From Paraeggerthella hongkongensis (lineage in GTDB: Bacteria > Actinomycetota > Coriobacteriia > Coriobacteriales > Eggerthellaceae): 64,000 nt of DNA. The notes under the pieces are model-generated. The model saw only the letters and a list, made by a program, of their open reading frames with translations. It was not told where the DNA came from and did not search any database. Both the position numbers and the translations under genes were made by a program. The stretch is taken from the NCBI RefSeq assembly GCF_003340345.1, contig NZ_PPTQ01000017.1:1-64000 (forward strand), in the 5' to 3' direction. Shown one piece after another: positions 1 through 64,000 of this stretch (positions within the stretch are counted from its first letter, which is position 1; each line of letters opens with the position of its first letter).

Positions 1-168
1 GAGTAGGGGGGTGGGTTGTCGAGGAGCTGATTTTGAGCGCGTGCGTGTTGGTGACGGCTTGGATAATGGATGGGGGGTGGAGCAGGGAAGAACATTCGAA
101 CTTCGGTTTCAGAGGGTCGGCCATCCATGAAGGCTCTTCGATTCTCAGCGATTGGTCGCTTTTGCACG

Positions 169-650
169 CTTCGTGAGTTCGTTGTCATCTCGGAGAAGGT
201 CGTGTGCCGCCTCATGGCCGAGGAAGACCTCGTAGTGGTTGCATCAAGAAGAAGAGTTGGAGCCCCTATCGACTGCGCGAGCGGTAAGCTAGCAGCCGAA
301 ACCCTAAAAAGGGCCATTGCCACTCTTTCTCTGGGGTAAAGTGTCGTATGTCTCAGCAATCAGAGTCTTCATTATCGGACGCATGCATGGATTGAATTAT
401 GCGAAGAACACGGCATCGTGCAATCGATGTCCAAGAAAGAATCCTCTCTGGGCGATTCGACATCCGAAGGCTTTTTCGATAGCTTTAAGAACGAATTCTT
501 CTGCTACGGAAACTGGAGGGGATGGATTGCGGGACGCTTGTCGCCATGCCCGACGACTGTATGCGGTACTATAGCGAAGGAAAAATCAAGCAGTCGTCTG
601 GTCGATTGGGTCCGATTGGATACCGTCGAAATCAGGGGTTAGTCGCATGA
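169..650 (+). pseudogene. IS3-family transposase orfB remnant
   Basis: Broken remains of an IS3-family (IS150-like) DDE transposase. The stretch at about 169-290 reads VISEKVVCRLMAEEDLVVV, which resembles the helix-turn-helix-like region just before the catalytic core. From about 345 the reading frame gives HYRTHAWIELCEEHGIVQS then MSKKESSLGDS, the usual pre-C-terminal block of these enzymes. A frame change near 515 is needed to reach MRYYSEGKIKQSSGRLGPIGYRR and the stop at 648-650. Most of the catalytic core between the two stretches is missing. No intact frame spans it, so it is non-functional. Family assignment is from remembered IS3 motifs. Confidence 0.75.
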
Positions 651-696
651 GATTAACCTAATGTCGTCTTGATTATCAAATAAATGGAGACAGCGA

Positions 697-1281
697 ATGA
701 CCACTATCGACTACTATAATGCCAATGCTCAGGCGTTCTGCGAATCGACGGCTGATGTCGAGCTTGTCGTACTGCAGGATAGATTCTTGTCACTGCTGCC
801 TGCTGGCGGCAGTATCCTCGACTTCGGTTGCGGGTCGGGGCGCGATACCAAGTATTTTCTCTCTCGAGGCTTTGCGGTCGAGGCAACCGACGGGTCGGTT
901 GAGCTTTGCAAACGCGCGTCAAAGTTGACCGGCATTGCCGTTCGCCACGAACTTTTCCAGAATCTCGCTGACGTCGCTCGTTACGACGGCATCTGGGCAT
1001 GTTCGTCCATCTTGCACTTATCCAGCCGTGAGCTTCTAAGCGTATTCAACAAAATGCGTACCGCACTCAAGCCAGATGGCATCATCTACACCTCGTTCAA
1101 GCACGGCACGTTCGAAGGAGAGCGCAACGGCCGCTACTTTACGGACTTTACTGAAAAGTCTTTCCGCAGCTTGATTGCGTCCGTGGAAGGTCTTGTCATC
1201 GGGAACGTGTGGATAACGGGCGATGTGCGCCCCGGTCGAGAGGATGAACGATGGCTGAATCTCATTCTGCGCGCCCGGTAG
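697..1281 (+). CDS. Class I SAM-dependent methyltransferase (TehB-like)
   Basis: A 194-residue Rossmann-fold methyltransferase. The SAM-binding motif I is ILDFGCGSGRDTKYF at about residues 40-54, followed by an acidic residue in EATDGS (motif II) and the motif IV-like region YDGIWACSSILHL. The start ATG has GGAGA eight bases upstream. No DNA target-recognition domain is seen, so the substrate is probably a small molecule, RNA or protein; this cannot be told from sequence. Its 3' end overlaps the following helicase gene by up to 31 bp, implying translational coupling and a joint function. Small methyltransferases of this type are often annotated as tellurite or thiopurine methyltransferases. 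I would not use that label here given the helicase partner. Confidence 0.85.
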   Translation: MTTIDYYNANAQAFCESTADVELVVLQDRFLSLLPAGGSILDFGCGSGRDTKYFLSRGFAVEATDGSVELCKRASKLTGIAVRHELFQNLADVARYDGIWACSSILHLSSRELLSVFNKMRTALKPDGIIYTSFKHGTFEGERNGRYFTDFTEKSFRSLIASVEGLVIGNVWITGDVRPGREDERWLNLILRAR

Positions 1282-3788
1282 TGCTCCATTCTTCCGTGGG
1301 AGATTTTGAACTGCAGGAAACTGTTCATTATCCCAACGGCGGTTCAAGTTATTTCTATGCGTGTGTTGATGTGGCCGCTATCGTTGACGAGGGCATTTGC
1401 GAGGCGGGCAATCCCGATCAGGTGTTCGATTACTCGCTTATTACCAACAAGCAGAACGAATACATCGCCTCATATGACCATGTGTATCGATTTCTCGCCG
1501 AAGACACTGATCGGTTGGAGTGGTGTTTGGAGGCTCAAAACGGGGAGCTTGATGCCTTTAAGCCAAGGCAGAATTCCGATCGCGCGAATTTAGCCGAAGT
1601 GTCTCCTTTGGAGCGAGATTTCGAAGAACATTTCGCTGAGGTGTACGGACCTGACAGCGTCCGCTGCCTTTGGAGGGAGTATGACATCGTTGACCTGAAC
1701 GGCTCAACGCGCTATCTGGATTATTTGGTAAAGACCGATTCGGGCGATATTGCCGTAGAGGTGAATGGGGTTACGTATCACCATCCGCAGCGAATCGGTC
1801 CAGAAAAGTATCGCAACCAGCTTTTGAAGCAGAATTCCTGTGCGGTAGCAGGCATTAAACTCTATCGTTTCTCGAGCGAAGACTGCCAATTTGCCGAAAG
1901 GCTGGAAGATGACATTCGGGTGTTTTTCGGCAGCAGCGCTGATCGTTTTTTGGACAGTGGATTTGTTGCTGATCGTGCGTTCGCGTTGTATGAGCACCAA
2001 GAAACCGCGCTTGAGGAAATGGCCCGGCAACGCAAGCTGGGAACGAGGAGCTTCTTGGCGGTGTTTCCGACGGCAAGCGGTAAGTCAAGGATCATCGAAG
2101 AGGATATGCGTCGCTTCGCGGCGGAGCGCGGGGGCATTCGTGCGCTCGTTTTGGTTCCTACCAGGCAGATTCGCGAAGATTGGCTTGCGCGCATCGAAAC
2201 GTCGCTAACCGAATACGCCAACTCCATTCATGTTCGGTCATACGCCTTCATCGAACGTCATTATGCAGAGTACCCCGCCGACTATTTCGACTATATCGTC
2301 GTTGACGAGGCTCATCATGCTGTGGCGCCTGGGCTCAAGCGTACCATCCAGTACTTTGACCCCGTATTCCTCGCTGGGCTGACGGCGACCGACCAGCGTC
2401 CAGACAAAAAGAAACTCGAGGAGGTTTTCGGTGCCTACCGCGTTGGGCTCTCGCTTAAAGAGGCGATGGCGAAAGATATTGTCGCGCATGCCAATGTGTT
2501 TCGTGTAGAGACGAACATCGACTTGAGCCACGTTCGCATCAACGGCAAAGAATATGTTAATGCCGACTTGGAGAAGACCATACGAGTCTCGTCGAGGAAT
2601 GAGCTGATTGTCGACGTGCTGCGGCAGTTCTTCTGTGAGGGGGCTATCGCCCGGCGACAAGGGGTGGTGTTTTGCGTGAACGTGGAGCATGCCCAGGAGA
2701 TGGAACGGCTGCTCTGCGCTGGCGGAATTAGCGCGAAAGCCTACCACGGAGGTTGCAAGAACCCCGAAGCGGTGATGCGGGATTTCCGAGCGGGAAAGCA
2801 TCGCTTTCTGTGCGCATGCCAAATGATATCCGAGGGTTGGGATTATCCGGAATTGGGCATTCTGGTGATGGCTCGCCCAACGCTGTCAAAGGTGCTTTAC
2901 TTACAGCAGCTCGGTCGCGGTCTTCGTCGCACATCGACCAAGCATAACGTGTTCGTCATCGACGTGGTGGACGAATACGGAGCCGCCGTGATACCTTGCT
3001 CGCTGCATTCTGTCTTTGCAAACCGGTTTTATGTGCCTTTTGGCGATATCCTGCGAACCGACTACAAACCAGGGGAAATGGTTTCAATCGATGGCTTGGT
3101 CGAACGTGTCGAGAAAATCACGGAAATCGACATTTTCTCTTTTGCGGAGAGATACGGTGATTTCCTGAGTGTTGAGCAATTGGCCCGCAGGTTTTTCGTA
3201 AGCACTAGCACCGTGAACAGCTGGGTGAAGAAAGGGCTTATCGATCCGACGGCAAGCTTCGCCTTTGGCTCAAAGAAAGTTCATTTGTTCAGCCCCGGTG
3301 ATGCTGCGCAAATCCAAAAAGATCTGCATATTGCTGAACATACTGACGACACTATCAGAGATGATTTCTTTGCGTTTTTGGCAGAGCGCGATTACTCGCT
3401 TTCATATAAGATGCCGTTTTTGCTCGGTTTCTTGAATCGCATGGACGCGGTTGGCGATGCAAGAATCGAAGACGTATTAGATGACTATATTGCGTTCTAC
3501 CAACGACGTGTTGATAAAGGCTTGCCGGTAGACCGGCCGACGTGTCCCTACAATGCCGATACGCTGCAGGATAGGAAGTACATTCAGCGCAACATGCTGG
3601 CGAATCCCTTTGAGAAGTTCGAGAGGAAGCGCTTTTTGTATCACTCAAAGGATCTAGGGCTCATCTCGATAAACCATGCATTGCTTGCCAAGCTGACAGG
3701 CGAGGATCTTGAAGCTGTGCGCCGCCAGATGGAAGACGATTTGGTTAATTACTATGCAAAGATGACACAAGGGCTCTTTAGGGCGTAA
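1251..3788 (+). CDS. Superfamily 2 helicase with N-terminal Vsr/DUF559-like nuclease domain
   Basis: An 845-residue multidomain protein. Residues about 110-225 contain YLDYLVKTDSGDIAVEVNG followed by a conserved KYRNQLLKQN, the D...ExN layout of Vsr/DUF559 PD-(D/E)XK-type nucleases. The helicase core follows: Walker A FPTASGKSR near 272, DEAH box VVDEAHHA near 353, motif III LTATDQRPD near 378, and motif VI QQLGRGLRR near 550. A MerR-like helix-turn-helix (LSVEQLARRFFVSTSTVNSW) lies at about 640-665. The ATG at 1251 has GAGAGG upstream; an in-frame GTG at 1281 overlapping the methyltransferase stop is the alternative. Likely a DNA-acting defence or repair enzyme coupled to the methyltransferase; the role is inferred. 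Confidence 0.85.
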   Translation: MAESHSARPVVLHSSVGDFELQETVHYPNGGSSYFYACVDVAAIVDEGICEAGNPDQVFDYSLITNKQNEYIASYDHVYRFLAEDTDRLEWCLEAQNGELDAFKPRQNSDRANLAEVSPLERDFEEHFAEVYGPDSVRCLWREYDIVDLNGSTRYLDYLVKTDSGDIAVEVNGVTYHHPQRIGPEKYRNQLLKQNSCAVAGIKLYRFSSEDCQFAERLEDDIRVFFGSSADRFLDSGFVADRAFALYEHQETALEEMARQRKLGTRSFLAVFPTASGKSRIIEEDMRRFAAERGGIRALVLVPTRQIREDWLARIETSLTEYANSIHVRSYAFIERHYAEYPADYFDYIVVDEAHHAVAPGLKRTIQYFDPVFLAGLTATDQRPDKKKLEEVFGAYRVGLSLKEAMAKDIVAHANVFRVETNIDLSHVRINGKEYVNADLEKTIRVSSRNELIVDVLRQFFCEGAIARRQGVVFCVNVEHAQEMERLLCAGGISAKAYHGGCKNPEAVMRDFRAGKHRFLCACQMISEGWDYPELGILVMARPTLSKVLYLQQLGRGLRRTSTKHNVFVIDVVDEYGAAVIPCSLHSVFANRFYVPFGDILRTDYKPGEMVSIDGLVERVEKITEIDIFSFAERYGDFLSVEQLARRFFVSTSTVNSWVKKGLIDPTASFAFGSKKVHLFSPGDAAQIQKDLHIAEHTDDTIRDDFFAFLAERDYSLSYKMPFLLGFLNRMDAVGDARIEDVLDDYIAFYQRRVDKGLPVDRPTCPYNADTLQDRKYIQRNMLANPFEKFERKRFLYHSKDLGLISINHALLAKLTGEDLEAVRRQMEDDLVNYYAKMTQGLFRA

Positions 3789-4482
3789 GTTGGGAAGACG
3801 GGCGCAGCTTTGTGATAGGCCGTGTGACCGAGTGCTGCTGCGCGGCAACCATGAAAACGGGTGGCCATGGCATGCGTTGCGCCATTGTGGTGGAAGGTAG
3901 GCAGACGTTTTTTTTGTGGCATGACGGCGAGCAGTGGTACGTGGAGCGCATCGTTCACGACGGCGTAACGGCGATGAGTTCGTCGGCTAGCGGTTTGGGT
4001 GTTTGAAGATCGTGCTATGCGAAGCGTTAGGGTGCGTGTTTGCGACTGGTCGGGGTAGCACGCCCCAGTTCGAGTGGTGCAGGCATGGCGAAAAGGGCGC
4101 CTCGGTCCGCATAGCGCGTTTCGTCCATGCGTCACGTCCGTAATAATGGGGTCTTCTACGTCAAGCACCGACTTTGGTGCATTGCCGCTTAAGTCGCCGA
4201 AGATTTTTGGCAGTTGTGTATCGAACTCTTGCCCGTCCGCTGTTCCGCTTAAGACCAGCACGCCCACCAGTCCTGCATCCGTACGGCAAAGAACCACCCG
4301 CTATGGGGTGCGCGTTGATGGTTTCGTCCTTGCAAGTCAAACGGCCACCGACCGGGGATAAGGCGCAAGCGTTCAAGTCGCACCTGCCTTGGAGAGGGGG
4401 TCGTTGTGGTAAACAAGGCACGGAGTGTGTCGCTGCGCCTTGTGATTGTGCGATAATGCGCGTGTTGCAGACAAAGCAAGCC
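3789..4482. other. Non-coding or decayed interval
   Basis: About 690 bases between the helicase gene and a convergent small gene. Short open frames occur on both strands; the best is at 3812-4006 (64 codons, ending in an FFLWHDGEQWYVERIVHDG stretch). None has a convincing ribosome-binding site or recognisable family. Possibly relic DNA. Confidence 0.4.
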
Positions 4483-4779
4483 TTATGCAGTGCAGTCGGC
4501 CGGGGTCGTTTTGAGCCGGGCTTTTCCAAAACCAAAGCTGAAGCCCTGACCATTTTCGGCAGCTGCAGTTGCAACCTTTTCAACCATGTGAGTAACGGCA
4601 ATGCCCAAAACAGCTAAACCTGTTGCGCTGACGCTGAGAACAGCAGCTTGGCCTGTATTCATGTCTCTGGTGGCTTCCATGAAGAAAGACAATCCTTTAC
4701 CAATTTTTTCCTGAAATGCTCCTTCGCTGACAATTGTTCGCGATGAATCTACGAGTGTTGAAATGTCATTAGCTGTCAT
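4483..4779 (-). CDS. Small hypothetical protein with one hydrophobic helix
   Basis: A 98-residue protein I do not recognise. The ATG is preceded on the minus strand by AAAGGGA at eight bases. The N-terminal half is polar and helical (residues 1-40). Residues about 43-65 (AAVLSVSATGLAVLGIAV) form one hydrophobic, alanine-rich segment, and the tail is polar. It stands alone, convergent to the helicase gene. Membrane association or a short phasin-like helix are both possible readings; no catalytic residues are evident. Confidence 0.6.
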   Translation of the reverse strand: MTANDISTLVDSSRTIVSEGAFQEKIGKGLSFFMEATRDMNTGQAAVLSVSATGLAVLGIAVTHMVEKVATAAAENGQGFSFGFGKARLKTTPADCTA

Positions 4780-4864
4780 GCTCCGTATCCCTTTCTTTCC
4801 CGGTAATTGGGCGCACTTCGCAAACCCTCTAAAAGAGGACTTGTGAAAATCGCGTATTTATCGA

Positions 4865-4914
4865 TTAGTCGCTAGTGGTGGTTTTGGTAATTAGCCGCCA
4901 GCGGAGTTTGGTAA
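4865..4914. repeat. Two tandem imperfect 24-26 bp repeats
   Basis: Copy one is at 4865-4890 and copy two at 4891-4914. Each starts TTAG(T/C)CGC(T/C)AG(T/C)GG and ends TTTGGTAA. They lie upstream of the small minus-strand gene and near the transposase-distal side of the IS110 element. Confidence 0.6.
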
Positions 4915-5090
4915 GAAAGGTAAACGAAAGACCAGCTATCTGATGTCAAGGGGTAATTTCTGAGACCCTCGATAGGAACTTTGACAATCGAATACGGGAT
5001 ACAGGGCATGCAGGGACCTGTTTTCGGACAGGGGGATCCAAGCCGTGTCAAATCCACCGCTTAGGAAGGTCGGTTGCCTGCAAGGCGAGC

Positions 5091-6296
5091 TTAAAGCTTC
5101 TTCTCCGACTGGACGGAGGGTCTTCGCTCGTAGGCCCGCTGCTCCTTCATGAGGACGAGGATGACTCCGCAGAGCTTTCTCGCGACCCCGGACAGCGCCA
5201 CGTAGTGGTGCTTGCCGCGGGCGATCATGGAATCGTAGTAGTCCCCGAAGTAAGGGTCGTACATCCGCGCCTTGTCGGCGGCCGTCATGAGGGCGAACCT
5301 CAGGTGATGCGAGCCGCGTTTGGACATCTTCTCCCCGGTGCCGACGAAGCTGCCGGACTCCGCCTTGGTCGCATCCATGCCGGCGAAGGCGACGAGCTGC
5401 TTGGGGCCTTCGAACCTCTCCGGGTCCCCGATCTCGGCGGTTATGGCGGCGGCCAGCGTGTCGCCGATGCCGGGCACGGTGGCGAGCCACTTGCCCGAGG
5501 TGCGCCCGAGCACTTCCGAGATCGTCTTCTCCAGGGCGCCGATCTGCTCGTCGATGTGGTCGATCAGGTCGATGACGTGCTTGAGCTCGAAGGAGAAGGA
5601 GTCGAGGGCGAACGTGATGCCGACGGATCTTCTCGCAGCGGCCTTCACCTCCTCGGCCTTCTCCCGCCCGAAATGCCCCCGGCTCGCCTCCTTGACGAGC
5701 TTGGCGAGCGTGCGGACGTCGCACGACGCGACCGATGCGGGCGTCGGGTACTTTCTGATCAGGGCCTTGGGGGTCGCCGAGCAGAGGTCGTCGAACAGGT
5801 CGGAAAGCTCCGGGAACACCCGGTCCACCACCGAGGTGGCCCTGTTCTTGAGGCTCGTGCGCTCGTCCACCAGATGGGCGCGGTAGCGCGTCAGCAGCTT
5901 CAAGCCCTCGGCGTCTTCCGGGTCGAGCTCGGATGGCGCAAGGCGCTTGAATCGGGCGTGCTCGGCGATGAGGAAGCAGTCGACGGCGTCGGTCTTGGTC
6001 CTGCGCATCGTGTCAGCCTTGCGAAACGCGTTCACGAGCGAGGGGTTCACCACGGCGATCCTGAAGCCGTGCGCGGACAGGTGGGCGAAAAGCGCCATCC
6101 AGTAGTGCCCGGTCGCCTCCATGGCCACCAGGGAGCCCTCCGCCTCGACGCCGAGGGAGCGCAGGCGCTCCAGCAGGGAGCGGAAGCCTCCTTCGTCGTT
6201 GGCGAAGCGCCATGCCCTGCTCAGCGGGGCGCCGTCCTCGGCGCGAATCCCCGCGAAGTGCTCTTTCTTCGCGATGTCGATTCCGATGAAATGCAA
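5091..6296 (-). CDS. IS110-family transposase (DEDD recombinase)
   Basis: RuvC-like DEDD transposase. The N-terminal domain opens FIGIDIAKKEHFAGI (first catalytic Asp) and continues with VAMEATGHYWMAL (Glu) and RRTKTDAVDCFLIAEHA (the paired Asp residues). The C-terminal Transposase_20 domain contains LATVPGIGDTLAAAITAEIG and later GSHHLRFALM, including the conserved C-terminal serine region. I chose the TTG at 6296 because AAGGAGG lies five bases upstream; this gives 401 residues, normal for the family. An upstream frame extension to 6359 exists but lacks a better start. IS110 enzymes are now known to use a bridge RNA encoded in the element's non-coding end. The element appears intact. Confidence 0.93.
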   Translation of the reverse strand: MHFIGIDIAKKEHFAGIRAEDGAPLSRAWRFANDEGGFRSLLERLRSLGVEAEGSLVAMEATGHYWMALFAHLSAHGFRIAVVNPSLVNAFRKADTMRRTKTDAVDCFLIAEHARFKRLAPSELDPEDAEGLKLLTRYRAHLVDERTSLKNRATSVVDRVFPELSDLFDDLCSATPKALIRKYPTPASVASCDVRTLAKLVKEASRGHFGREKAEEVKAAARRSVGITFALDSFSFELKHVIDLIDHIDEQIGALEKTISEVLGRTSGKWLATVPGIGDTLAAAITAEIGDPERFEGPKQLVAFAGMDATKAESGSFVGTGEKMSKRGSHHLRFALMTAADKARMYDPYFGDYYDSMIARGKHHYVALSGVARKLCGVILVLMKEQRAYERRPSVQSEKKL

Positions 6297-6500
6297 GACG
6301 GCCTCCTTCTCGTCCGTGCTCGAAGCGGAGGTTTTCCTGCCGAACGCCGCAGCACGCAACCTCGTTAGATATGCAGACCCTCATCGTCTATCCAGCCTAA
6401 TTCGCGTCAAGTTGCAGGTCGGAGGCGCAAGCCTTTCGAACGGGACCGAACCCAGGAGCGAAGCACTGCGCCCTCCGCCGATTGCGCGTCCTTCATCTCA
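6297..6500 (-). ncRNA. Candidate bridge-RNA region of the IS110 element
   Basis: The 200 bases upstream of the transposase lack a protein-coding frame and are rich in GC stretches that could pair, such as GGCGCAAGCC at about 6424-6433 and CTGCGCCCTCCGCCG near 6467. In the IS110 group the bridge RNA is transcribed from this upstream end. The assignment is by position only; I did not fold the sequence. Confidence 0.3.
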
Positions 6501-6572
6501 TATTCGATGCCATGAGTAAAGAACGCGGCCACAGCGTAAGAAGTGGCAGAAAGAATATACGAGGAGCTCACG

Positions 6573-7136
6573 GTGAAGAGGGCGATTGAAGTGGACGATG
6601 GCTGGGTCTACGAAACCAGTGAGGACAACAAGTACAGGTACATACTCGGGAAGCCCGGCAGGAGTAACCTCGTCTGCGTGGGCGTCAACCCCAGCAGAGC
6701 GAAACCTGGCGATCTCGACCCCACGATGGTGCAGCTTAAGAACCGGGCGGCGGTGAACGGGCACGACGGATTCATAATGGTGAACCTGTGGCCGGGGCGA
6801 TCGACGGACCCAAATGGCATAACCGACGAGCCTAACGAAAGCATCTTTCGGAAAAATGCCGAGTACGTGCGCAAGGCATGCCTGTACGGCGACTTCGTTA
6901 TCTGGGCTGCATGGGGGAATCTCATCGAAACGAAACCCTACCTTGTGAAGGGACTCCGCGAAATCGTAAACGAGCTAGGAGATCTGGGGTTGGGCAAGTG
7001 GCGGCACGTGGGTCCCCTCACCAAGAAGGACCACCCGCACCACCCCCTGTTCCTTGCAACGAACGCCTCCTTCGAGCCGTTCGTTATCGAAGATTACCTT
7101 CAGAAGATCGACGCTGGGAAGCATCCGAACGTATAG
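6573..7136 (+). CDS. DUF1643 domain protein
   Basis: A DUF1643-family protein of about 187 residues. Family hallmarks are present: an early YRYILGKPGRSNLVCVGVNPS block, a DPTM motif, the FIMVNLWPGRSTDPNG stretch, FVIWAAWGN, and a terminal HVGPLTKKDHPHHPLFL. I chose the GTG at 6573 because GAGGAG lies seven bases upstream. An in-frame GTG at 6543 lacks a good site. The family has no established biochemical function that I can state; members are common on islands and prophages. It stands alone beside the IS110 element. Confidence 0.85.
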   Translation: MKRAIEVDDGWVYETSEDNKYRYILGKPGRSNLVCVGVNPSRAKPGDLDPTMVQLKNRAAVNGHDGFIMVNLWPGRSTDPNGITDEPNESIFRKNAEYVRKACLYGDFVIWAAWGNLIETKPYLVKGLREIVNELGDLGLGKWRHVGPLTKKDHPHHPLFLATNASFEPFVIEDYLQKIDAGKHPNV

Positions 7137-7176
7137 CGCTATTTCGAACGTAAACTCAAGTGCGCCTCCGACGCAT

Positions 7177-7207
7177 CCGTTTCGGGACCCTCCGCATCCC
7201 GAAACGG
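7177..7207. repeat. Perfect 11-bp inverted repeat (hairpin)
   Basis: CCGTTTCGGGA at 7177-7187 and its exact complement at 7197-7207, with a nine-base loop. No T-run follows on the plus strand, so it is not a textbook terminator there. It lies between the convergent DUF1643 and HTH genes and may end transcription in both directions or be a protein-binding site. Confidence 0.6.
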
Positions 7208-7351
7208 CAGACGGGTGCAGGGCGCTCGCGCCTTGCCGTGGGACCGGGGCGCGCAGCCCCGGACGGAAGGGCGGGGAAGAACATCCTCCAGCCTCCCTCC
7301 TATCTCGAGTCCGCAAGTCCCGCGCAACCGCGCGGGACTCGTCGCGAAGCG

Positions 7352-7597
7352 TTACTTGTCGGCATCGACTGCGCTGACCTCGAGCAGAGCCTCGACATCG
7401 CCGCGCTTGAATCTCAGGGTCTGGCCGATGCGCCTGCAGGGCAGCGCGCCGTCTTTGACGAGGCGGTAAACGGTCGTGCTGCTCACTCGCAGGTGACGGG
7501 CGACCTGCGCGACGGTGTAGAGCGGCTCCAGGCCAGGCTCGTCAGCTAACATTGCCTCGGCGGGCTGCTCGGTCTTATCAATGTGCTCGTACGTCAT
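7352..7597 (-). CDS. Excisionase-family HTH DNA-binding protein
   Basis: An 81-residue protein of the MerR-like/excisionase (HTH_17) type: YTVAQVARHLRVSSTTVYRL, then KDGALPCRRIGQTLRFKRGD, the helix-turn-helix plus wing that reads DNA. The ATG at 7597 has GAAGGAG upstream; a GTG three codons earlier overlaps that site and is less likely. Such proteins direct integrase toward excision or regulate small operons. The next gene upstream on the same strand is the broken YraN-like gene, a pairing that suggests an island relic. No matching integrase is adjacent. Confidence 0.8.
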   Translation of the reverse strand: MTYEHIDKTEQPAEAMLADEPGLEPLYTVAQVARHLRVSSTTVYRLVKDGALPCRRIGQTLRFKRGDVEALLEVSAVDADK

Positions 7598-7678
7598 TTC
7601 GATCACTCCTTCGTTGAGTTGAGCCGGAGAGCCGCCCCGGGCGCGGTGCCCGAGGCGGCTTCGGATTCGCTCGGCCGT

Positions 7679-8068
7679 CTATGCGGTCGGGCTGGCGGTG
7701 AGGTCGTTGCCGAGGCAGTTGATGTGATGCCTCAGGAGCGCGCGGTCCTCGCCGACCACCAGCATCGAGATGTTGTCGAAGCGGATCGTGACGTCCACCA
7801 GGTCGGGATCGTCGGCGTGCTCGCCGAGCCACCTGGCCGCGTTGATCTCCATGCGCTGGCGGGAAGCCTCTCCGCCTTCGGCGGGCATGCCCTTGTCGTA
7901 ACCGCGTCGGGCTTCCACGTCGCAGAAGACGATGGTGTCTTCGTCGAGCGCCACCACGTCGATGGAGCCTCTGTTCTAGGACGTCCACTCGGTCTCGAGG
8001 ACCTCGTAACCGCGGCGGGTAAGGAAAGTGCTGGCTGCCTTGATGGCCTTCTGCTTGAGTTCGAACAT
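7679..8068 (-). pseudogene. YraN/UPF0102-like endonuclease-fold gene with in-frame amber stop
   Basis: Reading from the ATG at 8068 (GGAGG five bases upstream) gives MFELKQKAIKAASTFLTRRG, YEVLETEWTS, then TAG at 7976-7978, then NRGSIDVVALDEDTIVFCDV and EARR in the same frame to the stop at 7679. The order (GY.VLE.NW, then SIDVVA, then VFCDVEARR) matches UPF0102 restriction-endonuclease-like proteins, where the consensus is GEIDLI and VFVEVK. Only the single stop codon breaks an otherwise complete gene of about 129 codons. A recent nonsense mutation is the simplest explanation; stop-codon readthrough cannot be excluded. Confidence 0.75.
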
Positions 8069-8596
8069 TTTGACCTCCGTTTTCGCTGGCGGTTCGCCCC
8101 TTTGGCCTTCCGCCTTGTGGCACGGCTGACGCACGGGAACCAGCGGGCGCGCAAGGGTGGAAAGCGAAGGAAGTCATGGAAGATGGATCTTCTTCCAGTG
8201 TTTTCTCAAATGTTTCGCGGTCTTGGATCCACCAGTAACCACGCGAAAGTTTTTAGAAAACATCGCGTGCCCTTGCGCGCCTGGTGGGCCCGTGCGGCAA
8301 TGCGTGTCCAAGGCAGGAGGCGAAGGGGCTCCGGTGCTAAAGGAGGTCGAATCGGACTCGGAAGGGCGTCGAGTCGCCTGGCTCCTCCGCAGCGGATTGC
8401 GTGGGAATCGAGACGTGGATGACGGGGTGCGTGCTCTCCAAACGGTGGCGAGCGTGAGAGAGTCAATCGCTTGCGATTGTGGATGCACGGCTACGAGGAT
8501 GGCAGTCGAGAAGGCGACGTGGGTTCTGCGCATGGAGGTTGCGGCCAGGTGCATGTGAGCTGACGATTGGCTCGGTGGACTCCACTAGCTCGGGAA
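8069..8596. other. Gene-free interval
   Basis: About 530 bases upstream of the YraN-like gene and downstream of the silent hsdS cassette. Open frames here lack ribosome-binding sites and family resemblance. A short interrupted inverted repeat (GGAAGAT...ATCTTC) lies near 8178-8193. I see nothing else. Confidence 0.4.
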
Positions 8597-8721
8597 TTAC
8601 GACGGAGGTAGGTACAGAGGACCTCGCTCATTAAAGGACCAGGAATCTCGGTTGTAAACGCCGGATTTGCGCATGCGAAGTTGCGAGAATGCATGAACAC
8701 CAAGCTTTCGCATAGGGCATC

Positions 8722-8737
8722 CAAATTCCAATTTGTC
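8722..8737 (-). repeat. Shared hsdS 3' site, silent copy
   Basis: CAAATTCCAATTTGTC, identical to 14289-14304. CAAATT and AATTTG are exact inverted arms. Homology to the active gene stops here, marking the cassette end. Confidence 0.7.
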
Positions 8738-9272
8738 TACCTGTTCGACGAAGGCCGCAAATTCCTCTTGCACTTCAATCGGGGGAAGCGGAATCGGCAG
8801 CTTCGCAAGTTCTGACTTCGGAATGTTTGACATTGATTTCGCCGTACCGTGCGCCAAGGCTCTTACGCGATCTGAATAGGGTGACTTACCAAGAAGAGTA
8901 ACTAGGTAATTACCATTGACGCAATCCAAGGGATGCATGCGAAAAACGAGGTCAGGAAACATCAGATTTGCTGGTTCAGAATCCACAATCACGCAAGCAC
9001 CAACAAGTTCAGGTGTGTTTTTACGTGCTACAAGAATGTCACCACGGTTGATCGTCTTGCCAGCTACGACCATGTCGCCATCTTGCATTGCTTTGTTTTC
9101 GTTTGCGAGAAAAGTACCTGATGAGAGCGCGCTCAGCTTCAGAACCGCCGGGCCATCACCTACTCGTGGCTCGTTCTTACATGAGGGGCTTTTGCCAGAG
9201 TCGATGGACACAACGCAATCGTGCAGCTGCACCGACCCCCATTTCTCAACCATCTGCTTTGGCGTTTCCCCG

Positions 9273-9305
9273 AACATCTCGATAAACCGGGATTTGACCA
9301 GTTCG
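9273..9305 (-). repeat. Shared hsdS central site, silent copy
   Basis: A 33-bp block encoding ELVKSRFIEMF, identical to 14804-14836. Its core resembles the 5' site: both contain TAAACCGGGRTTTG. Confidence 0.8.
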
Positions 9306-9764
9306 TTTAACTTGATAATCACCTGATCTTGCAAAGCAATTTGCTCTTCGACCCTGTCGAGCATTGAGACAATTTCCCCTTGTTGATCGATATCGGGAAC
9401 TGGCACGATGCGCGTTCCGTAATCTTTGAAATAGATATGAGGAATGGTTGACCCGGTAAAGCCAGCACCCAAGCGCATCGAGCGAACGAGATGGAGCAAG
9501 TACCGACAGGTGACCTTTTCGTTTGGCAGCAAGGCCTGCATGGTTCCGAGCACGGAAGTTTGCGCCTCGCAAAAAGAAGCCCTCCCAACGCCAGCCCCGT
9601 CCTTAACGACGGCAACATAGGGGTTTGCATTCTGAAATTCAAGCATGCAGCCAATAGGGCCAGATGCCCCATAAACAAGGAATGGCCCATTGTTCTCGAC
9701 GTCTTTCTGACGAAGAGCCGACCTTCCTTTAGTGCATATCTCGTTTAGCTTGAGGTGCTCGACT

Positions 9765-9785
9765 TCCCCGCTAAACCGGGGTTTG
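9765..9785 (-). repeat. Shared hsdS 5' site, silent copy
   Basis: TCCCCGCTAAACCGGGGTTTG, 21 bases when extended, identical to 15293-15313 in the active hsdS. CCCCG/CGGGG arms surround an asymmetric six-base spacer, an arrangement expected for a tyrosine-recombinase crossover site. It encodes KPRFSG. Confidence 0.8.
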
Positions 9786-9787
9786 AA

Positions 9788-10762
9788 TCAGCCGATGTAT
9801 TTGCGGTGAGACTGTTTAACGTTTTCCTGGTCGACCATTGCGTAACAGAGCGTCGTATCTATCTTGCTGTGACCCAAAAGTACCTGCACTTGTTCGATCG
9901 GCATGCCTTTTTCGATTGCCTTGGTGGCCAGCGTTCGTCTGAACTTATGCGGGTAGACCCTCGGCATTTCCAGGTTTCTTCCGAGGTTTCTGAGACGCGC
10001 TTCGACTCCGCTTATCTCCAGTCTGTTGTGGGGATTATTAAGGGAGACGAAAAGCGCCGGATTGTCATCATCTCTCTTGTCTAGATAAGCCTGGAGATGC
10101 ACCTTGGCACGCGCGTCAAAGTAAACCCTGCGCTCCTTGCTGCCCTTGCCGTGGACAATGCACTCGCGCGATTCGAAATCTATGTCATCGCTATCGAGCT
10201 TCACAAGTTCGCCGACGCGAATGCCTGCGGAGGCTAGCAAGTCAATGATTGCGAGGTCTCGAGTGTTTTCGCAGCTGTCGCGGAGCACCTCAAGCGACTC
10301 GTCGGTGTATACAGGTTTCACAGGCTTCGAAGTCCTGATCTTCTTTATCCTCTTAACAGGGCTTTTATAGATAAACCCCTCTTCCTCTAACCACGAGAAG
10401 AAGCTTGAGATTATCCGACGGATGTTGTCGATGGTCACGCTACTGGCGCAGCTTTCGCCCTGGTACCCGCTCAGATAATCACGAATCACGCTTGTCGATA
10501 TCTCGTAGGTTGGCTTGGACACCCGCTGGGCAAAACGTTTCAACGTGCTCGAATAATATGCCAGGGACCTCTCAGAGCAACCCTCCAGGCGCTTCGCCGC
10601 CAGAAACTTTTCAATCTGGCTCTCGATCGTGACATCGACGTCGCGTTTCGAGTCGCCGCCCCCGTATAGAACAGAGGCGAGGACGGCGCGCAGATGCCTC
10701 AACTGCGCGCCGTCCAAGACGGGTGCCATGAGCCTTTCGATTTCATTTGCCGTTTTGTGCAT
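9788..10762 (-). CDS. Tyrosine recombinase of the hsdS-shuffling locus
   Basis: A 324-residue XerC/D-like site-specific recombinase. The N-terminal SAM-like core-binding domain covers roughly residues 45-130 (IEKFLAAKRLEGCSERSLAY). The catalytic domain shows SAGIRVGELVKLD (first Arg), HKFRRTLATKAIEKG (HxxR), LLGHSKIDTTLCYAM (His and the nucleophilic Tyr). AAAGGAGA lies upstream of the ATG. It sits in the hsdM-hsdS-hsdR operon order, directly before the silent hsdS. Recombinases in this position in other bacteria invert or exchange hsdS target-recognition domains; that role is inferred here from context and from the shared sites. Confidence 0.9.
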   Translation of the reverse strand: MHKTANEIERLMAPVLDGAQLRHLRAVLASVLYGGGDSKRDVDVTIESQIEKFLAAKRLEGCSERSLAYYSSTLKRFAQRVSKPTYEISTSVIRDYLSGYQGESCASSVTIDNIRRIISSFFSWLEEEGFIYKSPVKRIKKIRTSKPVKPVYTDESLEVLRDSCENTRDLAIIDLLASAGIRVGELVKLDSDDIDFESRECIVHGKGSKERRVYFDARAKVHLQAYLDKRDDDNPALFVSLNNPHNRLEISGVEARLRNLGRNLEMPRVYPHKFRRTLATKAIEKGMPIEQVQVLLGHSKIDTTLCYAMVDQENVKQSHRKYIG

Positions 10763-10813
10763 TTCATGTCTCCTTTCGAGGTACCTTGCTCGTGAGATAT
10801 GAAACGCGAAACG

Positions 10814-13800
10814 TTACGCCGCGGGCTTCTCCGCGTTGTCTTTGATGTTCCTGATGATGCCGATGAGCAGCATCTGCTTTTTCGTGTCGAAGAGCCGCAC
10901 GAAGGATTGGGGCCTGTCGAAGGGCGCCTGCGCGAGCGCCGCGGGCTCCATGTACCCGTTCGCCTCGATGTACTCGATGACTCGGTGGACGAACGCGATC
11001 TGCTGCTCGCTCAGGGTCTCGTCGTTGATGAACTCCGCGAACGCCTCCATGGCGGCATCATGGTCGAGCTTGACTATCTTGCGCACCAGCAGACCGAACG
11101 GGGTGTCGCCGTATGCCCGGCTGTAATCCTCGGCCGTGCCGAGCTCGCTCGTGAATATGCGCTCGAGCTCGCCGTATTCGAACTCGGTCATCGGCTTGTT
11201 CATCCTGAGCTTGTTGATGACGAGGTTGTCGCCGAAGTCGTTTAGGAACCTGTTCACCTTCAGCTTGTAGTCTGCGAAGTCCTCGTCCGGGACCAAGGTC
11301 ACGCCGTAGACCGTGTCGGTCACCGGGTCCGCCAGCGCCGTGTAGATCGGCTTCCTGCCCGGCCCCTGGTTGACGAAGAACTTGACGATTCCCCTCAGCT
11401 CCTTGCGGATGCGCTCGATCTCGAGCGCCGTGATGCCGTCGAAGAATCCCTCGTCTGTTATCTCCTGCAGGACCGGCAGCTTCTCCTTCACCTGCGGGAT
11501 GGTGATCATCTTTTGCAATCCGACCGAGATGGTCAGAAGCTTCTTGCAGTACGCGTCCACCTTCATCCCGTCGCAGAGCGCGCACATGAAGCCGTACATG
11601 AGGGCGTCGAAGCGCAGGGCGTCTACGTCCGGCTCGTCGTTGTGGACGAGCGGGGCTATCTCCGTCTGGAGCTCGCCCAGGTCGCCGTCGTTGATGAAGA
11701 CGTAGGACGTCTCCTGCTTGTACTTCTGCACCGCCGGGCGATGGAGCCTGACGCTGACAAGCTCCTCGTCGAGTTGGACGACCTGGTAGTGGATGTCGGC
11801 GACGATGTCCTTCCTCCAGGACTGCCAGTCGTCTCCTGCGAACGCCGCCGTCTGGAAGGTCTTGGCCAGTTGCGCCTGGCGCGCGAAGACCGTCTCGGAC
11901 AGTGAGGATCCCGTCCTGCCCTCGACCGCATCGCCGTCCTCGCCGAAGTACTGGAAGTTCCTGCACCAGTCGAAGATGAAGAACCTCTCCTTGTCCGGGT
12001 ACGCTCCGCCCGGACGCGAGTCGTCCAGCGGGTCGACCACGTCCAGCCCGGGGCGCAGGCGCGTGCCGCGTCCGACCATCTGCCAGAACTTGATCTTCGA
12101 CCTCACCTTCTTGAAGAAGACAAGGTTCACGATCTCCGGCACGTCGATGCCGGTGTCCATCATGTCGACCGAGACGGCGATGACGGGTAGGTCCTTGAGC
12201 TTGAACTCGTCGATGATCGTATAGGAGTAGTCGTCGCTGTGGACGACGCGCTTTATGTAGCCGCCCTTCGCGAGCTTGGGGTAGAGCTTCCCGAAGCGCT
12301 CGACCACGTAGTCGGCGTGCTTGCGGTTCGCCGCGAAGACGATCGTTTTCCCCAGCGTCTCACCGCCATCGACGCGGATTCCCTTGTCCACCAGCGTCTG
12401 CAGCACGTTGTCCACGGTCTGCTCGTTGAAGAGCCACCGGTCGATGTCGGTCTCGGGTATGAAGTCAGGCGTCTCGTATCCCGCCGCCTCGAAGTCCTCG
12501 TCGATCCTCTCCTTGTCCTCTTCGGACAGGTCGTCGTATGTGACCCCCTCGTCGAGGAAGCTCGTGTGCGTCTCTATCCCGAGGTACGGCACGAGCACGT
12601 GGTCCTGGTAGACCGCGGTCTCGTACTCGTACACGTAGGTTGGGACGCCGCGCTCGACCTCGAAGAAGTCGTAGGTGTTGCGGTCCACCTCGTTCGCTGG
12701 CGTCGCCGTGAGCCCGACGACCAGCGCGTCGAAGTAGTCGAATATCGCCTTGTACTTCTTGAAGATGGAACGGTGCGCCTCGTCGACGATGATGAGGTCG
12801 AAGTGCGCCGGGGTGAACATGCGGTCGCCGTCCTCGTTGCGCACGGAGTCGATCGCGTTAAGGATGGTCGGGTAGGTGGAGAAGACGATGCGCGCGTCGC
12901 GCTCGTCCTTGTTCTTGCACAGGTTGCAAAGGGAGACGTTGGGCAGGTACTCCTGGTAGGCGTGCTTCGCCTGGCTCACCAAGGCGACCCGGTCCGCGAG
13001 GAAGAGCGCGTTCTTCACGCGGTTGCTGCGCATGAGCACGTCGGTCAGGCCGGCCGACACGCGGGTCTTGCCGGTGCCCGTGGCCATGACGAGCAGGCTC
13101 CTGCGGTGCCCCTCCTCGATGTTCGCGCAGACTCGGCTGATGGCCTCGACCTGGTAATAGCGGCCGGAGATGTCCATGTTCACCTTGACCGTCGAGAGGG
13201 GCAGAACCGTGTCCTTGCGGTTGAGGATAGTCTGCAGCTCTCCCTGCGAGAACAGGCCGCTCACCTTGCGCATCGGGGGCGTCTCGTCGTCGACGAAGAA
13301 CGTCTCGAAGCCGTTGGAGAGGAATATGGGAGGCCGGTATCCGTACTTCGCGTTCAGACAGTCCGCGTAGAGGCGGGCCTGCTGAAGCCCCTTCTGGGGC
13401 GAGTACATCGCACGTTTGGCCTCGAGTATCGCGAGCGGTTTGCCGTCCTTGCCGAGCAGGAGGTAGTCGATGAACCCCGCGCCGGTGCTGTTGCCCGGCT
13501 CGACGGGCATGCCGTGCACCTCGAACTCCTCGACGACGTCCTCGTCCATCGTCCAGCCTGCGATCGCGAGATCCATGTCGATGTAGAGCTTGCGCGTCTC
13601 GTATTCGGAGATCTCCTCCGGGTTGAACGACCGGCTGGAGATGTTCGAGCTCTTCGCCTGGGCGAGCTCCTCGCGCATCGCCCTCACTTCGTCCTCGAGC
13701 TTCTTTATCGTCTCGTCCTGGCTTGCTACCAGGGCTTCCCTCCGCCGGATCGCGTCTACCGTCTGCTTTGTCATGGGCACGCTTGCTCGGGGGATCTTCG

Positions 13801-14209
13801 ACTCGTCAAAGGAGCGGTCTACGTAGTCGGGCCCGTAGCAATAGTCGATCCAGTCCACGAAGTCGAAAAGCGCGCGCAGGGAGAGGACCGCCTGCTGCGG
13901 TTTGATCGTCGCCTCGGTGTGCACCGCTTGGTTGCCGAGCTTGTTCACGGCGAGAAGCTTTCGCCACACGCGCTCGTCGACGCATTCCTTGAACGAGTAT
14001 TCGTGGAGAAGCGACGAGAGGTTATCCTTGTAGGGCATGCTGATGGAGCTGTCGGCGGCATAGACCCATTTCACCGCGAGCTCGAGCGCCTTGCGGCACC
14101 CGATCGCGCACATTGCCGGAGCTGAAGCGAAAACCCTTTCAGCCTCGATGCACGCATTGGCGAACAGGTCGTAGTATCCGTCGTCCCTTTTCAGAAAGTC
14201 GAAGTTCAT
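10814..14209 (-). CDS. hsdR: Type I restriction enzyme, R subunit
   Basis: The 1131-residue motor-nuclease subunit of a type I restriction-modification complex. Residues 1-150 form a DUF4145-like region. The nuclease domain follows with GAGFIDYLLLGKDGKP and LAILEAKR near 245-265 (D...ExK catalytic residues). The helicase core has MATGTGKTR near 378, VDEAHRS near 475, VGLTATP and QMVGRGTRLRPG. A coiled coil at about 165-200 (KKLEDEVRAMREELAQ) precedes the nuclease. The ATG is nine bases from the hsdS stop and its AGGAGA site overlaps that stop codon. It translocates and cuts unmodified DNA together with HsdM and HsdS. It appears intact. Confidence 0.95.
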   Translation of the reverse strand: MNFDFLKRDDGYYDLFANACIEAERVFASAPAMCAIGCRKALELAVKWVYAADSSISMPYKDNLSSLLHEYSFKECVDERVWRKLLAVNKLGNQAVHTEATIKPQQAVLSLRALFDFVDWIDYCYGPDYVDRSFDESKIPRASVPMTKQTVDAIRRREALVASQDETIKKLEDEVRAMREELAQAKSSNISSRSFNPEEISEYETRKLYIDMDLAIAGWTMDEDVVEEFEVHGMPVEPGNSTGAGFIDYLLLGKDGKPLAILEAKRAMYSPQKGLQQARLYADCLNAKYGYRPPIFLSNGFETFFVDDETPPMRKVSGLFSQGELQTILNRKDTVLPLSTVKVNMDISGRYYQVEAISRVCANIEEGHRRSLLVMATGTGKTRVSAGLTDVLMRSNRVKNALFLADRVALVSQAKHAYQEYLPNVSLCNLCKNKDERDARIVFSTYPTILNAIDSVRNEDGDRMFTPAHFDLIIVDEAHRSIFKKYKAIFDYFDALVVGLTATPANEVDRNTYDFFEVERGVPTYVYEYETAVYQDHVLVPYLGIETHTSFLDEGVTYDDLSEEDKERIDEDFEAAGYETPDFIPETDIDRWLFNEQTVDNVLQTLVDKGIRVDGGETLGKTIVFAANRKHADYVVERFGKLYPKLAKGGYIKRVVHSDDYSYTIIDEFKLKDLPVIAVSVDMMDTGIDVPEIVNLVFFKKVRSKIKFWQMVGRGTRLRPGLDVVDPLDDSRPGGAYPDKERFFIFDWCRNFQYFGEDGDAVEGRTGSSLSETVFARQAQLAKTFQTAAFAGDDWQSWRKDIVADIHYQVVQLDEELVSVRLHRPAVQKYKQETSYVFINDGDLGELQTEIAPLVHNDEPDVDALRFDALMYGFMCALCDGMKVDAYCKKLLTISVGLQKMITIPQVKEKLPVLQEITDEGFFDGITALEIERIRKELRGIVKFFVNQGPGRKPIYTALADPVTDTVYGVTLVPDEDFADYKLKVNRFLNDFGDNLVINKLRMNKPMTEFEYGELERIFTSELGTAEDYSRAYGDTPFGLLVRKIVKLDHDAAMEAFAEFINDETLSEQQIAFVHRVIEYIEANGYMEPAALAQAPFDRPQSFVRLFDTKKQMLLIGIIRNIKDNAEKPAA

Positions 14210-14217
14210 GGCGTCTC

Positions 14218-15321
14218 CTAGTCGCCGAAGTATTCCTGGGCGAGACTGTCGTATAGCGTCTGCAGGCGGTCGATCGACTGCCGTGCTTCAAATTCCAATT
14301 TGTCGACCTGTTGGACGAAGGCGGCGAACTCCTGTTGCAGTGCGATGGGAGGAAGCGGCATATAGAACCCTCGGAAGGCATCTTTGTTCACCTTGGGCAT
14401 CTGAGCCCTTCCGGAGAGGGGAAGCACGTAATCCAGAAAGTAATCCGAGCGCATTGCATAAGCCAAAAAGACACGGTCGCAAACACCGCTGTTGGGAAGA
14501 ATCGGATAGGCGTCAGCCGAACATACTCCATCGAAATTAGGGAGAGCAACCTTATTGAGCATGGGACGAATCTTGCTATAAATGATGTGTTTCGAGGTGA
14601 ATAGGTATTTCCCGCTCTTCACGTTGTCCTGCGAGACCGTTCGATAGCCGGATAGTTTCCCTGTATTGCTTTCGATACTGTCGATCCCGATATGAGGAAA
14701 ATCCGCTATGGCGTCAAGGTCTTTGGTCATGCGCGTATCAATCGCTGCAAAGTCATCGAATTTCTTCACTTCCCAGCCAAACGGATTGTCGCCCAGCTCC
14801 CCAAACATCTCGATAAACCGGGATTTGACCAGTTCGGAATTCTTACGCAGTGTCATTTCGTTAATAGAAATTAGCTCTAGAATCCGATCGAGGGTTTCAG
14901 CAATTGAATCCTGTTCGACCTCGTCGTGGACAGCGAACGTTGCATCTCTCAGCAGCTTAAAGTGCCTGCTGTATCCAAGATTCTCAATCTTTGTGCTGCG
15001 TAATGCGTGATACCAATATCTAACATTTGCCGAAAGGCGCGGCTTGAGAATCTTCACACCATCGGCGCCTGCAAAGAATGGTTCTTCGACGTACTTTACG
15101 CAACGGGTATGGTCTCCAAACACGATTGCCGGCACATCAAGCACGAGCCCAGAGCTATCGTTCGAATAGCCCGCAATTAGTTCTTGCCCCTGATCGATCA
15201 CCGGGTGCACTCCAGCTTCCAGATAATCCTTCTGCTTAATCTTCCTGACGCCTCGTGAAATATCCGCAAATGCATCAGCGAAGTCCAGTCTCTCCCCGCT
15301 AAACCGGGGTTTGCTAGCCAT
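14218..15321 (-). CDS. hsdS: Type I restriction enzyme, specificity subunit (active copy)
   Basis: A 367-residue DNA-recognition subunit starting at the ATG at 15321 (MASKPRFSGE), which overlaps the hsdM stop by eight bases. Two target-recognition domains occupy about residues 10-150 and 185-310. They are separated by the conserved helix SELVKSRFIEMFGE and closed by AAFVQQVDKLEFEARQSIDR and LQTLYDSLAQEYFGD. The recognition domains differ completely from those of the silent copy at 8597-9785, while the start, middle and end are shared, so cassette exchange would change the recognised sequence. An upstream in-frame start at 15354 would lie inside hsdM and is not needed. Confidence 0.93.
   Translation of the reverse strand: MASKPRFSGERLDFADAFADISRGVRKIKQKDYLEAGVHPVIDQGQELIAGYSNDSSGLVLDVPAIVFGDHTRCVKYVEEPFFAGADGVKILKPRLSANVRYWYHALRSTKIENLGYSRHFKLLRDATFAVHDEVEQDSIAETLDRILELISINEMTLRKNSELVKSRFIEMFGELGDNPFGWEVKKFDDFAAIDTRMTKDLDAIADFPHIGIDSIESNTGKLSGYRTVSQDNVKSGKYLFTSKHIIYSKIRPMLNKVALPNFDGVCSADAYPILPNSGVCDRVFLAYAMRSDYFLDYVLPLSGRAQMPKVNKDAFRGFYMPLPPIALQQEFAAFVQQVDKLEFEARQSIDRLQTLYDSLAQEYFGD
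14289..14304 (-). repeat. Shared hsdS 3' site, active copy
   Basis: Identical to 8722-8737. It encodes DKLEF at the point where the active copy continues into its C-terminal helix. Confidence 0.7.
14804..14836 (-). repeat. Shared hsdS central site, active copy
   Basis: Identical to 9273-9305 in the silent cassette and in the same orientation. It lies between the two target-recognition domains, so exchange between this site and the 5' site would replace only the first domain. Confidence 0.8.
15293..15313 (-). repeat. Shared hsdS 5' site, active copy
   Basis: Identical to 9765-9785 and in the same orientation. It lies directly after the start codon of hsdS, so exchange here keeps the start and swaps the first recognition domain. 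Confidence 0.8.
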
Positions 15322-16834
15322 TGAGACCACCGCCGAGCATCTTGTTGAGCGCAACTAAGCCTTCCGCCATCTGCTTGTTCAAATCGGCGAGCTCCTCGAG
15401 GATTTCACTTGTCGGCGGGTACTCGACGCGCTCGTAGGTCGTCTCGACGTACTTGTTGAAGCTGAAGTCGTAATCGTTCTCGATGATTTCTGAACGCGGC
15501 ACCAGGAAGCTTTTGTCCTTGCGGGTGCGATTCTTCTCGCTGGCGAGGTCGTTCCAGCGGGAGACGATATCCGGGATGTCGTCGTTCTTCTCATCGCGAT
15601 CGCGCTTGTCGTCGAGCGTGTAGCCGTCGCCTTCCATGTTGTAGAGCCAGACGTCTTCGGTGCCTCCGGCGTTCGTCTTCGTGAAAACCAGAATTGCAGT
15701 GCTGACTCCTGAATACGGCTTGAATACGCCGCTGGGCATATAGATGATCGCCTCGAGCTTCTGGTAGTCGACGAGCTCCCGTCTAAGCTGCCCGTACGCC
15801 TTGGAGTCGGATCGGAACAGCACGCCGTTCGGCACGATGCACGCGCACCTGCCGCCCAGTTTGAGCATCCGCAGGAAGAGCGCCACGAAGAGGAGCTCAG
15901 TCTGCTTGGAGTCGACGATCGACTTGAGGCTGTTGTCGATGTCCTCTGCGTCGACCGATCCCGTGAAGGGCGGATTAGCGAGGATGACATCGTACTTGCC
16001 GCGGACGGTGTTGTTCTTTGAGATACTGTCCAGATAGCGCACGTCCGGCTGGTCGACGGAGTGGAGCATGAGGTTCATCGCCGAGATGCGCAGCATCGTC
16101 TGGTCCATCTCGAAGCCGGAGAACTGCGGCCCCTTGCCGTTGTTGCCGGTGAAGCAATCCCATGCGTCGGAGTCCATCTCGGGGCCGTAGACGTTGCGAA
16201 TGTGCTCCGCGGCGGAAATCAGGAAGCCGGCGGTGCCGCATGCGGGATCGCAGATGAGCTGGTTCGGCTTGGGCTCGACGAAGTGGACCATCATGTCGCG
16301 GATGTGTTTCGGCGTCCTGAACTGGCCGTTGGTGCCGGCGGTGTTCAGCTTGGAGAGCATGTACTCGTAAAGGTCGCCCAGGTCGCCGATATCGTCTACG
16401 AAGTCGGAAAACAGAGCGTCGATTCCGTCCACTGCCTTCTGCAGTGTCTTCGGGGTGGGGATTCCGAACGTCGCGGATTCCATGCTGCGGGTGAAAGCCG
16501 TGTCTTCCCCGAGAGTCTTGATGAACGGGAAGGCATATTCGCTCACCGTAGAGAACATAGTCTCCGCTGGTTTGTCCTTGAGCCTGCTCCAGCGTAGCTC
16601 TTCGCCGTCGATCTCGACGCCCGCTGCGTTCTTGTACACGACGGGGAATACATGCGCCTGCTCGACTCCGAGCAGAGTCTCCATCTTCTCGATCTCGAAT
16701 TCACGCTCGTCGAGTTGGTGCATGAACATGAGATAGGTCAGCTGGCTGATGACCTCGAGAGGGTTGGTGATGCCCCCTTCCCACATCTTCTGCCAGATGT
16801 CGTCTACCTTGTTCTTCGTAGCTCCGGTGATCAT
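15314..16834 (-). CDS. hsdM: Type I restriction enzyme, methyltransferase subunit
   Basis: A 506-residue N6-adenine DNA methyltransferase subunit. An N-terminal HsdM_N helical domain (VDDIWQKMWEGGITNP, YLMFMHQLDEREFE) precedes the catalytic domain with SAM motif I DPACGTAGFLISAAEHI near 200 and the catalytic NPPF (VILANPPFTGS) near 289. It methylates the site specified by HsdS and protects host DNA. The ATG lies nine bases after the RHH gene stop, and the stop overlaps the hsdS start, so all four proteins are co-translated. No lesions are seen. Confidence 0.95.
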   Translation of the reverse strand: MITGATKNKVDDIWQKMWEGGITNPLEVISQLTYLMFMHQLDEREFEIEKMETLLGVEQAHVFPVVYKNAAGVEIDGEELRWSRLKDKPAETMFSTVSEYAFPFIKTLGEDTAFTRSMESATFGIPTPKTLQKAVDGIDALFSDFVDDIGDLGDLYEYMLSKLNTAGTNGQFRTPKHIRDMMVHFVEPKPNQLICDPACGTAGFLISAAEHIRNVYGPEMDSDAWDCFTGNNGKGPQFSGFEMDQTMLRISAMNLMLHSVDQPDVRYLDSISKNNTVRGKYDVILANPPFTGSVDAEDIDNSLKSIVDSKQTELLFVALFLRMLKLGGRCACIVPNGVLFRSDSKAYGQLRRELVDYQKLEAIIYMPSGVFKPYSGVSTAILVFTKTNAGGTEDVWLYNMEGDGYTLDDKRDRDEKNDDIPDIVSRWNDLASEKNRTRKDKSFLVPRSEIIENDYDFSFNKYVETTYERVEYPPTSEILEELADLNKQMAEGLVALNKMLGGGLNG

Positions 16835-16843
16835 TGATTCGCC

Positions 16844-17050
16844 TTACTGTTTGGGTTTCGATAGTTCGTTCATCATGCACATACGCATGAAAGCGGAAAA
16901 GCTCATACCACGAAGCTCTGCTGCTTCCTTGGCGCTATCGCGCAGGTTCTCCGGAATGCGGAAGGCAACGGAGACCTGTTTTCCCTCGGCTAGAAACCCT
17001 CGGATATCAGTCTCGTCCGCATTGTTCTTCACAAGCTCGCTGTACGTCAT
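16844..17050 (-). CDS. Ribbon-helix-helix regulator or antitoxin-like protein
   Basis: A 67-residue protein from the ATG at 17050 (GGAGCG upstream). Its C-terminal half, VSVAFRIPENLRDSAKEAAE then LRGMSFSAFMRMCMMNE, is a ribbon-helix-helix fold as in RelB/CopG-type DNA-binding proteins. It is the first gene of the hsdMSR operon, nine bases ahead of hsdM. A palindrome at 17147-17160 lies between it and divergent mcrB and is a candidate operator. It may be an autorepressor timing RM expression after transfer; an antitoxin role is less likely, as no small toxin is adjacent. Confidence 0.75.
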   Translation of the reverse strand: MTYSELVKNNADETDIRGFLAEGKQVSVAFRIPENLRDSAKEAAELRGMSFSAFMRMCMMNELSKPKQ

Positions 17051-17146
17051 CTCGACGCTCCGTTCATTAGCGATTTGCAATACATTTGATAACCCGTAAT
17101 TATATACTGTTCGAAGACATAGTCGCGTACTGGATTTGTCGAACGC

Positions 17147-17160
17147 GCATTCCGGAATGC
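17147..17160. promoter_or_regulatory. Candidate operator between the hsd operon and mcrBC
   Basis: GCATTCCGGAATGC is a perfect 14-bp palindrome in the 150-bp divergent gap between the RHH-hsdMSR operon and mcrB. By position it could be the binding site of the RHH protein and co-ordinate both restriction systems. Confidence 0.45.
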
Positions 17161-17203
17161 AACATGCAAAGATATTTATTGCAACAACGGACGGTGAACA
17201 AAA

Positions 17204-19696
17204 ATGACTGTTCCACAGTTTGAAGAGATGAAAATGCCAATCTTAAAACGCCTGGGCGAATTGGCGACGGGCGCATCGGCTTCGGCGGACGAGATGAGAG
17301 CATTCGTCATAAAGCACTTCGACCTTTCCGGCGAAGACGTCTCCAAAATGTGGAAGCGCGTTCCCGAGTATTCCGGCCAGATGCAATGGGCGTTAACCGA
17401 TATGGCGCACGCCGGTATCATCGAGAGGCCAGCACGCGGAAGATATGCGATTGCAGACGAAGGAAGGCGAATCCTCGAGAGTGGGGAAACCGACCTGTCT
17501 AGGTCTCACCTCAAAGAGGCATACCCGTCGTTTGCGGCGTTCGTGAGCGGCGAAAATAACGGTGCGGACGAAGAAGTCCAGGAAGGTAGCGACGAAGAGC
17601 CGCCAGTGAACCTCGGCAAGCTCAACGGGCTTATCGTCGGATACAGAAAGGCGCTCGCCGAAAACTGGAGTGGCGAAAGCTACAAGTGGAAGGCGGTGAA
17701 GCGCTTCCAGGACGAGTGGGACATCGATGCGGCTGATTTCGCGTCGATGCTCGACAGGGCGCTCGACGGGACGCATAACCTGCTCACGTCCGGCAACTAC
17801 TACGCGCGGAACATGGTGAGTGGATTCGCCCATGCGAACCCAGAAAAGACACGTGCCATGTTCAGGGCGCTCTACGACGAGGACGAGGAGCTTGGAGCCC
17901 GAATGGAAGCGTTCGCCGCCGAGGCGGAGACCTTCCGCGACGAGCCGACCTACGACGGTTGGAAGAGCACGTACCAAGACGCCAGGGCGATAAGCGCGTA
18001 CCTCTGGCTGCGATACCCCGACAAGTACTACTTGTACAAGTACACGGTCTTCCGCGACGTCGCGAAGGCGATAGACAGCGGGTTCGTGCCAAAGAAAGGC
18101 GGAATATCGAAAAATGTGCTCGGCGGATACAAGATGTACGACTATGTCCGCAACGTGCTCGCTGCGGACAGCGACGTCATCGCCACAGTAACGTCGCTAA
18201 TCGATGAAAACTGCTATCCAGACCCCGAGCATGTCACGCTCACCGCCGATTTCGGCTTCTACGCGTCCATATGTCTTCCCGACGAGCTCGAAGAAGATAC
18301 TCCTCCGCAGCAAGTCGATTCGGCGGAGAGTGCAAAAGACGATGACTCTTCTGGATATGCCTGGTTCCTCGGTGCGGCATACGGCCAAGGAAGCATCGAT
18401 CAAACTCCCCGTTTCCTGGAAGACGGCATTTGGGAGAACGGATACGACGACAAGTACCTCGAGCAGGTGAAGTCGATCAAGCCCGGCGATAGGGTCGCGA
18501 TAAAGGCAGCTTACACGAGGTCGAAGGATCTACCGTTCGAGAACAACGGCAACACCGCGTCCGTGATGATGATCAAGGCACGTGGCAGGGTCGTCTCCAA
18601 CGAGGGCGACGGCAGGACCATCTACGTCGACTGGGACGCCGGCTTCGAACCGAAGGAGTGGTTCTTCTACACATACCGCGGAACCGTATGGCGCGTCACC
18701 ACAGACAGCCCCTCCGGGAGCAGGCTCATCGACTTCACTTTTAGCGACCTTGCGCAGGACTACAACTGGTTCACCAGCGACCCCTACTGGTCCGATCGCT
18801 TCGGGGCGCCGGCCAATGCCGACACGGTCGACGAAGTGCCCGAACCGTACGGAAAAGACCGCTTCCTCGAAGAGGTCTTCATGGACGAGAGCGCATACAA
18901 CAAGCTGGTCGCGCTGCTGAAGCGAAAGAGGAACGTGATACTCCAGGGAGCTCCGGGCACGGGCAAGACCTTCGCGGCCGAGAGGCTCGCCTGGTCACTG
19001 ATGGGAGAAAAAGACGGTGGACGCGTCCAGATGGTCCAATTCCACCAGAGCACGAGCTACGATGAGTTCATCTGCGGGTACCGCCCTGACCAAGAAGGCA
19101 ATTTTGCGCCTAAGACCGGGATGTTCGTGGATTTCTGCGACAGGGCGGCGTCCGATCCCGACAGGCAATACTTCTTCATAATCGACGAGATCAACCGCGC
19201 CAACATCTCGAAGGTGTTTGGCGAGCTGCTCATGCTCATCGAGGCCGACAAGCGCGGCAAATCTGTTACTCTGCCCGTGGTGAACAGGACGTTCTCGGTA
19301 CCCGAGAACGTCTATCTCCTCGGAATGATGAACACCGCCGACCGAGGACTCGCGCTCATCGACTACGCCCTCAGGCGAAGGTTCGCCTTCTTCGAGATGG
19401 ACCCCGCCGTGGGCACGCAGAGGTTCGGAAACTATATCGAAGCTCTAGATAACGAGGAGCTTTCGAGGTTCGTCGACGCCGTCGCAAAGCTCAACAGCGC
19501 GATTGCCGAAGACGACGCGCTCGGCCGAGGGTTCCGCATCGGGCACAGCTACTTCTGCCTCCAAAAAGGGGCTACCGACGAAGACGTCGAATCCATCGTC
19601 GAGTACGAGATCGCGCCACTGCTCGAGGAGTATTGGTTCGACAACCCCAAGAGGGCTGAAGATGAGATCACGAAGCTGAAAGCGGCGATTGCATGA
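17204..19696 (+). CDS. mcrB: McrB-like AAA+ GTPase subunit
   Basis: An 830-residue protein. Residues 1-90 form a winged-helix of the Mrr_N type (MPILKRLGELATGASASADE, then ARGRYAIADEGRRIL). A middle region of about 140-560 is the variable targeting part. The C-terminal AAA+ domain has Walker A LQGAPGTGKTFAAERLAW near 583, Walker B FFIIDEINRANISKVFGELL near 660 and the McrB-type sensor LLGMMNTADRGLALIDYALR with RRRFAF. The McrB family forms hexamers that hydrolyse GTP and drive the McrC nuclease on modified DNA. Its stop overlaps the mcrC start by four bases. The DNA modification it senses is set by the unassigned middle region. Confidence 0.92.
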   Translation: MTVPQFEEMKMPILKRLGELATGASASADEMRAFVIKHFDLSGEDVSKMWKRVPEYSGQMQWALTDMAHAGIIERPARGRYAIADEGRRILESGETDLSRSHLKEAYPSFAAFVSGENNGADEEVQEGSDEEPPVNLGKLNGLIVGYRKALAENWSGESYKWKAVKRFQDEWDIDAADFASMLDRALDGTHNLLTSGNYYARNMVSGFAHANPEKTRAMFRALYDEDEELGARMEAFAAEAETFRDEPTYDGWKSTYQDARAISAYLWLRYPDKYYLYKYTVFRDVAKAIDSGFVPKKGGISKNVLGGYKMYDYVRNVLAADSDVIATVTSLIDENCYPDPEHVTLTADFGFYASICLPDELEEDTPPQQVDSAESAKDDDSSGYAWFLGAAYGQGSIDQTPRFLEDGIWENGYDDKYLEQVKSIKPGDRVAIKAAYTRSKDLPFENNGNTASVMMIKARGRVVSNEGDGRTIYVDWDAGFEPKEWFFYTYRGTVWRVTTDSPSGSRLIDFTFSDLAQDYNWFTSDPYWSDRFGAPANADTVDEVPEPYGKDRFLEEVFMDESAYNKLVALLKRKRNVILQGAPGTGKTFAAERLAWSLMGEKDGGRVQMVQFHQSTSYDEFICGYRPDQEGNFAPKTGMFVDFCDRAASDPDRQYFFIIDEINRANISKVFGELLMLIEADKRGKSVTLPVVNRTFSVPENVYLLGMMNTADRGLALIDYALRRRFAFFEMDPAVGTQRFGNYIEALDNEELSRFVDAVAKLNSAIAEDDALGRGFRIGHSYFCLQKGATDEDVESIVEYEIAPLLEEYWFDNPKRAEDEITKLKAAIA

Positions 19697-20748
19697 GCCT
19701 CACTGCCGAGGACACCGTCATAATCAAGAACATCTGGCACATGCTCGCATATGCGTACAAGGCGCTCGACGTCGTCGACTACGCGCGCATCGAGACAGAG
19801 GATTTCGAGGAGCTTGGCGACCTCCTGGGCGCGATCCTCGCTGCGGGGCTCGATGCGCAACGGTTGAGGGGCTTCGAGCACGGGTACGTCGAGGCGTACG
19901 AGGACCTTGCGGGAATCAGGGGCAGAGTCGATGTACCCGCAACGATGCGCCACAGGCTCCAGAAGCGATCGCTCGCAAGCTGTACGTACGACGAATACAA
20001 CGTCGACACTCTGAAGAACAGGATTCTCAAAACCGCGGCGCTTCGCCTGCTTGGCTCGGACGACGTGAAGCATGACAACAAAGTCCGCATCAAGAGAAAT
20101 CTCCTGATCATGCGAGAGGTTGGAACGGTCGATCCGGTGCAGGTCGACTGGAGGAGGCTGCGCTTCCATAGGAACAACCGATCGTACGAGCTGCTGATGG
20201 GCGTGTGCTACCTGATCCTGAACCAGCAGCTTGCCACGGAAGATTCGGGCAACACGCATTTCGCAAGTTTCGCGGACAACCAGCAGCTGCATTCCCTATA
20301 CGAGAAATTCGTGCTCGAGTACTTCAGACGACACCATCGGCATTTGCACGCATCAGCAAAGGAGATTCCCAGGCAAGCGTCTGAAGGCGCCCCAGGTTTC
20401 CTGCCACGGCTCCAGACGGACATCGCGCTTACGACCGAGAACCGCACTCTGATTATCGATACGAAATGCTACGGGCGGATATTGAAAGCAAACGCTTTCG
20501 GCAATGAGATTCTTAGCCCTGCGCATCTCAACCAAGTAGAGTCATATGTGATACACGAACAGTATGGCAATCCGAAAAAAGTCGATGGGATGCTTCTGTA
20601 TGCGCTCACTGATCGGGATGAAGAAAGAAACGAGCATTGGCAGGAAATCGGGATGGATCTCTACTGCTACACGCTCGATTTGAGCCGTGAGTTCAAGGAC
20701 ATCGCATCTCAGCTGGACAGAATCGCTGAATGCCTTGACCAGCAATGA
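19693..20748 (+). CDS. mcrC: McrC-like 5-methylcytosine restriction nuclease subunit
   Basis: A 351-residue partner of McrB. The N-terminal stretch IIKNIWHMLAYAYKALDVVD is characteristic of McrBC-associated McrC-like proteins. The PD-(D/E)XK nuclease core is visible as LQTDIALTTENRTLIIDTKC near 240-262, the D...DTK signature of McrC. It supplies DNA cleavage and stimulates the McrB GTPase. The ATGA overlap with mcrB implies coupled translation. No defects are seen. It ends 20 bases before the convergent MobC-like gene. Confidence 0.92.
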   Translation: MSLTAEDTVIIKNIWHMLAYAYKALDVVDYARIETEDFEELGDLLGAILAAGLDAQRLRGFEHGYVEAYEDLAGIRGRVDVPATMRHRLQKRSLASCTYDEYNVDTLKNRILKTAALRLLGSDDVKHDNKVRIKRNLLIMREVGTVDPVQVDWRRLRFHRNNRSYELLMGVCYLILNQQLATEDSGNTHFASFADNQQLHSLYEKFVLEYFRRHHRHLHASAKEIPRQASEGAPGFLPRLQTDIALTTENRTLIIDTKCYGRILKANAFGNEILSPAHLNQVESYVIHEQYGNPKKVDGMLLYALTDRDEERNEHWQEIGMDLYCYTLDLSREFKDIASQLDRIAECLDQQ

Positions 20749-20768
20749 GCGAAATGGTGATTGCGTAC

Positions 20769-21134
20769 CTATCCGCGCTCCAAACTAGAAATCGCCTCGT
20801 CTTCTTTGTCCAGCTGGCAAACTGACTTCCCGCCGATGCCCGCGAACAGGTCCGTGAGCAACTCAATCTTCGCAATCAGCCTCTCGTCGATGCTCGACCC
20901 GTCGCGCAATCTGCAGAGCTCCTGGTAAACCTCGCGCATCGAGTCGCTGAGCATCTTGTACGTGCGCAGGTCGGGCGCGACGGTGAACTCCTTGTCCTCG
21001 AGCTTCATCATGATGTACTCCTGCTGCGTCACGCCCGCCGCTTTAGCGAGCAGCTCGATGCGCTCGGCTTGCTCTCGGCTCACGCGGAAGGCCTTGGAGA
21101 TGGTTCTCTTCCTCCGGTAGTTGGGGCAGGGCAC
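20769..21134 (-). CDS. MobC-like relaxosome accessory protein
   Basis: A 121-residue protein starting with a GTG that abuts the integrase stop (TAGGTG), with GAGGAGG upstream. The N-terminal part, RTISKAFRVSREQAERIELL then AKAAGVTQQEYIM, is a ribbon-helix-helix of the type seen in plasmid MobC proteins, followed by a helical region. MobC proteins help relaxase nick oriT. No relaxase is nearby, so it may allow mobilisation by a co-resident conjugative element, or act as a regulator of the integrase operon. The assignment rests on fold-level similarity. Confidence 0.6.
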   Translation of the reverse strand: MPCPNYRRKRTISKAFRVSREQAERIELLAKAAGVTQQEYIMMKLEDKEFTVAPDLRTYKMLSDSMREVYQELCRLRDGSSIDERLIAKIELLTDLFAGIGGKSVCQLDKEDEAISSLERG

Positions 21135-22412
21135 CTAGAACCCTCCTCTCTCGCCGTCGAGCACATCGGCCATCTCGGCCTGCACCGTGGGGAACAGGTG
21201 CGCGTAGCGGAACGTGATGTCGGTCGCCTCGTGGCCCATGCGGTCCGCGATGGCAAGCGCGGTAAAGCCCTTGTCGATGAGCAGGCTCACGTGGCTGTGG
21301 CGGAGGTCGTGCACGCGGATCTTCTTCACACCGCTCTTCTTGCACCCCTGCTGCATGGCGCGGTAGATGTGCGACTTGGTGACGGGGAACATACGGTCGT
21401 TCGCCTTGATGTCAGCGTTTCTCCCCAGGTAGTCGACAATCTCCTCCATGAGGAACTTCGGCAGCTTGATGGTGCGGATGGACTTGGGTGTCTTGGGGTC
21501 GGTGATGACGTCGCGACCTTTCAGCCGCTGATAAGACTTGTCGATGCGCATCGTGGACCTCTCGAAGTCGAACGCGGACGACATCAGCGCCAGCAGCTCG
21601 CCCTCGCGGATGCCGGTCCAGTACAGAATCTCGAACATCAGAAACGCGCGGGGCGACCCCATCATTTCGTCGGCGAACCTGAGGTACTCCTGCTTGGTCC
21701 AGAAGTTCATCTCGCCGGTCTTCTTGCTGCCCATCTTCATAGTGCGCACCGCCGGGTTGGGGTGCAGGTCGTAGTAGCGCGACGCGTGGTTGAGTATCGC
21801 CGTGAGTTGGTTGTTGACGGCGCGCAGGTAGGCTCCCTTGTAGAGGCTGCCGTCTTCCTTCTTCGCCGCCATGAGCTCGTTCTGCCAGCGAACGATGTCG
21901 ATGCTCTCGATGTCGCACATGCGGTAGTTCTTGAAGTACGGCATGACCTTGTTCTTGACCATGTACTCCTTGCTGACCCAGGTGTTCTCGCGCAGGCGCG
22001 GCATCACATCGTGCCTGTACACCTCGAAGAACTTCTCGAAGGTAATCTCCATGGTGATGCCGGCGGACGCGATGAAGTCGTCCTCCCACGCCTGGGCCTC
22101 CTCAGCGGTGGTGAAGCCGCGCTTGCACTTGTGCACCTCGTCGCCGAACCTGTCCTTGCACCTGAACTGCGTGTACCAGGTCCCGTTGGCTGACTGCTTA
22201 ACGGCCATCGTTCGCCCCCCCCCTTTTTTTTTCTTCCCAAAGTACGTCTGCTCGAAGAGCTCCTTGCTCACGCGGCCCGTGATGACCTTGCAACCGCGTG
22301 CCTCCATCTCGTCGTTGAGCTCGCGGATGATCTTGTACGCCGTGGTGCGGCACACGCCGAGCCTCTCGGCCACTTCTTTGGAGTCGACCATCCTCGTTGT
22401 CAATCCGCTCAT
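21135..22412 (-). CDS. Tyrosine integrase with N-terminal HTH joined through an A9G9 tract
   Basis: A 425-residue protein from the ATG at 22412 (AGGAGG six bases upstream). Residues 1-60 are an excisionase-like helix-turn-helix (VDSKEVAERLGVCRTTAYKI). Then comes KKKKGGGRT encoded by A9G9, then an ATG (MAVKQSANGTWYTQFRCKDR) that could start a separate integrase. The integrase has a DNA-binding N-terminal region, SAM-like domain (ITFEKFFEVYRHDVMPRLRE) and catalytic motifs GIREGELLALM, VHDLRHSHVSLLI and MGHEATDITFRYAHL. In related islands these are commonly two genes. A slip of one base in the tract would separate them, so the fused product may be one of several phase states. Confidence 0.85.
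   Translation of the reverse strand: MSGLTTRMVDSKEVAERLGVCRTTAYKIIRELNDEMEARGCKVITGRVSKELFEQTYFGKKKKGGGRTMAVKQSANGTWYTQFRCKDRFGDEVHKCKRGFTTAEEAQAWEDDFIASAGITMEITFEKFFEVYRHDVMPRLRENTWVSKEYMVKNKVMPYFKNYRMCDIESIDIVRWQNELMAAKKEDGSLYKGAYLRAVNNQLTAILNHASRYYDLHPNPAVRTMKMGSKKTGEMNFWTKQEYLRFADEMMGSPRAFLMFEILYWTGIREGELLALMSSAFDFERSTMRIDKSYQRLKGRDVITDPKTPKSIRTIKLPKFLMEEIVDYLGRNADIKANDRMFPVTKSHIYRAMQQGCKKSGVKKIRVHDLRHSHVSLLIDKGFTALAIADRMGHEATDITFRYAHLFPTVQAEMADVLDGERGGF
22215..22232 (-). repeat. A9G9 homopolymer pair inside the integrase gene
   Basis: Nine C followed by nine T on the plus strand, read as A9G9 in the gene. It sits exactly at the junction of the HTH and integrase domains, and the G9 lies six bases before an in-frame ATG, where it could also act as a ribosome-binding site. 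A tract like this is prone to replication and transcription slippage. Confidence 0.85.
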
Positions 22413-22427
22413 GTAATACCTCCTAGC

Positions 22428-22496
22428 GTTCATATATGAACGGTTTTACAATTGCATAGTAATAGTTCATATCTGAACGGTCAATATATACCGTTC
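22428..22496. promoter_or_regulatory. Divergent promoter with three palindromic operators
   Basis: Between the minus-strand integrase operon and the plus-strand XRE gene lie a perfect GTTCATATATGAAC (22428-22441), an imperfect GTTCATATCTGAAC near 22465-22478, and GAACGGT/ACCGTTC arms around eight bases (22475-22496). All share GAAC half-sites, suggesting one repressor, probably the XRE protein, controls both directions. A TATAGT -10-like box follows. Confidence 0.65.
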
Positions 22497-22679
22497 ATTT
22501 TCGTGCTATAGTTTTCACATGTTTCAAACAGTGCGCGGAATGCTAGGCCAGGAGGAAGACTTGAAGACCGGCGACCTCATCAAGAAGTACAGGAAGATGC
22601 GCGGCATGGCGCAGAAGCAGCTCGCCGCCGAGTGCGGGCAGACCGATTCCGCCATCCGCAACTACGAGCTCGGCAACAG
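22475..22679 (+). repeat. 205-bp direct repeat, copy 1
   Basis: Covers the GAACGGT operator, promoter and the first 39 codons of the XRE gene. It is nearly identical to 25639-25845, with a few substitutions and a two-base difference in the AT spacer of the operator. The repeats bracket the PHP-ATPase cargo. Confidence 0.9.
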
Positions 22680-22890
22680 CTGTGCTATGTCTCAAAAGGT
22701 CGATGCTGTTTTGAAGCACTACGGGGCCCGCTACAGCAAACACATGAGCCCAAAACGCTTCCCCCTCAACGGAATCAGAGCCGACGTCAATGTGGTTCGA
22801 GCAAACCACGTGCTTGCAAAAGAAGTCATCCCGACGCCCAGCATAACCAGAACTCACCTGCCAGTCGGTCGATTGATTGAAGGGAATTAG
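22561..22890 (+). CDS. Truncated XRE-family regulator (N-terminal copy)
   Basis: From the TTG at 22561 (AGGAGG five bases upstream) the first 39 residues are the XRE helix-turn-helix (LIKKYRKMRGMAQKQLAAEC, then GQTDSAIRNYELGN). After the repeat ends at 22679 the frame continues into unrelated sequence for about 70 residues and stops at 22890, ten bases ahead of the PHP-ATPase gene. An ATG at 22519 lacks a ribosome site. The HTH could still bind the shared operators and might act as a short dominant repressor; the tail has no recognised domain. It is likely a by-product of cargo insertion. Confidence 0.6.
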   Translation: MKTGDLIKKYRKMRGMAQKQLAAECGQTDSAIRNYELGNSCAMSQKVDAVLKHYGARYSKHMSPKRFPLNGIRADVNVVRANHVLAKEVIPTPSITRTHLPVGRLIEGN

Positions 22891-22900
22891 GAGGTTCACC

Positions 22901-25330
22901 GTGGTAAAAAACGACAATTCTTCTGATGCTAACCTCATAAGACGCGAGAGCAGCGAATGCATCGTAATGTCTGCATTGAAGGTGGACTTCCATATACATT
23001 CTTCCGCCTCCGCGCATAAGGACGGTAAGAAAGTTAAGGAAAATAGCATCGAAAACATCGATGATCTGATTAAAGGATTGGTCGAAAATGATGTAAATAT
23101 GTGCGCCATTACAGATCACGACATTTTCGATCCTGTCCTATACCAAAGACTCAAGGTGGAGGAAACTAGCGCGAACTGCATCAAGAAAGTCCTTCCTGGT
23201 GTTGAATTCACCGTTTCTTTCTCTGATATTGGAGGAAGGGGCGTACCGGTTCACGTCGTCACCATTTTTGACGACACCGATAAGGATATAGCCGAGCGTA
23301 TCATTGGCGCGATTCCCGTTAGAAACGGGAAGCCGGACTACGATGATGGCAGCTCCTTTTCAGAGCAGCGCTACTGGGGCATCATTAGAGAAATTGACAC
23401 AAACGTAGTGCTAATCGCTCATCAGAAGAATTCCCTCAACTCTCCTAACGGACCGAAAAAGGACGATGCGAACAGTGTCGGCGAGGAGGGGTTCAACGAG
23501 TTTCTCTTCATGGATTATTTCGAGGCCTACGAATACAAGAACCGCAAGAACGAGATACACAACAAGAACTACGTATACGAAACCGACACGAGGGAGAAGC
23601 TCAGATTCATTACAGGTACAGATTGTCATTCGTGGAGCCTCTATCCCTACACGAAAGGCGAGAACGCACCGTATGCGTTCACGTATTTACGCTGCCTTCC
23701 GACCTTCAAGGGGCTCGCAATGGCAATTACGGACGCGGGCAGAATAAGGCTGACTGACAACTTCTTTGGAGCTGGGTCAAAGACCCTCAAGGAGATCTCT
23801 GTTAACGTCAATGGCACCGATGTAACTATCCCCCTTTCCCCTGGAATCAACGCCATCATAGGAGACAACTCAATAGGAAAGTCGCTCTTGATCAGCAAAC
23901 TCGCTTCATACGAGAGGGTCGATTCAAAAAAGAAATCGGGATATGAGGCTTACCTTGCAAAAAACAACGTCGTCGTACGCACCGTAATACCCCCTGGTGA
24001 CCTATACAAGATCGATTATCAAGGAGACATTAGGAGACACTTCGAGGAGCTTTCCGGAGGAAGGGCAGATAGCGTGCTCGCGGAGCATTTCCCTGATCCA
24101 GTCGACCCATCTCCCTACATCGAGAAGGCCAAAATCGAAATCGGAAAGTACGTCGCAGCCGTTCGAGGATCTATCGAGTACCAGGAAAAACTTTCCTCCC
24201 TTGGTACGTTCACTATCCCGCCCAAGATGGATTCTTCGGCGCAAGGAAGCGTTAAATTTACTGCCCCCGTGAAGAGAGGCGAGACAAAGGGCCACAGCGA
24301 AGTCGTTAGCGGCATCAAGGCGATTCGGGCTTCGTTGCGTAAGCTGCAAGGTGAGCACAAGGGAATACTGGAACAGGAGGATCTCGATTCTTTCAAGACG
24401 ATTGAAGCCGAGTTGAAGAGCATGGAAAACCGGCATCAATCCAGGTTCGAGAAAATTGCACGCGAAAACGCCGTGATAAGCGCCGTCAACGCCAGCGTAA
24501 CAGAGTTCAAGAAAGCCGCTCGAAGGAGACAGACCGACTCGGAAAACGTCCAGCAGGATTTCCTGAGTGACAAGACATTAGCTATCGACCGAATCGCCGA
24601 CCTTGTTGTTCGTGCGAGAGGCGTAAAGCCCTTTAGGTTTGACTTCGAACCTGTGCCGATCGACCCAAACAAGAACCCTGTAGGACGGTATGTCTTCGTT
24701 TCCAAGCTAGGCGAGAGAGAGCTTTCACCAAAATTGTTGGAGAAAGCTGTCGCGAAAGTTCACAAGTCAGGGCGATCGTTCGATATGCAAAAAGTGACAG
24801 AAAAGGAGCTTGAAGACACTATTGTCACCTGTCAGCCAGGCACTCAGTCTTTGATTGACTACTACGAGAGCCGGATTGTTAAGGAACTCGAGTCATTTCT
24901 GTCGGAAGGAAAAGCGATTACCAGGGACGGAGACGATGTATTCTCCGAGCTGTCCCAGGGATACAACGCGCAGATTTACTTCGCACTGCTGGCGGACATG
25001 GGACAAAGCAGAGGCGTGTATCTAGTCGACCAGCCGGAAGACCAGATATCCCAGAAGGCAATCAAGAGAGCTGTTCTGGAGGATTTCAGAGACCTTGCCC
25101 AGTACAGGCAGGTCATTCTTGTTACCCACAACCCCCAATTCCTCATCAATCTGGATGTTGACAACGTCATCTTCCTGAGCTGGGGCGATGACGGCCGGTT
25201 AAGGGTTCAGTATGGCGCCCTCGAATACGAGTGTGAGGATTACAAGATTCTCGATGTCGTTGCAGAGAATATCGATGGCGGCTTGGAGACGATCAAGAAA
25301 AGGATGAAGAGATATGAAAAAGCATATTAG
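22901..25330 (+). CDS. PHP-domain phosphoesterase fused to SMC-like ATPase
   Basis: An 809-residue protein from the GTG at 22901, with TAGGAGG seven bases upstream. The PHP metal-binding domain opens VDFHIHSSAS (29-37) and continues with AITDHDIF (about 69-76), LPGVEF and FITGTDCHSWS, giving the expected His/Asp/Glu ligands. An ABC/SMC-type ATPase follows: Walker A INAIIGDNSIGKSLLISKL near 317-335, a long coiled-coil insert (about 400-560), and Walker B GVYLVDQPEDQ near 705 with VILVTHNPQFLINL. This resembles the TrlF-like PHP-ATPases and, in layout, RloC/PrrC-type defence ATPases. The nucleic-acid substrate is unknown. A small gene overlaps its 3' end. Confidence 0.85.
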   Translation: MVKNDNSSDANLIRRESSECIVMSALKVDFHIHSSASAHKDGKKVKENSIENIDDLIKGLVENDVNMCAITDHDIFDPVLYQRLKVEETSANCIKKVLPGVEFTVSFSDIGGRGVPVHVVTIFDDTDKDIAERIIGAIPVRNGKPDYDDGSSFSEQRYWGIIREIDTNVVLIAHQKNSLNSPNGPKKDDANSVGEEGFNEFLFMDYFEAYEYKNRKNEIHNKNYVYETDTREKLRFITGTDCHSWSLYPYTKGENAPYAFTYLRCLPTFKGLAMAITDAGRIRLTDNFFGAGSKTLKEISVNVNGTDVTIPLSPGINAIIGDNSIGKSLLISKLASYERVDSKKKSGYEAYLAKNNVVVRTVIPPGDLYKIDYQGDIRRHFEELSGGRADSVLAEHFPDPVDPSPYIEKAKIEIGKYVAAVRGSIEYQEKLSSLGTFTIPPKMDSSAQGSVKFTAPVKRGETKGHSEVVSGIKAIRASLRKLQGEHKGILEQEDLDSFKTIEAELKSMENRHQSRFEKIARENAVISAVNASVTEFKKAARRRQTDSENVQQDFLSDKTLAIDRIADLVVRARGVKPFRFDFEPVPIDPNKNPVGRYVFVSKLGERELSPKLLEKAVAKVHKSGRSFDMQKVTEKELEDTIVTCQPGTQSLIDYYESRIVKELESFLSEGKAITRDGDDVFSELSQGYNAQIYFALLADMGQSRGVYLVDQPEDQISQKAIKRAVLEDFRDLAQYRQVILVTHNPQFLINLDVDNVIFLSWGDDGRLRVQYGALEYECEDYKILDVVAENIDGGLETIKKRMKRYEKAY

Positions 25331-25604
25331 TCTTGATGTTCGAGAAGACGCCTATCTGTTCAAAATGAAAGAAGAGTCAGGCGGCGAAGCGGCCGAGTTC
25401 TTGATCGGGAGGCCAGCGCTCGAGTTCAACACCACCGACTATTACAAGACGTTTTTCAAAGACTACACGGAAGGATGCGAGTTTGAATTCCAGGAAGAGG
25501 ACGCCGACTGGGACAAAGAAACGTCATACGTCTACGGTGTTGTGAAAGAGATATCAGAAGGGGTTTGCGAGAAACTCTCTCAAAGCGAAGAGGCGAAAGC
25601 TTAG
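25314..25604 (+). CDS. Small acidic partner of the PHP-ATPase
   Basis: A 96-residue acidic protein overlapping the PHP-ATPase stop by 17 bases, so translation is coupled. The start ATG has GGATGAAGAG just upstream. The sequence begins MKKHISLDVREDAYLFKMKE and is rich in Asp/Glu (TEGCEFEFQEEDADWDKET). I recognise no domain. The acidity and position would suit an inhibitor, DNA mimic or regulatory subunit of the ATPase; this is inference. Confidence 0.7.
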   Translation: MKKHISLDVREDAYLFKMKEESGGEAAEFLIGRPALEFNTTDYYKTFFKDYTEGCEFEFQEEDADWDKETSYVYGVVKEISEGVCEKLSQSEEAKA

Positions 25605-25638
25605 CAGCGCACCTATTCGGTTCATAGCGTACGCATTT

Positions 25639-25845
25639 GAACGGTCAATATATATACCGTTCACTTTCGTGCTATAGTTTTCACATGTTTCAGACGATGT
25701 GCGGAATGCTAGGCCAGGAGGAAGACTTGAAGACCGGCGACCTCATCAAGAAGTACAGGAAGATGCGCGGCATGACGCAGAAGCAGCTCGCCGCCGAGTG
25801 CGGGCAGACCGATTCCGCCATCCGCAACTACGAGCTCGGCAACAG
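25639..25845 (+). repeat. 205-bp direct repeat, copy 2
   Basis: Matches 22475-22679. Here the operator arms GAACGGT/ACCGTTC are separated by ten rather than eight bases, and the repeat is followed by the natural continuation of the regulator gene. Confidence 0.9.
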
Positions 25846-26152
25846 GACGCCCGGAGACGAGCAAATAAAGGCGATTGCGACCGCTTTGACAATCTCCCCC
25901 GAGTCGCTGAGGGAAGTGCCCTTAGAATCCAGCAGGGAGGCCCTGGAGCTCCTCTTCAGGATCGCCGACGAGTTCGGTCTGGAGCCTATGGAGGTCGACG
26001 GTATGTTCGTGCTGGGCTTCGACACCAAGGCAAAGAAGGCTCCCAAGCTCGACGCGGCGCTGCGCGCCTGGAAGTCCCAATGCGACAGGGTCGAGTCCGG
26101 AGAGATCACCGCCGAGGACCTCGAGCTCTGGAAGCTCGAATTCGGAGCGTAG
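25727..26152 (+). CDS. XRE-family transcriptional regulator (intact copy)
   Basis: A 141-residue regulator from the TTG at 25727 (AGGAGG five bases upstream). An XRE helix-turn-helix spans residues about 5-60 (LIKKYRKMRGMTQKQLAAEC through LGNRTPGDEQIKAIATALTI), and a C-terminal region (ALELLFRIADEFGLEPMEVD) follows, typical of phage-type repressors. It probably binds the GAACGGT palindrome in its own promoter and the related sites before the integrase operon. An upstream in-frame start at 25637 is inside the operator and unlikely. A terminator follows at 26180. Confidence 0.85.
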   Translation: MKTGDLIKKYRKMRGMTQKQLAAECGQTDSAIRNYELGNRTPGDEQIKAIATALTISPESLREVPLESSREALELLFRIADEFGLEPMEVDGMFVLGFDTKAKKAPKLDAALRAWKSQCDRVESGEITAEDLELWKLEFGA

Positions 26153-26179
26153 CCTCAACTGAAGACCATCATCCCAAAT

Positions 26180-26210
26180 GCCGTCGAGCCAAAGTGCCCG
26201 GCGGCGTTTT
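26180..26210 (+). terminator. Rho-independent terminator after the XRE gene
   Basis: GCCGTCG at 26180-26186 pairs with CGGCGGC at 26199-26205 (one G-T pair), followed by GTTTTC. It lies 28 bases after the XRE stop. Confidence 0.65.
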
Positions 26211-26524
26211 CTATTGCCCTGAAACGCCTCCTGAACCATTGTAGGTCGATAGTTCTATTGATTCGGATTTTCGAGCCCGAGCGCACCACCCGATTCGACC
26301 CAAAATAACGACCGAAAACGCACGGGGAATAGTTGCATCTGGAATAGTTTCCAAGCGATTTCCAGCCTATGAATTCTTCCCAAAACCCCGCTTTCGCAGG
26401 GTGTGCCCGAAAATTTATTCCCCTATCACGAACAGGGCTTTTGAAAAATAACGCTTCCCAAAACCCCGTTGATTCGGGATTGATTCGAATCAGCGGAAAT
26501 CGAGCCGTTTTCAGAGAAATAATA

Positions 26525-26782
26525 GTTGCAGGTGGCTTTGCGGATTATCACCAAGACTCAAATCCTACATAGGGTACATGCGGCCCCACAGCGACCGTCT
26601 GTCCACACCCCGCAGAATAAATCCTAATCAGAAAACAGCAGGTCAGATCACAAAAAGAGCCCCGATTCCTGTTGGAACCGGGGCTGATTCGGAAAATTTA
26701 TTCTCGTTTGTTGCAGGTGGCTTTGTAAACCCCGAAACGCTCTGAAACAAACTCGGGCGCTTTGAATGGTTGCAGGTGGCTT
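26525..26782 (+). repeat. Three GTTGCAGGTGGCTT repeats left of the 26.8-kb att site
   Basis: Exact copies at 26525-26538, 26710-26723 and 26769-26782, same orientation. They look like integrase arm-type or excisionase sites. The third runs into TGGCTTACGG, a 10-mer also tandemly repeated at 48161-48190. Confidence 0.65.
26658..26685 (-). terminator. Minus-strand hairpin terminator
   Basis: AGCCCCG/CGGGGCT arms with an inner TTCC/GGAA pair. On the minus strand it is followed by CTTTTTG. The gene it ends would lie to the right; none is intact there. Confidence 0.5.
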
Positions 26783-26799
26783 ACGGAAAAGTGATTCAG

Positions 26800-26820
26800 C
26801 CTACTCCCATTCAATTGTCG
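26800..26820 (-). other. Putative attachment site 1 (guaA 3'-end-like)
   Basis: Read on the minus strand the sequence encodes STIEWE-stop, close to the PATIEWE terminus that GMP synthase (GuaA) usually has. The 3' end of guaA is a known integration site for genomic islands. Related copies lie at 31988 and 38716. Repeats on both sides support an att site. Confidence 0.5.
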
Positions 26821-26912
26821 ATATTCAGGAGTACGTGAACTCAATGGGGTGTCAGACCTGCGATTATGTTTACTCACGGCACCGCAAAATCATCCCAAAA
26901 CCGGAACTCACT

Positions 26913-26934
26913 TGGAACTCAGCACTGAGTTCCA
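26913..26934. repeat. 22-bp perfect palindrome shared with the third att region
   Basis: TGGAACTCAG-CA-CTGAGTTCCA within a block of about 50 bp (26903-26952) that recurs at 38818-38867 with a few changes, including the following CACGCGATAGCG. The second copy has one mismatch in the palindrome. Confidence 0.7.
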
Positions 26935-26970
26935 CTTTAGCACGCGATAGCGCTGGAATGGTAACAGGTT

Positions 26971-27103
26971 ACCGGGGAGTAAATCCCTGATCAGCGGAAA
27001 CGTGAAACGATTGCGCGCAACTGAGCTCAAGCCGGAATTGACCCCCCCCCCAACACTCCCTGGGTTTTACCGGGGAGTAAATTTTCGCTACCAGGGAGTA
27101 AAT
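26971..27103 (+). repeat. Three ACCGGGGAGTAAAT repeats right of att site 1
   Basis: Copies at 26971-26984, 27069-27082 and 27090-27103 (the last has ACCAGG). Same orientation, no coding frame. Possibly arm-type binding sites paired with the left-hand family. Confidence 0.6.
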
Positions 27104-27261
27104 GCTCTGAGCTGGGAAAACAGTATTTGAGTCCTAGCGACCGAGTTCACGTTGAATAGTTCTGAAACGAAGGGGAGCAGAGGAGAATGGAATACCCGTC
27201 TGTCTGCTTTTCGCAATCAGGTCGCTGCAGAACGGTGAGAGCACAAAACTGGAATTTTCCT

Positions 27262-27534
27262 TTATAACTCATGATATCTCTCATATAGATGTCTTGCATG
27301 AATGTTACTCTCTACAACGGCGTTGAATTGCAATACTCTGAATCCGAGTTCACGTCCCATTTTCAAGCAATCCGTGACCAGTTGCTCCTCGATATGCTGT
27401 CCGCGCGCATCTGAAGAAACGGCATAACTTGCATTACAGATATGACCGCATCTTCCAACATTGTTCGGATGGAGAACATATGCACAGTGGGTTGTATATC
27501 CTCTTTGCGGTCGATTGCGAATTCCGCCTTGCAA
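27262..27534 (-). pseudogene. GNAT acetyltransferase fragment
   Basis: The frame contains CGHICNASYAVSSDARGQHI then EEQLVTDCLKMGRELGFRVL and QFNAVVESNIHARHLYERYH, the acetyl-CoA-binding and C-terminal core of a GNAT N-acetyltransferase. It stops right after HLYERYHEL, where an intact enzyme continues for 30-40 residues. No start with a ribosome site is present and the N-terminal third is missing. A 39-bp palindrome lies shortly upstream. Relic. Confidence 0.7.
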
Positions 27535-27605
27535 GTTACGTAGAAAATCAGTTAAAGGCTTTTGGCGGTCTGATTAATGAAACCAGAGGCTCCTGCGATT
27601 TATTT

Positions 27606-27644
27606 CTTGACTGAGTCACGCGAGTCTCGCGTGACTCAGTCAAG
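27606..27644. repeat. 39-bp almost perfect palindrome
   Basis: Nineteen-base arms (starting CTTGACTGAGTCACGCGAG) with a single central T at 27625. Both arms match exactly. It lies between two gene fragments and could extrude a cruciform. Confidence 0.9.
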
Positions 27645-27689
27645 ATTCAGTACTTTTCAGATAGTTTCCCCGGCTTGGCTGGCAATCCA

Positions 27690-27990
27690 GGCAGCCATCC
27701 GCTTTTTCGAACGCAAGGACTTCGAGTCTCTCGAGATAGGTTGGACTTCCCCAAGGGAACCACCCTTAACCTGATCGGCTGAGATGAGGACACCCTGGTC
27801 TTTATCGACGCCACTGCCATCGAGTCCGGCGAGAGCGGCAAGGTCTCCTGCAGCGACCTTGAGATTGCCGTGGCATCCTGGCTGGCAAGCAATTCGCCCG
27901 AGGACGATGTGTGGGTCCGCTTCGACATCATCGACATGCTGGTTGATAATAAAAAGATGGCCTTCTCTAATACGAAGAGGCCATCTAGGG
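27690..27990 (+). pseudogene. Second YraN/UPF0102-like remnant
   Basis: One frame reads AIRFFERKDFESLEIGWTSP and a second, after a frame change and a stop near 27781, reads DEDTLVFIDATAIESGESGK then VASWLASNSPEDDVWVRFDI. The order and spacing match the YraN-like gene at 7679-8068 (FLTRRGYEVLETEWTS, DEDTIVFCDVEARR, ARWLGEHADDPDL, IRFDN). At least two lesions make it non-functional. Confidence 0.6.
27954..27985 (+). terminator. Hairpin near the end of the YraN-like remnant
   Basis: AGATGGCC and GGCCATCT arms enclose about 16 bases. No clear T-run follows, so termination is possible but weak. Confidence 0.35.
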
Positions 27991-28015
27991 TGAGCGATGG
28001 GAGCGTTGTGCCTAT

Positions 28016-28243
28016 TTACCCACGAGGAGGAAAGGGGTCATTTCCGTGCGAGTCGCGTGCCCTAATCTTTCCGTCAACTCCGTGAATGTAGAGCTCGCTA
28101 CTTTGGTTACGACTGACGTTTCGGCCGATGCTAATTGCTTCGGCTTGGGTGTTGGTTACGCGGTATGCCCTTGACGCTCCTTCGGTCTTAACTTGCCAGG
28201 TTCCGTCGGAACGCCGTGTCACATGTTGATTTGTGGAAGCCAT
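28016..28243 (-). CDS. DUF2188 domain protein
   Basis: A 75-residue protein with the DUF2188 layout: an opening strand pair ending NQHVTRRSDGTWQVKTEGAS, a helix in NTQAEAISIGRNVSRNQSSE, and a closing LYIHGVDGKIRARDSHGNDP. GGAGG precedes the ATG. The family is small, widespread on islands and without a settled function. It is divergent from the AAA/S8 pair. Confidence 0.8.
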   Translation of the reverse strand: MASTNQHVTRRSDGTWQVKTEGASRAYRVTNTQAEAISIGRNVSRNQSSELYIHGVDGKIRARDSHGNDPFPPRG

Positions 28244-28327
28244 AGAGCCTCCTTCCTGTTGCCTCTGCGCGGAAGCAGATTTATAATGGCAACGGTTGAT
28301 TGTGTTTGCTCGATAATAGACTGCTGG

Positions 28328-28356
28328 AGCCCCGCTGCAACGGGGCTTCGTTTTTT
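28328..28356 (+). terminator. Strong rho-independent terminator
   Basis: AGCCCCG, a CTGCAA loop, CGGGGCT, then CGTTTTTT. It isolates the AAA/S8 operon from upstream plus-strand transcription. Confidence 0.75.
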
Positions 28357-28508
28357 GGCGGCTGGATAACGTTTAGCGCCATCAACTCGTCATCGCTCAG
28401 GATGAAGATACATCCTTCGATAAATAAAGTCAAGTCTAGTGTGTCCCAATATTGTAAAACTGTGTCCCGTATTGTACAATTCGAATTGGAAAGGAATAGG
28501 AGGAAGCC

Positions 28509-29552
28509 GTGAAGAAAAGAAACGTGATCAATCTGATTCGATACCATTCGGAGAGGAATGAGCCGGCATTTCGTGCCGAGGCTCTCGCTATCGCGCAGGA
28601 ATTCGACAAGGCTGGTGATGCACAGCTCGCCGAATACATCATGGCCCTTCTCTCCGACGCCAACACTTTCGTCCCTCAGATGGACGAGGCTCCGTGCTTC
28701 CTGAGCGCGGTAAGTCCCGCAGTGTCAGCGTTGCCCTTGCCGGAAGCCATCGCTTCAGACATATCAGGCATCACCAATGCCATTCGCGGTAATGTTGGAG
28801 TGAACAAATTTCTGTTCCAAGGACCTCCTGGCACAGGCAAGACCGAGGCCGCTAAACAGATTGCGCGAATCTTGAACAGGGACATGTTCATGGTCGACTT
28901 TGACCTGCTCATTGATAGTAAGCTTGGCCAAACCGGAAAGAACATCGACGCCTTATTCTCCGAGATCTCCAGCTTCAGGCACCCGGAAAGGGTCATCGTA
29001 TTGTTCGATGAGATAGATGCGCTTGCGCTAGATAGAAGCAGCAGCAACGACGTTCGCGAGATGAGCCGAGCCACCTCCATCCTCCTACGTGAACTCGATC
29101 GGCTGGATGACTCCATTGCCCTCATCGCAACCACCAACCTCTTCGATTCCTTCGATAGGGCGCTGGTCAGGAGGTTTGACGCATGCGTGAACTTTGATAG
29201 GTATTCGCAGGACGACCTTGTCGAGATCGCGGAAGTCATCGCAAACGAGCTGCTTCCACAGTTCAAGAATGCCGGCAGGGACATGCGACTTTTCAAGAAG
29301 ATCCTGTCGCTGTCCAACGGTCTCCCTTATCCAGGCGACCTCAGGAATATGATTAAGTCTGCTATAGCATTTTCTGATCCAGAGAGCGAGTACGACTACC
29401 TCAAGCGTCTGTACAGACAGCTCGCGAATTCCGCTGCCATCGATGTTGACGTATTGAAGGAACAGGGATTCACGGTCAGGGAGATGGAGAAGCTCACGGG
29501 TATTTCCAAAAGTACGCTTTCCAGACAGTTGAGTGGAGGAAGCGATGAGTAA
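28509..29552 (+). CDS. AAA+ ATPase of a two-gene ATPase/subtilase module
   Basis: A 347-residue AAA+ protein from a GTG with AGGAGG upstream. Walker A FQGPPGTGKTEAAKQIARIL near 103-122, Walker B VIVLFDEIDALAL near 164-176, sensor 1 ALIATTNLFDS, and arginine finger region DRALVRRFD near 216-224, as in FtsH/classic-clade AAA+ proteins. Residues 325-343 (FTVREMEKLTGISKSTLSRQ) form a C-terminal helix-turn-helix. It overlaps the S8 protease gene by eight bases. It may act as a sensor or gate that activates the protease; this is inferred from the pairing. Confidence 0.9.
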   Translation: MKKRNVINLIRYHSERNEPAFRAEALAIAQEFDKAGDAQLAEYIMALLSDANTFVPQMDEAPCFLSAVSPAVSALPLPEAIASDISGITNAIRGNVGVNKFLFQGPPGTGKTEAAKQIARILNRDMFMVDFDLLIDSKLGQTGKNIDALFSEISSFRHPERVIVLFDEIDALALDRSSSNDVREMSRATSILLRELDRLDDSIALIATTNLFDSFDRALVRRFDACVNFDRYSQDDLVEIAEVIANELLPQFKNAGRDMRLFKKILSLSNGLPYPGDLRNMIKSAIAFSDPESEYDYLKRLYRQLANSAAIDVDVLKEQGFTVREMEKLTGISKSTLSRQLSGGSDE

Positions 29553-31764
29553 CGCAATTCTGCAGTTGCGTGGCACCTTCAACCAAAAACGAAACTCGTC
29601 GCGTCCCGGCCCTCCGTCGCTTCCTGCCCGAAAAGCTGTGTCCTCTGAAAAGGTGAGGGCTCTTAGGGATTCCCTTGTCGGAATCCAGGAATACTGGGAG
29701 GGCTTCGAACATGATTATAAGCCCCTTGTTGCGATTCGTTATGAGAGGATCATCGCGAAGAGCGGTCGTGTGAGGAGGCTTCTGTCAGAGCCAGGACCAA
29801 GCTCGTCTAATAGCACTATCGTTGGAGCCAGGTTTCACGATAATGGCAAGTTCAGACAGCATGTGATCACCCACTGTGTAAGCGAGCGCTCTCTCGAGGC
29901 TGCCATCGAGGACCTGTCCAGCCTCGCTTCTTGCATTGATGCGCTGTGTGAAGGAGAGGTAACTCCGGACCGCCTGAAGGGGATCAATGAGCAGAAGGTT
30001 TCTTTCGAGCACCTGCCGTTGTCCAGAAGTGCTTTTTCTAGGCTCGTTGTTGACGTATGTCATGTCGAGCGTTTTGAACTGAACGTCCCTGAGGAGTCGA
30101 TCGAAGAAACGTCCATGGTCACCCTGTACAAGGGGACAGGCATTGATAATACGGAATTTCTCAGAGAAATTGGCGTGGCGGAACTGAACCTTCGTACCTA
30201 TGATGAATCTACTTACCTTTTGACTCCCGATCAGTACAGGCTTCTCTATAATGCAGCGCCTCAGCTGATTGCGATGGCGATAAAGGACATCAATGAGATT
30301 CCACGTGACGAGATTGTGGGGGATGAGAACGACTGCGGAATGATTCCGTCTCCTGGCAGTGAGCCATGGGTTGGCGTGTTCGATACCCCATTCGACGACA
30401 GGGTTTACTTTTCCGATTGGGTTAAAGCCACTGTCGAGGTCGACCCTGAGCTTATAGCTCCTGGTGACTATTCTCATGGAACCGGAGTGAGCTCCATCAT
30501 CGTAGATGGTCCTTCCCTGAATCCGGGGATAGATGATGGATGTGGACGTTTTCGTGTCCGCCATGTCGGCATCGCTGCAGGCGGGAAGTTCAGCTCCTTC
30601 ACAGTTGTCCGAGAAATCGAAAAGGCTGTCATCAGGTTTCCCGAGGTTAAGGTGTGGAACCTGTCCCTAGGGTCGTTCCTTGAATGTCCAGAGAACTTCG
30701 TCTCCGCAGAGGCTTCCGCCCTTGACAGAATCCAGGTGGAGCACGATGTGATTTTCGTAATCGCCGGCACAAACGATGAAAATTACTCAGGGGAAAAAAG
30801 GATCGGTCCGCCTGCTGACTCCGTCAACTCCCTTGTCGTGAACGCCGTGAGAATGGATGGCTCTCCTTGCTCCTACTCAAGGAAAGGCCCGGTGCTCTCG
30901 TTCTTCGCAAAGCCAGATGTCTGCTACTGCGGTGGCGATCGGGATCAGCCTATGTACGCCTGTCAGGAGCCGGGTAGGACGGCAATGGTTCTGGGAACTT
31001 CGTACGCCGCTCCGTGGATAGCAAGAAAGATGGCCTACTTGATCCATATTGTTGGGTTCAGTAGGGAGATTGCGAAAGCCTTGATTATCGACTCGGCTGG
31101 CGGTTGGAGACAAAGCGACAATCCTCATCATCTCGGTTACGGCGCCGTGCCTAAACGGATCGAGGATATTCTTTCGACTTCAGACGACGAGATTAAGTTC
31201 GTCCTGAATGGAACATCTGAACTGTTCGATACATACACGCATAACATTCCCGTGCCGGTCGTCCATGACAAGCATCCATATTATGCGAAGGCGACGCTTT
31301 GCTACTTCCCGCATTGCGAGCGAAGCCAGGGCGTTGACTACACGAGCACGGAGATCTCTATGACGTTTGGACGTCTGAATGGGGAGAAGATCCAGCCTAT
31401 CGACAACAATAGTCAAGACCTTGAGGGCTCTTTTACCTACGAGGAAGAGGCGAGAAAGTTCTTCCGCAAGTGGGATAACGTCAAGCGCATTGCGGAGGAA
31501 ATCAACCCCAGGGGACGGGGAAAGAAGAGCTACGAGAATGGGTTGTGGGGCATCAGCTTGAAAACCAAGGAACGACTTGACGAGAGTTTCGGCGAGAATA
31601 TGCGCTTCGGGCTCATTGTTACGCTGCATGCAATTGATGGCGTGAACCGTATTGATGATTTCATCCAACGGTGCTCTTTCCGTGCTTGGATCGTCAACAA
31701 AATCAACGTTGAGACGCAAGTGGATATCTTCAATACCGCAGAGCAGGAGATCGAATTTGAGTGA
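29545..31764 (+). CDS. Subtilisin-like serine protease (S8 family)
   Basis: A 739-residue protein from the ATG at 29545 with GAGGAAG upstream. There is no signal peptide, so it acts in the cytoplasm. The S8 triad is complete: Asp in WVGVFDTPFDD (about 279), His in DYSHGTGVSSIIVDG (about 310), Ser in LGTSYAAPWIARKMAYL (about 483), with the oxyanion Asn in VIAGTNDEN (about 408). An N-terminal region of about 260 residues and a C-terminal region of about 230 residues have no recognised domains and may sense or position substrates. Paired with an AAA+ ATPase in an island of defence genes, it is a good candidate for abortive proteolysis of host or phage proteins. Confidence 0.9.
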   Translation: MSNAILQLRGTFNQKRNSSRPGPPSLPARKAVSSEKVRALRDSLVGIQEYWEGFEHDYKPLVAIRYERIIAKSGRVRRLLSEPGPSSSNSTIVGARFHDNGKFRQHVITHCVSERSLEAAIEDLSSLASCIDALCEGEVTPDRLKGINEQKVSFEHLPLSRSAFSRLVVDVCHVERFELNVPEESIEETSMVTLYKGTGIDNTEFLREIGVAELNLRTYDESTYLLTPDQYRLLYNAAPQLIAMAIKDINEIPRDEIVGDENDCGMIPSPGSEPWVGVFDTPFDDRVYFSDWVKATVEVDPELIAPGDYSHGTGVSSIIVDGPSLNPGIDDGCGRFRVRHVGIAAGGKFSSFTVVREIEKAVIRFPEVKVWNLSLGSFLECPENFVSAEASALDRIQVEHDVIFVIAGTNDENYSGEKRIGPPADSVNSLVVNAVRMDGSPCSYSRKGPVLSFFAKPDVCYCGGDRDQPMYACQEPGRTAMVLGTSYAAPWIARKMAYLIHIVGFSREIAKALIIDSAGGWRQSDNPHHLGYGAVPKRIEDILSTSDDEIKFVLNGTSELFDTYTHNIPVPVVHDKHPYYAKATLCYFPHCERSQGVDYTSTEISMTFGRLNGEKIQPIDNNSQDLEGSFTYEEEARKFFRKWDNVKRIAEEINPRGRGKKSYENGLWGISLKTKERLDESFGENMRFGLIVTLHAIDGVNRIDDFIQRCSFRAWIVNKINVETQVDIFNTAEQEIEFE

Positions 31765-31987
31765 CAAGGACTGAGTGCTGCAGTGAGTTTTGACAGAGGA
31801 AAACAGCTAGAGAATATAGAGGGAGCGGCCGGCAATCAACCTTAGGTGCCGAAAGGATTGCAAAGAGATTCTGCTCCCAGTAAAGCGCGACGAGGCGATG
31901 AGGAAGTTCGAAGAGTATGGAAGCAATCAGCAAGTTGTTAGCGATACTGGGGATTCGGGGTTTCATTCAATTCGAAACCTTCTTAGG

Positions 31988-32011
31988 CTATTCCTACTCA
32001 ATCGTCGCAGG
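31988..32011 (-). other. Putative attachment site 2 (guaA 3'-end-like)
   Basis: The minus strand encodes GPATIE-stop-E-stop, that is PATIEWE with the Trp codon changed to TAG. It aligns base for base with site 1 (CTACTCCCATTCAATTGTCG against CTATTCCTACTCAATCGTCG). TGTAGTCA repeats cluster beside it. Confidence 0.5.
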
Positions 32012-32022
32012 ACCCGTTTCCG

Positions 32023-32327
32023 TGTAGTCAGCAGTGCGCGTGAGCTGGGGCTCCCTCTGCTCTCCTGTCGTGAAAACCATGTAGTCACCCTGTAGTCAGC
32101 GGTGACTACATACTCTGTAGTCACTTCAGGAGAGTATTTTTCACCCGACCGAAGAGTGACACGTTTGACCTGCGAAAACGTGGTTCGATTGCGCGCAACT
32201 GACTACATGAGAGGAAGCGGTGCCGACGGGGTGGGGCACTCCCCGACCCAAGAGTGACGATTTCCGAGTGAAGAGTAGCTGTCCTGAACTGCGGGGATTC
32301 GGCTTCACGGCACTGAAGCTGACTACA
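32023..32327. repeat. Seven TGTAGTCA octamers in both orientations
   Basis: Plus-strand copies at 32023, 32080, 32091 and 32116; inverted copies (TGACTACA) at 32103, 32200 and 32320. 32091-32110 contains an inverted pair. The stretch 32186-32202 (CGATTGCGCGCAACTGA) is identical to 27008-27024 near site 1. Confidence 0.75.
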
Positions 32328-32342
32328 TACCGAAAAACCCGA

Positions 32343-34238
32343 TTATTCAATCTCGCGTAGACCGAGGACCATGGCTAGCGTGTGCTTCACGTCAAACCCC
32401 AAGCTCCAGACGTGCTGAGCTAACCCATCTCCGCTAAATACGGGAGCGAGAATGTCAATGACATCCCCCTCGAAAGTGTACTTGCCTTTTGCCTTCTCTC
32501 TGGCCTCATGGCGGAATCGGCTATATTGTCCTGGGTCGGTAAAGTTCACAACAGCCGCACTGTCCCTGATTTCAAAGTTCACTCCTCCGAACCGCTCCCT
32601 CAGGTTTTCTAAGATTTCCACCGCTCCATTTGTATCCAGCGAAGGCCCAAGCGCTAAATCCCTTGCCTGCTCGTTTTTCTCAAGAAAGGCTTCAAGCGGC
32701 CAATCAGTAACATCACTGAGCTCTATGAAGTCCAGTAAGTCAAAAGAAACTAAGCGATTTCTGATATCTTCCTGCGGGTTAACAGCCGGCATTAAATAGA
32801 TTGCCATGCTGCGTGCAAGCCAAATTGCCGATTCTTCTGCGGAGAACGAATTCCACGGCTCCCTAATCGACTCCATTGCCTTGAGGAGCTCTACGCAGTG
32901 GTAGTCACCACAGGAGATAAAGTACTTCCGTGTCATTCCGTGTGTCGTCTCTGAATCGGCAATCGGATCGAGGGAGAATCTCCTCTCCGAGAGCCAGGCA
33001 TCCAGCCGCGCCCGCTGCTCTTCGGTAGGTCCGCTGTCATACGTAAACTGACGGTCGGGTCCGCTGACTGATTGGTAGACGTTCGACTCGTATTTGAACT
33101 TCTCTCTGCACATCTCGAGGAAGTAGATACTTTGCGCAGCGTGCAGAAAATTCTCGTCGGGGCGGAAGCGGATGTTGTGATGGTAGTTTAGGTTTATGGA
33201 CTGCCATTCCCCTATAGATAGGGTCTTCAAAAGCCGATCGGCCAAGATGGCTTCCTCAGCAGCCTGCCTGTAAATTCCTCCCTCGATAGATTGGAGCTCT
33301 TGTTTTGAAGGCCGGTGCTCGGCGATTTCTCTGTCGAGGGCGTCTTGCTTCATCTCTTCCAGTCGGGCTTCCCAGCCTGGCGCACGGCAATACCTTAGGC
33401 GGTCTTCCGCATCGGCAAGGGAATCCCTGTAAGTGCACGCGATCTTCTTCAATTCGCTTTCTGCGGAATCAATCGAAACGCGTTCACTCGGATTCTGGCG
33501 GACCATTCGCTCAACGAGGCCGTCGAGGTCGGACAGAAGCGGATACGCGTCTCCTATCCGCCTGAAGGCGCCTCCTCTCGGGACTTGCAGCGTGAAGAGC
33601 TCGTTCGTCATCAGCCCAAGGGCGAAGACGTCGGCGGCGGGTCCGACATCCTTCTGGTCCTCTCCCTTCATCTGCTCAGGAGCGAAATACGCTCTGTTCG
33701 CTAGCAGCTCCTTCGTCAGCGTCTTTACTGAACCGTCGAAATGCGCGATTCCGAAATCCGCTAAGACTAGGTGCGGTCCCTTTGGGTCGACAAGGACATT
33801 CTCTGGCTTGATGTCGCGATGCACCACGCCGTCGGCCTGAATTGAAAAAACGGCATCGTAGAGCTGGCTCAGGAGATTGAACTTCTGTTCTATGGGAACC
33901 CTCTCTGAAATCCAGTCTCTCAGGGTGCTCTCGAAGTACGGCATTACGTACTGAAGCTGCTTGCTGTCGGTATTCTTTCCCGTCGCCGTGCCTTTTTCCT
34001 CTGCGGATATGATTTGGATGACATGCTGCGAGCGGAATTTCCTGCAGTACTCGACTTCCTCCCGAAGGCGGTCGTTCTTGGTCTTGTTCTCCTTTTTATT
34101 TTCGTTGTAGAGCAGGATTGTCTTTATCGCATAGTGCTGACCTTTCGACTCTGCAAGGAGTACCGTGCCTTGCCCGCCCTGACCCAACTGTTTGATGATC
34201 CGATATGAGATGCCGTTAACATCGATTTCTTTTTCCAT
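32343..34238 (-). CDS. Cytoplasmic Ser/Thr protein kinase with large C-terminal region
   Basis: A 631-residue Hanks-type kinase starting at the ATG at 34238 (GGTGGAGG upstream). The kinase domain is complete: G-loop GQGGQGTV (19-26), AIK lysine at 39, catalytic loop HRDIKPEN (140-147), ADFG (160-163) and APEQ. No membrane segment or PASTA repeats are present. Residues about 280-631 match no family I know; they contain alternating helices. It is divergent from a HEPN-motif protein across a 357-bp gap. The kinase may phosphorylate and so restrain or trigger that partner, as kinases do in some phage-defence systems; this is inferred. Confidence 0.88.
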   Translation of the reverse strand: MEKEIDVNGISYRIIKQLGQGGQGTVLLAESKGQHYAIKTILLYNENKKENKTKNDRLREEVEYCRKFRSQHVIQIISAEEKGTATGKNTDSKQLQYVMPYFESTLRDWISERVPIEQKFNLLSQLYDAVFSIQADGVVHRDIKPENVLVDPKGPHLVLADFGIAHFDGSVKTLTKELLANRAYFAPEQMKGEDQKDVGPAADVFALGLMTNELFTLQVPRGGAFRRIGDAYPLLSDLDGLVERMVRQNPSERVSIDSAESELKKIACTYRDSLADAEDRLRYCRAPGWEARLEEMKQDALDREIAEHRPSKQELQSIEGGIYRQAAEEAILADRLLKTLSIGEWQSINLNYHHNIRFRPDENFLHAAQSIYFLEMCREKFKYESNVYQSVSGPDRQFTYDSGPTEEQRARLDAWLSERRFSLDPIADSETTHGMTRKYFISCGDYHCVELLKAMESIREPWNSFSAEESAIWLARSMAIYLMPAVNPQEDIRNRLVSFDLLDFIELSDVTDWPLEAFLEKNEQARDLALGPSLDTNGAVEILENLRERFGGVNFEIRDSAAVVNFTDPGQYSRFRHEAREKAKGKYTFEGDVIDILAPVFSGDGLAQHVWSLGFDVKHTLAMVLGLREIE

Positions 34239-34595
34239 GTGAACCTCCACCTAATGGGACAGGAGAACTGCATTTGATGAGCGATTTCAGAATTCTTTAA
34301 TTCTATTTCATCTCTTTGCATGGCCTTTGTTGACAGGAGCCTATTTACCCGGCTCGAACTTTTTGGCCGAATCGACTTGAAATCCAACCAACGCAATGAT
34401 ACGAATCAAGAATTCCTTGTCCGAAGGAACCACTGTACTCTGCGTGCATCTCGTCGATTGAAAGCCGCTGGACTGATTTTTCTCACAAGGGCTTCAGTGC
34501 GTGGGCGATTACTTCTTACCCGCGAGAAGCTGTCGTGAGAAAATTCGAAAAGCCAATACTCTGATTGACCGTTTTAATCGAATGGGAGCATAGCA
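34239..34595. promoter_or_regulatory. Divergent promoter region of the kinase and HEPN genes
   Basis: A 357-bp AT-richer gap between the two divergent genes. Open frames inside (for example 34320-34538) lack ribosome sites. It must contain both promoters; I cannot place boxes with confidence. Confidence 0.4.
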
Positions 34596-36581
34596 ATGCC
34601 TATCGACTTCAATGAAAACAGGGCTGAATACTTTCCTGCATCCGATCTTGCAGCGCCGTACTACTTCGAACGGGCTGGCGAGGTTTTGGGAAAGTGGACC
34701 ATGCAGGACATCGTAACCGTGAATGACGCCATCGAGGTGCATCAGTGCAGGATGATTGCAGAGGCCTATGGCAATTATCTCGAATGCGCGGATCCCGCAG
34801 CGCTAACCGAGTCTGCTGGAAGGCTTTTCGGCGCTGCGTGCGGAGTGGTTTCGGGCCTTATCGAGAGCAAGGGCCTTACGGCAGTCTTCGATGCCGTCGA
34901 GTTGCGGTACGCGGAACATTTCTGGGAGTTTCTCGCCGCGGCGAGCTTATGGGGCAATGTGTCGAGCAAGAACTTTGAGGCTCTGCTCAATGCTTTCCCA
35001 AATCAGATTTCATGTCTTCTGGGGTATCGGCAGGTGGTGAGCCGGTACGATGCATCGCTGACAGAGGCCATGCGAGCCAACGCCCGCATTTCAGCAGAGG
35101 CCATCATCAGCGCTTTCGCCGCGAAAGGCAATGAGGATAAGGATCTCTGCCTGCCGCGGTCCCTCTCAAACGCCGGAATTGACCAAATCATGCTGTCCTA
35201 TCTCGGCGGCACACCCCCGAAGGTAAACCTTAACCATGTTCGCGTTCTTGCCAGATGGCCCTCAAGAGCAAACGATAAATACAGCCCATCTCCCGAGGTG
35301 AGAGTCACGGCGAAGAGGCGTGCCATATTCCTAGAGAAGGAGATGTTTCCCGACCCAAATGCCGGCGTGCGCGTTGGCTCGGGTGTGCAGTTCTCGCCAG
35401 AGCAGAAGGCATGCAAGAAGGTGACGTATGAGAACGGCATTCTCAATCGCACGTTTAGCCTGGAGTGGCTTCAAGAATACACAGACCATGCAACCGTGCT
35501 CAACAACTTCCTCTACGTCTTCGACCTTATAGGAAGAGACGGCATACTGAATTGCTCTTCCCATGAGCGGACCGCATCCACGCTGTTGAAGGTCATGGGT
35601 CTGCATCCCCATGACGAGTACCAGATGACGCTTGAGGCGAGAGTAGAGAATATGGCTGTGCCAGGAGAGATTCTCTTGTACGAAAAGCTCTTGTTCGAGA
35701 ACGAAACGAGGCTCGAAGACGCAATCGAATGGTTCTTCAACGACTATATCAAGGACGAGTTCGAAGTCGAAGGCTTCAGCATCAGTCTCCCGACCGAGGG
35801 CACATCTTGGCTGGACAAGTGCAAGGCGATCGGTCCCGAGATCGAACGCGCGCTCAAGGCGTTCAAGTTATATGCTGAGAATGAGTTTATTGATACTGAC
35901 TATTTCCCGTACGTAACCATAAAAGACTTCAGGGAGGTTCCCTCGCTGCTCGACAGGAAGTACCTTGTTGAGGGTGAGAAATTCGAACTTCCTGCCAACT
36001 TGCTTCTCAGCGACCAGTCGCCGCTCGCGCACTCACCCACGCATCCAGAAGACGGCGAAGGGTTCTATGGGCTGGTAAATCGCTTTCGTCTCACGGAAAA
36101 CGATTTCTACGAGGTCTATCGTCCCCGACTAAAGTATTTAATCGACAACGGATTCGTGGAAACCGAAGACGACGGTGTGCTGCACCTGACCCTACGGGCC
36201 CACCTTGTTGCGCTGGTATGGAAACGGGGGGCGGCAAGGCGTAGCGATTTCGTCGGCCATTCTGACCAGATTGAGAAAATGGTGTCAGAAAAGACAATAG
36301 CATACTCGAGATCCCTGTTCTCGCCGGATGAGGCGGACTACCTGAGCTATCTGCTCAACAACGCGAAGTCCAGCAACGCCCTGGCCTTGAGGAATAAATA
36401 CGACCATGGATCTGGCTCGGTATCCGACCTCACGGAGAAGGGGATGGAGTCCGACTACTGTCTCATGCTGGCGGCGCTGATCGGCATTGCGCTGAAAATC
36501 AATGAGGATCTCTCGTGCGCGACCGGCAAGGGCGGCCTTGATCCTTGTGATTTGGTCGACTGGCCGTTGATGGAAGAATGA
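34596..36581 (+). CDS. Large protein with C-terminal HEPN-type motif
   Basis: A 661-residue protein with GGGAGC ahead of its ATG. The C-terminal 90 residues contain FSPDEADYLSYLLNNAKSSN then ALALRNKYDHGSGSVSD, whose RNKYDH (about 599-604) fits the R-x4-H active site of HEPN ribonucleases, followed by a helix (CLMLAALIGIALKI), as in DUF4209-like abortive infection proteins. The first 570 residues are helical with no domain I recognise. No signal peptide or membrane helix is seen. Divergent to the kinase, it is the likely effector of that pair (RNA cleavage leading to dormancy). The family call is tentative. Confidence 0.75.
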   Translation: MPIDFNENRAEYFPASDLAAPYYFERAGEVLGKWTMQDIVTVNDAIEVHQCRMIAEAYGNYLECADPAALTESAGRLFGAACGVVSGLIESKGLTAVFDAVELRYAEHFWEFLAAASLWGNVSSKNFEALLNAFPNQISCLLGYRQVVSRYDASLTEAMRANARISAEAIISAFAAKGNEDKDLCLPRSLSNAGIDQIMLSYLGGTPPKVNLNHVRVLARWPSRANDKYSPSPEVRVTAKRRAIFLEKEMFPDPNAGVRVGSGVQFSPEQKACKKVTYENGILNRTFSLEWLQEYTDHATVLNNFLYVFDLIGRDGILNCSSHERTASTLLKVMGLHPHDEYQMTLEARVENMAVPGEILLYEKLLFENETRLEDAIEWFFNDYIKDEFEVEGFSISLPTEGTSWLDKCKAIGPEIERALKAFKLYAENEFIDTDYFPYVTIKDFREVPSLLDRKYLVEGEKFELPANLLLSDQSPLAHSPTHPEDGEGFYGLVNRFRLTENDFYEVYRPRLKYLIDNGFVETEDDGVLHLTLRAHLVALVWKRGAARRSDFVGHSDQIEKMVSEKTIAYSRSLFSPDEADYLSYLLNNAKSSNALALRNKYDHGSGSVSDLTEKGMESDYCLMLAALIGIALKINEDLSCATGKGGLDPCDLVDWPLMEE

Positions 36582-37039
36582 AGGCCGTAGGAGGAAAGAA
36601 ACCCGTGCCGAAGACTAAGCATAGGCCAGAGGCACATCAGTCGGCGGTGGTTGCACATCACGCAGTCACTTGAAGGAAGCATTTTTGCAAGGCCAAAGAT
36701 TGATGTGTCTGAGTTGCGAAAACCATGAACTCAGCGTACAAGCTGACTATCTGGTCGCTGTCACAGGTGCCTTCCTTGCGCTATGGCCTGGATGTCTGTT
36801 CACGGAGTCCCCTCACCATATCGCCACAACTTCGGAGCTCGACGCTCATTTGCGCTTGCCTTATCTCAACTTTTTTGGAGAAATCAATAATAGTTCCGAG
36901 GTTATGTTTCAAAAAGTATATCCAGCTGGACTTCATATTCTCAGACCAAGCTCAGATAAAACTAGAGCGAGGCCCGCCTTTACAAAACCCGAAGGTTCTC
37001 CATGCGGCTCTTTCTGCCCGACGGTAAGCAGGATATCAA
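36582..37039. other. Interval without a supported gene
   Basis: A 22-31 codon frame directly after the HEPN gene (MKAVGGKKPVPKTKHRPEAH..., ending 36674) has GGAGGAAAG before an internal GTG but no known relatives. The rest shows no coding signal. A block at 36957-37005 resembles 63653-63712 near the right edge. Confidence 0.35.
36984..36999 (-). terminator. Minus-strand terminator hairpin (TTCG loop)
   Basis: On the minus strand AGAACC-TTCG-GGTTTT leads into TTTTGT. It stands downstream of the abiEii relic. Nearly the same sequence, with the neighbouring CTCGCTCTAGTTTT, occurs at 63653-63706, so the two ends share an origin. Confidence 0.55.
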
Positions 37040-37953
37040 TCAACGCCTATTTGAAGGAGTGGACGTCTGTTCCCATTTGCTCGTTTTTGGATTCCAGGTC
37101 AGGCTATCTGCAAAACCGGTAAACACAGGATCGAAAAGTCTGCTCGCGAGTTCGACTGACGCGTCAATGATCCGAAGCGAATGGGGCAGACCCGTCTGAG
37201 AACACAGCTTCCCGAACTGCCGTGCATGAGGCTCTCCCCATTCATTTGGGATGCCGAACGTCTCAGGCAGGGCGATGTCACGCACGGCGCCCTCCGCAGC
37301 ACGCACTCCCGCAGCTTTCTTCCGTCTATGGAGCATGCCACTGCGTAGACCGCAATATCAACGAGGTCCTTCACACGGGAGGAAGCCCTCCCGTCGTGCC
37401 TTTCAACCAGTGAACAAAGCTTATCCGCTAACGCGTTCTCGACGGAATAGACCAGATAGTCGCATACCTGCAACCCTTTGACATCAATCCTGTTCGTAGG
37501 GGAGACGAGCTCCGTACTCTCGAGAGGAGCCTCGTCGACAACGAGGTCGATGGCGATGGGTTGCATGCTTTTCGGGCCGAGCGTGGGCTGGAAAACAACA
37601 CGCATTCCGCTCCGGTATTCGTCCTTCACCTTTATCGAGTCAGCGGATGCAAGCATGAACCGCATGTGATCGCCAAGGTCCGTAGAGGCAAGCCTCTCCA
37701 GCTCTTCGAGGGCACGCTCAAGAGAACGCTCCTTTCAGAGCAGGTCGATATCCTTCGTCGCACGCGCGTCCGCGGTTCTGGCGAGCATGCTCTGGCCGCC
37801 CTTAAGCACGAAGACGTGATGCGGGTCACTGAAAATACGGCAAAGGAGCCTGTGGAAATAGAAGCCGGTCATGGCCCGGCCCGTGTCGAGCGCCGATCGC
37901 CTGGCTGCCGCCTTTGCGGCGATCTCGAGTGCCGCCGGGGTCTTGTGTCTCAT
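37040..37953 (-). pseudogene. AbiEii-like nucleotidyltransferase toxin, broken
   Basis: The N-terminal part reads HHVFVLKGGQSMLARTADAR then ATKDIDLL, the GG...DxD active-site region of AbiEii/MenT-type nucleotidyltransferases, but TGA at 37735-37737 interrupts it. The same frame resumes KERSLERALEELERL and runs through IAIDLVVDEAPLESTELVSP and ENALADKLCSLVERHDGRAS to about 37330, where a frameshift moves the C-terminus (DIALPETFGIPNEWGEPHAR) to another frame ending at 37040. Two independent lesions make the toxin inactive. It overlaps the abiEi relic by four bases, the normal antitoxin-toxin order. Confidence 0.85.
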
Positions 37954-38596
37954 CCAACGCGCTCCTTGTCGAGGTGCCGTTCCATGAGTCCGCGGATCAC
38001 CGACAGCGATTCCTGCACACTCTTACTCTCCGGCTGGTCGGCGATTATCTTCACCAGACGGTTGTAGTCGAGATTGCCCGCAGAGCTGAAGGCGTATTCC
38101 ACCAAAGACCATTCTTTGTTGTCCAGGCGGAGGTCGACGAGCGTTCGCTCGGGCCGCGTGACGGGAAGCTCCTTGATCCAGCTCACGTCGTCCGGGTCGA
38201 CTCTTCTGATGGCGAAGCTCGCCGATTCCACACGGGAGTTGATGCGCCGCGGTGCGTAGATACGATACGGCAACAGGTAGAAGTCGCCGAGGTTCTGCAG
38301 GCTTGCCGCGGTCGATCCGTCGATCGCGATCCCGTCCCAGGTGCCGGCCTGTATGCGCTCGTGGGTGAACGCAGCTGGAGCGGTCAGCTTCCAGAGGGCC
38401 GCGAGCTCGTCCGTGAAATCGCCTTGCGAACCGGCGAGCCTATATGCGCCGTGCGCTATTCGCTCGGCTCGGTCGGGGGCCACGGCTTGGGCAGGGCGTT
38501 GCGCGTGATTCCTAGCCGTGCGGCTTGGGCCGTGGTGAAGACGCCCTCCGAGGAGGAGAGCCCGTTGAGCGCTGCTATGTGATTCGAATAAGTCAT
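37950..38596 (-). pseudogene. AbiEi-like antitoxin, frameshifted
   Basis: Starting at the ATG at 38596 the frame reads MTYSNHIAALNGLSSSEGVF then TTAQAARLGITRNALPK, the N-terminal winged helix of AbiEi antitoxins, and ends at TAG near 38460. The rest of the protein continues in another frame from RAERIAHGAYRLAGSQGDFT through PVTRPERTLVDLRLDNKEWS to the stop at 37950. A single frameshift near 38480 explains this. The antitoxin would have repressed its own operon and neutralised AbiEii. With both genes broken the system is extinct here. Confidence 0.85.
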
Positions 38597-38670
38597 GTTG
38601 CAATTGTACGCTTTCAGCAGACATACGCAACTGCATCAAAAGAAGAAGCTGTTACGATGCTCTCCAAAGG

Positions 38671-38710
38671 ATGCGACTAGTTGCTACTAGATGCTACTAG
38701 AATGCACTAG
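38671..38710 (+). repeat. Four tandem 10-bp repeats beside att site 3
   Basis: ATGCGACTAG, TTGCTACTAG, ATGCTACTAG, AATGCACTAG in direct succession, ending six bases before site 3. They look like arm-type or excisionase binding repeats. Confidence 0.75.
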
Positions 38711-38715
38711 ATGGA

Positions 38716-38737
38716 CCTACTCCCACTCGACGGCTGC
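38716..38737 (-). other. Putative attachment site 3 (guaA 3'-end-like)
   Basis: The minus strand encodes AAVEWE-stop. It aligns with sites 1 and 2 over CTACTCCCACTCGAC. The shared palindrome block follows at 38818-38867, as it does after site 1. Confidence 0.5.
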
Positions 38738-38827
38738 AAAACCAAGAGCATGAACTCAACGGATTGTCTGACCAGCTATTATATTTATTTTTGGGTGCGC
38801 AAAACCATTCTAGAACTGGAACTTACT

Positions 38828-38849
38828 TGGAACTCAGCACTAAGTTCCA
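38828..38849. repeat. Copy 2 of the shared 22-bp palindrome
   Basis: TGGAACTCAG-CA-CTAAGTTCCA, one mismatch from perfect. The surrounding 50 bp match 26903-26952. Confidence 0.7.
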
Positions 38850-38867
38850 GTCTAGCACGCGATAGCG

Positions 38868-39360
38868 AGAATGGATGCGGGTCGCTTGGGGAAGCAAATG
38901 GCCTGGACTGCGAAAGCGTGGCCATGTTGCACATGGCCGATTTCTCTTTTGAATTGGCTTCTGCAAGGGCCCCGTAATTTCCCAGAGAACAAACGATCCG
39001 GCCCGCGAAGATGAAAATCGGTAAGCTTGACCCAACCTCATACATCCAAATCGTCGAAAACCGTACGCCCTGCGTCGATCTGCTGCTGACGTTGGAAATC
39101 GCGGTTTGACGGCATGGTTTGCGTTCGTCCCGCGATTCGAGGTTTCAAACCAGGCCGCTCGGTGCCCCTCGGCTTTATGGCATCGACGCAGGCGGGCTGC
39201 ACAGCATCTGTCGTCAAGCCGGAGGAGCATCGTTTGATAGCCTGTTCCTCTCCGCATCAACGAAGGGGTCGACCCCGTATCCCATCACCTTCCACGAGCC
39301 TGGCTCCCAATCAGCAGCCGGAGCGGTTCCATCTAGTCAGGAGAGACGGATCGACGCGGT
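38868..39360. other. Gene-free interval
   Basis: No frame here has a ribosome site or a recognisable family. GCGAAAGCGTGG near 38908 resembles stretches near 27000 and 32172 in the other att regions. I see nothing else. Confidence 0.4.
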
Positions 39361-40357
39361 TCACGATCTACCCGAAGTGCGGAGCCTTATCTTTGCGTTG
39401 GCCGCTGTGGCAGCGGGCCTGACAATCTCCTCTATCTCGTATCCCTCAATCGGATGGGGAGAGTAGAGCTTTCTCGCCTCGCTGACCTGCGCACCTGGCG
39501 TTTTGTTCGTGAAGTTGGGAAAGAACGACCCCAACACCCCGTAATTCTTCGCCTTCCAGGCCTCGAGGAATCCTGCGCAGCTCCTGACGAGCTCTTCGTC
39601 TGGGCCTGCGGGATGCTCGAGATCCACATGGTGCTTCTTCCGGTTCTCGAGCCTCCTGTCATTTTTGGCGTTGCGCCTCTGCATATCCGAGAAATCCTTG
39701 AGCACTTAAACAATATTAGGAGGGTCTTCATCTTCGGTCTCTCGTTTTCTAATCTCGGCATCGACCCAGTCTCCGACGGAGAGGAGCACGCACCACGCTT
39801 TCGAGGCAACCACGTCGTTGTCGTAGTCGGTGACCATCCCGTGCATGATTCCGTGACGGTAGACTTCGCAAACCGGTTCATCTATCCTCGCGTGGATTGA
39901 TTTCGTGAAGGCCTTCTGGATGGACGGGAGTCCATCCCACACGGTCGCGACGCAGTCTCCCGCATGGAGCTTTTCGGACTCCCTCGTATGGAGGCCCTTC
40001 CTCCCTTCGGACCGGAAGGCGTCGTTTACGAATCCGTCCATCACGGTGACCGTCACGAGGACCGAGCTGCAGTAACGTCCCTGGAGGTAGTCTTGTTCGG
40101 CCTTCTTCAGGAGCGGTATGCGCGAGCGCATGTCGGGAAAGCGGTTTAGCCTGGCGATCATTCGACGCAGAACTTCTTCCTCCTTGAGATATTCGACGAG
40201 CTCTCGTTCGGCTTCTTCGGGCGTAGGCTTGCCGATAACCGCGCGCGTTCTTCCGAGCCATTCGAGTCCCGACGCGTTGCGCCTTAGTTCCTTGATGGAG
40301 GGGAGGTCGTTGGCTGATTCGTGCTTACTCGGGTTTTTCGTGGTCTTCTCTCGTCAT
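39361..40357 (-). pseudogene. HEPN-like gene with stop codon and frameshift
   Basis: The central frame reads LPSIKELRRNASGLEWLGRT, then EEAERELVEYLKEEEVLRRM, then EVYRHGIMHGMVTDYDND. RHGIMHG carries the R-x4-H of HEPN-domain proteins. TAA at 39706-39708 interrupts the frame, which resumes VLKDFSDMQRRNAKNDRRLE through VSEARKLYSPHPIEGYEIEE to 39361. At the 5' end the only good start (ATG at 40357, MTREDHEKP) requires a frameshift near 40330. Two lesions suggest decay. It lies outside the third att site, next to the transport operon. Confidence 0.65.
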
Positions 40358-40546
40358 CGATGCCTCATCTCGAGTCTGTTGTGCCGCTCCGCGGCACAAA
40401 TCAAAGTATGGCAAGTGCTTTTCTTCAAGTCAGGTAATTGAATGGACACGGCTCAACCCCTGCCCCTTGCCGTTCGCTAGGCCTCGTTTAAAATGGATCA
40501 ATACTGAACCAGAATTCAACGGTACCAGGGATTGAGGGGGTAGGGC

Positions 40547-41116
40547 ATGCAGGTTCTCAAGGAAGAGGTGCGCGAGCGCATACTCGCCGCAGCCATCCGG
40601 GTGTTCTACGAGAAGGACTTCCGCAGCGCGAAGATGCAGGACATCGCAAAGCTGGCCGACGTGTCGGCGAGCCTGCTGTACTCGTACTTCGAGAACAAGG
40701 AGAAGCTCTTCGAGGGCGTCGTGTCGTCCGTTCCCTTCGATTTCGATCGGATCGCTCGCGAGGAGGAGTCCATCCTCGAGGGGACGCCTTCGGAAAGGTT
40801 CCGGATCGCAGCCGAGGGGCCCCTGCTCGACATGCTGGCCCATCACAAGCTATTGGTCATCCTCGTCGACAAGAGTCAGGGCACCGCCTTCGAGCACGCG
40901 AAGGACGACTTCGTCGAGAGCATCGAGCGGCACATCCGCTACATGGTGAACGAGCGCGCTCCTCTGCGCTATCCCGACCTGCTCGCCCATGTGCTCGCAA
41001 GCAACTTCGTGGAGAGCCTGATGGAAGTGGCCCGCCATTACAACGGCAGAGACGAGGCCCGCGACATGCTGGCGCTCATCGCCCAGTGCTACTACGAAGG
41101 GGTGAATTCCCTGTGA
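40547..41116 (+). CDS. TetR/AcrR-family repressor of the transport operon
   Basis: A 189-residue TetR-family protein. The N-terminal helix-turn-helix is complete: VRERILAAAIRVFYEKDFRS then AKMQDIAKLADVSASLLYSY FENKEKLF in order (about residues 8-52). The remaining helices form the ligand and dimer domain with a His-rich stretch (DMLAHHKLLVILVDKSQGTA). It is followed after 150 bp by the ABC/ECF operon, with a 22-bp inverted repeat flanking the promoter, so it very likely represses that operon and releases it on binding the transported compound or a related signal. Confidence 0.88.
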   Translation: MQVLKEEVRERILAAAIRVFYEKDFRSAKMQDIAKLADVSASLLYSYFENKEKLFEGVVSSVPFDFDRIAREEESILEGTPSERFRIAAEGPLLDMLAHHKLLVILVDKSQGTAFEHAKDDFVESIERHIRYMVNERAPLRYPDLLAHVLASNFVESLMEVARHYNGRDEARDMLALIAQCYYEGVNSL

Positions 41117-41153
41117 CGGGCGCTTCACAGTGCCGTTTCGAATCCTTTTGATT

Positions 41154-41252
41154 TTCAATATTGAATTATAATTCGATAATGATATAGTTAACTTAGGTGA
41201 ACTAGTAATGACCGCGTTCACTTTCAATTTCGAATTATAATTCAATATTGAA
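41154..41252. promoter_or_regulatory. Promoter flanked by perfect 22-bp inverted repeats
   Basis: The arm at 41154-41175 (TTCAATATTGAATTATAATT plus CG) is the exact complement of 41231-41252. Each arm itself contains the palindromes TTCAATATTGAA and GAATTATAATTC. The 55 bases between hold the likely promoter (ATGATATAGTT). The right arm ends just before the ribosome site of the first transporter gene. TetR-type operators are the natural reading. Confidence 0.75.
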
Positions 41253-41265
41253 GGAGGTGTCTTTT

Positions 41266-43026
41266 GTGCAAAACAAGAAAGAGCTGGTCAAAGAAATGAC
41301 GGCGAAGAGCAGTCTCTCGAACGCCTTGTTCTTGACCAGGGCGGTTCTCGGGCTTGTTCCCACGATGCTGGTGATCTACCTCGTCCACCTGTTCATGGGC
41401 GGCGTGCTCTCGCCTCAGGCAGTTGCCTGCGCTGCGGCGGCGATGGTGGCGTGCGTGGCGGGGAAGGCGGGGTGCATGTACGCGGCGACGTGGAAGGCGC
41501 ATCGGGCGGCGTACTCGTGCCTGACGGACATCCGCCTGCGCATCGTGCGCCATCTGAAGAAGCTCCCTTTAGGTTTCTTTCAAATCAGAAGGCCGGGAGA
41601 CCTCGCGAACGTCATGCGCAACGACGTGGAACAAGTGGAGGTGTATCTTGCCCACGGGCTACCCGAATCGGCCTCGGCCACCCTGTTTCCCGCCGCCGCG
41701 TTCGCCCTCATGCTCGCAGTGGACTGGCGCCTCGCCCTGTGCATGATGGCGGGCCTGCCCCTCATGTGGCTCGTGAAGAAAGCGGCGGCCCCCGCTTGGG
41801 CGAAAGGTTTTGAGATGGTGGCCCAATACGCCTCCCGCATGCAGAACAGCCTCATGGAATACGTCGCCAACATAGCGGTCATCAAGGCATTCGGGAAAGA
41901 AGAGCGCAAGACGGAGGAGACGATCGGAGCGGCGCGCGATTACGTGAATTGGGCGACGAGTTCGATGAACGACGTCTCGGTCCCCATGGCGCTTATCGCC
42001 CTGTTCATGGAGTCCGGGACGGTACTCGTGCTGATCGTGGGAACATGGCTCCTCTCCACGGGCGGCATATCAATCGAACGCCTCATCTTGGCCATGGTGC
42101 TTTCTGCGGCTTTCACTTCCTCAGTAGCCAAGACGGCGACCCTGCAGCACTACCGCTTCATGTTCGACCGGGCGATGACGGGAATCGAGTCAGTGCTGGG
42201 CGTCGAGGCCGCAGACCCCATCGAGAGCTCCGAGGAGCCTCGGATGGGGGACATCGAGCTAGACGGGGTTTCGTTCTCCTACCCGCAGAGCGAGGAGGAC
42301 GGCAACGAGAGAAAGCAGGCCCTCGATTCAATAGACCTCGTGTTCCGCCAGGGGAGCACGAACGCGCTCGTGGGCTCTTCGGGATGCGGGAAGAGCACGC
42401 TCGCTAGTTTGATCATGGGATTTTGGCAGCCCGACAGCGGTTGTATCACGGTAGGCGGGCGGAACCTGTCCCGCTTTTCCGAAAAGCAGGTGTGCAGCTT
42501 GTTTTCCATGGTTCAGCAGGACGTCTTTCTCTTCAATCAGACCATCGAGGAGAACATCCTCATCGGCCGGCCGGACGCGAGGCATGAAGAGGTCGTCGAG
42601 GCGGCCCGAAGGGCGCGCATCCACGACTTCGTATCCGCGCTCCCGCACGGCTACGCGACGGTCGCCGGGGAAGGTGGCGTTCAGCTCTCGGGCGGCGAGC
42701 GCCAGCGCATATCGATTGCCCGGGCAATGCTGAAAGACGCCCCCTTCATCATCCTCGACGAGGCGACGGCTGCGGTCGACGCCGAGAACGAGGCCCTCAT
42801 CCAGGAGGCGATAGACGACCTGTCCCGCGACAAGACGGTCGTGACCATAGCCCATCATCTGAACGCCGTCCGCAGAGCCGACCAGATCGTGGTGATGGAG
42901 GAGGGCCGCGTGGCCGGTTTTGGGACGCACGAGGAGCTCATGGGCGCGTGCGCCCTCTACCGGGAGATGGTCGCCAAACAAGAACAGGTGGACAACTGGG
43001 ACATCAGGGAGGCGTCGTCATGGTAA
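41266..43026 (+). CDS. ABC transporter half-unit 1 (membrane + ATPase)
   Basis: A 586-residue fused exporter-type half-transporter starting at the GTG at 41266 (AAGGAGG eight bases upstream). Six membrane helices lie in residues 1-310 and the ATPase in 335-575, with Walker A ALVGSSGCGKSTLASLIMGF, Q-loop SMVQQDVFLFNQ, signature LSGGERQRISIARAML and Walker B FIILDEATAAVD. It overlaps the second half-transporter by seven bases, so the two probably form a heterodimer. Gene pairs like this beside ECF components resemble IrtAB/YbtPQ-type siderophore importers, which share the exporter fold. Confidence 0.92.
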   Translation: MQNKKELVKEMTAKSSLSNALFLTRAVLGLVPTMLVIYLVHLFMGGVLSPQAVACAAAAMVACVAGKAGCMYAATWKAHRAAYSCLTDIRLRIVRHLKKLPLGFFQIRRPGDLANVMRNDVEQVEVYLAHGLPESASATLFPAAAFALMLAVDWRLALCMMAGLPLMWLVKKAAAPAWAKGFEMVAQYASRMQNSLMEYVANIAVIKAFGKEERKTEETIGAARDYVNWATSSMNDVSVPMALIALFMESGTVLVLIVGTWLLSTGGISIERLILAMVLSAAFTSSVAKTATLQHYRFMFDRAMTGIESVLGVEAADPIESSEEPRMGDIELDGVSFSYPQSEEDGNERKQALDSIDLVFRQGSTNALVGSSGCGKSTLASLIMGFWQPDSGCITVGGRNLSRFSEKQVCSLFSMVQQDVFLFNQTIEENILIGRPDARHEEVVEAARRARIHDFVSALPHGYATVAGEGGVQLSGGERQRISIARAMLKDAPFIILDEATAAVDAENEALIQEAIDDLSRDKTVVTIAHHLNAVRRADQIVVMEEGRVAGFGTHEELMGACALYREMVAKQEQVDNWDIREASSW

Positions 43027-44738
43027 AGGAGATTCTGGGTAGCATGACCCCCGCCGGCCGGCGCATGATGGCCGCGAGCATCGCCGCCTTCTCGGTTTGC
43101 GCGCTTTCAAGCGTGGCCATGGCCCTTGTCGTCCTTGCGGCCATCCATTCGGTCCTGAACGGACCGGTCGATCTCGCCCCTTATTGGGCGGCGCTCATCT
43201 GCTGCCTTCTTGTCAAAGGGGGCTCCAATATCGTGGCCGACAAGCAGAAGCACTGCGCGGGATTCGACCTTGTTCTGGAGATCAGGATCGCCGTCGTCCG
43301 GCGCTTGAAGTCGCTTTCCCTCGGATTCTACACGGGAGAGCGCCTGGGGGAGATCGGCGATATCGTCCACAAGGACATCGACAACATGGAGATGGTAGTG
43401 GGGCACCTGTGGACGAGGATGGCGGCCGATTTCATCGTCGCGGCGGTCCTGCTCGCAGCTGCAGTCGTCGTCGACTGGCGCATGGCGCTGCTCATGGTCT
43501 CGACCCTGCCCATCGCCCTCGCCCTTCTCGTGGCGGGCCTGAAGAAGGCGCAGGCCCTCGAAGGGAGATGCGGCGACGATGCCGCGGACATGACGAGCCT
43601 GTTCGTCGAGTACGTGAAGGGCGTTCCGCTCTTGAAGGCCTTTGCTGAAAGCGAGGCCCTCGACCGCAGGCTCGAGGCGACGGTGGCGGATTTCGGCGCG
43701 AGCAGCAAGGCGGCGTCGCGAAACAGGGCGCTCGTGCTGTCCGCCTACAGTTTCGTGGCGGACCTCGCGTTCGTGGCGATGGCGGCAGGCGGCGCCCTGC
43801 TCGTGCAGGCCCACTCCCTGCCCCTGTTCGTCTACCTCGGCTTCGTTGTCGCGAGCGTGGAGTTCTACAAGCCGTTCTTCGCCATGGAGTCGCATTGGAT
43901 GAACTATCTCAAAGTGAGGGACAGCTTTCACAGGATAGAGAAGATCGTCCGCGCGGCCTCCGTTCCCGAGCCCGATAAGCCGCGCACGCCCTCGTCGCAC
44001 TCGATCGGGTTCGACCAGGTGCGCTTCTCCTACGGAAGGGACTCGTTCGAGCTGTCCGAGGCGACGTTCGCGGTTCCCGAGCGCACCATGACGGCGCTCG
44101 TGGGCGAGTCGGGATCGGGCAAGAGCACGTTGACCAGCCTCTTGCTGAGGTTCTGGGACGTGGACGAGGGCTCCGTGCGCATCGGCGGCGTGGACGTGAG
44201 GGACATCCCCTACGACGACCTTCTGGCTTCCATCAGCGTCGTCATGCAAGACGTGCGCTTGTTCGCGGACACCATCGAGGGGAACATTCGCGTAGGCAAG
44301 GCGGGCGCGACGCACGAGGAGGTGGTGGAAGCGGCCAAGAGGGCCTGCATTCACGAGTCCGTGATGTCGCTTCCGCAGGGCTACGAGACGCCCATCGGGG
44401 AGAACGGCGTGGGACTCTCGGGAGGTCAGAGACAGAGGCTGTCCGTTGCGCGCGCGTTTCTGAAGGACGCCCCCATCCTCGTGCTCGACGAGATGACGAG
44501 CAGCGTGGATCCGGTCAACGAGGTGCTCATGCAAAGGGCGATCTCTGCGCTCGCACAGGACCGGACGGTGCTCGTAGTGGCGCACCACCTGAGCACCATT
44601 CGCTCTGCCGACCAGATAATCGTGATGCAGCAGGGGAAGATCGTGCAGAGGGGCGCTCATGAGGAGCTCCTCGAGGAAGGGGAGGGTTACTACCGGACGC
44701 TTTGGGAGCAAGGAGCCAAGACGGAGGGCCGAGCATGA
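43020..44738 (+). CDS. ABC transporter half-unit 2 (membrane + ATPase)
   Basis: A 572-residue partner of the preceding gene, from the ATG at 43020 (GGGAGG upstream). It has an exporter-type membrane domain, then an ATPase with ALVGESGSGKSTLTSLLLRF, SVVMQDVRLFADTIEGN, signature LSGGQRQRLSVARAFL and LVLDEMTSSVDPVN. In the latter the usual catalytic Glu is kept but the following residue is Met, so both sites may still hydrolyse ATP. An ATGA overlap with ecfA-like follows. The substrate is unknown; a chelated metal or small hydrophobic compound is likely from the context. Confidence 0.92.
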   Translation: MVKEILGSMTPAGRRMMAASIAAFSVCALSSVAMALVVLAAIHSVLNGPVDLAPYWAALICCLLVKGGSNIVADKQKHCAGFDLVLEIRIAVVRRLKSLSLGFYTGERLGEIGDIVHKDIDNMEMVVGHLWTRMAADFIVAAVLLAAAVVVDWRMALLMVSTLPIALALLVAGLKKAQALEGRCGDDAADMTSLFVEYVKGVPLLKAFAESEALDRRLEATVADFGASSKAASRNRALVLSAYSFVADLAFVAMAAGGALLVQAHSLPLFVYLGFVVASVEFYKPFFAMESHWMNYLKVRDSFHRIEKIVRAASVPEPDKPRTPSSHSIGFDQVRFSYGRDSFELSEATFAVPERTMTALVGESGSGKSTLTSLLLRFWDVDEGSVRIGGVDVRDIPYDDLLASISVVMQDVRLFADTIEGNIRVGKAGATHEEVVEAAKRACIHESVMSLPQGYETPIGENGVGLSGGQRQRLSVARAFLKDAPILVLDEMTSSVDPVNEVLMQRAISALAQDRTVLVVAHHLSTIRSADQIIVMQQGKIVQRGAHEELLEEGEGYYRTLWEQGAKTEGRA

Positions 44739-46288
44739 ACGCCTCTGCGCGCATCGTCCTCGACCAGGTGACGTTTCGATACGCAGGGGGAAACGACGCT
44801 GCGATCCGAAGCGTCGACCTGGACATCCGCGAAGGCGAGTTCGTGCTCTTGACGGGGAGGAGCGGGTGCGGGAAAACCACCGTCGCCCGCCTCGTCAACG
44901 GGCTCGTCCCCCATTTCCACGAGGGCGAGCTGGGCGGGGCGGTCAGAATCGGGGGAACGGACACGCGCGAGCTCGACATCGGGGAAATCGGGAAGCTGGT
45001 CGGTTCGGTCTTCCAGGACCCCCGCAGCCAGTTCTTCATGACCGATGCCACGAGCGAGGTGGCGTTCGGCTGCGTGAACGCGGGACTGCCGCGGACCGAG
45101 GTTTTGGAACGGGTCGAGGGAGCGTTTCGGCGCATGGGAATCCAGCGTCTGCGGGGCAGGAGCGTGTTCGGCCTCTCGAGCGGGGAGATGCAGCTGGTGG
45201 CCGTTGCTTCCTGCTATGCGATGGGGCCGTCCGTATACGTCTTCGACGAACCGTCCGCGAACCTCGACATGGAGGCCGTGGCCACGCTCAGGAAGGCGAT
45301 GTCCGAGCTGAAGCGCGAGGGGAAGACCGTCATCGTTTTGGAGCATCGCCTCTTCTACCTGTCCGGCCTCATCGACCGCATGGTCGTCATCGAGGACGGT
45401 GGCGTGTCGCGCGTGTACGACGTCGACGACGCGATGCTCCTCGACGACGCCTCGCTTGCCCGCATGGGCCTCAGGAGCCTGAGGCCCGAGTCAGCACTGG
45501 AGGCCAGGACCGTCCGCGATCGGGCCTTCTCGAAACCCGAGGGGACAGCGCTCGAGGTGAAAGGCCTCAGGTTCTCGTACGCTTCGCGCCGCACGGCGGG
45601 AAGCGCGGAGGGAGCCTCGCGCGGCTCCTGCGTCCTCGGTTCTTTGAGCTTCTCCGCGCAGTACGGCGAGGTGATCGGGATCATAGGGGAGAACGGTGCG
45701 GGGAAGACGACCTTGTCGCGTCTGTGCTGCGGGCTCGAAAAGGAGGCCGCGGGCACCGTCTCCGTCGACGGCGAGGTCCTTTCGCCCAAGGAGCGGCTGG
45801 GGCGGGTCCGGCTGATCATGCAGGATCCCGACTGCCAGCTTTTCAGCGACAGCGTTCTGGGGGAGCTTTCGGTGGGAGGGCGGAGGGATGCCGGGGCCTG
45901 CGAACGAGCTCTCAGGGAACTTGGGCTGTGGGATATGAGGGAGGCGCATCCCGCAACGCTTTCACGCGGGCAGAAGCAGCGCCTCGCGATAGCATGCGCC
46001 CTCGTCGACGAGGCCTCGGCCTATTTCTTCGATGAGCCGACGAGCGGTCTGGACAGGGAGAACATGGAGAAGGTCGCCTCTGCGATCCGGTCTCTCGCGC
46101 GAGCCGACGGCGCCGTGCTCGCCGTCTCGCACGATTTCGAGTTCCTTCTTTCCGCGTGCAATCGCATCCTTCATCTGAAGGACGGGCTCATCGTCGACGA
46201 CTTCGCGCTCGATGGCTCGACGCAGGGGAGGCTGTCGGAGTCGCTTTGGAAGGGAGGTGCGCAATGGAACCTTCCCGCAGATGCCTAG
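44735..46288 (+). CDS. ECF transporter ATPase with two ABC domains
   Basis: A 517-residue EcfA with two fused ATPase domains, from the ATG at 44735 (GGAGGG upstream). Domain 1: LLTGRSGCGKTTVARLVNGL, LSSGEMQLVAVASC, VYVFDEPSANLD. Domain 2: GIIGENGAGKTTLSRLCCGL, LSRGQKQRLAIACALV, YFFDEPTSGLD. Each normally lies in separate EcfA1 and EcfA2 proteins; fusion is common in actinobacteria. It powers the EcfT and S-component pair encoded next. It overlaps ecfT by 25 bases. Confidence 0.92.
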   Translation: MNASARIVLDQVTFRYAGGNDAAIRSVDLDIREGEFVLLTGRSGCGKTTVARLVNGLVPHFHEGELGGAVRIGGTDTRELDIGEIGKLVGSVFQDPRSQFFMTDATSEVAFGCVNAGLPRTEVLERVEGAFRRMGIQRLRGRSVFGLSSGEMQLVAVASCYAMGPSVYVFDEPSANLDMEAVATLRKAMSELKREGKTVIVLEHRLFYLSGLIDRMVVIEDGGVSRVYDVDDAMLLDDASLARMGLRSLRPESALEARTVRDRAFSKPEGTALEVKGLRFSYASRRTAGSAEGASRGSCVLGSLSFSAQYGEVIGIIGENGAGKTTLSRLCCGLEKEAAGTVSVDGEVLSPKERLGRVRLIMQDPDCQLFSDSVLGELSVGGRRDAGACERALRELGLWDMREAHPATLSRGQKQRLAIACALVDEASAYFFDEPTSGLDRENMEKVASAIRSLARADGAVLAVSHDFEFLLSACNRILHLKDGLIVDDFALDGSTQGRLSESLWKGGAQWNLPADA

Positions 46289-46974
46289 ATCCGCGCACGG
46301 TCCTGCTCTCAACCTGCCTTTTGGGGGTTGCGGCGATGCTCTCCAACCGACCGGAGGCAGCTCACGCGGCATGCGCTATCGGGGCGGCGTGCGCTCTTGC
46401 CGCCGGAGCGTGGCGGCCGTGCGCCGTCCTGTCCGGCGCTTACGTTCTTATCGCCGTCGTCATGGCCCTTGTCGAGGGAGCCGGCGGAACGACGCTGTCG
46501 GTTGCCGTAACCATGCTGAGCTACATGGCGCAGAAGTTCGTGGTGCTGGCCCTGCTGGGAATATCTTTATCGAAATTCGCTTCGATGCAGGGCCTCCTTG
46601 CCGCGCTGCAATCCATGGGCGCCCCGCGGGTGGTCCTCATCCCGTGCATGGTCGTCCTGAGGTTCTTCCCCACCGTACGGAAGGACGCCTCGCGTCTCAT
46701 GGAGAGCCTGAAGACGCGGCGCGTGCTGGCAGGAAGAGGGTATGCGCTCAGCCACCCCGCCCTCATGTGCGAGCTCCTGGTTGTTCCGCTCCTCATGAGG
46801 AGCGCGAGGGTGTCCGACGAGCTGGCGGCATCTGCGCTCGCCCGCGGCCTGGGCGGCCCTGCGCGGCCGACGGTGCTGCATCCCTTGTCTTTCGGAGGGA
46901 GGGATGCCGTTGCGGCTGCTCTGACCCTCGCGGCGACCGTGGTGCTTGCGTGGCTCCAGTTCGGACCGCGATGA
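46264..46974 (+). CDS. ECF transporter transmembrane protein EcfT
   Basis: A 236-residue membrane protein from the ATG at 46264 (GGGAGG upstream). It has about five hydrophobic segments (for example AVLSGAYVLIAVVMALVEGA and KFVVLALLGISLSKFASM) and the cytoplasmic coupling region FFPTVRKDASRLMESLKTRR with SALARGLGG, the Ala-Arg-Gly motif that docks into EcfA. It links the ATPase to the substrate-binding S component. A larger frame opening at 46156 lies inside ecfA and is not needed. Confidence 0.88.
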   Translation: MEPSRRCLDPRTVLLSTCLLGVAAMLSNRPEAAHAACAIGAACALAAGAWRPCAVLSGAYVLIAVVMALVEGAGGTTLSVAVTMLSYMAQKFVVLALLGISLSKFASMQGLLAALQSMGAPRVVLIPCMVVLRFFPTVRKDASRLMESLKTRRVLAGRGYALSHPALMCELLVVPLLMRSARVSDELAASALARGLGGPARPTVLHPLSFGGRDAVAAALTLAATVVLAWLQFGPR

Positions 46975-47046
46975 CGGAATCCCGGACGCGGCCCACTTTG
47001 GCGGGAGCGCGCCCGTCTTAAAACGAATCGAAAGGAAGGACCTGTC

Positions 47047-47649
47047 ATGAAAAAAAGCGGAATCTCGGCCATAGGACCCCGCGACCTGGTATCCATCGGA
47101 GTGTTCGGGGCGCTGTCTCTCCTCATCTTCTTCGTGGTGGGAAGCATCGCGGGCCTCACCGTCGTGGGGACGGTCGCCAACATACCCATAGTCTGCTTCT
47201 TCACGTCGATAGCCTATCTGCTCCTTGCCGCAAAGGTCAAGAAGCCCGGGACCTTCCTCATCATGGGGACCATAAACGTGCTGCCCGGTCTGATGGCGGC
47301 GAACGTCTTCGGTATCCTGGGCGGTATAGCGGGATGGGTCGTTGCGGAGGTGATCGCCACGCGCGTTGGGTACGCGAGCAGGAAGGGCCTCGTCGCAGCC
47401 TATGTCACCGGTTGCACCCTGCAGTCGGCGCTCTTCACCCTTCCCATGTACCTCTCGGCTGCGCATTACCTCGCCGAGCGCCAGGAGATCCTGCGGCTTA
47501 CCGACGAGGCGATGGTGCAGTTTGCCGCATTGTTCACAGGCCCCATGTACGTAGGGATGGTCGTCCTTACGGTGGCGACGAGCCTGGCGGGCGCCCTCGT
47601 TTCCCTGAGGGTCATGAGGAAGCACTTCGAGAAGGCGGGGATCGTCTAG
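47047..47649 (+). CDS. MptD-like ECF transporter S component
   Basis: A 200-residue membrane protein with AAGGAAGG ahead of its ATG. Six helices can be traced (LVSIGVFGALSLLIFFVVGS, PIVCFFTSIAYLLLAA, FLIMGTINVLPGLMAANVFG, an AGWVVAEVIA segment, and two C-terminal ones). The pattern fits the MptD/TrpP group of putative S components that bind the substrate and associate with EcfT. The substrate cannot be inferred. As last gene of the TetR-controlled operon it completes an ECF importer encoded with an ABC half-transporter pair. Confidence 0.82.
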   Translation: MKKSGISAIGPRDLVSIGVFGALSLLIFFVVGSIAGLTVVGTVANIPIVCFFTSIAYLLLAAKVKKPGTFLIMGTINVLPGLMAANVFGILGGIAGWVVAEVIATRVGYASRKGLVAAYVTGCTLQSALFTLPMYLSAAHYLAERQEILRLTDEAMVQFAALFTGPMYVGMVVLTVATSLAGALVSLRVMRKHFEKAGIV

Positions 47650-48320
47650 CAAGGGTCCCTCGCAATTGAAAAACTCATGGGACTCGATGCCAGCGTAACG
47701 GGCGCAACTTGCTCTGTTTCTGATTTCGTGCGCTTCGGCGACGAATCAGTTTCGCCCTGCTGGGATGTGCTGCGAGGCATTTCCGTTGATCCCGCTCCAC
47801 AAGTCTGAATGCGCCCGCTGCGGCAGAGGCTTACCGGAGCGGAACGATGGAGTTGTTCTATCTGTATGAAACTATGCAAGTTCAACATGCTTTTTTGATA
47901 CGTCTTTTCCATAAAGGAGTGTTTAAAGATCTCTCCATTAGCTTTCAGCGTTCAAAGAGAGATCAGTCAAGTTAGATTGGAGTAGTACGTAAAGGTATTC
48001 AGACATAAGCCTTGGATGAGCGCAAGGTACCAGGCTATCATCGATGAATTGCCCGTCTCAATCCACAATCCAGAAGTATTTTCTGCTTTTCGGGAATGAG
48101 AATTCGTGCACGATCACTTCCTTCGGCAGAAGGTTCAAATTAAAGGATTTCGACGAGCGGTGGCTTACGGTGGCTTACGGTGGCTTACTGTGGTCTCCCT
48201 CATTACGCCGCATTGCGCTGTCGCTCCGTAGCATGTAAACCTCTCCTCACATCCAAGAGATGCTCTTTCTTGGGGCGAGAAGGCATCTAAGCAGACTAGA
48301 TGCCAGATGAGAGGTGATAG
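47650..48320. other. Boundary between transport operon and conjugative element
   Basis: About 670 bases with no supported gene. It should hold the operon terminator and the left end of the conjugative element. Apart from the tandem TGGCTTACGG repeats at 48161 and the promoter region of the first HTH gene, I see nothing definite. Confidence 0.4.
48161..48190 (+). repeat. Three tandem TGGCTTACGG units
   Basis: 48161-48170, 48171-48180 and 48181-48190 (the last reads TGGCTTACTG). The same 10-mer occurs at 26777-26786. Such spaced units beside an excisionase-like gene resemble integrase-arm or Xis binding sites. Confidence 0.75.
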
Positions 48321-48653
48321 ATGAGGCATCACGATATCTTCGGTTTGGAACGCGACTTCGGAAGCGAAGCTCATTCTTCGAAGGTCAATGCATCCGGTAA
48401 TGAAATCGTAAGTCGCGAGAATGCCGAGACGGGACTTTTGGCAGATGTCGCCAACTCAACCCTGGAAACGCTCGATCAAGGTGACATTCTGCTTGATGTC
48501 TCTCAGGTCGCCGATTATTTGCGCGTTTCGCGCTCTTCGGTTTACAAGCTCATAGAAAGGCGCCAGATCCCCGCGATCAAAATCGGAAGGCTTCTGCGCA
48601 TCAGAAAGAGAGAGCTCGACAAGGCGCTCTACGGCATGGGTAACGGCATCTGA
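48321..48653 (+). CDS. Excisionase-family HTH protein
   Basis: A 110-residue protein with GAGAGGTG before the ATG. The first 50 residues are polar and variable. The C-terminal half is a MerR-type excisionase helix-turn-helix: LLDVSQVADYLRVSRSSVYK, then LIERRQIPAIKIGRLLRIRK and a closing helix. It probably governs excision or early transcription of the conjugative element. The adjacent TGGCTTACGG triplet is a plausible target. Confidence 0.8.
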   Translation: MRHHDIFGLERDFGSEAHSSKVNASGNEIVSRENAETGLLADVANSTLETLDQGDILLDVSQVADYLRVSRSSVYKLIERRQIPAIKIGRLLRIRKRELDKALYGMGNGI

Positions 48654-48809
48654 GCTAACATCCCATGAAACTGCAGTTCATCGTTAGGGGAATTACCCCA
48701 ACGGGAAACCAACCGAATTTGATACTGCTGTGTTTCCGAAAAATTGGCATCACCTCGACATTGCTCGCGCAGTCAGCGTTTCGCGAGCATCTGAAGGGGT
48801 GAATCGGCA

Positions 48810-49073
48810 ATGATGGCAGTCAATCAGGATAAGCCGCATGTTCCTCTCAAGGACTATTACACGGTAGAGGATGTCGGAATTCTTCTCAGCATCGGTGAGA
48901 ATATGGTAAGGGAGCTCGCTAACAGGAGCGAGGACCCCCTTCCCTTCAGACGCTTGAGCGGGAAAGTCCGGGGCATGTTCATAGGCCGCGCCGAACTGGC
49001 CAGATGGGTGCAGGCCAACTCCTTCCTGGTAGCCCTGGACGCCGAGGAGCGGGGCGGTCATGGCGAGCATTGA
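48810..49073 (+). CDS. HTH protein, second small regulator
   Basis: An 87-residue protein with a helix-turn-helix of the excisionase type (DYYTVEDVGILLSIGENMVR) and a wing region (PFRRLSGKVRGMFIGRAELA). It overlaps the next gene by 14 bases and so belongs to the early operon. It probably acts on DNA together with the replication-type proteins that follow. Confidence 0.75.
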   Translation: MMAVNQDKPHVPLKDYYTVEDVGILLSIGENMVRELANRSEDPLPFRRLSGKVRGMFIGRAELARWVQANSFLVALDAEERGGHGEH

Positions 49074-49518
49074 GCCGCCCACCCCGGAGCGTTTTCTGGT
49101 CGTGTATCAGTTCATGTGGCAAAAGCTCGGGTTGGACGGGGTGGCCCTTCGCGTCTTCGCGCGCATCTACGGGTTCTGCAAGGACGGCAAGACGGAGTTC
49201 TACGAGAGCAGGCCGGCGACGGCGAAATTCCTCGGAACGACGCCCAGGTCGGTCACGCGGTCCATCAACGAACTCGTCGAGAAGGGGCTCATCGAGCAGG
49301 TCGGCGTTCGCACATCAGCCTCCGGGAACGTGACGAGAAGCTACCGGCTCGCGAATCTGAAGCACATCGAGCCACCGCCCCCTGACCAACCGTCACCCCA
49401 TGACAAGCCGTCACCCCCTGACGACGTGTCACCCCAAGAAGCGTTCAACCCTGACGGTTCGTCAGGTGCACCGGTGACGATTCGTCACCCAAAAGAAAAA
49501 GGAAAGCATAGTTCATGA
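49060..49518 (+). CDS. Winged-helix replication-initiator-like protein
   Basis: A 152-residue protein. Residues about 8-95 form a winged helix similar to the N-terminus of DnaD/RepA_N-type proteins (VYQFMWQKLGLDGVALRVFA, then ATAKFLGTTPRSVTRSINEL and VEKGLIEQV). The C-terminal 50 residues are a Pro/Asp-rich repeat-like linker (PSPHDKPSPPDDVSPQ) that may bind the helicase loader encoded next, with which it overlaps by four bases. Likely replication of the excised element. Confidence 0.7.
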   Translation: MASIEPPTPERFLVVYQFMWQKLGLDGVALRVFARIYGFCKDGKTEFYESRPATAKFLGTTPRSVTRSINELVEKGLIEQVGVRTSASGNVTRSYRLANLKHIEPPPPDQPSPHDKPSPPDDVSPQEAFNPDGSSGAPVTIRHPKEKGKHSS

Positions 49519-50318
49519 AAGAAAACGCCTTTTTCACCCCTCAGGAGGCAAGGGAGATTGGACTTGAATTCGAGGAACCCACCCCTATCGCATGCCGGTG
49601 GTGCGGAAAGCCGCTTACTCCGCTTGGCACCGAGCTTCTCGGCCAGGTTCGTTGGCTGATGAGCGAGCCCTGCGGCTGCCAAGGGGAAGTCGCCGAACGC
49701 GAAAGGGCTGAAAGAGCGCAGCGAGCCGAGCATGAAAAGAATGTAGCCGACAAAGTATTCGCCTCAGGTGTAACCAGGAAGTTCGCCAACGCCAGAACGT
49801 CGATACCCGAGATTGGCGATTTTCTCCTCGAGTTCGACCGCTGTGGCGGCAACGGGCTCTACATTTCAGGAATCGTGGGAAGCGGAAAGACGCACGCGGC
49901 GTCCGCGCTTGCGCGAGCGCTCGTCTACGAAGGGCACTCGGTCGTCCTGACCAACACCCTCGCCATGCTCGACTCGATACAGGCGACATACGGTCGCGAC
50001 GGAAGCCAGAGCGTCGGGGTGGGGCGCTTTACCGGATGCGACCTTCTGATCCTTGACGACATAGGCAAGGAAAGCGGCAACGGATGGGCCCTTACGACCA
50101 TGTTCCAGGTGATCAACTCGCGTTACGAGGACATGAGGCCGATCGTCGTCACCTCGCAATACACGCTGCCGGTGCTCACCAAAAGGATGGGCAGGGCCGG
50201 CGAGAAGGAAAGCGCGGAGGCGATCGCGTCGAGGCTCTACGAGATGTGCGACATCGTGACCCTCCCCGACATCGACTACCGAAAGTCCAAAGGCAAACCG
50301 TGGCTTAGCGGGGCTTAG
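49515..50318 (+). CDS. DnaC/IstB-like AAA+ helicase loader
   Basis: A 267-residue ATPase. The N-terminal zinc-finger-like cysteines are in ACRWCGKPL and PCGCQGE. The AAA+ core has GIVGSGKTHAASALARALVY near 118-137, Walker B LLILDDIGKESGNGW near 177 and TTMFQVINSRYEDMRPIVVT. This is the DnaC/DnaI group, which loads replicative helicase. With the preceding winged-helix protein it gives the element autonomous replication after excision, as known for several ICEs. Start overlaps the previous stop (ATGA). Confidence 0.85.
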   Translation: MKENAFFTPQEAREIGLEFEEPTPIACRWCGKPLTPLGTELLGQVRWLMSEPCGCQGEVAERERAERAQRAEHEKNVADKVFASGVTRKFANARTSIPEIGDFLLEFDRCGGNGLYISGIVGSGKTHAASALARALVYEGHSVVLTNTLAMLDSIQATYGRDGSQSVGVGRFTGCDLLILDDIGKESGNGWALTTMFQVINSRYEDMRPIVVTSQYTLPVLTKRMGRAGEKESAEAIASRLYEMCDIVTLPDIDYRKSKGKPWLSGA

Positions 50319-50456
50319 CGTGGCCTAGGGCTCGCCGCGCCGCACGGGGCAAGCCAGTGACGTTGTATACAGCGTTATGGCGGACCGTGCTGGCAAAACG
50401 CAGCTAAGCCAAGGAGCCGGTGCGGCCCGCGCCACAGACAAAGCATTGGAGGCGCC
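50319..50456. other. Short gap with inverted repeats, possible oriT
   Basis: GGCTTAGC at 50302-50309 and 50312-50319 faces GCTAAGCC at 50403-50410, and a TGTATACA palindrome lies at 50364-50371. A gap like this just upstream of transfer genes may contain the transfer origin. No relaxase is available to support it. Confidence 0.3.
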
Positions 50457-51203
50457 ATGGCATACGAGTCCGGGCACTACAAGCCCGTAGATAACGAGAC
50501 GGCGGAGAAGCTTGAGAAGAAATGCCAGGAGAACGGCTGGCTCATGAGGGGCGGCTACGACTGGCAAGACGACCCCTATCTTGAGGAATATCCCTACGAG
50601 TTCTGCACTGCGTCGGACATGGAGTCGCTGACGTCTTTCTTCGAGCATGGGAACTGGGCCATCAGGCAGGGAATCGTCTTCGACGACCTGGCCTTCATCC
50701 AGCAGGTCAACGGTGGCGACGAGTGGTGGACGCTGAAGAGGGATGGAGACGGATGGGTGGACTTCGAATCGGTCTCCTGCGAGCACATCATCGCGCACTC
50801 AAGATCGGACTTTGAGCGCCTTATCGCGTCGATGAGGGCCGCGTCGACTGACGAATGCGTGCGTCTCGACTATCTGTTCCCGAACCAGCTCGCCGACAAG
50901 CTTGTGGAGCTCTCCGAGGAATTCGGTCACTGCAAAATCGCCGATGACCACGAAAGCCCCGAGAACTTCCGCGCGTACGTGGTCGATGCGCTGGCAAGCG
51001 ATCCGGAAGCAGCCACAGAACACTTCAACGAGACCGTTCTCGATGATGGCGTGCCTGCCGCAAAAGCCCTTGCCATAGAAATCCGCATGCAGATGGCGGC
51101 TAAGGGCGACAGCTTGGCCGAGCGAGCCTTCGCGAGCCGGGAGGCCTCGAACGAGCTCGATTCCAAGAACACCTCAATGCCTCCTACGGGCAAGGAACAT
51201 TAG
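50457..51203 (+). CDS. Hypothetical ICE protein, 248 aa
   Basis: A soluble acidic protein with TTGGAGG before the ATG. It has an aromatic-rich N-terminal half (YDWQDDPYLEEYPYEFCTAS, DEWWTLKRDGDGWVDFESVS) and a helical C-terminal half. No family is recognised. It is followed after 16 bases by the PcfB-like gene and is probably a transfer-accessory or DNA-processing factor. No active-site motif is visible. Confidence 0.7.
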   Translation: MAYESGHYKPVDNETAEKLEKKCQENGWLMRGGYDWQDDPYLEEYPYEFCTASDMESLTSFFEHGNWAIRQGIVFDDLAFIQQVNGGDEWWTLKRDGDGWVDFESVSCEHIIAHSRSDFERLIASMRAASTDECVRLDYLFPNQLADKLVELSEEFGHCKIADDHESPENFRAYVVDALASDPEAATEHFNETVLDDGVPAAKALAIEIRMQMAAKGDSLAERAFASREASNELDSKNTSMPPTGKEH

Positions 51204-51219
51204 GCGTTAGGAGGCTGCG

Positions 51220-51780
51220 ATGGCAAGCGATTTCGGCGACGAGTCCGGCGAGAAGCTCTTCGATTTCATGGTGCGCTTCGGCGAGCGAATGGGCGAAGAC
51301 GCAATGCATCGCCATGCCGACAAGTTGCGGGCGGCCTTCGAGAACGCCAAAAGCGGAACGCAGGTCGAGCCGAGGGACGCCGACGCGCCCGTCGAGTGGG
51401 CGAAGCTTGATATGCACGAATTCCAGGAGATCGAGGGCTATGACAAGATCAAGGGCATCATCGAGACGAAGCTGAAGGCGAATGGCGTAGAGCCCGCATG
51501 GTTCCAAGACCAGGTGGCGGGAAAGGAATACCTCCTCTTCAGGATAGCCGAGGCGCAGCAGGTCTGGGATTCTCTCGACGAGCTCGCTCGTGAGACCGAG
51601 GGCGCCGAGAGCCGTGCGTCGGAGCGGTTGAAGAAGGACCTCGACGAGAAGCGAGACTCCCGCCCGCTCGAAGATAAGGCGAAGGAGGCGCGCGAGGCGG
51701 CCGATGCCCTGGAGCGCGAGGCCGGCAGGCCCCAGCAGAGGGTGCGCGACCCAAAGTTCCAGGAAACGAGAGCAAGGTGA
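51220..51780 (+). CDS. PcfB/DUF3801-like protein
   Basis: A 186-residue helical protein with AGGAGG before its ATG and a four-base overlap with the VirD4 gene. The N-terminal region (DESGEKLFDFMVRFGERMGE) and the central helices fit the DUF3801 (PcfB) group, which in Gram-positive ICEs and pheromone plasmids stands directly before the coupling protein and bridges it to the relaxosome. The C-terminal third is charged coiled coil (SERLKKDLDEKRDSRPLEDK). Placement supports the call more than sequence does. Confidence 0.65.
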   Translation: MASDFGDESGEKLFDFMVRFGERMGEDAMHRHADKLRAAFENAKSGTQVEPRDADAPVEWAKLDMHEFQEIEGYDKIKGIIETKLKANGVEPAWFQDQVAGKEYLLFRIAEAQQVWDSLDELARETEGAESRASERLKKDLDEKRDSRPLEDKAKEAREAADALEREAGRPQQRVRDPKFQETRAR

Positions 51781-53639
51781 GCCGGGGCTCTATGCCGCTG
51801 GTCGCGACGACTGTCGCCTCAATCACGGCGGCGGTTCTCGCAAACGTCTACGCGACGTGCCTGTTCTCTCTTCCGGGCAACCCGATAACCAACCTGAGCA
51901 GCACTCTCGAAACCCTCCCCGACTTCGTTTCGAGCCAGTTCCCGCTCTCATCGAGCCCTGCTGCCCTGGTGACGTCCCTGCTCGCCGCATGCGCCGTCTG
52001 GGCGGCTTGGGCGTACTCGCTGACGCATCGTCCGGGCAAGCGCGTTGGTGAGGAGCACGGAAGCGCCAAATGGGGAACCAAGCGCGAGGGGCGAAAGTTC
52101 CTCGATGTGTCCGACCCCTCGAACAACATCATCTTCACCGAGAGCTTCGGCCTGGCCATGGAGCGCAAAGACCATGACAGGTGCTACGAGCGAAACCGCA
52201 ACGTTCTCGTGGTCGGTGGTTCGGGATCGGGCAAGACGCGCGGATACGTCGAGCCGAACATCATGCAGATGAATTCAAACTTCCTCGTCACCGACCCCAA
52301 GGGCGAGACCCTTCCGAGAATGGGGCGGATGCTCGAGGCGGACGGGTACGAGATCCTCTCGTTCAACACCATCGATTTCAAGAGGTCGATGCACTACAAC
52401 CCCCTCAGCTACATACACGACGAGGCAGATATCCTGGAGTTCGTCACGTGCTTCATCGACAACACCACGGGCGACAAGGAGCATGCAGGCGACCCGTTCT
52501 GGGAGAACGCCGAGAGGCTGCTCTACGTCGCGCTTATCGGTTATCTGGTCAAGCATTGCGGCGAAAAGGACCGCTCGCTCTCCGGCCTGGTGACGCTGCT
52601 TTCGCTTGCGAAGGCGAAGGAGAACGACGAGGACTACATGAGCCCGCTCGACCTCATATTCAACGAGATCGAGACCGGGCGGCGCTACATGCGCACCGGC
52701 ATGAGCCATGCAGAAGAGTACGAGAAGGGATCGAGGAAATCATACAAAGCCGAGAGCTCGGAGTTCGGCTGGGTAACGACCGGGAGCCCGACGCCGGTCG
52801 ATTCCGACTTCTGCCTCCTGCACTACAAGATGTTCAAGGATGCGGCGGGAAAGACGCTGAAGTCAATTCTTGTGAGCTGCAACACGCGCATGGAGCCCTT
52901 TGCCATCCCTCAGGTGCGCGAGCTCGTTTCCTATGACGAGATGGAACTCGACAAGCTGGGCGATGCAGACGGCAGGCGCGCGGTGTTCACCGTCATGTCC
53001 GACACCAGCAGCCTCTATTCCTTCCTGTTTGCGATCATGATGTGGCAGACCATGAACATCCTCTGCAAGCGTGCGCTCGTCGAATACGGTGGCAGCCTAC
53101 CCACGCCAGTCCACCTGCTGTTCGACGAGTTCGCGAACATCGGAAGGCTCCCCGACGTGGAGAAGATGGTGGCGGTGATCAGATCGCGGAACATCTCGAT
53201 GTCGGTGATCCTGCAATCCCTCTCGCAGCTTAAGGCGCGCTACAAAGACGACGCCGCGACGATTGTCGATTGCTGCGACACGACGCTGTTCCTCGGCGGA
53301 AAGTCCACCGACACGGTCAAGGAGATATCGGAGACCGTAGGAAAACAGACCCTCGACACGGTCACATGGAACGAGAGCCGAGGCGCGATGCCCAGCTCAA
53401 CGCGCAACTGGAACACCCTCGAACGCGACCTTATCCAGGGCGCGGAGGTTGCCAAGCTGCCGAGAGACATGGCCATCGTGCTCATCACCGGCACAGACCC
53501 CCTCAAGGACAAGAAATACGACATCACGAAGCATCCCAGGTGGCCTCAGGCGTATCCGGGGCATAAGGGTGCCGCCTTCGACGAGCCCTTCGACTTTGTT
53601 GGGTACCTCGACAGAAAGCGGGAGGTGGTCGGCATGTGA
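51777..53639 (+). CDS. virD4: VirD4/TraG-type conjugal coupling protein
   Basis: A 620-residue type IV coupling ATPase. Two membrane helices lie at about 8-32 and 60-82. Walker A VVGGSGSGKTRGYVEPNI is near 146-160 and Walker B HLLFDEFANIGRLP near 445-458, followed by VIRSRNISMSVILQSLSQLK. It brings the relaxosome to the mating channel. The start is a GTG overlapping the upstream stop. Complete, with the length usual for Gram-positive ICEs. Confidence 0.93.
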   Translation: MSRGSMPLVATTVASITAAVLANVYATCLFSLPGNPITNLSSTLETLPDFVSSQFPLSSSPAALVTSLLAACAVWAAWAYSLTHRPGKRVGEEHGSAKWGTKREGRKFLDVSDPSNNIIFTESFGLAMERKDHDRCYERNRNVLVVGGSGSGKTRGYVEPNIMQMNSNFLVTDPKGETLPRMGRMLEADGYEILSFNTIDFKRSMHYNPLSYIHDEADILEFVTCFIDNTTGDKEHAGDPFWENAERLLYVALIGYLVKHCGEKDRSLSGLVTLLSLAKAKENDEDYMSPLDLIFNEIETGRRYMRTGMSHAEEYEKGSRKSYKAESSEFGWVTTGSPTPVDSDFCLLHYKMFKDAAGKTLKSILVSCNTRMEPFAIPQVRELVSYDEMELDKLGDADGRRAVFTVMSDTSSLYSFLFAIMMWQTMNILCKRALVEYGGSLPTPVHLLFDEFANIGRLPDVEKMVAVIRSRNISMSVILQSLSQLKARYKDDAATIVDCCDTTLFLGGKSTDTVKEISETVGKQTLDTVTWNESRGAMPSSTRNWNTLERDLIQGAEVAKLPRDMAIVLITGTDPLKDKKYDITKHPRWPQAYPGHKGAAFDEPFDFVGYLDRKREVVGM

Positions 53640-53820
53640 TGGGATTCCGTATAGGCGACGGCCGCGCGAAAGCGCCATGCCCTCGGAAGCCTTCCACAAC
53701 CGCCGAGGGGGCCGCCGCCCGATGCAAAGGAGCGCTTCGAACCGCTCCGAGACGAATTGTAAACCCACGGTGCGGCACTTCCACCGCAAAGCCGCGCCCG
53801 ATGCAAAGGAGCAACCGAAT

Positions 53821-54036
53821 ATGCTTTCTCAGATCATCACGCTCGTGTCGGGCTGCGTGACCTTTCTGGGCGGCTTCCTCATCGTATGGGGTGCCGTATC
53901 CCTAGGCCTCGCCATTCGCGAGCAACAGGGCGGTTCGCAGATAGCGAGCGCCATCTCGACCATCGCTGGTGGCGCAATCATCGTCGCGGCGGCCGTCTAC
54001 TTCGGCATGCTCGACACGTCATGGCTGCCTGCGTAG
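53821..54036 (+). CDS. Small two-helix membrane protein (VirB2/Maff2-like)
   Basis: A 71-residue protein from the ATG at 53821 with AAAGGAG upstream. Two hydrophobic helices (LVSGCVTFLGGFLIVWGAVS and IASAISTIAGGAIIVAAAVY) are separated by a short polar loop, as in the small Maff2/VirB2-like subunits found before PrgI and VirB4. It is probably a channel or pilin-like component. The 180 bases before it repeat CGATGCAAAGGAG at 53718 and again at the ribosome site. Confidence 0.75.
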   Translation: MLSQIITLVSGCVTFLGGFLIVWGAVSLGLAIREQQGGSQIASAISTIAGGAIIVAAAVYFGMLDTSWLPA

Positions 54037-54043
54037 GTACGTC

Positions 54044-54457
54044 ATGCTGAGCGTAACCATCCACAAGGACATATCCGAGTACCAGGAAAAGGTCGTCGGG
54101 AAGCTTTCAGCCAGGACGCTCGCTTGCGTTGCGGGCGGGCTGTTGGCCTCCATAGCAGCGGCAGCAGGCGTCTACTTCGGTCTCGGCATTCCCGTCTCCG
54201 ATGCGACTCTGCCGGTCATGGCCGTTTCGATGCCGTTCTGGCTTGCTGGCTTCTGGCGCCCCAAGGGGATGAAAGCGGAGAAGTTCCTGCCGCTCTACAT
54301 CGAGCATGTCATGGGCGACGGAAAGCTCGCCTACACGACCGCACCGCGCATGGTCTCAGTGGCCGACAAGGTCAAGTGCCCCAAGACGGACCGAAAGGCA
54401 AGAAAGAAATCCAGGAAGAAGGGGGCGGAGCGTCGTGAACCCACTCAAGAAGCCTAG
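54044..54457 (+). CDS. PrgI-family membrane protein
   Basis: A 137-residue protein with two adjacent membrane helices (ACVAGGLLASIAAAAGVYFG and LPVMAVSMPFWLAGFW) after a VTIHKDISEYQEKVVGKLSA start, the PrgI (VirB3-like) pattern. A Lys/Arg-rich tail ends the protein. It anchors the VirB4 ATPase, whose gene overlaps by 23 bases. The ATG at 54044 has GTAGGT upstream. Confidence 0.85.
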   Translation: MLSVTIHKDISEYQEKVVGKLSARTLACVAGGLLASIAAAAGVYFGLGIPVSDATLPVMAVSMPFWLAGFWRPKGMKAEKFLPLYIEHVMGDGKLAYTTAPRMVSVADKVKCPKTDRKARKKSRKKGAERREPTQEA

Positions 54458-56933
54458 TGACGATAGCCAGGAGAAACCCAAGAAGTCCAGGTCCCGGAGC
54501 CGGTCGATCGAACGGCGGATGAAAGACCAGGAGAAGCAGCTTACCGACCAGACCTCGGAGCAGAGAAGGAAGCGCCACGCCGCAAAGGACGTCTACGGCG
54601 CGATCGGCTTCGACCTCATGTGCAAAGACGGCATCTGCCAGGTTGAGGACGGGCTGTTCAGCCAGACCATCTCGTTCGACGATATCAGCTACCAGTCGGC
54701 ACGCGAGGAAAACAAAAAGGCCGTGTTCAGCGGCTGGTGCCAGTTGTTCGATTACTTCGGAGCCGAAAGCTGCGTCCAGCTCACCGTGGTGAACACGCCC
54801 ATCCCTCCATCCGAGATCGGCAAGAAGGCGTTCTTCTCCACCGATGACCCCGACACCTCTGGTTACGCACGGGAATACAACCGCATCCTCAACGACAAGA
54901 TGAGAGAGGGCGTGAGCAACCTCGTCAGAGAGCGTTACCTGACGTTTTCGACCGGTGCGGCGAGCGTCGATGCGGCAGTGCCTAAGCTTGCACGCATGAG
55001 AAGCGATGCCATGCAGACCCTAAACAAGATTCGCAGCGATTCACGCGTTCTCAACGGAGAAGAACGTCTTCGTGCCATCAGCTCACAGCTCAGGCCAGCC
55101 AAGCCCTTCTACTTTTCATGGGACCAGGTTGGCGCGGAGGGGAACCTCACATCGAAGGATTTCATTTGCCCCTCGACGCTCGACTTCAAGCCGGAAGGCT
55201 CCGGCGCCTGCTTCAAATCCGATGACATGTGGTGCCAGGTCCTTTCGCTGCATCGCTTCGGATCCGAGCTCACGGACAGGTGCCTGGCTGACATCATCGA
55301 CCTCCCGATGCCGCTCAACGTGACCATTCACGTCCAGGCCATCGACAAGGCGAAGGCGGTCGCTTTCGTGAAGACGAGGCTCGCATGGATGGACAAGGAG
55401 GTCATCGACGAGCAGATGTCGGCGGTGAAGAAGGGATACGACTTCCAGATCCTCCCCTCTGAGCTCAAGTACTCGAAAGAGGAGGCCGAGGACCTTCTCG
55501 ACCATCTCCAGAACCGCAACCAGAGGCTGTTCGTCTATACAGGGCTCGTTTACACCTACGCGGCGACCAGGAAAGAACTGGACGATCAGGTTGACCAGAT
55601 TGTTGCGACCGCACGTCAGCACTCGATTGAGGCCGACGCCCTCGATTACCGCCAGCGTGAGGGGTTGAACTCCATCCTCCCGCTCGGCCACAACCACGTC
55701 GAAGTGTCGAGGATGATGACCACGGCGCAGGTGGCCGTGCAGATGCCGTTCGCAACCCAAGAGCTCGCCCAAGACGCTGGCGGGTACTACGGCCAGAACA
55801 AGCAGAGCTCGAACCTGGTTCTGTGCAACCGCAAGTCGCTCGCAAGCCCCATGGGGTTCGTATCGGGCAAGCCGGGCTCCGGCAAGTCGTTCTCGGTGAA
55901 AAGGGAGATCGAGAACACCATCCTGGCGTACCCGGACGACGAAATCATCATCCTCGACCCAGCAGGCGAATACGGCCCGGTGGTGACCGGCAACGGAGGC
56001 GAGTCGATCAGGTTCGCACCGGACGCCGGCGCGCACCTCAACCCGTTCGACCTATCAGACGTCGCCCACCAATCCACCGCAGCCCAGATGGCCTTCAAGA
56101 TCGACGCCTTCCTCGCGCTGTCATCGGCGACCATGGCGGAAGGCAGCCAGGGACTTTCCGAGGCCGACAAGTCGATCATCAGCCGATGCGTGGAGCTGGC
56201 CTACGAGCAATGCGGCGAGGAGGGCAGGCTGCCCCTTCTCGGAGACTTCTACGACATCCTGCGCGAGCAGCCCGAACATGAGGCATCAAACATCGCACTG
56301 CGCTACGAGAGGTACGTGAGGGGCGCGTTGTCCTTCTTCAACCACGACAGAAACGTTACCTTCGAGAAGCGAATCACCAACGTCGACTTCAAGGACCTGT
56401 CCGAGAACATGAGGGCATTCGGCATCATCGCCGTCCTCGAGACCGTTCGAAACCGCATGTACTACAACTTCGAACGCGGCGTCACCACCTGGCTCTACAT
56501 CGACGAGGTGCAATCCCTGTTCGGGCACCCGGCAATCATCAGCTACTTCTCGAAGTTCTGGGCCGAGGGGCGCAAGTTCAACCTCATCTGCACGGGCATC
56601 ACGCAGAACAGCGTGTACATGCTCGACCATGAGGAGGCGCGCAACATGGTACTCAACTCCGATTTCATCCTCCTGCACAAGCAGTCCCCGGTGGACCGCA
56701 AGGCATGGGTCGACCTCATGGACCTGTCTGCCCAGGAGGCCGGATACATCGACGAGTCCATCAAGGCAGGCGAAGGCCTGCTCGTCGCGGGCGGCGCGCG
56801 GATACCCATCAAGGACGACTTCCCGAAGGGCGCGCTCTACGACCTGTTCAACACGAAGCCCGAGGAGATCGCCGCAATGAAGAAGGCGTCCGAGTTCGCC
56901 GCAAGGGCGAGGCTCAGGAAAAACGGTGCGTGA
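54435..56933 (+). CDS. virB4: VirB4-type conjugation ATPase
   Basis: An 832-residue VirB4/TraE-type ATPase from the GTG at 54435 (GGAG upstream); the longer upstream frame lies inside prgI. A basic N-terminal tail (EKPKKSRSRSRSIERRMKDQ) precedes the CagE/VirB4 domain. The ATPase core has SGKPGSGKSFSVKREIEN near 477, IIILDPAGEYGPVV, WLYIDEVQSLFGHPAIISYF near 685, and TGITQN. It energises the assembly of the mating channel. No defects are seen; the next start overlaps its stop by one base. Confidence 0.93.
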   Translation: MNPLKKPSDDSQEKPKKSRSRSRSIERRMKDQEKQLTDQTSEQRRKRHAAKDVYGAIGFDLMCKDGICQVEDGLFSQTISFDDISYQSAREENKKAVFSGWCQLFDYFGAESCVQLTVVNTPIPPSEIGKKAFFSTDDPDTSGYAREYNRILNDKMREGVSNLVRERYLTFSTGAASVDAAVPKLARMRSDAMQTLNKIRSDSRVLNGEERLRAISSQLRPAKPFYFSWDQVGAEGNLTSKDFICPSTLDFKPEGSGACFKSDDMWCQVLSLHRFGSELTDRCLADIIDLPMPLNVTIHVQAIDKAKAVAFVKTRLAWMDKEVIDEQMSAVKKGYDFQILPSELKYSKEEAEDLLDHLQNRNQRLFVYTGLVYTYAATRKELDDQVDQIVATARQHSIEADALDYRQREGLNSILPLGHNHVEVSRMMTTAQVAVQMPFATQELAQDAGGYYGQNKQSSNLVLCNRKSLASPMGFVSGKPGSGKSFSVKREIENTILAYPDDEIIILDPAGEYGPVVTGNGGESIRFAPDAGAHLNPFDLSDVAHQSTAAQMAFKIDAFLALSSATMAEGSQGLSEADKSIISRCVELAYEQCGEEGRLPLLGDFYDILREQPEHEASNIALRYERYVRGALSFFNHDRNVTFEKRITNVDFKDLSENMRAFGIIAVLETVRNRMYYNFERGVTTWLYIDEVQSLFGHPAIISYFSKFWAEGRKFNLICTGITQNSVYMLDHEEARNMVLNSDFILLHKQSPVDRKAWVDLMDLSAQEAGYIDESIKAGEGLLVAGGARIPIKDDFPKGALYDLFNTKPEEIAAMKKASEFAARARLRKNGA

Positions 56934-58528
56934 TGTCCCGCATAGCCAGAAGCGACTCCTTCGAAACGCATGAGCCGACGACGGCCACCGACCTCGCGCG
57001 TCCCGAGACGGATACGGCGCTGGTCGCAAAGTCCGGCAAGACAGACGCGGTGTCCGCCGGCATCGTGCGCAACGATGGGGAGCGGTCCGGCAAGATAAAG
57101 GAAACGACCGCTGGGCCCCAAAGGCGAACGGCCAAGAGCGTTGCCGCAGCTGCTCCCGATATCCAAGCGACCGAGGCCAATGAGTCGATTCAACGCCGAT
57201 TCCACGTGAAGGCGATGCTCGCCGACGAAGCAGCGGAGCAGCTGGACAATTCCGACGAGCTAGAAGGCGTCGCCGACATGCGTCGCGACGCGAAGGGCAC
57301 CGCGAGGGTGGGGCGGGGCGCCTACGACAAGGCGAAGTCCAGAAAGTCGCCCCTATCCCCTTGCGGGGCAGCCAAGAAGGAAAAGGGAAAGCGCACCGCA
57401 GCCGAAGCTCGCAAGAAAATCCAATCGAGACGCGCCTGGAACAAGGCGCGGCAGACGCAAGTGGAGGCGAAGCAGGCAGCGACCACCGCGAAGGCGATCG
57501 GCTCGGGAAAGGGCAAGGGCATCGCTGCGGCTATCTCGTCTGCGGCAGCCCCCGTCGCCGGCATCCTCGGCGGCGTAATCTGCTTCGTCCTCGCCGCGCT
57601 CCTCGCGTCGCAGCTCGTCAGCTCGCTCTTCGGATTCTGGGAGAACGAGCAGTCGAAGCAAGCCGTATCGGGCCTGCCTCCCTACATCACAGCCGAGATG
57701 GTTGAGGCCGCCCTCGAATGCCAGGAGAAGTACGGGCATCCAGCCGGGTGCACGCTCGCGCAGATCATCGTTGAGAGCGGGCAAGGCGACCACCTTTCCG
57801 GTTTAGCCGCCAGGGACAACAACTTGTTCGGGATCAAATGGGCTTCCAGTTTTGCAAGCGCGCCCGAGGTGGCCGGCATGTCATCATGGTCCACCAACGA
57901 GGAATACAGCGGGCAAATCGTGACCATCATGGCCGATTTCACGAGCTTCAAGAGCATGAGGGACTGCATAACCTTCAGGTCAAGGGTCCTGCTTCAGAAC
58001 AGCCGCTACGCAAACAACGCGCTCATCCGCCAGGCGATCTCGGAGCATGACTCCGACAAGATGGCCGAGGGCCTGAAGGAGGCCGGCTACGCCACCTCAT
58101 CCGAATACGTGAGCAGCCTCAAGTCCGTAATGGACACATACGGGCTTCGAAGGTTCGACACGATGTCGCTCGAGGACTTCAGATGCGGCACCGCCGACGA
58201 CAACGCCATCGTCCAGGCGGCATACAGCCAGCTCGGTGTCCCGTACGTGTGGGGCGGCTCGACGCCGAACGTGGGCCTCGACTGCTCCGGTCTCACGCAG
58301 TACTGCTACGCCCAGGCGGGAATCACCATCCCACGCTACTCGGAGGACCAGGCATCCGGCGGCAGGAAGATACCCCTTTCGGAGGCGAAGCCCGGAGACA
58401 TCCTCTGGAGGCCCGGGCACGTCGCCATCTACATAGGCGGTAACGAGTACATACACGAGCCGCACACGGGGGACGTGTGCAGGAAGGCCAGCGGAATCTC
58501 GTATTTCACCTGCGCGGTCCGCTACTAG
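56933..58528 (+). CDS. Conjugal cell-wall hydrolase (glucosaminidase + NlpC/P60)
   Basis: A 531-residue protein. A basic Ala-rich cytoplasmic region (1-190) leads to one membrane helix at about 195-228 (ILGGVICFVLAALLASQLVS). Outside lie a glucosaminidase-type domain (LAQIIVESGQGDHLSGLAAR, with catalytic Glu near 282) and a C-terminal NlpC/P60 peptidase with VGLDCSGLTQYCYAQAG (Cys near 450) and GHVAIYIGG (His near 495). It opens the peptidoglycan for the mating channel, the role of VirB1/CwlT-like proteins in Gram-positive ICEs. Confidence 0.9.
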   Translation: MSRIARSDSFETHEPTTATDLARPETDTALVAKSGKTDAVSAGIVRNDGERSGKIKETTAGPQRRTAKSVAAAAPDIQATEANESIQRRFHVKAMLADEAAEQLDNSDELEGVADMRRDAKGTARVGRGAYDKAKSRKSPLSPCGAAKKEKGKRTAAEARKKIQSRRAWNKARQTQVEAKQAATTAKAIGSGKGKGIAAAISSAAAPVAGILGGVICFVLAALLASQLVSSLFGFWENEQSKQAVSGLPPYITAEMVEAALECQEKYGHPAGCTLAQIIVESGQGDHLSGLAARDNNLFGIKWASSFASAPEVAGMSSWSTNEEYSGQIVTIMADFTSFKSMRDCITFRSRVLLQNSRYANNALIRQAISEHDSDKMAEGLKEAGYATSSEYVSSLKSVMDTYGLRRFDTMSLEDFRCGTADDNAIVQAAYSQLGVPYVWGGSTPNVGLDCSGLTQYCYAQAGITIPRYSEDQASGGRKIPLSEAKPGDILWRPGHVAIYIGGNEYIHEPHTGDVCRKASGISYFTCAVRY

Positions 58529-58542
58529 GAAGGAGACAGGCA

Positions 58543-59262
58543 ATGGACAGAAAGAACAAGGTCATGCTCGCCGCCGCAATCGGCGCGGTCGTCATCCTCA
58601 TCGCGAGCTCTGTCGTTAGGTGCAGCCTGCCAAAGGCGCAAGACGAAGCCGGACAAGGCGAGTCGGCGACAATCGAGCAGAACATGGCCGAAGAGCCCGG
58701 AGAGAACAAGGACCTCGCTGCACTCTCGATCCTCGAATCCCATGCATGGCAGGCCGACGGCGACCCGTCGAAGACAATCGTGTTCAAGGACAGCACATTC
58801 GTCGAGTCCGATGGCAAGAGAGTGAGGCTCACCGCCTTCGAGGTCGCCTCGTCCACGACGAGCTCCATCGACGTCAAGATGACGCGGGACGGCTCCTCCT
58901 CCTCCGAGATCACCGCCACCATTTCCATCGCGGGCGGCGAGGGGTCCTACAGGGTCTCCTGCGACGCATTCCAGAACGCGACGTCCTACGTGCAGGGATC
59001 CGCAAGCAAGGAGCCCGTCGCGATCGACGGGGTGAGCGAGCCGTACACGACGCTCATCGACGGCAAGACCGACCAGCTGGCGCCCGCAGTCGCAGAATAC
59101 TGCCGAGCCCACGTGCCCACCGCCACGAAGGCGAGCTTCGATGGCGAGGTGTACCTGGACATCAAGGGCGGAAGCGTCTCCGCCACTTACCACTGCAACG
59201 ACACTGCGTCGACGATCCTCCAGGTGACCTACAAGGACGGCGCCTTCACGGTGGCTGGGTAG
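58543..59262 (+). CDS. Membrane-anchored conjugation protein (TcpC/VirB8-like position)
   Basis: A 239-residue protein with GGAAGGAG before the ATG. An N-terminal anchor (VMLAAAIGAVVILIASSVV) is followed by RCSL, which may be a lipobox-like cysteine, then an acidic linker and two similar strand-rich regions. The position and layout suit an extracellular scaffold subunit of the channel. I do not recognise a family, so the role is by context. Confidence 0.6.
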   Translation: MDRKNKVMLAAAIGAVVILIASSVVRCSLPKAQDEAGQGESATIEQNMAEEPGENKDLAALSILESHAWQADGDPSKTIVFKDSTFVESDGKRVRLTAFEVASSTTSSIDVKMTRDGSSSSEITATISIAGGEGSYRVSCDAFQNATSYVQGSASKEPVAIDGVSEPYTTLIDGKTDQLAPAVAEYCRAHVPTATKASFDGEVYLDIKGGSVSATYHCNDTASTILQVTYKDGAFTVAG

Positions 59263-59269
59263 GTGGACT

Positions 59270-60268
59270 ATGCAATCAGTCAAGAAAACGTTCTCCGACC
59301 TCAGATTCGCCTATGCGTTCGCCGGCACCCTCCTGTTCGCAACCGTCTTGTTCGGCATGCCCGAATTCGCCTTCGCCGCTATTGCCGACGATATCAACGA
59401 CTGGTTGTGCGGGCTGTTGCGCGACACGTGCAACTGGATCTTCAACAGCCAGGTCGACATGCTCAAGTCGATCGGGGCCGACGGCGTGCTCTCGGCGAGC
59501 TTCGCCCAGATGCTCGGGAGCGCCGGTTCCGTCACCATGTACGACATCGTCCACGGGGTCTGGGAGGTGGCGATACTTCCCATCGGCTGCGGCGTCCTCT
59601 CGTTCGTATTCACCGTCCAGCTCACCAAGATCAGCCAGAGGATGGACGGGAACGCGGCGATGCCGGGAGTCAAAGAGGTCGTATTCCTCCTCGTGTTCTT
59701 CGCCGTGTTCTTTTTCCTCGTGCAGAACAGCTTTGCCATCATGCAGGCGATATACGAGGTGGCGAAGCTGGCGATCGACCGCGTTGCCGGACTGTTCGGC
59801 GTGGGCTCCCAGATAGACCTCACCACCGTGTCCATCACCACCACCGACGACGACGTGGCGGCCCTGCTCGCGATGCTGGTCGTTGCGCTCGTCAGCTGGC
59901 TGGCCGTGATCGTCGCGTACGTCGTCGCCCTCGTCGTCACCTGGGCGCGAGCGATCCAGATCTACATCATGGCCGCGTTCTCGCCGATTCCGCTGTCCCT
60001 CATTGCGCTCGACGAGACCAGGCAGATGGGCGTCGGATACCTGAAGAACTTCGCCGCCGTTTGCCTCGCCGGCATCATCATCCTCGTGCTCCTCGTCAGC
60101 TTTCCGATAGTCCTAGGCGGACTCAACGCCGCGAGCGCCGGAGTGCCGGTTGTCGACTCGATAATCGGCGGCCTCTCGTACGCGCTCCAATACCTGGCCA
60201 TGTGCATCCTGCTCATCTTCTCGCTCGTGAAGAGCGGCAGCTGGGCGCGGGACATCATGGGCGGCTGA
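59270..60268 (+). CDS. VirB6/TrbL-like polytopic membrane protein
   Basis: A 332-residue protein with a possible signal-anchor (AYAFAGTLLFATVLFGMPEF, AFA) and at least five further hydrophobic segments, among them LLVFFAVFFFLVQNSF, LLAMLVVALVSWLAVIVAYV and AAVCLAGIIILVLLVSFPIV. The stretch ARAIQIYIMAAFSPIPLSLI is typical of VirB6/TrbL-like channel proteins of Gram-positive ICEs (related to CD0411-type proteins). It likely forms the inner part of the DNA channel. Confidence 0.82.
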   Translation: MQSVKKTFSDLRFAYAFAGTLLFATVLFGMPEFAFAAIADDINDWLCGLLRDTCNWIFNSQVDMLKSIGADGVLSASFAQMLGSAGSVTMYDIVHGVWEVAILPIGCGVLSFVFTVQLTKISQRMDGNAAMPGVKEVVFLLVFFAVFFFLVQNSFAIMQAIYEVAKLAIDRVAGLFGVGSQIDLTTVSITTTDDDVAALLAMLVVALVSWLAVIVAYVVALVVTWARAIQIYIMAAFSPIPLSLIALDETRQMGVGYLKNFAAVCLAGIIILVLLVSFPIVLGGLNAASAGVPVVDSIIGGLSYALQYLAMCILLIFSLVKSGSWARDIMGG

Positions 60269-60373
60269 CCCAGAAGGAAGGAGGAGTTATGGGTCCCTGA
60301 TCCGCTCGAAGAAAACGACGACGCGCACTTCCACACGCGTCAAACACCGAACACCGATGCAAAGGAGAAAGAA
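60269..60373. other. Short gap with a three-codon frame
   Basis: A strong AAGGAGGAG is followed by ATG GGT CCC TGA, a start-stop peptide of three residues, then 70 bases to the next ribosome site (CGATGCAAAGGAG, the same 13-mer seen at 53718 and before 53821). It may be a relic or a translational regulator. Confidence 0.35.
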
Positions 60374-60877
60374 ATGGCAGACATCGATCAGAAGAAGACC
60401 GTCTACCTCTCGTTCCACGAGAATTTCGTGCGCGAGGGCATCCCCTGCACGGACAAGACGACGGGAGAGCAAAGGACGTTCAACCAAGTCCGCATCCCTT
60501 CGGGAACCATCATCGACGGCCAGGACGTGGGAGGCTACGAATTCAGCCCCCTCTACGTGAACGAATCGAAGTACAAGGGAGCCGCATGGCGCGACGTGCC
60601 GATGCTGGCGGATCGCGAGGTTTGGCTTCAGAAGTCGGTCCTGGACCCAGAGGGAAACCCTGTGCTGGACGAGGCGGGAAAGCGCCAGAAGGACACCGTG
60701 AAGGTGATGCCCCAGCAAATCAAGGATGCCCTCGCCGAGTCGCGCCGAGCCTGGGCAGAAGAGCACGGGCGCGACGATCGCGGACTCGACCAGAGGGCGG
60801 AGCATGCCCGTGGCGCCTCAGGCGCGATGGAACAGGGCAGAGAAGCCATTCCCGCAGCCTCGCGCGAGCAGCGTTAG
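60374..60877 (+). CDS. Hypothetical ICE protein, 167 aa
   Basis: A soluble protein with AAAGGAGAAAG before the ATG. The N-terminal part (KTVYLSFHENFVREGIPCTD) and middle (FNQVRIPSGTIIDGQDVGGY, then FSPLYVNESKYKGAAWRDVP) are strand-rich. The C-terminus is charged and low in complexity. I do not recognise the family. Its place between the VirB6-like and LPXTG genes suggests a conserved ICE accessory gene. Confidence 0.65.
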   Translation: MADIDQKKTVYLSFHENFVREGIPCTDKTTGEQRTFNQVRIPSGTIIDGQDVGGYEFSPLYVNESKYKGAAWRDVPMLADREVWLQKSVLDPEGNPVLDEAGKRQKDTVKVMPQQIKDALAESRRAWAEEHGRDDRGLDQRAEHARGASGAMEQGREAIPAASREQR

Positions 60878-60889
60878 GAGGCGACGAGG

Positions 60890-63418
60890 ATGGAATCGAC
60901 CAAGAAGGCGACGAGCGCGAGGGAGCGCGCGCTGCGCGTCGCGATGGCCGTGGCGCTCGTCATCTCGACGATGGTCCCGGCGCTGACGCTCCAGGCTGAG
61001 AAGGTCTACGCGGCGACCGAAAGCATCTCGCAGCTCACCTGGGACGAGGCAAAGCCTGAAATCGAGTCCTATATGGGCGTCCCCTATGTATGGGCGGGCA
61101 GGAGCACGAGCGGTTGGGACTGCTCCGGCTTCGTATCCTTCGTCATGCACGACATCTACAGCACTGACTGGCCTGGCGGGACATGGGGCGACTCGGGCAC
61201 GGACGCGATCTCCTCGTACTGCTCCGACTACGAGGTCCTCTCGGGTGATTCGGCCGAAGACTACAACGCGGCCTGCGATGCAGGAGTCGTGAAGCCGGGC
61301 GACATCATCGTGTTCTGGAACGCGTCGGGTGCCACCGTGCACTGCGGTATCGCAGGCGAGGACAAGGCCATCTACCACGCCTGGTACGAGGGGTTCGATA
61401 CGGGCAACTGCCGCTTCGACTACATGTGGGACATCGATGGCGGGCATGGCAAGACGTATGCGAGCTTCAAGGTGTACCGGGGCCTCACCGAGGGCGGGTA
61501 CGTCACGCTCGACAAGTCGTCCGGCGACGTCAAGGTGACCAAGGGCAACCCCCAGTACTCGCTAGCTGGCGCCGTGTACGGCGTCTACAAGGACGGCTCG
61601 CTCGTAACCAAGTTCGAGACGGACGCAAGCGGGCACGGAAGCGCCGCAGACAAGCTTCCGAACGGTACGTACGCCGTGAAGGAGATCTCCGCACCAGCGG
61701 GCTACGAGCTCTCAGACGAGGCGTTCGCCGTCGCCGTTAAGGGCGCGGATGTCAGCGTCAACGCGACCGACCAGCCCATCACCGTGAAGCTCACCGTCGT
61801 GAAACGGGACAGCGAAACCCTGGAGACCGCGCCCCAAGGCGGTGCGTCGCTTGACGGCGCGGCCTACGAGGCGACGTACACGTACGACGGAGCCACCAAG
61901 ACCGTCGAGGGAACCACCGAAAGCTCGCAGATCGTGTTCGACGGAATTCCCCTGGGCAAGGTCACGGTAAAGGAAACCAGCGCCCCTGAAGGCTATCTCC
62001 CCGACACCAAGACCCATGAGTTCACGGTGAGCGCCGACATGACCGACCAGGAAATCGCCGTGTTCGAACTGACCCCCTCTGACGAGTTCACCGAGCAGGT
62101 GAAGCGCGGCGACCTTGAGCTCGTGAAGGTGGGCGCAGGCGACTACAGCCGCCTTGGCAACGTCCCCTTCAAGATCACGAGCAAGACAACCGGCGAGAGC
62201 CACACGATCGTGACCGACGCGAACGGCTACGCCTCGACGGCTTCTAGTTGGAACGCGCACGCCTTCAGCACCAACGCGGGCGCTTCCGAATCGGGAATCT
62301 GGTTCGGCTCCTCCGAACCCGACGACGACAAGGGCGCGCTCATCTACGACACCTACACAATCGAAGAGCAGCGATGCGATTCCAACGCAGACAGGGACCT
62401 GATCCCGGCGTTCGACGTCGCTGTCTACAAGGACTCCGTCAAGATCGATCTCGGAACGCTCGTGAACTCCGAGGGACCCAAGATCAGCACCACTGCGACT
62501 GATGCGGATGACGAGGATCACGAGGCCGTCGCTGACGAAGAGGTGACCATCAACGACGTCGTGACGTATACGAACCTCACCCCCGGCAAGGAGTACAAGC
62601 TCACCGGCAAGCTGATGGACAAGGAGACCGGCGAGGCGATTGTCATCGATGGCAAGGAGCTCGTTTCCGAAGTCACCTTCACGCCCATCAGCGCTAACGG
62701 TTCGGAGACCGTTACGTTCAAGTTCAACGGCGTCGAGCTTTCCGGGCATGACGTCGTCGTGTTCGAAAACCTCGCAAGCGGAGACGTCGAGGTTGCCGCC
62801 CACGCAGACATCGACGACGAGGGACAGACCGTGAAACTCGTTCCCATGACCCCGGAGATCGGCACCACCGCGACCGACGCCGACGATGGCGACCACGAGG
62901 CTACGGCTGACGGCTCCGTCACCATCAACGACGAGGTCTCCTACAGCGGCCTTACGCCGGGGAAGGAACACACCCTCACGGGCACCCTTATGGACAAGGA
63001 GACCGGCAAGCCCGTCCAGATCGACGGCAAGGACCTGACCTCTACCGTTGCTTTCACACCCGAGAAATCCTCCGGAACGGTTACCGTCACATTCGAGTTC
63101 GACGGCAGCTCGCTCGATGGCCACGACGTGGTCGTGTTCGAGAGCCTGAAGCAGGATGGAGTCGAAGTCGCAAGCCACGCCGACATCGACGACGAGAGGC
63201 AGACCGTGAAGCTGACGTCTCCCGATTCACCCGAGCCAACCCCTAGCGAATCGGACAAGGGAAGTCTCCCCAAGACCGGAGACGATCTTCCCGTCCTGCC
63301 CATTGCCTTGTTGGTTGCCTCCGCTGTATGCGGCGCGACCGCATTGGTGCTGACGCGCCGTCGTTATTCCGCTGACTTGGATTCAGCGGCATCTGACGAC
63401 GGTGAGGTAGAGGCCTAA
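60890..63418 (+). CDS. LPXTG surface protein with NlpC/P60, Cna-B and VaFE repeats
   Basis: An 842-residue wall-anchored protein. A signal peptide (LRVAMAVALVISTMVPALTL then AEKVYA) precedes an NlpC/P60-type domain with WDCSGFVSFV (Cys near 76) and VHCGIAGED (His near 150). Three SpaA/Cna-B-like domains follow from about 205 to 500 (for example LPNGTYAVKEISAPAGYELS). Two VaFE domains at about 530-775 show TTATDAD openings, VVVFENL/VVVFESL and GQTVKL/RQTVKL closings, where Thr-Gln ester bonds form in such repeats. SLPKTGDDLP near 792, a hydrophobic helix and RRR tail complete sortase sorting. It probably stabilises mating pairs. Confidence 0.9.
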   Translation: MESTKKATSARERALRVAMAVALVISTMVPALTLQAEKVYAATESISQLTWDEAKPEIESYMGVPYVWAGRSTSGWDCSGFVSFVMHDIYSTDWPGGTWGDSGTDAISSYCSDYEVLSGDSAEDYNAACDAGVVKPGDIIVFWNASGATVHCGIAGEDKAIYHAWYEGFDTGNCRFDYMWDIDGGHGKTYASFKVYRGLTEGGYVTLDKSSGDVKVTKGNPQYSLAGAVYGVYKDGSLVTKFETDASGHGSAADKLPNGTYAVKEISAPAGYELSDEAFAVAVKGADVSVNATDQPITVKLTVVKRDSETLETAPQGGASLDGAAYEATYTYDGATKTVEGTTESSQIVFDGIPLGKVTVKETSAPEGYLPDTKTHEFTVSADMTDQEIAVFELTPSDEFTEQVKRGDLELVKVGAGDYSRLGNVPFKITSKTTGESHTIVTDANGYASTASSWNAHAFSTNAGASESGIWFGSSEPDDDKGALIYDTYTIEEQRCDSNADRDLIPAFDVAVYKDSVKIDLGTLVNSEGPKISTTATDADDEDHEAVADEEVTINDVVTYTNLTPGKEYKLTGKLMDKETGEAIVIDGKELVSEVTFTPISANGSETVTFKFNGVELSGHDVVVFENLASGDVEVAAHADIDDEGQTVKLVPMTPEIGTTATDADDGDHEATADGSVTINDEVSYSGLTPGKEHTLTGTLMDKETGKPVQIDGKDLTSTVAFTPEKSSGTVTVTFEFDGSSLDGHDVVVFESLKQDGVEVASHADIDDERQTVKLTSPDSPEPTPSESDKGSLPKTGDDLPVLPIALLVASAVCGATALVLTRRRYSADLDSAASDDGEVEA

Positions 63419-63540
63419 TGCTTATGAAGGGACTGTTGTTCTCGATTGGGTTCCTCGCGATGTTCTCGACCCTGCTTGGGTACGCTTGCATCCGAGCAGG
63501 TTCCATCGCAGAGCGAGAATACGAGAACCCCGAGGCGTAA
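63418..63540 (+). CDS. Small membrane peptide (DUF3789-like)
   Basis: A 40-codon gene overlapping the surface-protein stop (TAATG). MLMKGLLFSIGFLAMFSTLL then GYACIRAGSIAERE: one membrane helix, then a short charged tail. Peptides of this kind (DUF3789) accompany conjugation modules of Gram-positive ICEs. No own ribosome site is clear; translation is probably coupled. A terminator follows directly. Confidence 0.7.
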   Translation: MLMKGLLFSIGFLAMFSTLLGYACIRAGSIAEREYENPEA

Positions 63541-63546
63541 AAGGAT

Positions 63547-63575
63547 GCGCCCTAGAGCAATCCAGGGCGCGTTTC
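63547..63575 (+). terminator. Terminator after the surface-protein operon
   Basis: GCGCCCT and AGGGCGC arms, ten-base loop, then GTTTCC. It closes the plus-strand transfer operon seven bases after the last stop. Confidence 0.6.
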
Positions 63576-63652
63576 CGCTTCTTCTGTAGGCCGGATAACC
63601 ACAACGACGGACCACGCATCCATCATGGTCTGTGAGCAAAACTAGCCTTAGA

Positions 63653-63706
63653 AAAAAACTAGAGCGAGGCCCAGTGGGTCCCGCCCTTACAAAACCCGAA
63701 GGTTTT
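63653..63706 (-). terminator. Minus-strand terminator and shared repeat
   Basis: On the minus strand AAAACC-TTCG-GGTTTT is followed by GTAAGGGCGGG...CTCGCTCTAGTTTTTTT, giving two possible stops for the gene at 63723. The same block, shortened by about 10 bases, is at 36957-37005. Confidence 0.6.
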
Positions 63707-63722
63707 CCATGTGCCTATATTA

Positions 63723-63968
63723 CTACTCCACGGAAAGCCAGATGTCAACCATCTTCCAGACGAAGTCGAAGAATGACACAATGCCGTCATTTGCCCGGGA
63801 GAGCACTCCGCAGCCCTCCGCATAGCTCCGCACGTCTCCCATGCGCCTCGCGTGGCGCACCCTCGTCGTGTCGAGCTCGCAGAACGCATTGACGGAGTAG
63901 AGGGTTGCGGCGATCTGGGCCACCCTGAGATTCTTGAGCTTCGCCCGTCTTGACTTCGTCTTGGGCAT
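63723..63968 (-). CDS. Hypothetical small protein at window edge
   Basis: An 81-residue protein, minus strand, with GGAGA upstream of the ATG. The basic N-terminus (MPKTKSRRAKLKNLRVAQIA) leads into helices ending FFDFVWKMVDIWLSVE. There is no recognised family. It is convergent to the transfer operon and has its own terminator, which supports it being real. Confidence 0.55.
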   Translation of the reverse strand: MPKTKSRRAKLKNLRVAQIAATLYSVNAFCELDTTRVRHARRMGDVRSYAEGCGVLSRANDGIVSFFDFVWKMVDIWLSVE

Positions 63969-64000
63969 TCCGTTCTCCGCGAGGGAGATCGCTATGGAGC

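Follow-up and report, generated by a model that had tools for sequence, protein, structure and literature searches.

The overlapping genes at 28509-31764 of the window, the whole 64,000-nucleotide stretch of Paraeggerthella hongkongensis DNA that was analysed, very likely constitute a two-gene toxin-antitoxin of the IetAS kind: a cell-suicide, probably anti-phage unit carried in a mobile defence island. The first gene, ietA, encodes an AAA+ ATPase and the second, ietS, a subtilase with no recognizable export signal. Judged by sequence comparison, the pair is a divergent IetAS member and is not novel in kind. The initial annotation had called such a combination unusual, but it is of a type known from a plasmid since 2009 and from mycoplasmas since 2021. 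The pair itself is no surprise; the parts worth testing are a clade-specific pore loop in the ATPase and a predicted prodomain in the protease.

The two genes and their products

The ATPase gene lies upstream of the S8 gene and overlaps it, as initially annotated, and this is the IetAS gene order. How long is the overlap? A longer ietS reading frame (29533-31764, +) has an alternative GTG start at 29533, but ATG at 29545 is the likelier start, as it stands five bases 3' of a GGAGG; the overlap, ATGAGTAA, is then probably 8 nt rather than 20. The two genes are probably translationally coupled. An Rfam search of the window gave no match. The features of the pair are as follows.

28509..29552, + strand: IetA-type AAA+ ATPase gene, predicted antitoxin; 347 aa, GTG start, AGGAGG at 28498-28503
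28821..28844, + strand: Walker A, GPPGTGKT, aa 105-112; G105, G108, G110, K111 and T112 invariant in 90/90
28920..28928, + strand: pore-loop-1 position, KLG, aa 138-140; K in 79, R in 9 and H in 2 among 90
28998..29012, + strand: Walker B, VLFDE, aa 164-168; D167 and E168 invariant in 90/90
29445..29531, + strand: C-terminal helix-turn-helix (HTH), aa 313-341; three predicted helices
29535..29539, + strand: GGAGG, ribosome-binding site of ietS within ietA, read from the sequence
29545..31764, + strand: IetS-type subtilase gene, predicted toxin; 739 aa, ATG start
30103..30294, + strand: predicted I9-like prodomain of IetS, aa ~187-250 (VIA-align)
30382..30384, + strand: codon of catalytic Asp280, invariant in 90/90
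30475..30477, + strand: codon of catalytic His311, invariant in 90/90
30772..30774, + strand: codon of oxyanion-hole Asn410, invariant in 90/90
31000..31002, + strand: codon of catalytic Ser486 (GTSYAAP), invariant in 90/90
31180..31749, + strand: C-terminal beta domain of IetS, aa ~546-735; KP-43 (1wmd) aligns

IetA matches the Pfam AAA family (4.3e-26), and the PADLOC IetA model is its best (6.9e-39). In addition to the Walker residues, sensor N210 and R221/R222 are invariant in 90/90 homologues. The structure model (pLDDT 86.7) has a fold nearest to the ATPase domains of 26S Rpt, Vps4 and FtsH, and a sequence search of solved structures matched IetA to a generic AAA domain only. The one other IetA-like sequence in the genome is a weak AAA relative, a 786-aa open frame with 34% over the AAA core. 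The C-terminal HTH proposed at the outset is borne out by predicted helices at 313-318, 323-330 and 334-341 in a good-confidence model; S335 and R339 are kept in 88-89 of 90 homologues, and the HTH is conserved across most of the clade. It is degenerate in the IetA of Mycoplasma hyorhinis, so that autoregulation by IetA may not be general.

IetS carries the complete S8 triad that the initial annotation reported, D280, H311 and S486; triad and ATPase motifs are both intact, with no exception among the 90 homologues. PADLOC IetS is the best model (2.3e-61). A signal peptide was not found, again as annotated: there is no hydrophobic N-terminus, and the best 19-residue hydropathy in the first 40 windows is -0.07. 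The flanks, which had been described as unassigned, are so in Pfam, where the Peptidase_S8 match (6.5e-28) covers residues 275-533 only, but they are not structureless. The structure model (pLDDT 87.8, pTM 0.89) begins with an N-terminal part of ~180 residues; next come a beta-alpha-beta unit (~187-250) and the S8 domain, and a beta domain forms the C-terminal end.

Of interest is the unit that precedes the protease domain. The propeptide of subtilisin has 77 residues. VIA-align places 318 residues of unprocessed pro-subtilisin E across 187-544 of the IetS model, and about 246 residues of mature subtilisins across 263-544. Read from these alignment end points only, the extra ~70 residues approximate the length of the propeptide and suggest a built-in I9-like prodomain. 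The linker that follows has a pLDDT of 55 around 251-260, and the model thereby suggests a zymogen-like layout, a prodomain followed by a low-confidence linker. At the other end, KP-43 (1wmd) aligns over 272-694 (Z 28). The C-terminal domain is nearly as conserved as the S8 domain, with 19% of positions invariant vs 25%. No distinct fold could be assigned to the first 180 residues in a structure search made with the whole protein; a sequence search of solved structures found no IetS, and the genome has no second IetS copy.

A divergent and widespread branch of IetAS

The NCBIfam models IteA (NF042959) and IteS (NF042956) were the best in the library for IetA and IetS, at 105.1 bits against a cut-off of 510 and 158.9 bits against a cut-off of 900. 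As these scores are far below the cut-offs, the pair is not filed as an IteAS equivalog and shares only the broader kind. When its profiles are aligned with those of annotated IetAS pairs, the alignment extends over 665 columns for IetS (E 1.7e-56) and 332 columns for IetA, N-terminal helices and HTH included (E 2.4e-39). Ten annotated regions served for comparison; seven are of the canonical branch, and three, from a plasmid collection, belong to the present clade. Both proteins are thus homologous over their length, and alignment at near full length with canonical pairs points to the same kind of module in a divergent branch. IetS models match all 55 clade members tested, none closely. In a tree the clade forms a branch apart from the annotated pairs sampled; with members chosen by likeness to the window and a number of long branches, this tree does not amount to a formal classification. 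Low NCBIfam scores and a separate branch mean that function is transferred over a long distance from the annotated pairs; the link to mycoplasma pairs is a nearer one, though still at 38% identity.

Among 84,980 species genomes scanned, 161 relatives were found. The best 80 of the 161 are 43-50% identical, mostly at full length, and their hosts belong to Bacillota, Actinomycetota, Pseudomonadota, Bacteroidota, Campylobacterota, Fusobacteriota, Spirochaetota and Verrucomicrobiota, together with an archaeal Methanobrevibacter bin; many of these genomes are metagenome bins, so single host assignments may be wrong. With both branches counted, relatives are present in 61 plasmid records, 29 of them predicted conjugative, in 12 phage records and in seven viral contigs. 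The tree of the clade mixes phyla. Within Eggerthellaceae only 4 of 138 genomes have a strong match, and another genome of the same genus has no strong match to the pair. By these comparisons the clade is widespread and has moved horizontally.

The two genes travel together. The ATPase gene stands directly upstream in 87 of 92 sampled homologues, with a gap of -41 to +6 nt, and distances among IetA and among IetS sequences correlate (Mantel r 0.89; maximum 0.17 in 999 permutations), which upholds the view that cytoplasmic subtilase and AAA+ protein are one functional unit. The other five homologues lack an upstream ATPase or an intact pair: three are at contig ends, one locus (L046) has the ATPase with a frameshifted IetS, and L083:10001-12061 is the sole IetS that has upstream sequence (10 kb) yet no IetA. 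The last starts at residue 61, without the first 60 residues; it is a natural orphan and may be dead. Near-obligate pairing with exceptions that are broken or at contig ends is the pattern expected of a toxin that is intolerable alone.

The surrounding island

The pair lies in a lower-GC stretch at about 22-37 kb, mostly 50-54% vs 56-65% further right, which contains a TrlF/Ppl-like PHP-ATPase, an HTH gene, ietAS, a Ser/Thr kinase and PDC-S56. McrBC lies to the left of it, together with a type I restriction system and two tyrosine integrases. The region around ietAS is mobile and constitutes a defence island.

8600-16834: type I restriction system, two hsdS genes with a tyrosine recombinase between them
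32343-34250, - strand: Ser/Thr kinase, related to PD-T4-6 and MAD6 kinases, with a long C-terminal part that has no domain match
34596-36581, + strand: PDC-S56 candidate defence protein, adjoining the kinase (6e-127)

In the type I system an identical 21-nt sequence, TCCCCGCTAAACCGGGGTTTG, occurs at 9765-9785 and 15293-15313, and the hsdS genes have segments in common; this suggests specificity switching by recombination. Direct repeats of 196 nt (22484-22679 and 25650-25845, 97% identical) bracket the TrlF/Ppl-like ATPase gene, overlap the start of the HTH gene at 25637 and look like the mark of a recent cassette insertion or duplication. Imperfect direct repeats at 26988-27024 and 32166-32202 (37 nt, 84%) bracket ietAS, and a second set at 26836-26952 and 38751-38867 (117 nt, 80%) brackets ietAS, kinase and PDC-S56 together. 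No further copies of either were found elsewhere in the genome, and the two sets are possibly module borders.

ietS and the kinase gene run towards each other; in the gap between them, 305 bp (32023-32327) hold seven copies of TGTAGTCA, in both orientations, against an expectation of 0.73 for the full 64 kb and a total of only 31 in the 2.86 Mb genome. A DNA-binding protein could recognise these copies. An 18-nt motif near AATGGTTGCAGGTGGCTT has four copies at 26328-26782, a gene-poor stretch, and a GNAT acetyltransferase fragment of 90 aa (27262-27534, - strand) is apparently a remnant.

Do homologues keep similar company? The neighbours of 45 homologue loci are mixed, with C5 and N6/N4 DNA methylases and integrases present; these methylase and integrase families are absent among the 25 commonest families listed for 98 control proteins from random regions. 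The enrichment is supportive only, since it concerns a handful of 140, the 25 commonest families are those listed and the control comes from other taxa. The survey of homologues that the initial annotation proposed gives pairing in 87 of 92 and a modest signal of nearby methylases and integrases; some loci lie beside metabolic genes.

Mode of action and relation to known systems

What is known of relatives that have been tested? TA132/3 of Mycoplasma mycoides subsp. capri is a proven toxin-antitoxin, reported in 2021, with the antitoxin gene first in one operon (A132, 353 aa; T133, 757 aa) (PMC8562856). Cells do not survive deletion of A132 alone but do survive the double deletion; T133 alone causes a 3-log loss in E. 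coli, T133 plasmids lower M. capricolum transformants by 3-3.5 logs, and co-expressed A132 fully neutralises the toxicity (PMC8562856). SgiT is likewise toxic in E. coli and is rescued by SgiA (PMC5006074). On the behaviour of TA132/3 and SgiAT, toxin-antitoxin is the strongest functional statement available. Regarding phage, core replication proteins of phages reportedly activate ietAS (PMC10732053). Carriage of IetAS by a Pseudomonas filamentous (Pf) phage correlates with resistance, and a planned lysogen test of such a phage yielded no lysogens (PMC11878078). Our literature search found no phage assay for the window clade.

A mechanism may be proposed along these lines. IetS would be a cytoplasmic subtilase that cuts host proteins, or host and phage proteins, leading to growth stop or death. 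IetA, encoded first and probably on the same mRNA, would be made in step with it by translational coupling and would hold it inactive, either by binding or by remodelling at the expense of ATP; its HTH probably binds the promoter of its own operon. Release of IetS would follow if a phage interfered with IetA, or if loss of the element left IetA to decay. For the window pair we infer the DNA target of the HTH, the trigger, the substrate and the protection from phage in these terms, and the toxin and antitoxin roles by analogy with the relatives. The idea of a proteolytic defence module, put forward in the initial annotation, is reasonable with defence genes as neighbours and a family annotated as anti-phage, but the AAA+ protein is better seen as an antitoxin.

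Might the pair instead serve the element that carries it? As an addiction module with no real phage role it would kill cells that lose the island or plasmid, a possible reading though a less probable one. An element-maintenance role is reported for IetAS of pTiC58, according to the citing text of PMC5006074, and SgiAT stabilises SGI1 (PMC5006074). The plasmid-borne and conjugative relatives, the two tyrosine integrases within the island and the absence of the pair from another genome of the genus are in keeping with this. Against it, the pair has restriction and candidate defence genes as neighbours, and the family was reportedly scored as anti-phage by Gao et al. in 2020, the source of the names that the models bear. 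Addiction and anti-phage roles are compatible and not mutually exclusive.

A second alternative is a ClpXP- or FtsH-like machine in which IetA unfolds substrates and feeds them to IetS, the sense in which the protease had initially been described as gated by the AAA+ protein. The likeness of the IetA fold to Rpt, Vps4 and FtsH and the nearly obligate pairing agree with it. AAA+ motors that grip and thread, however, are expected to have an aromatic residue in pore loop 1. In IetA this position, assigned by analogy with classic AAA proteins and not from a complex, is K, R or H in 90/90, not the aromatic residue of ClpXP/FtsH/Lon-type machines, whereas annotated IetAS pairs have a hydrophobic residue (Y, L or F in three pairs with a recognised motif). 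The basic residue makes a lock or remodelling role likelier than substrate feeding. Subtilases, moreover, are open monomers that have no sequestered chamber. Among relatives with experimental data, the protease by itself is toxic and the ATPase renders it harmless, the opposite of dependence on an unfoldase. The machine is quite improbable, and for a protease toxin that an AAA+ antitoxin keeps inactive, 'AAA+-neutralised' is a better term than 'AAA+-gated'. That IetS is a housekeeping or secreted-type subtilase beside an unrelated ATPase is extremely unlikely: some homologues adjoin ordinary metabolic genes, but pairing across many phyla contradicts it, and the missing signal peptide, patchy occurrence in the family and low-GC island count against it as well.

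The clade offers natural variants with which to ask how an AAA+ protein silences a subtilase, as it is compact, present in many phyla and linked to the proven mycoplasma systems; the mechanism of IetAS is described in the literature as unknown. The conserved C-terminal domain, predicted prodomain and basic pore loop are specific predictions that can be mutated. The clade might even have a distinct activation design, with IetS a cytoplasmic zymogen inhibited by its own I9-like prodomain and a non-threading, basic-pore-loop IetA ring as both lock and DNA- or phage-sensing switch, more than a plain antitoxin, phage replication triggering self-processing of the suicide protease; this seems rather unlikely.

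How does the pair compare with known systems? Tk-SP (3afg) and pro-subtilisin E (3whi) are among the best structural matches to IetS, prodomain included, and the match to Tk-SP also takes in C-terminal parts. Unlike IetS both are secreted proteases, and we know of no AAA+ partner for either. IetAS itself (pTiC58, anti-phage IetAS, NCBIfam IteA/IteS) resembles the window pair in gene order, overlapping genes, full-length profile homology, C-terminal HTH and a cytoplasmic subtilase, with pairwise identity of about 25% across about 60% of IetS. SgiAT of Salmonella genomic island 1 is like IetAS, a subtilase toxin with an AAA-ATPase antitoxin on an integrative element, but belongs to the pTiC58-like branch, as placed by the identities published in PMC5006074. 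TA132/3 has the AAA-ATPase upstream of the subtilase, in the same order and with the same sizes as here; M. mycoides TA132/3 is likened by this published order and size, and the sequence link runs through M. hyorhinis, named among the homologue hosts (PMC8562856). The M. hyorhinis pair, the sole match in its record, falls inside the window clade in the tree, its IetS at about 38% identity. The tested TA132/3 copies differ in being chromosomal, with no known phage role.
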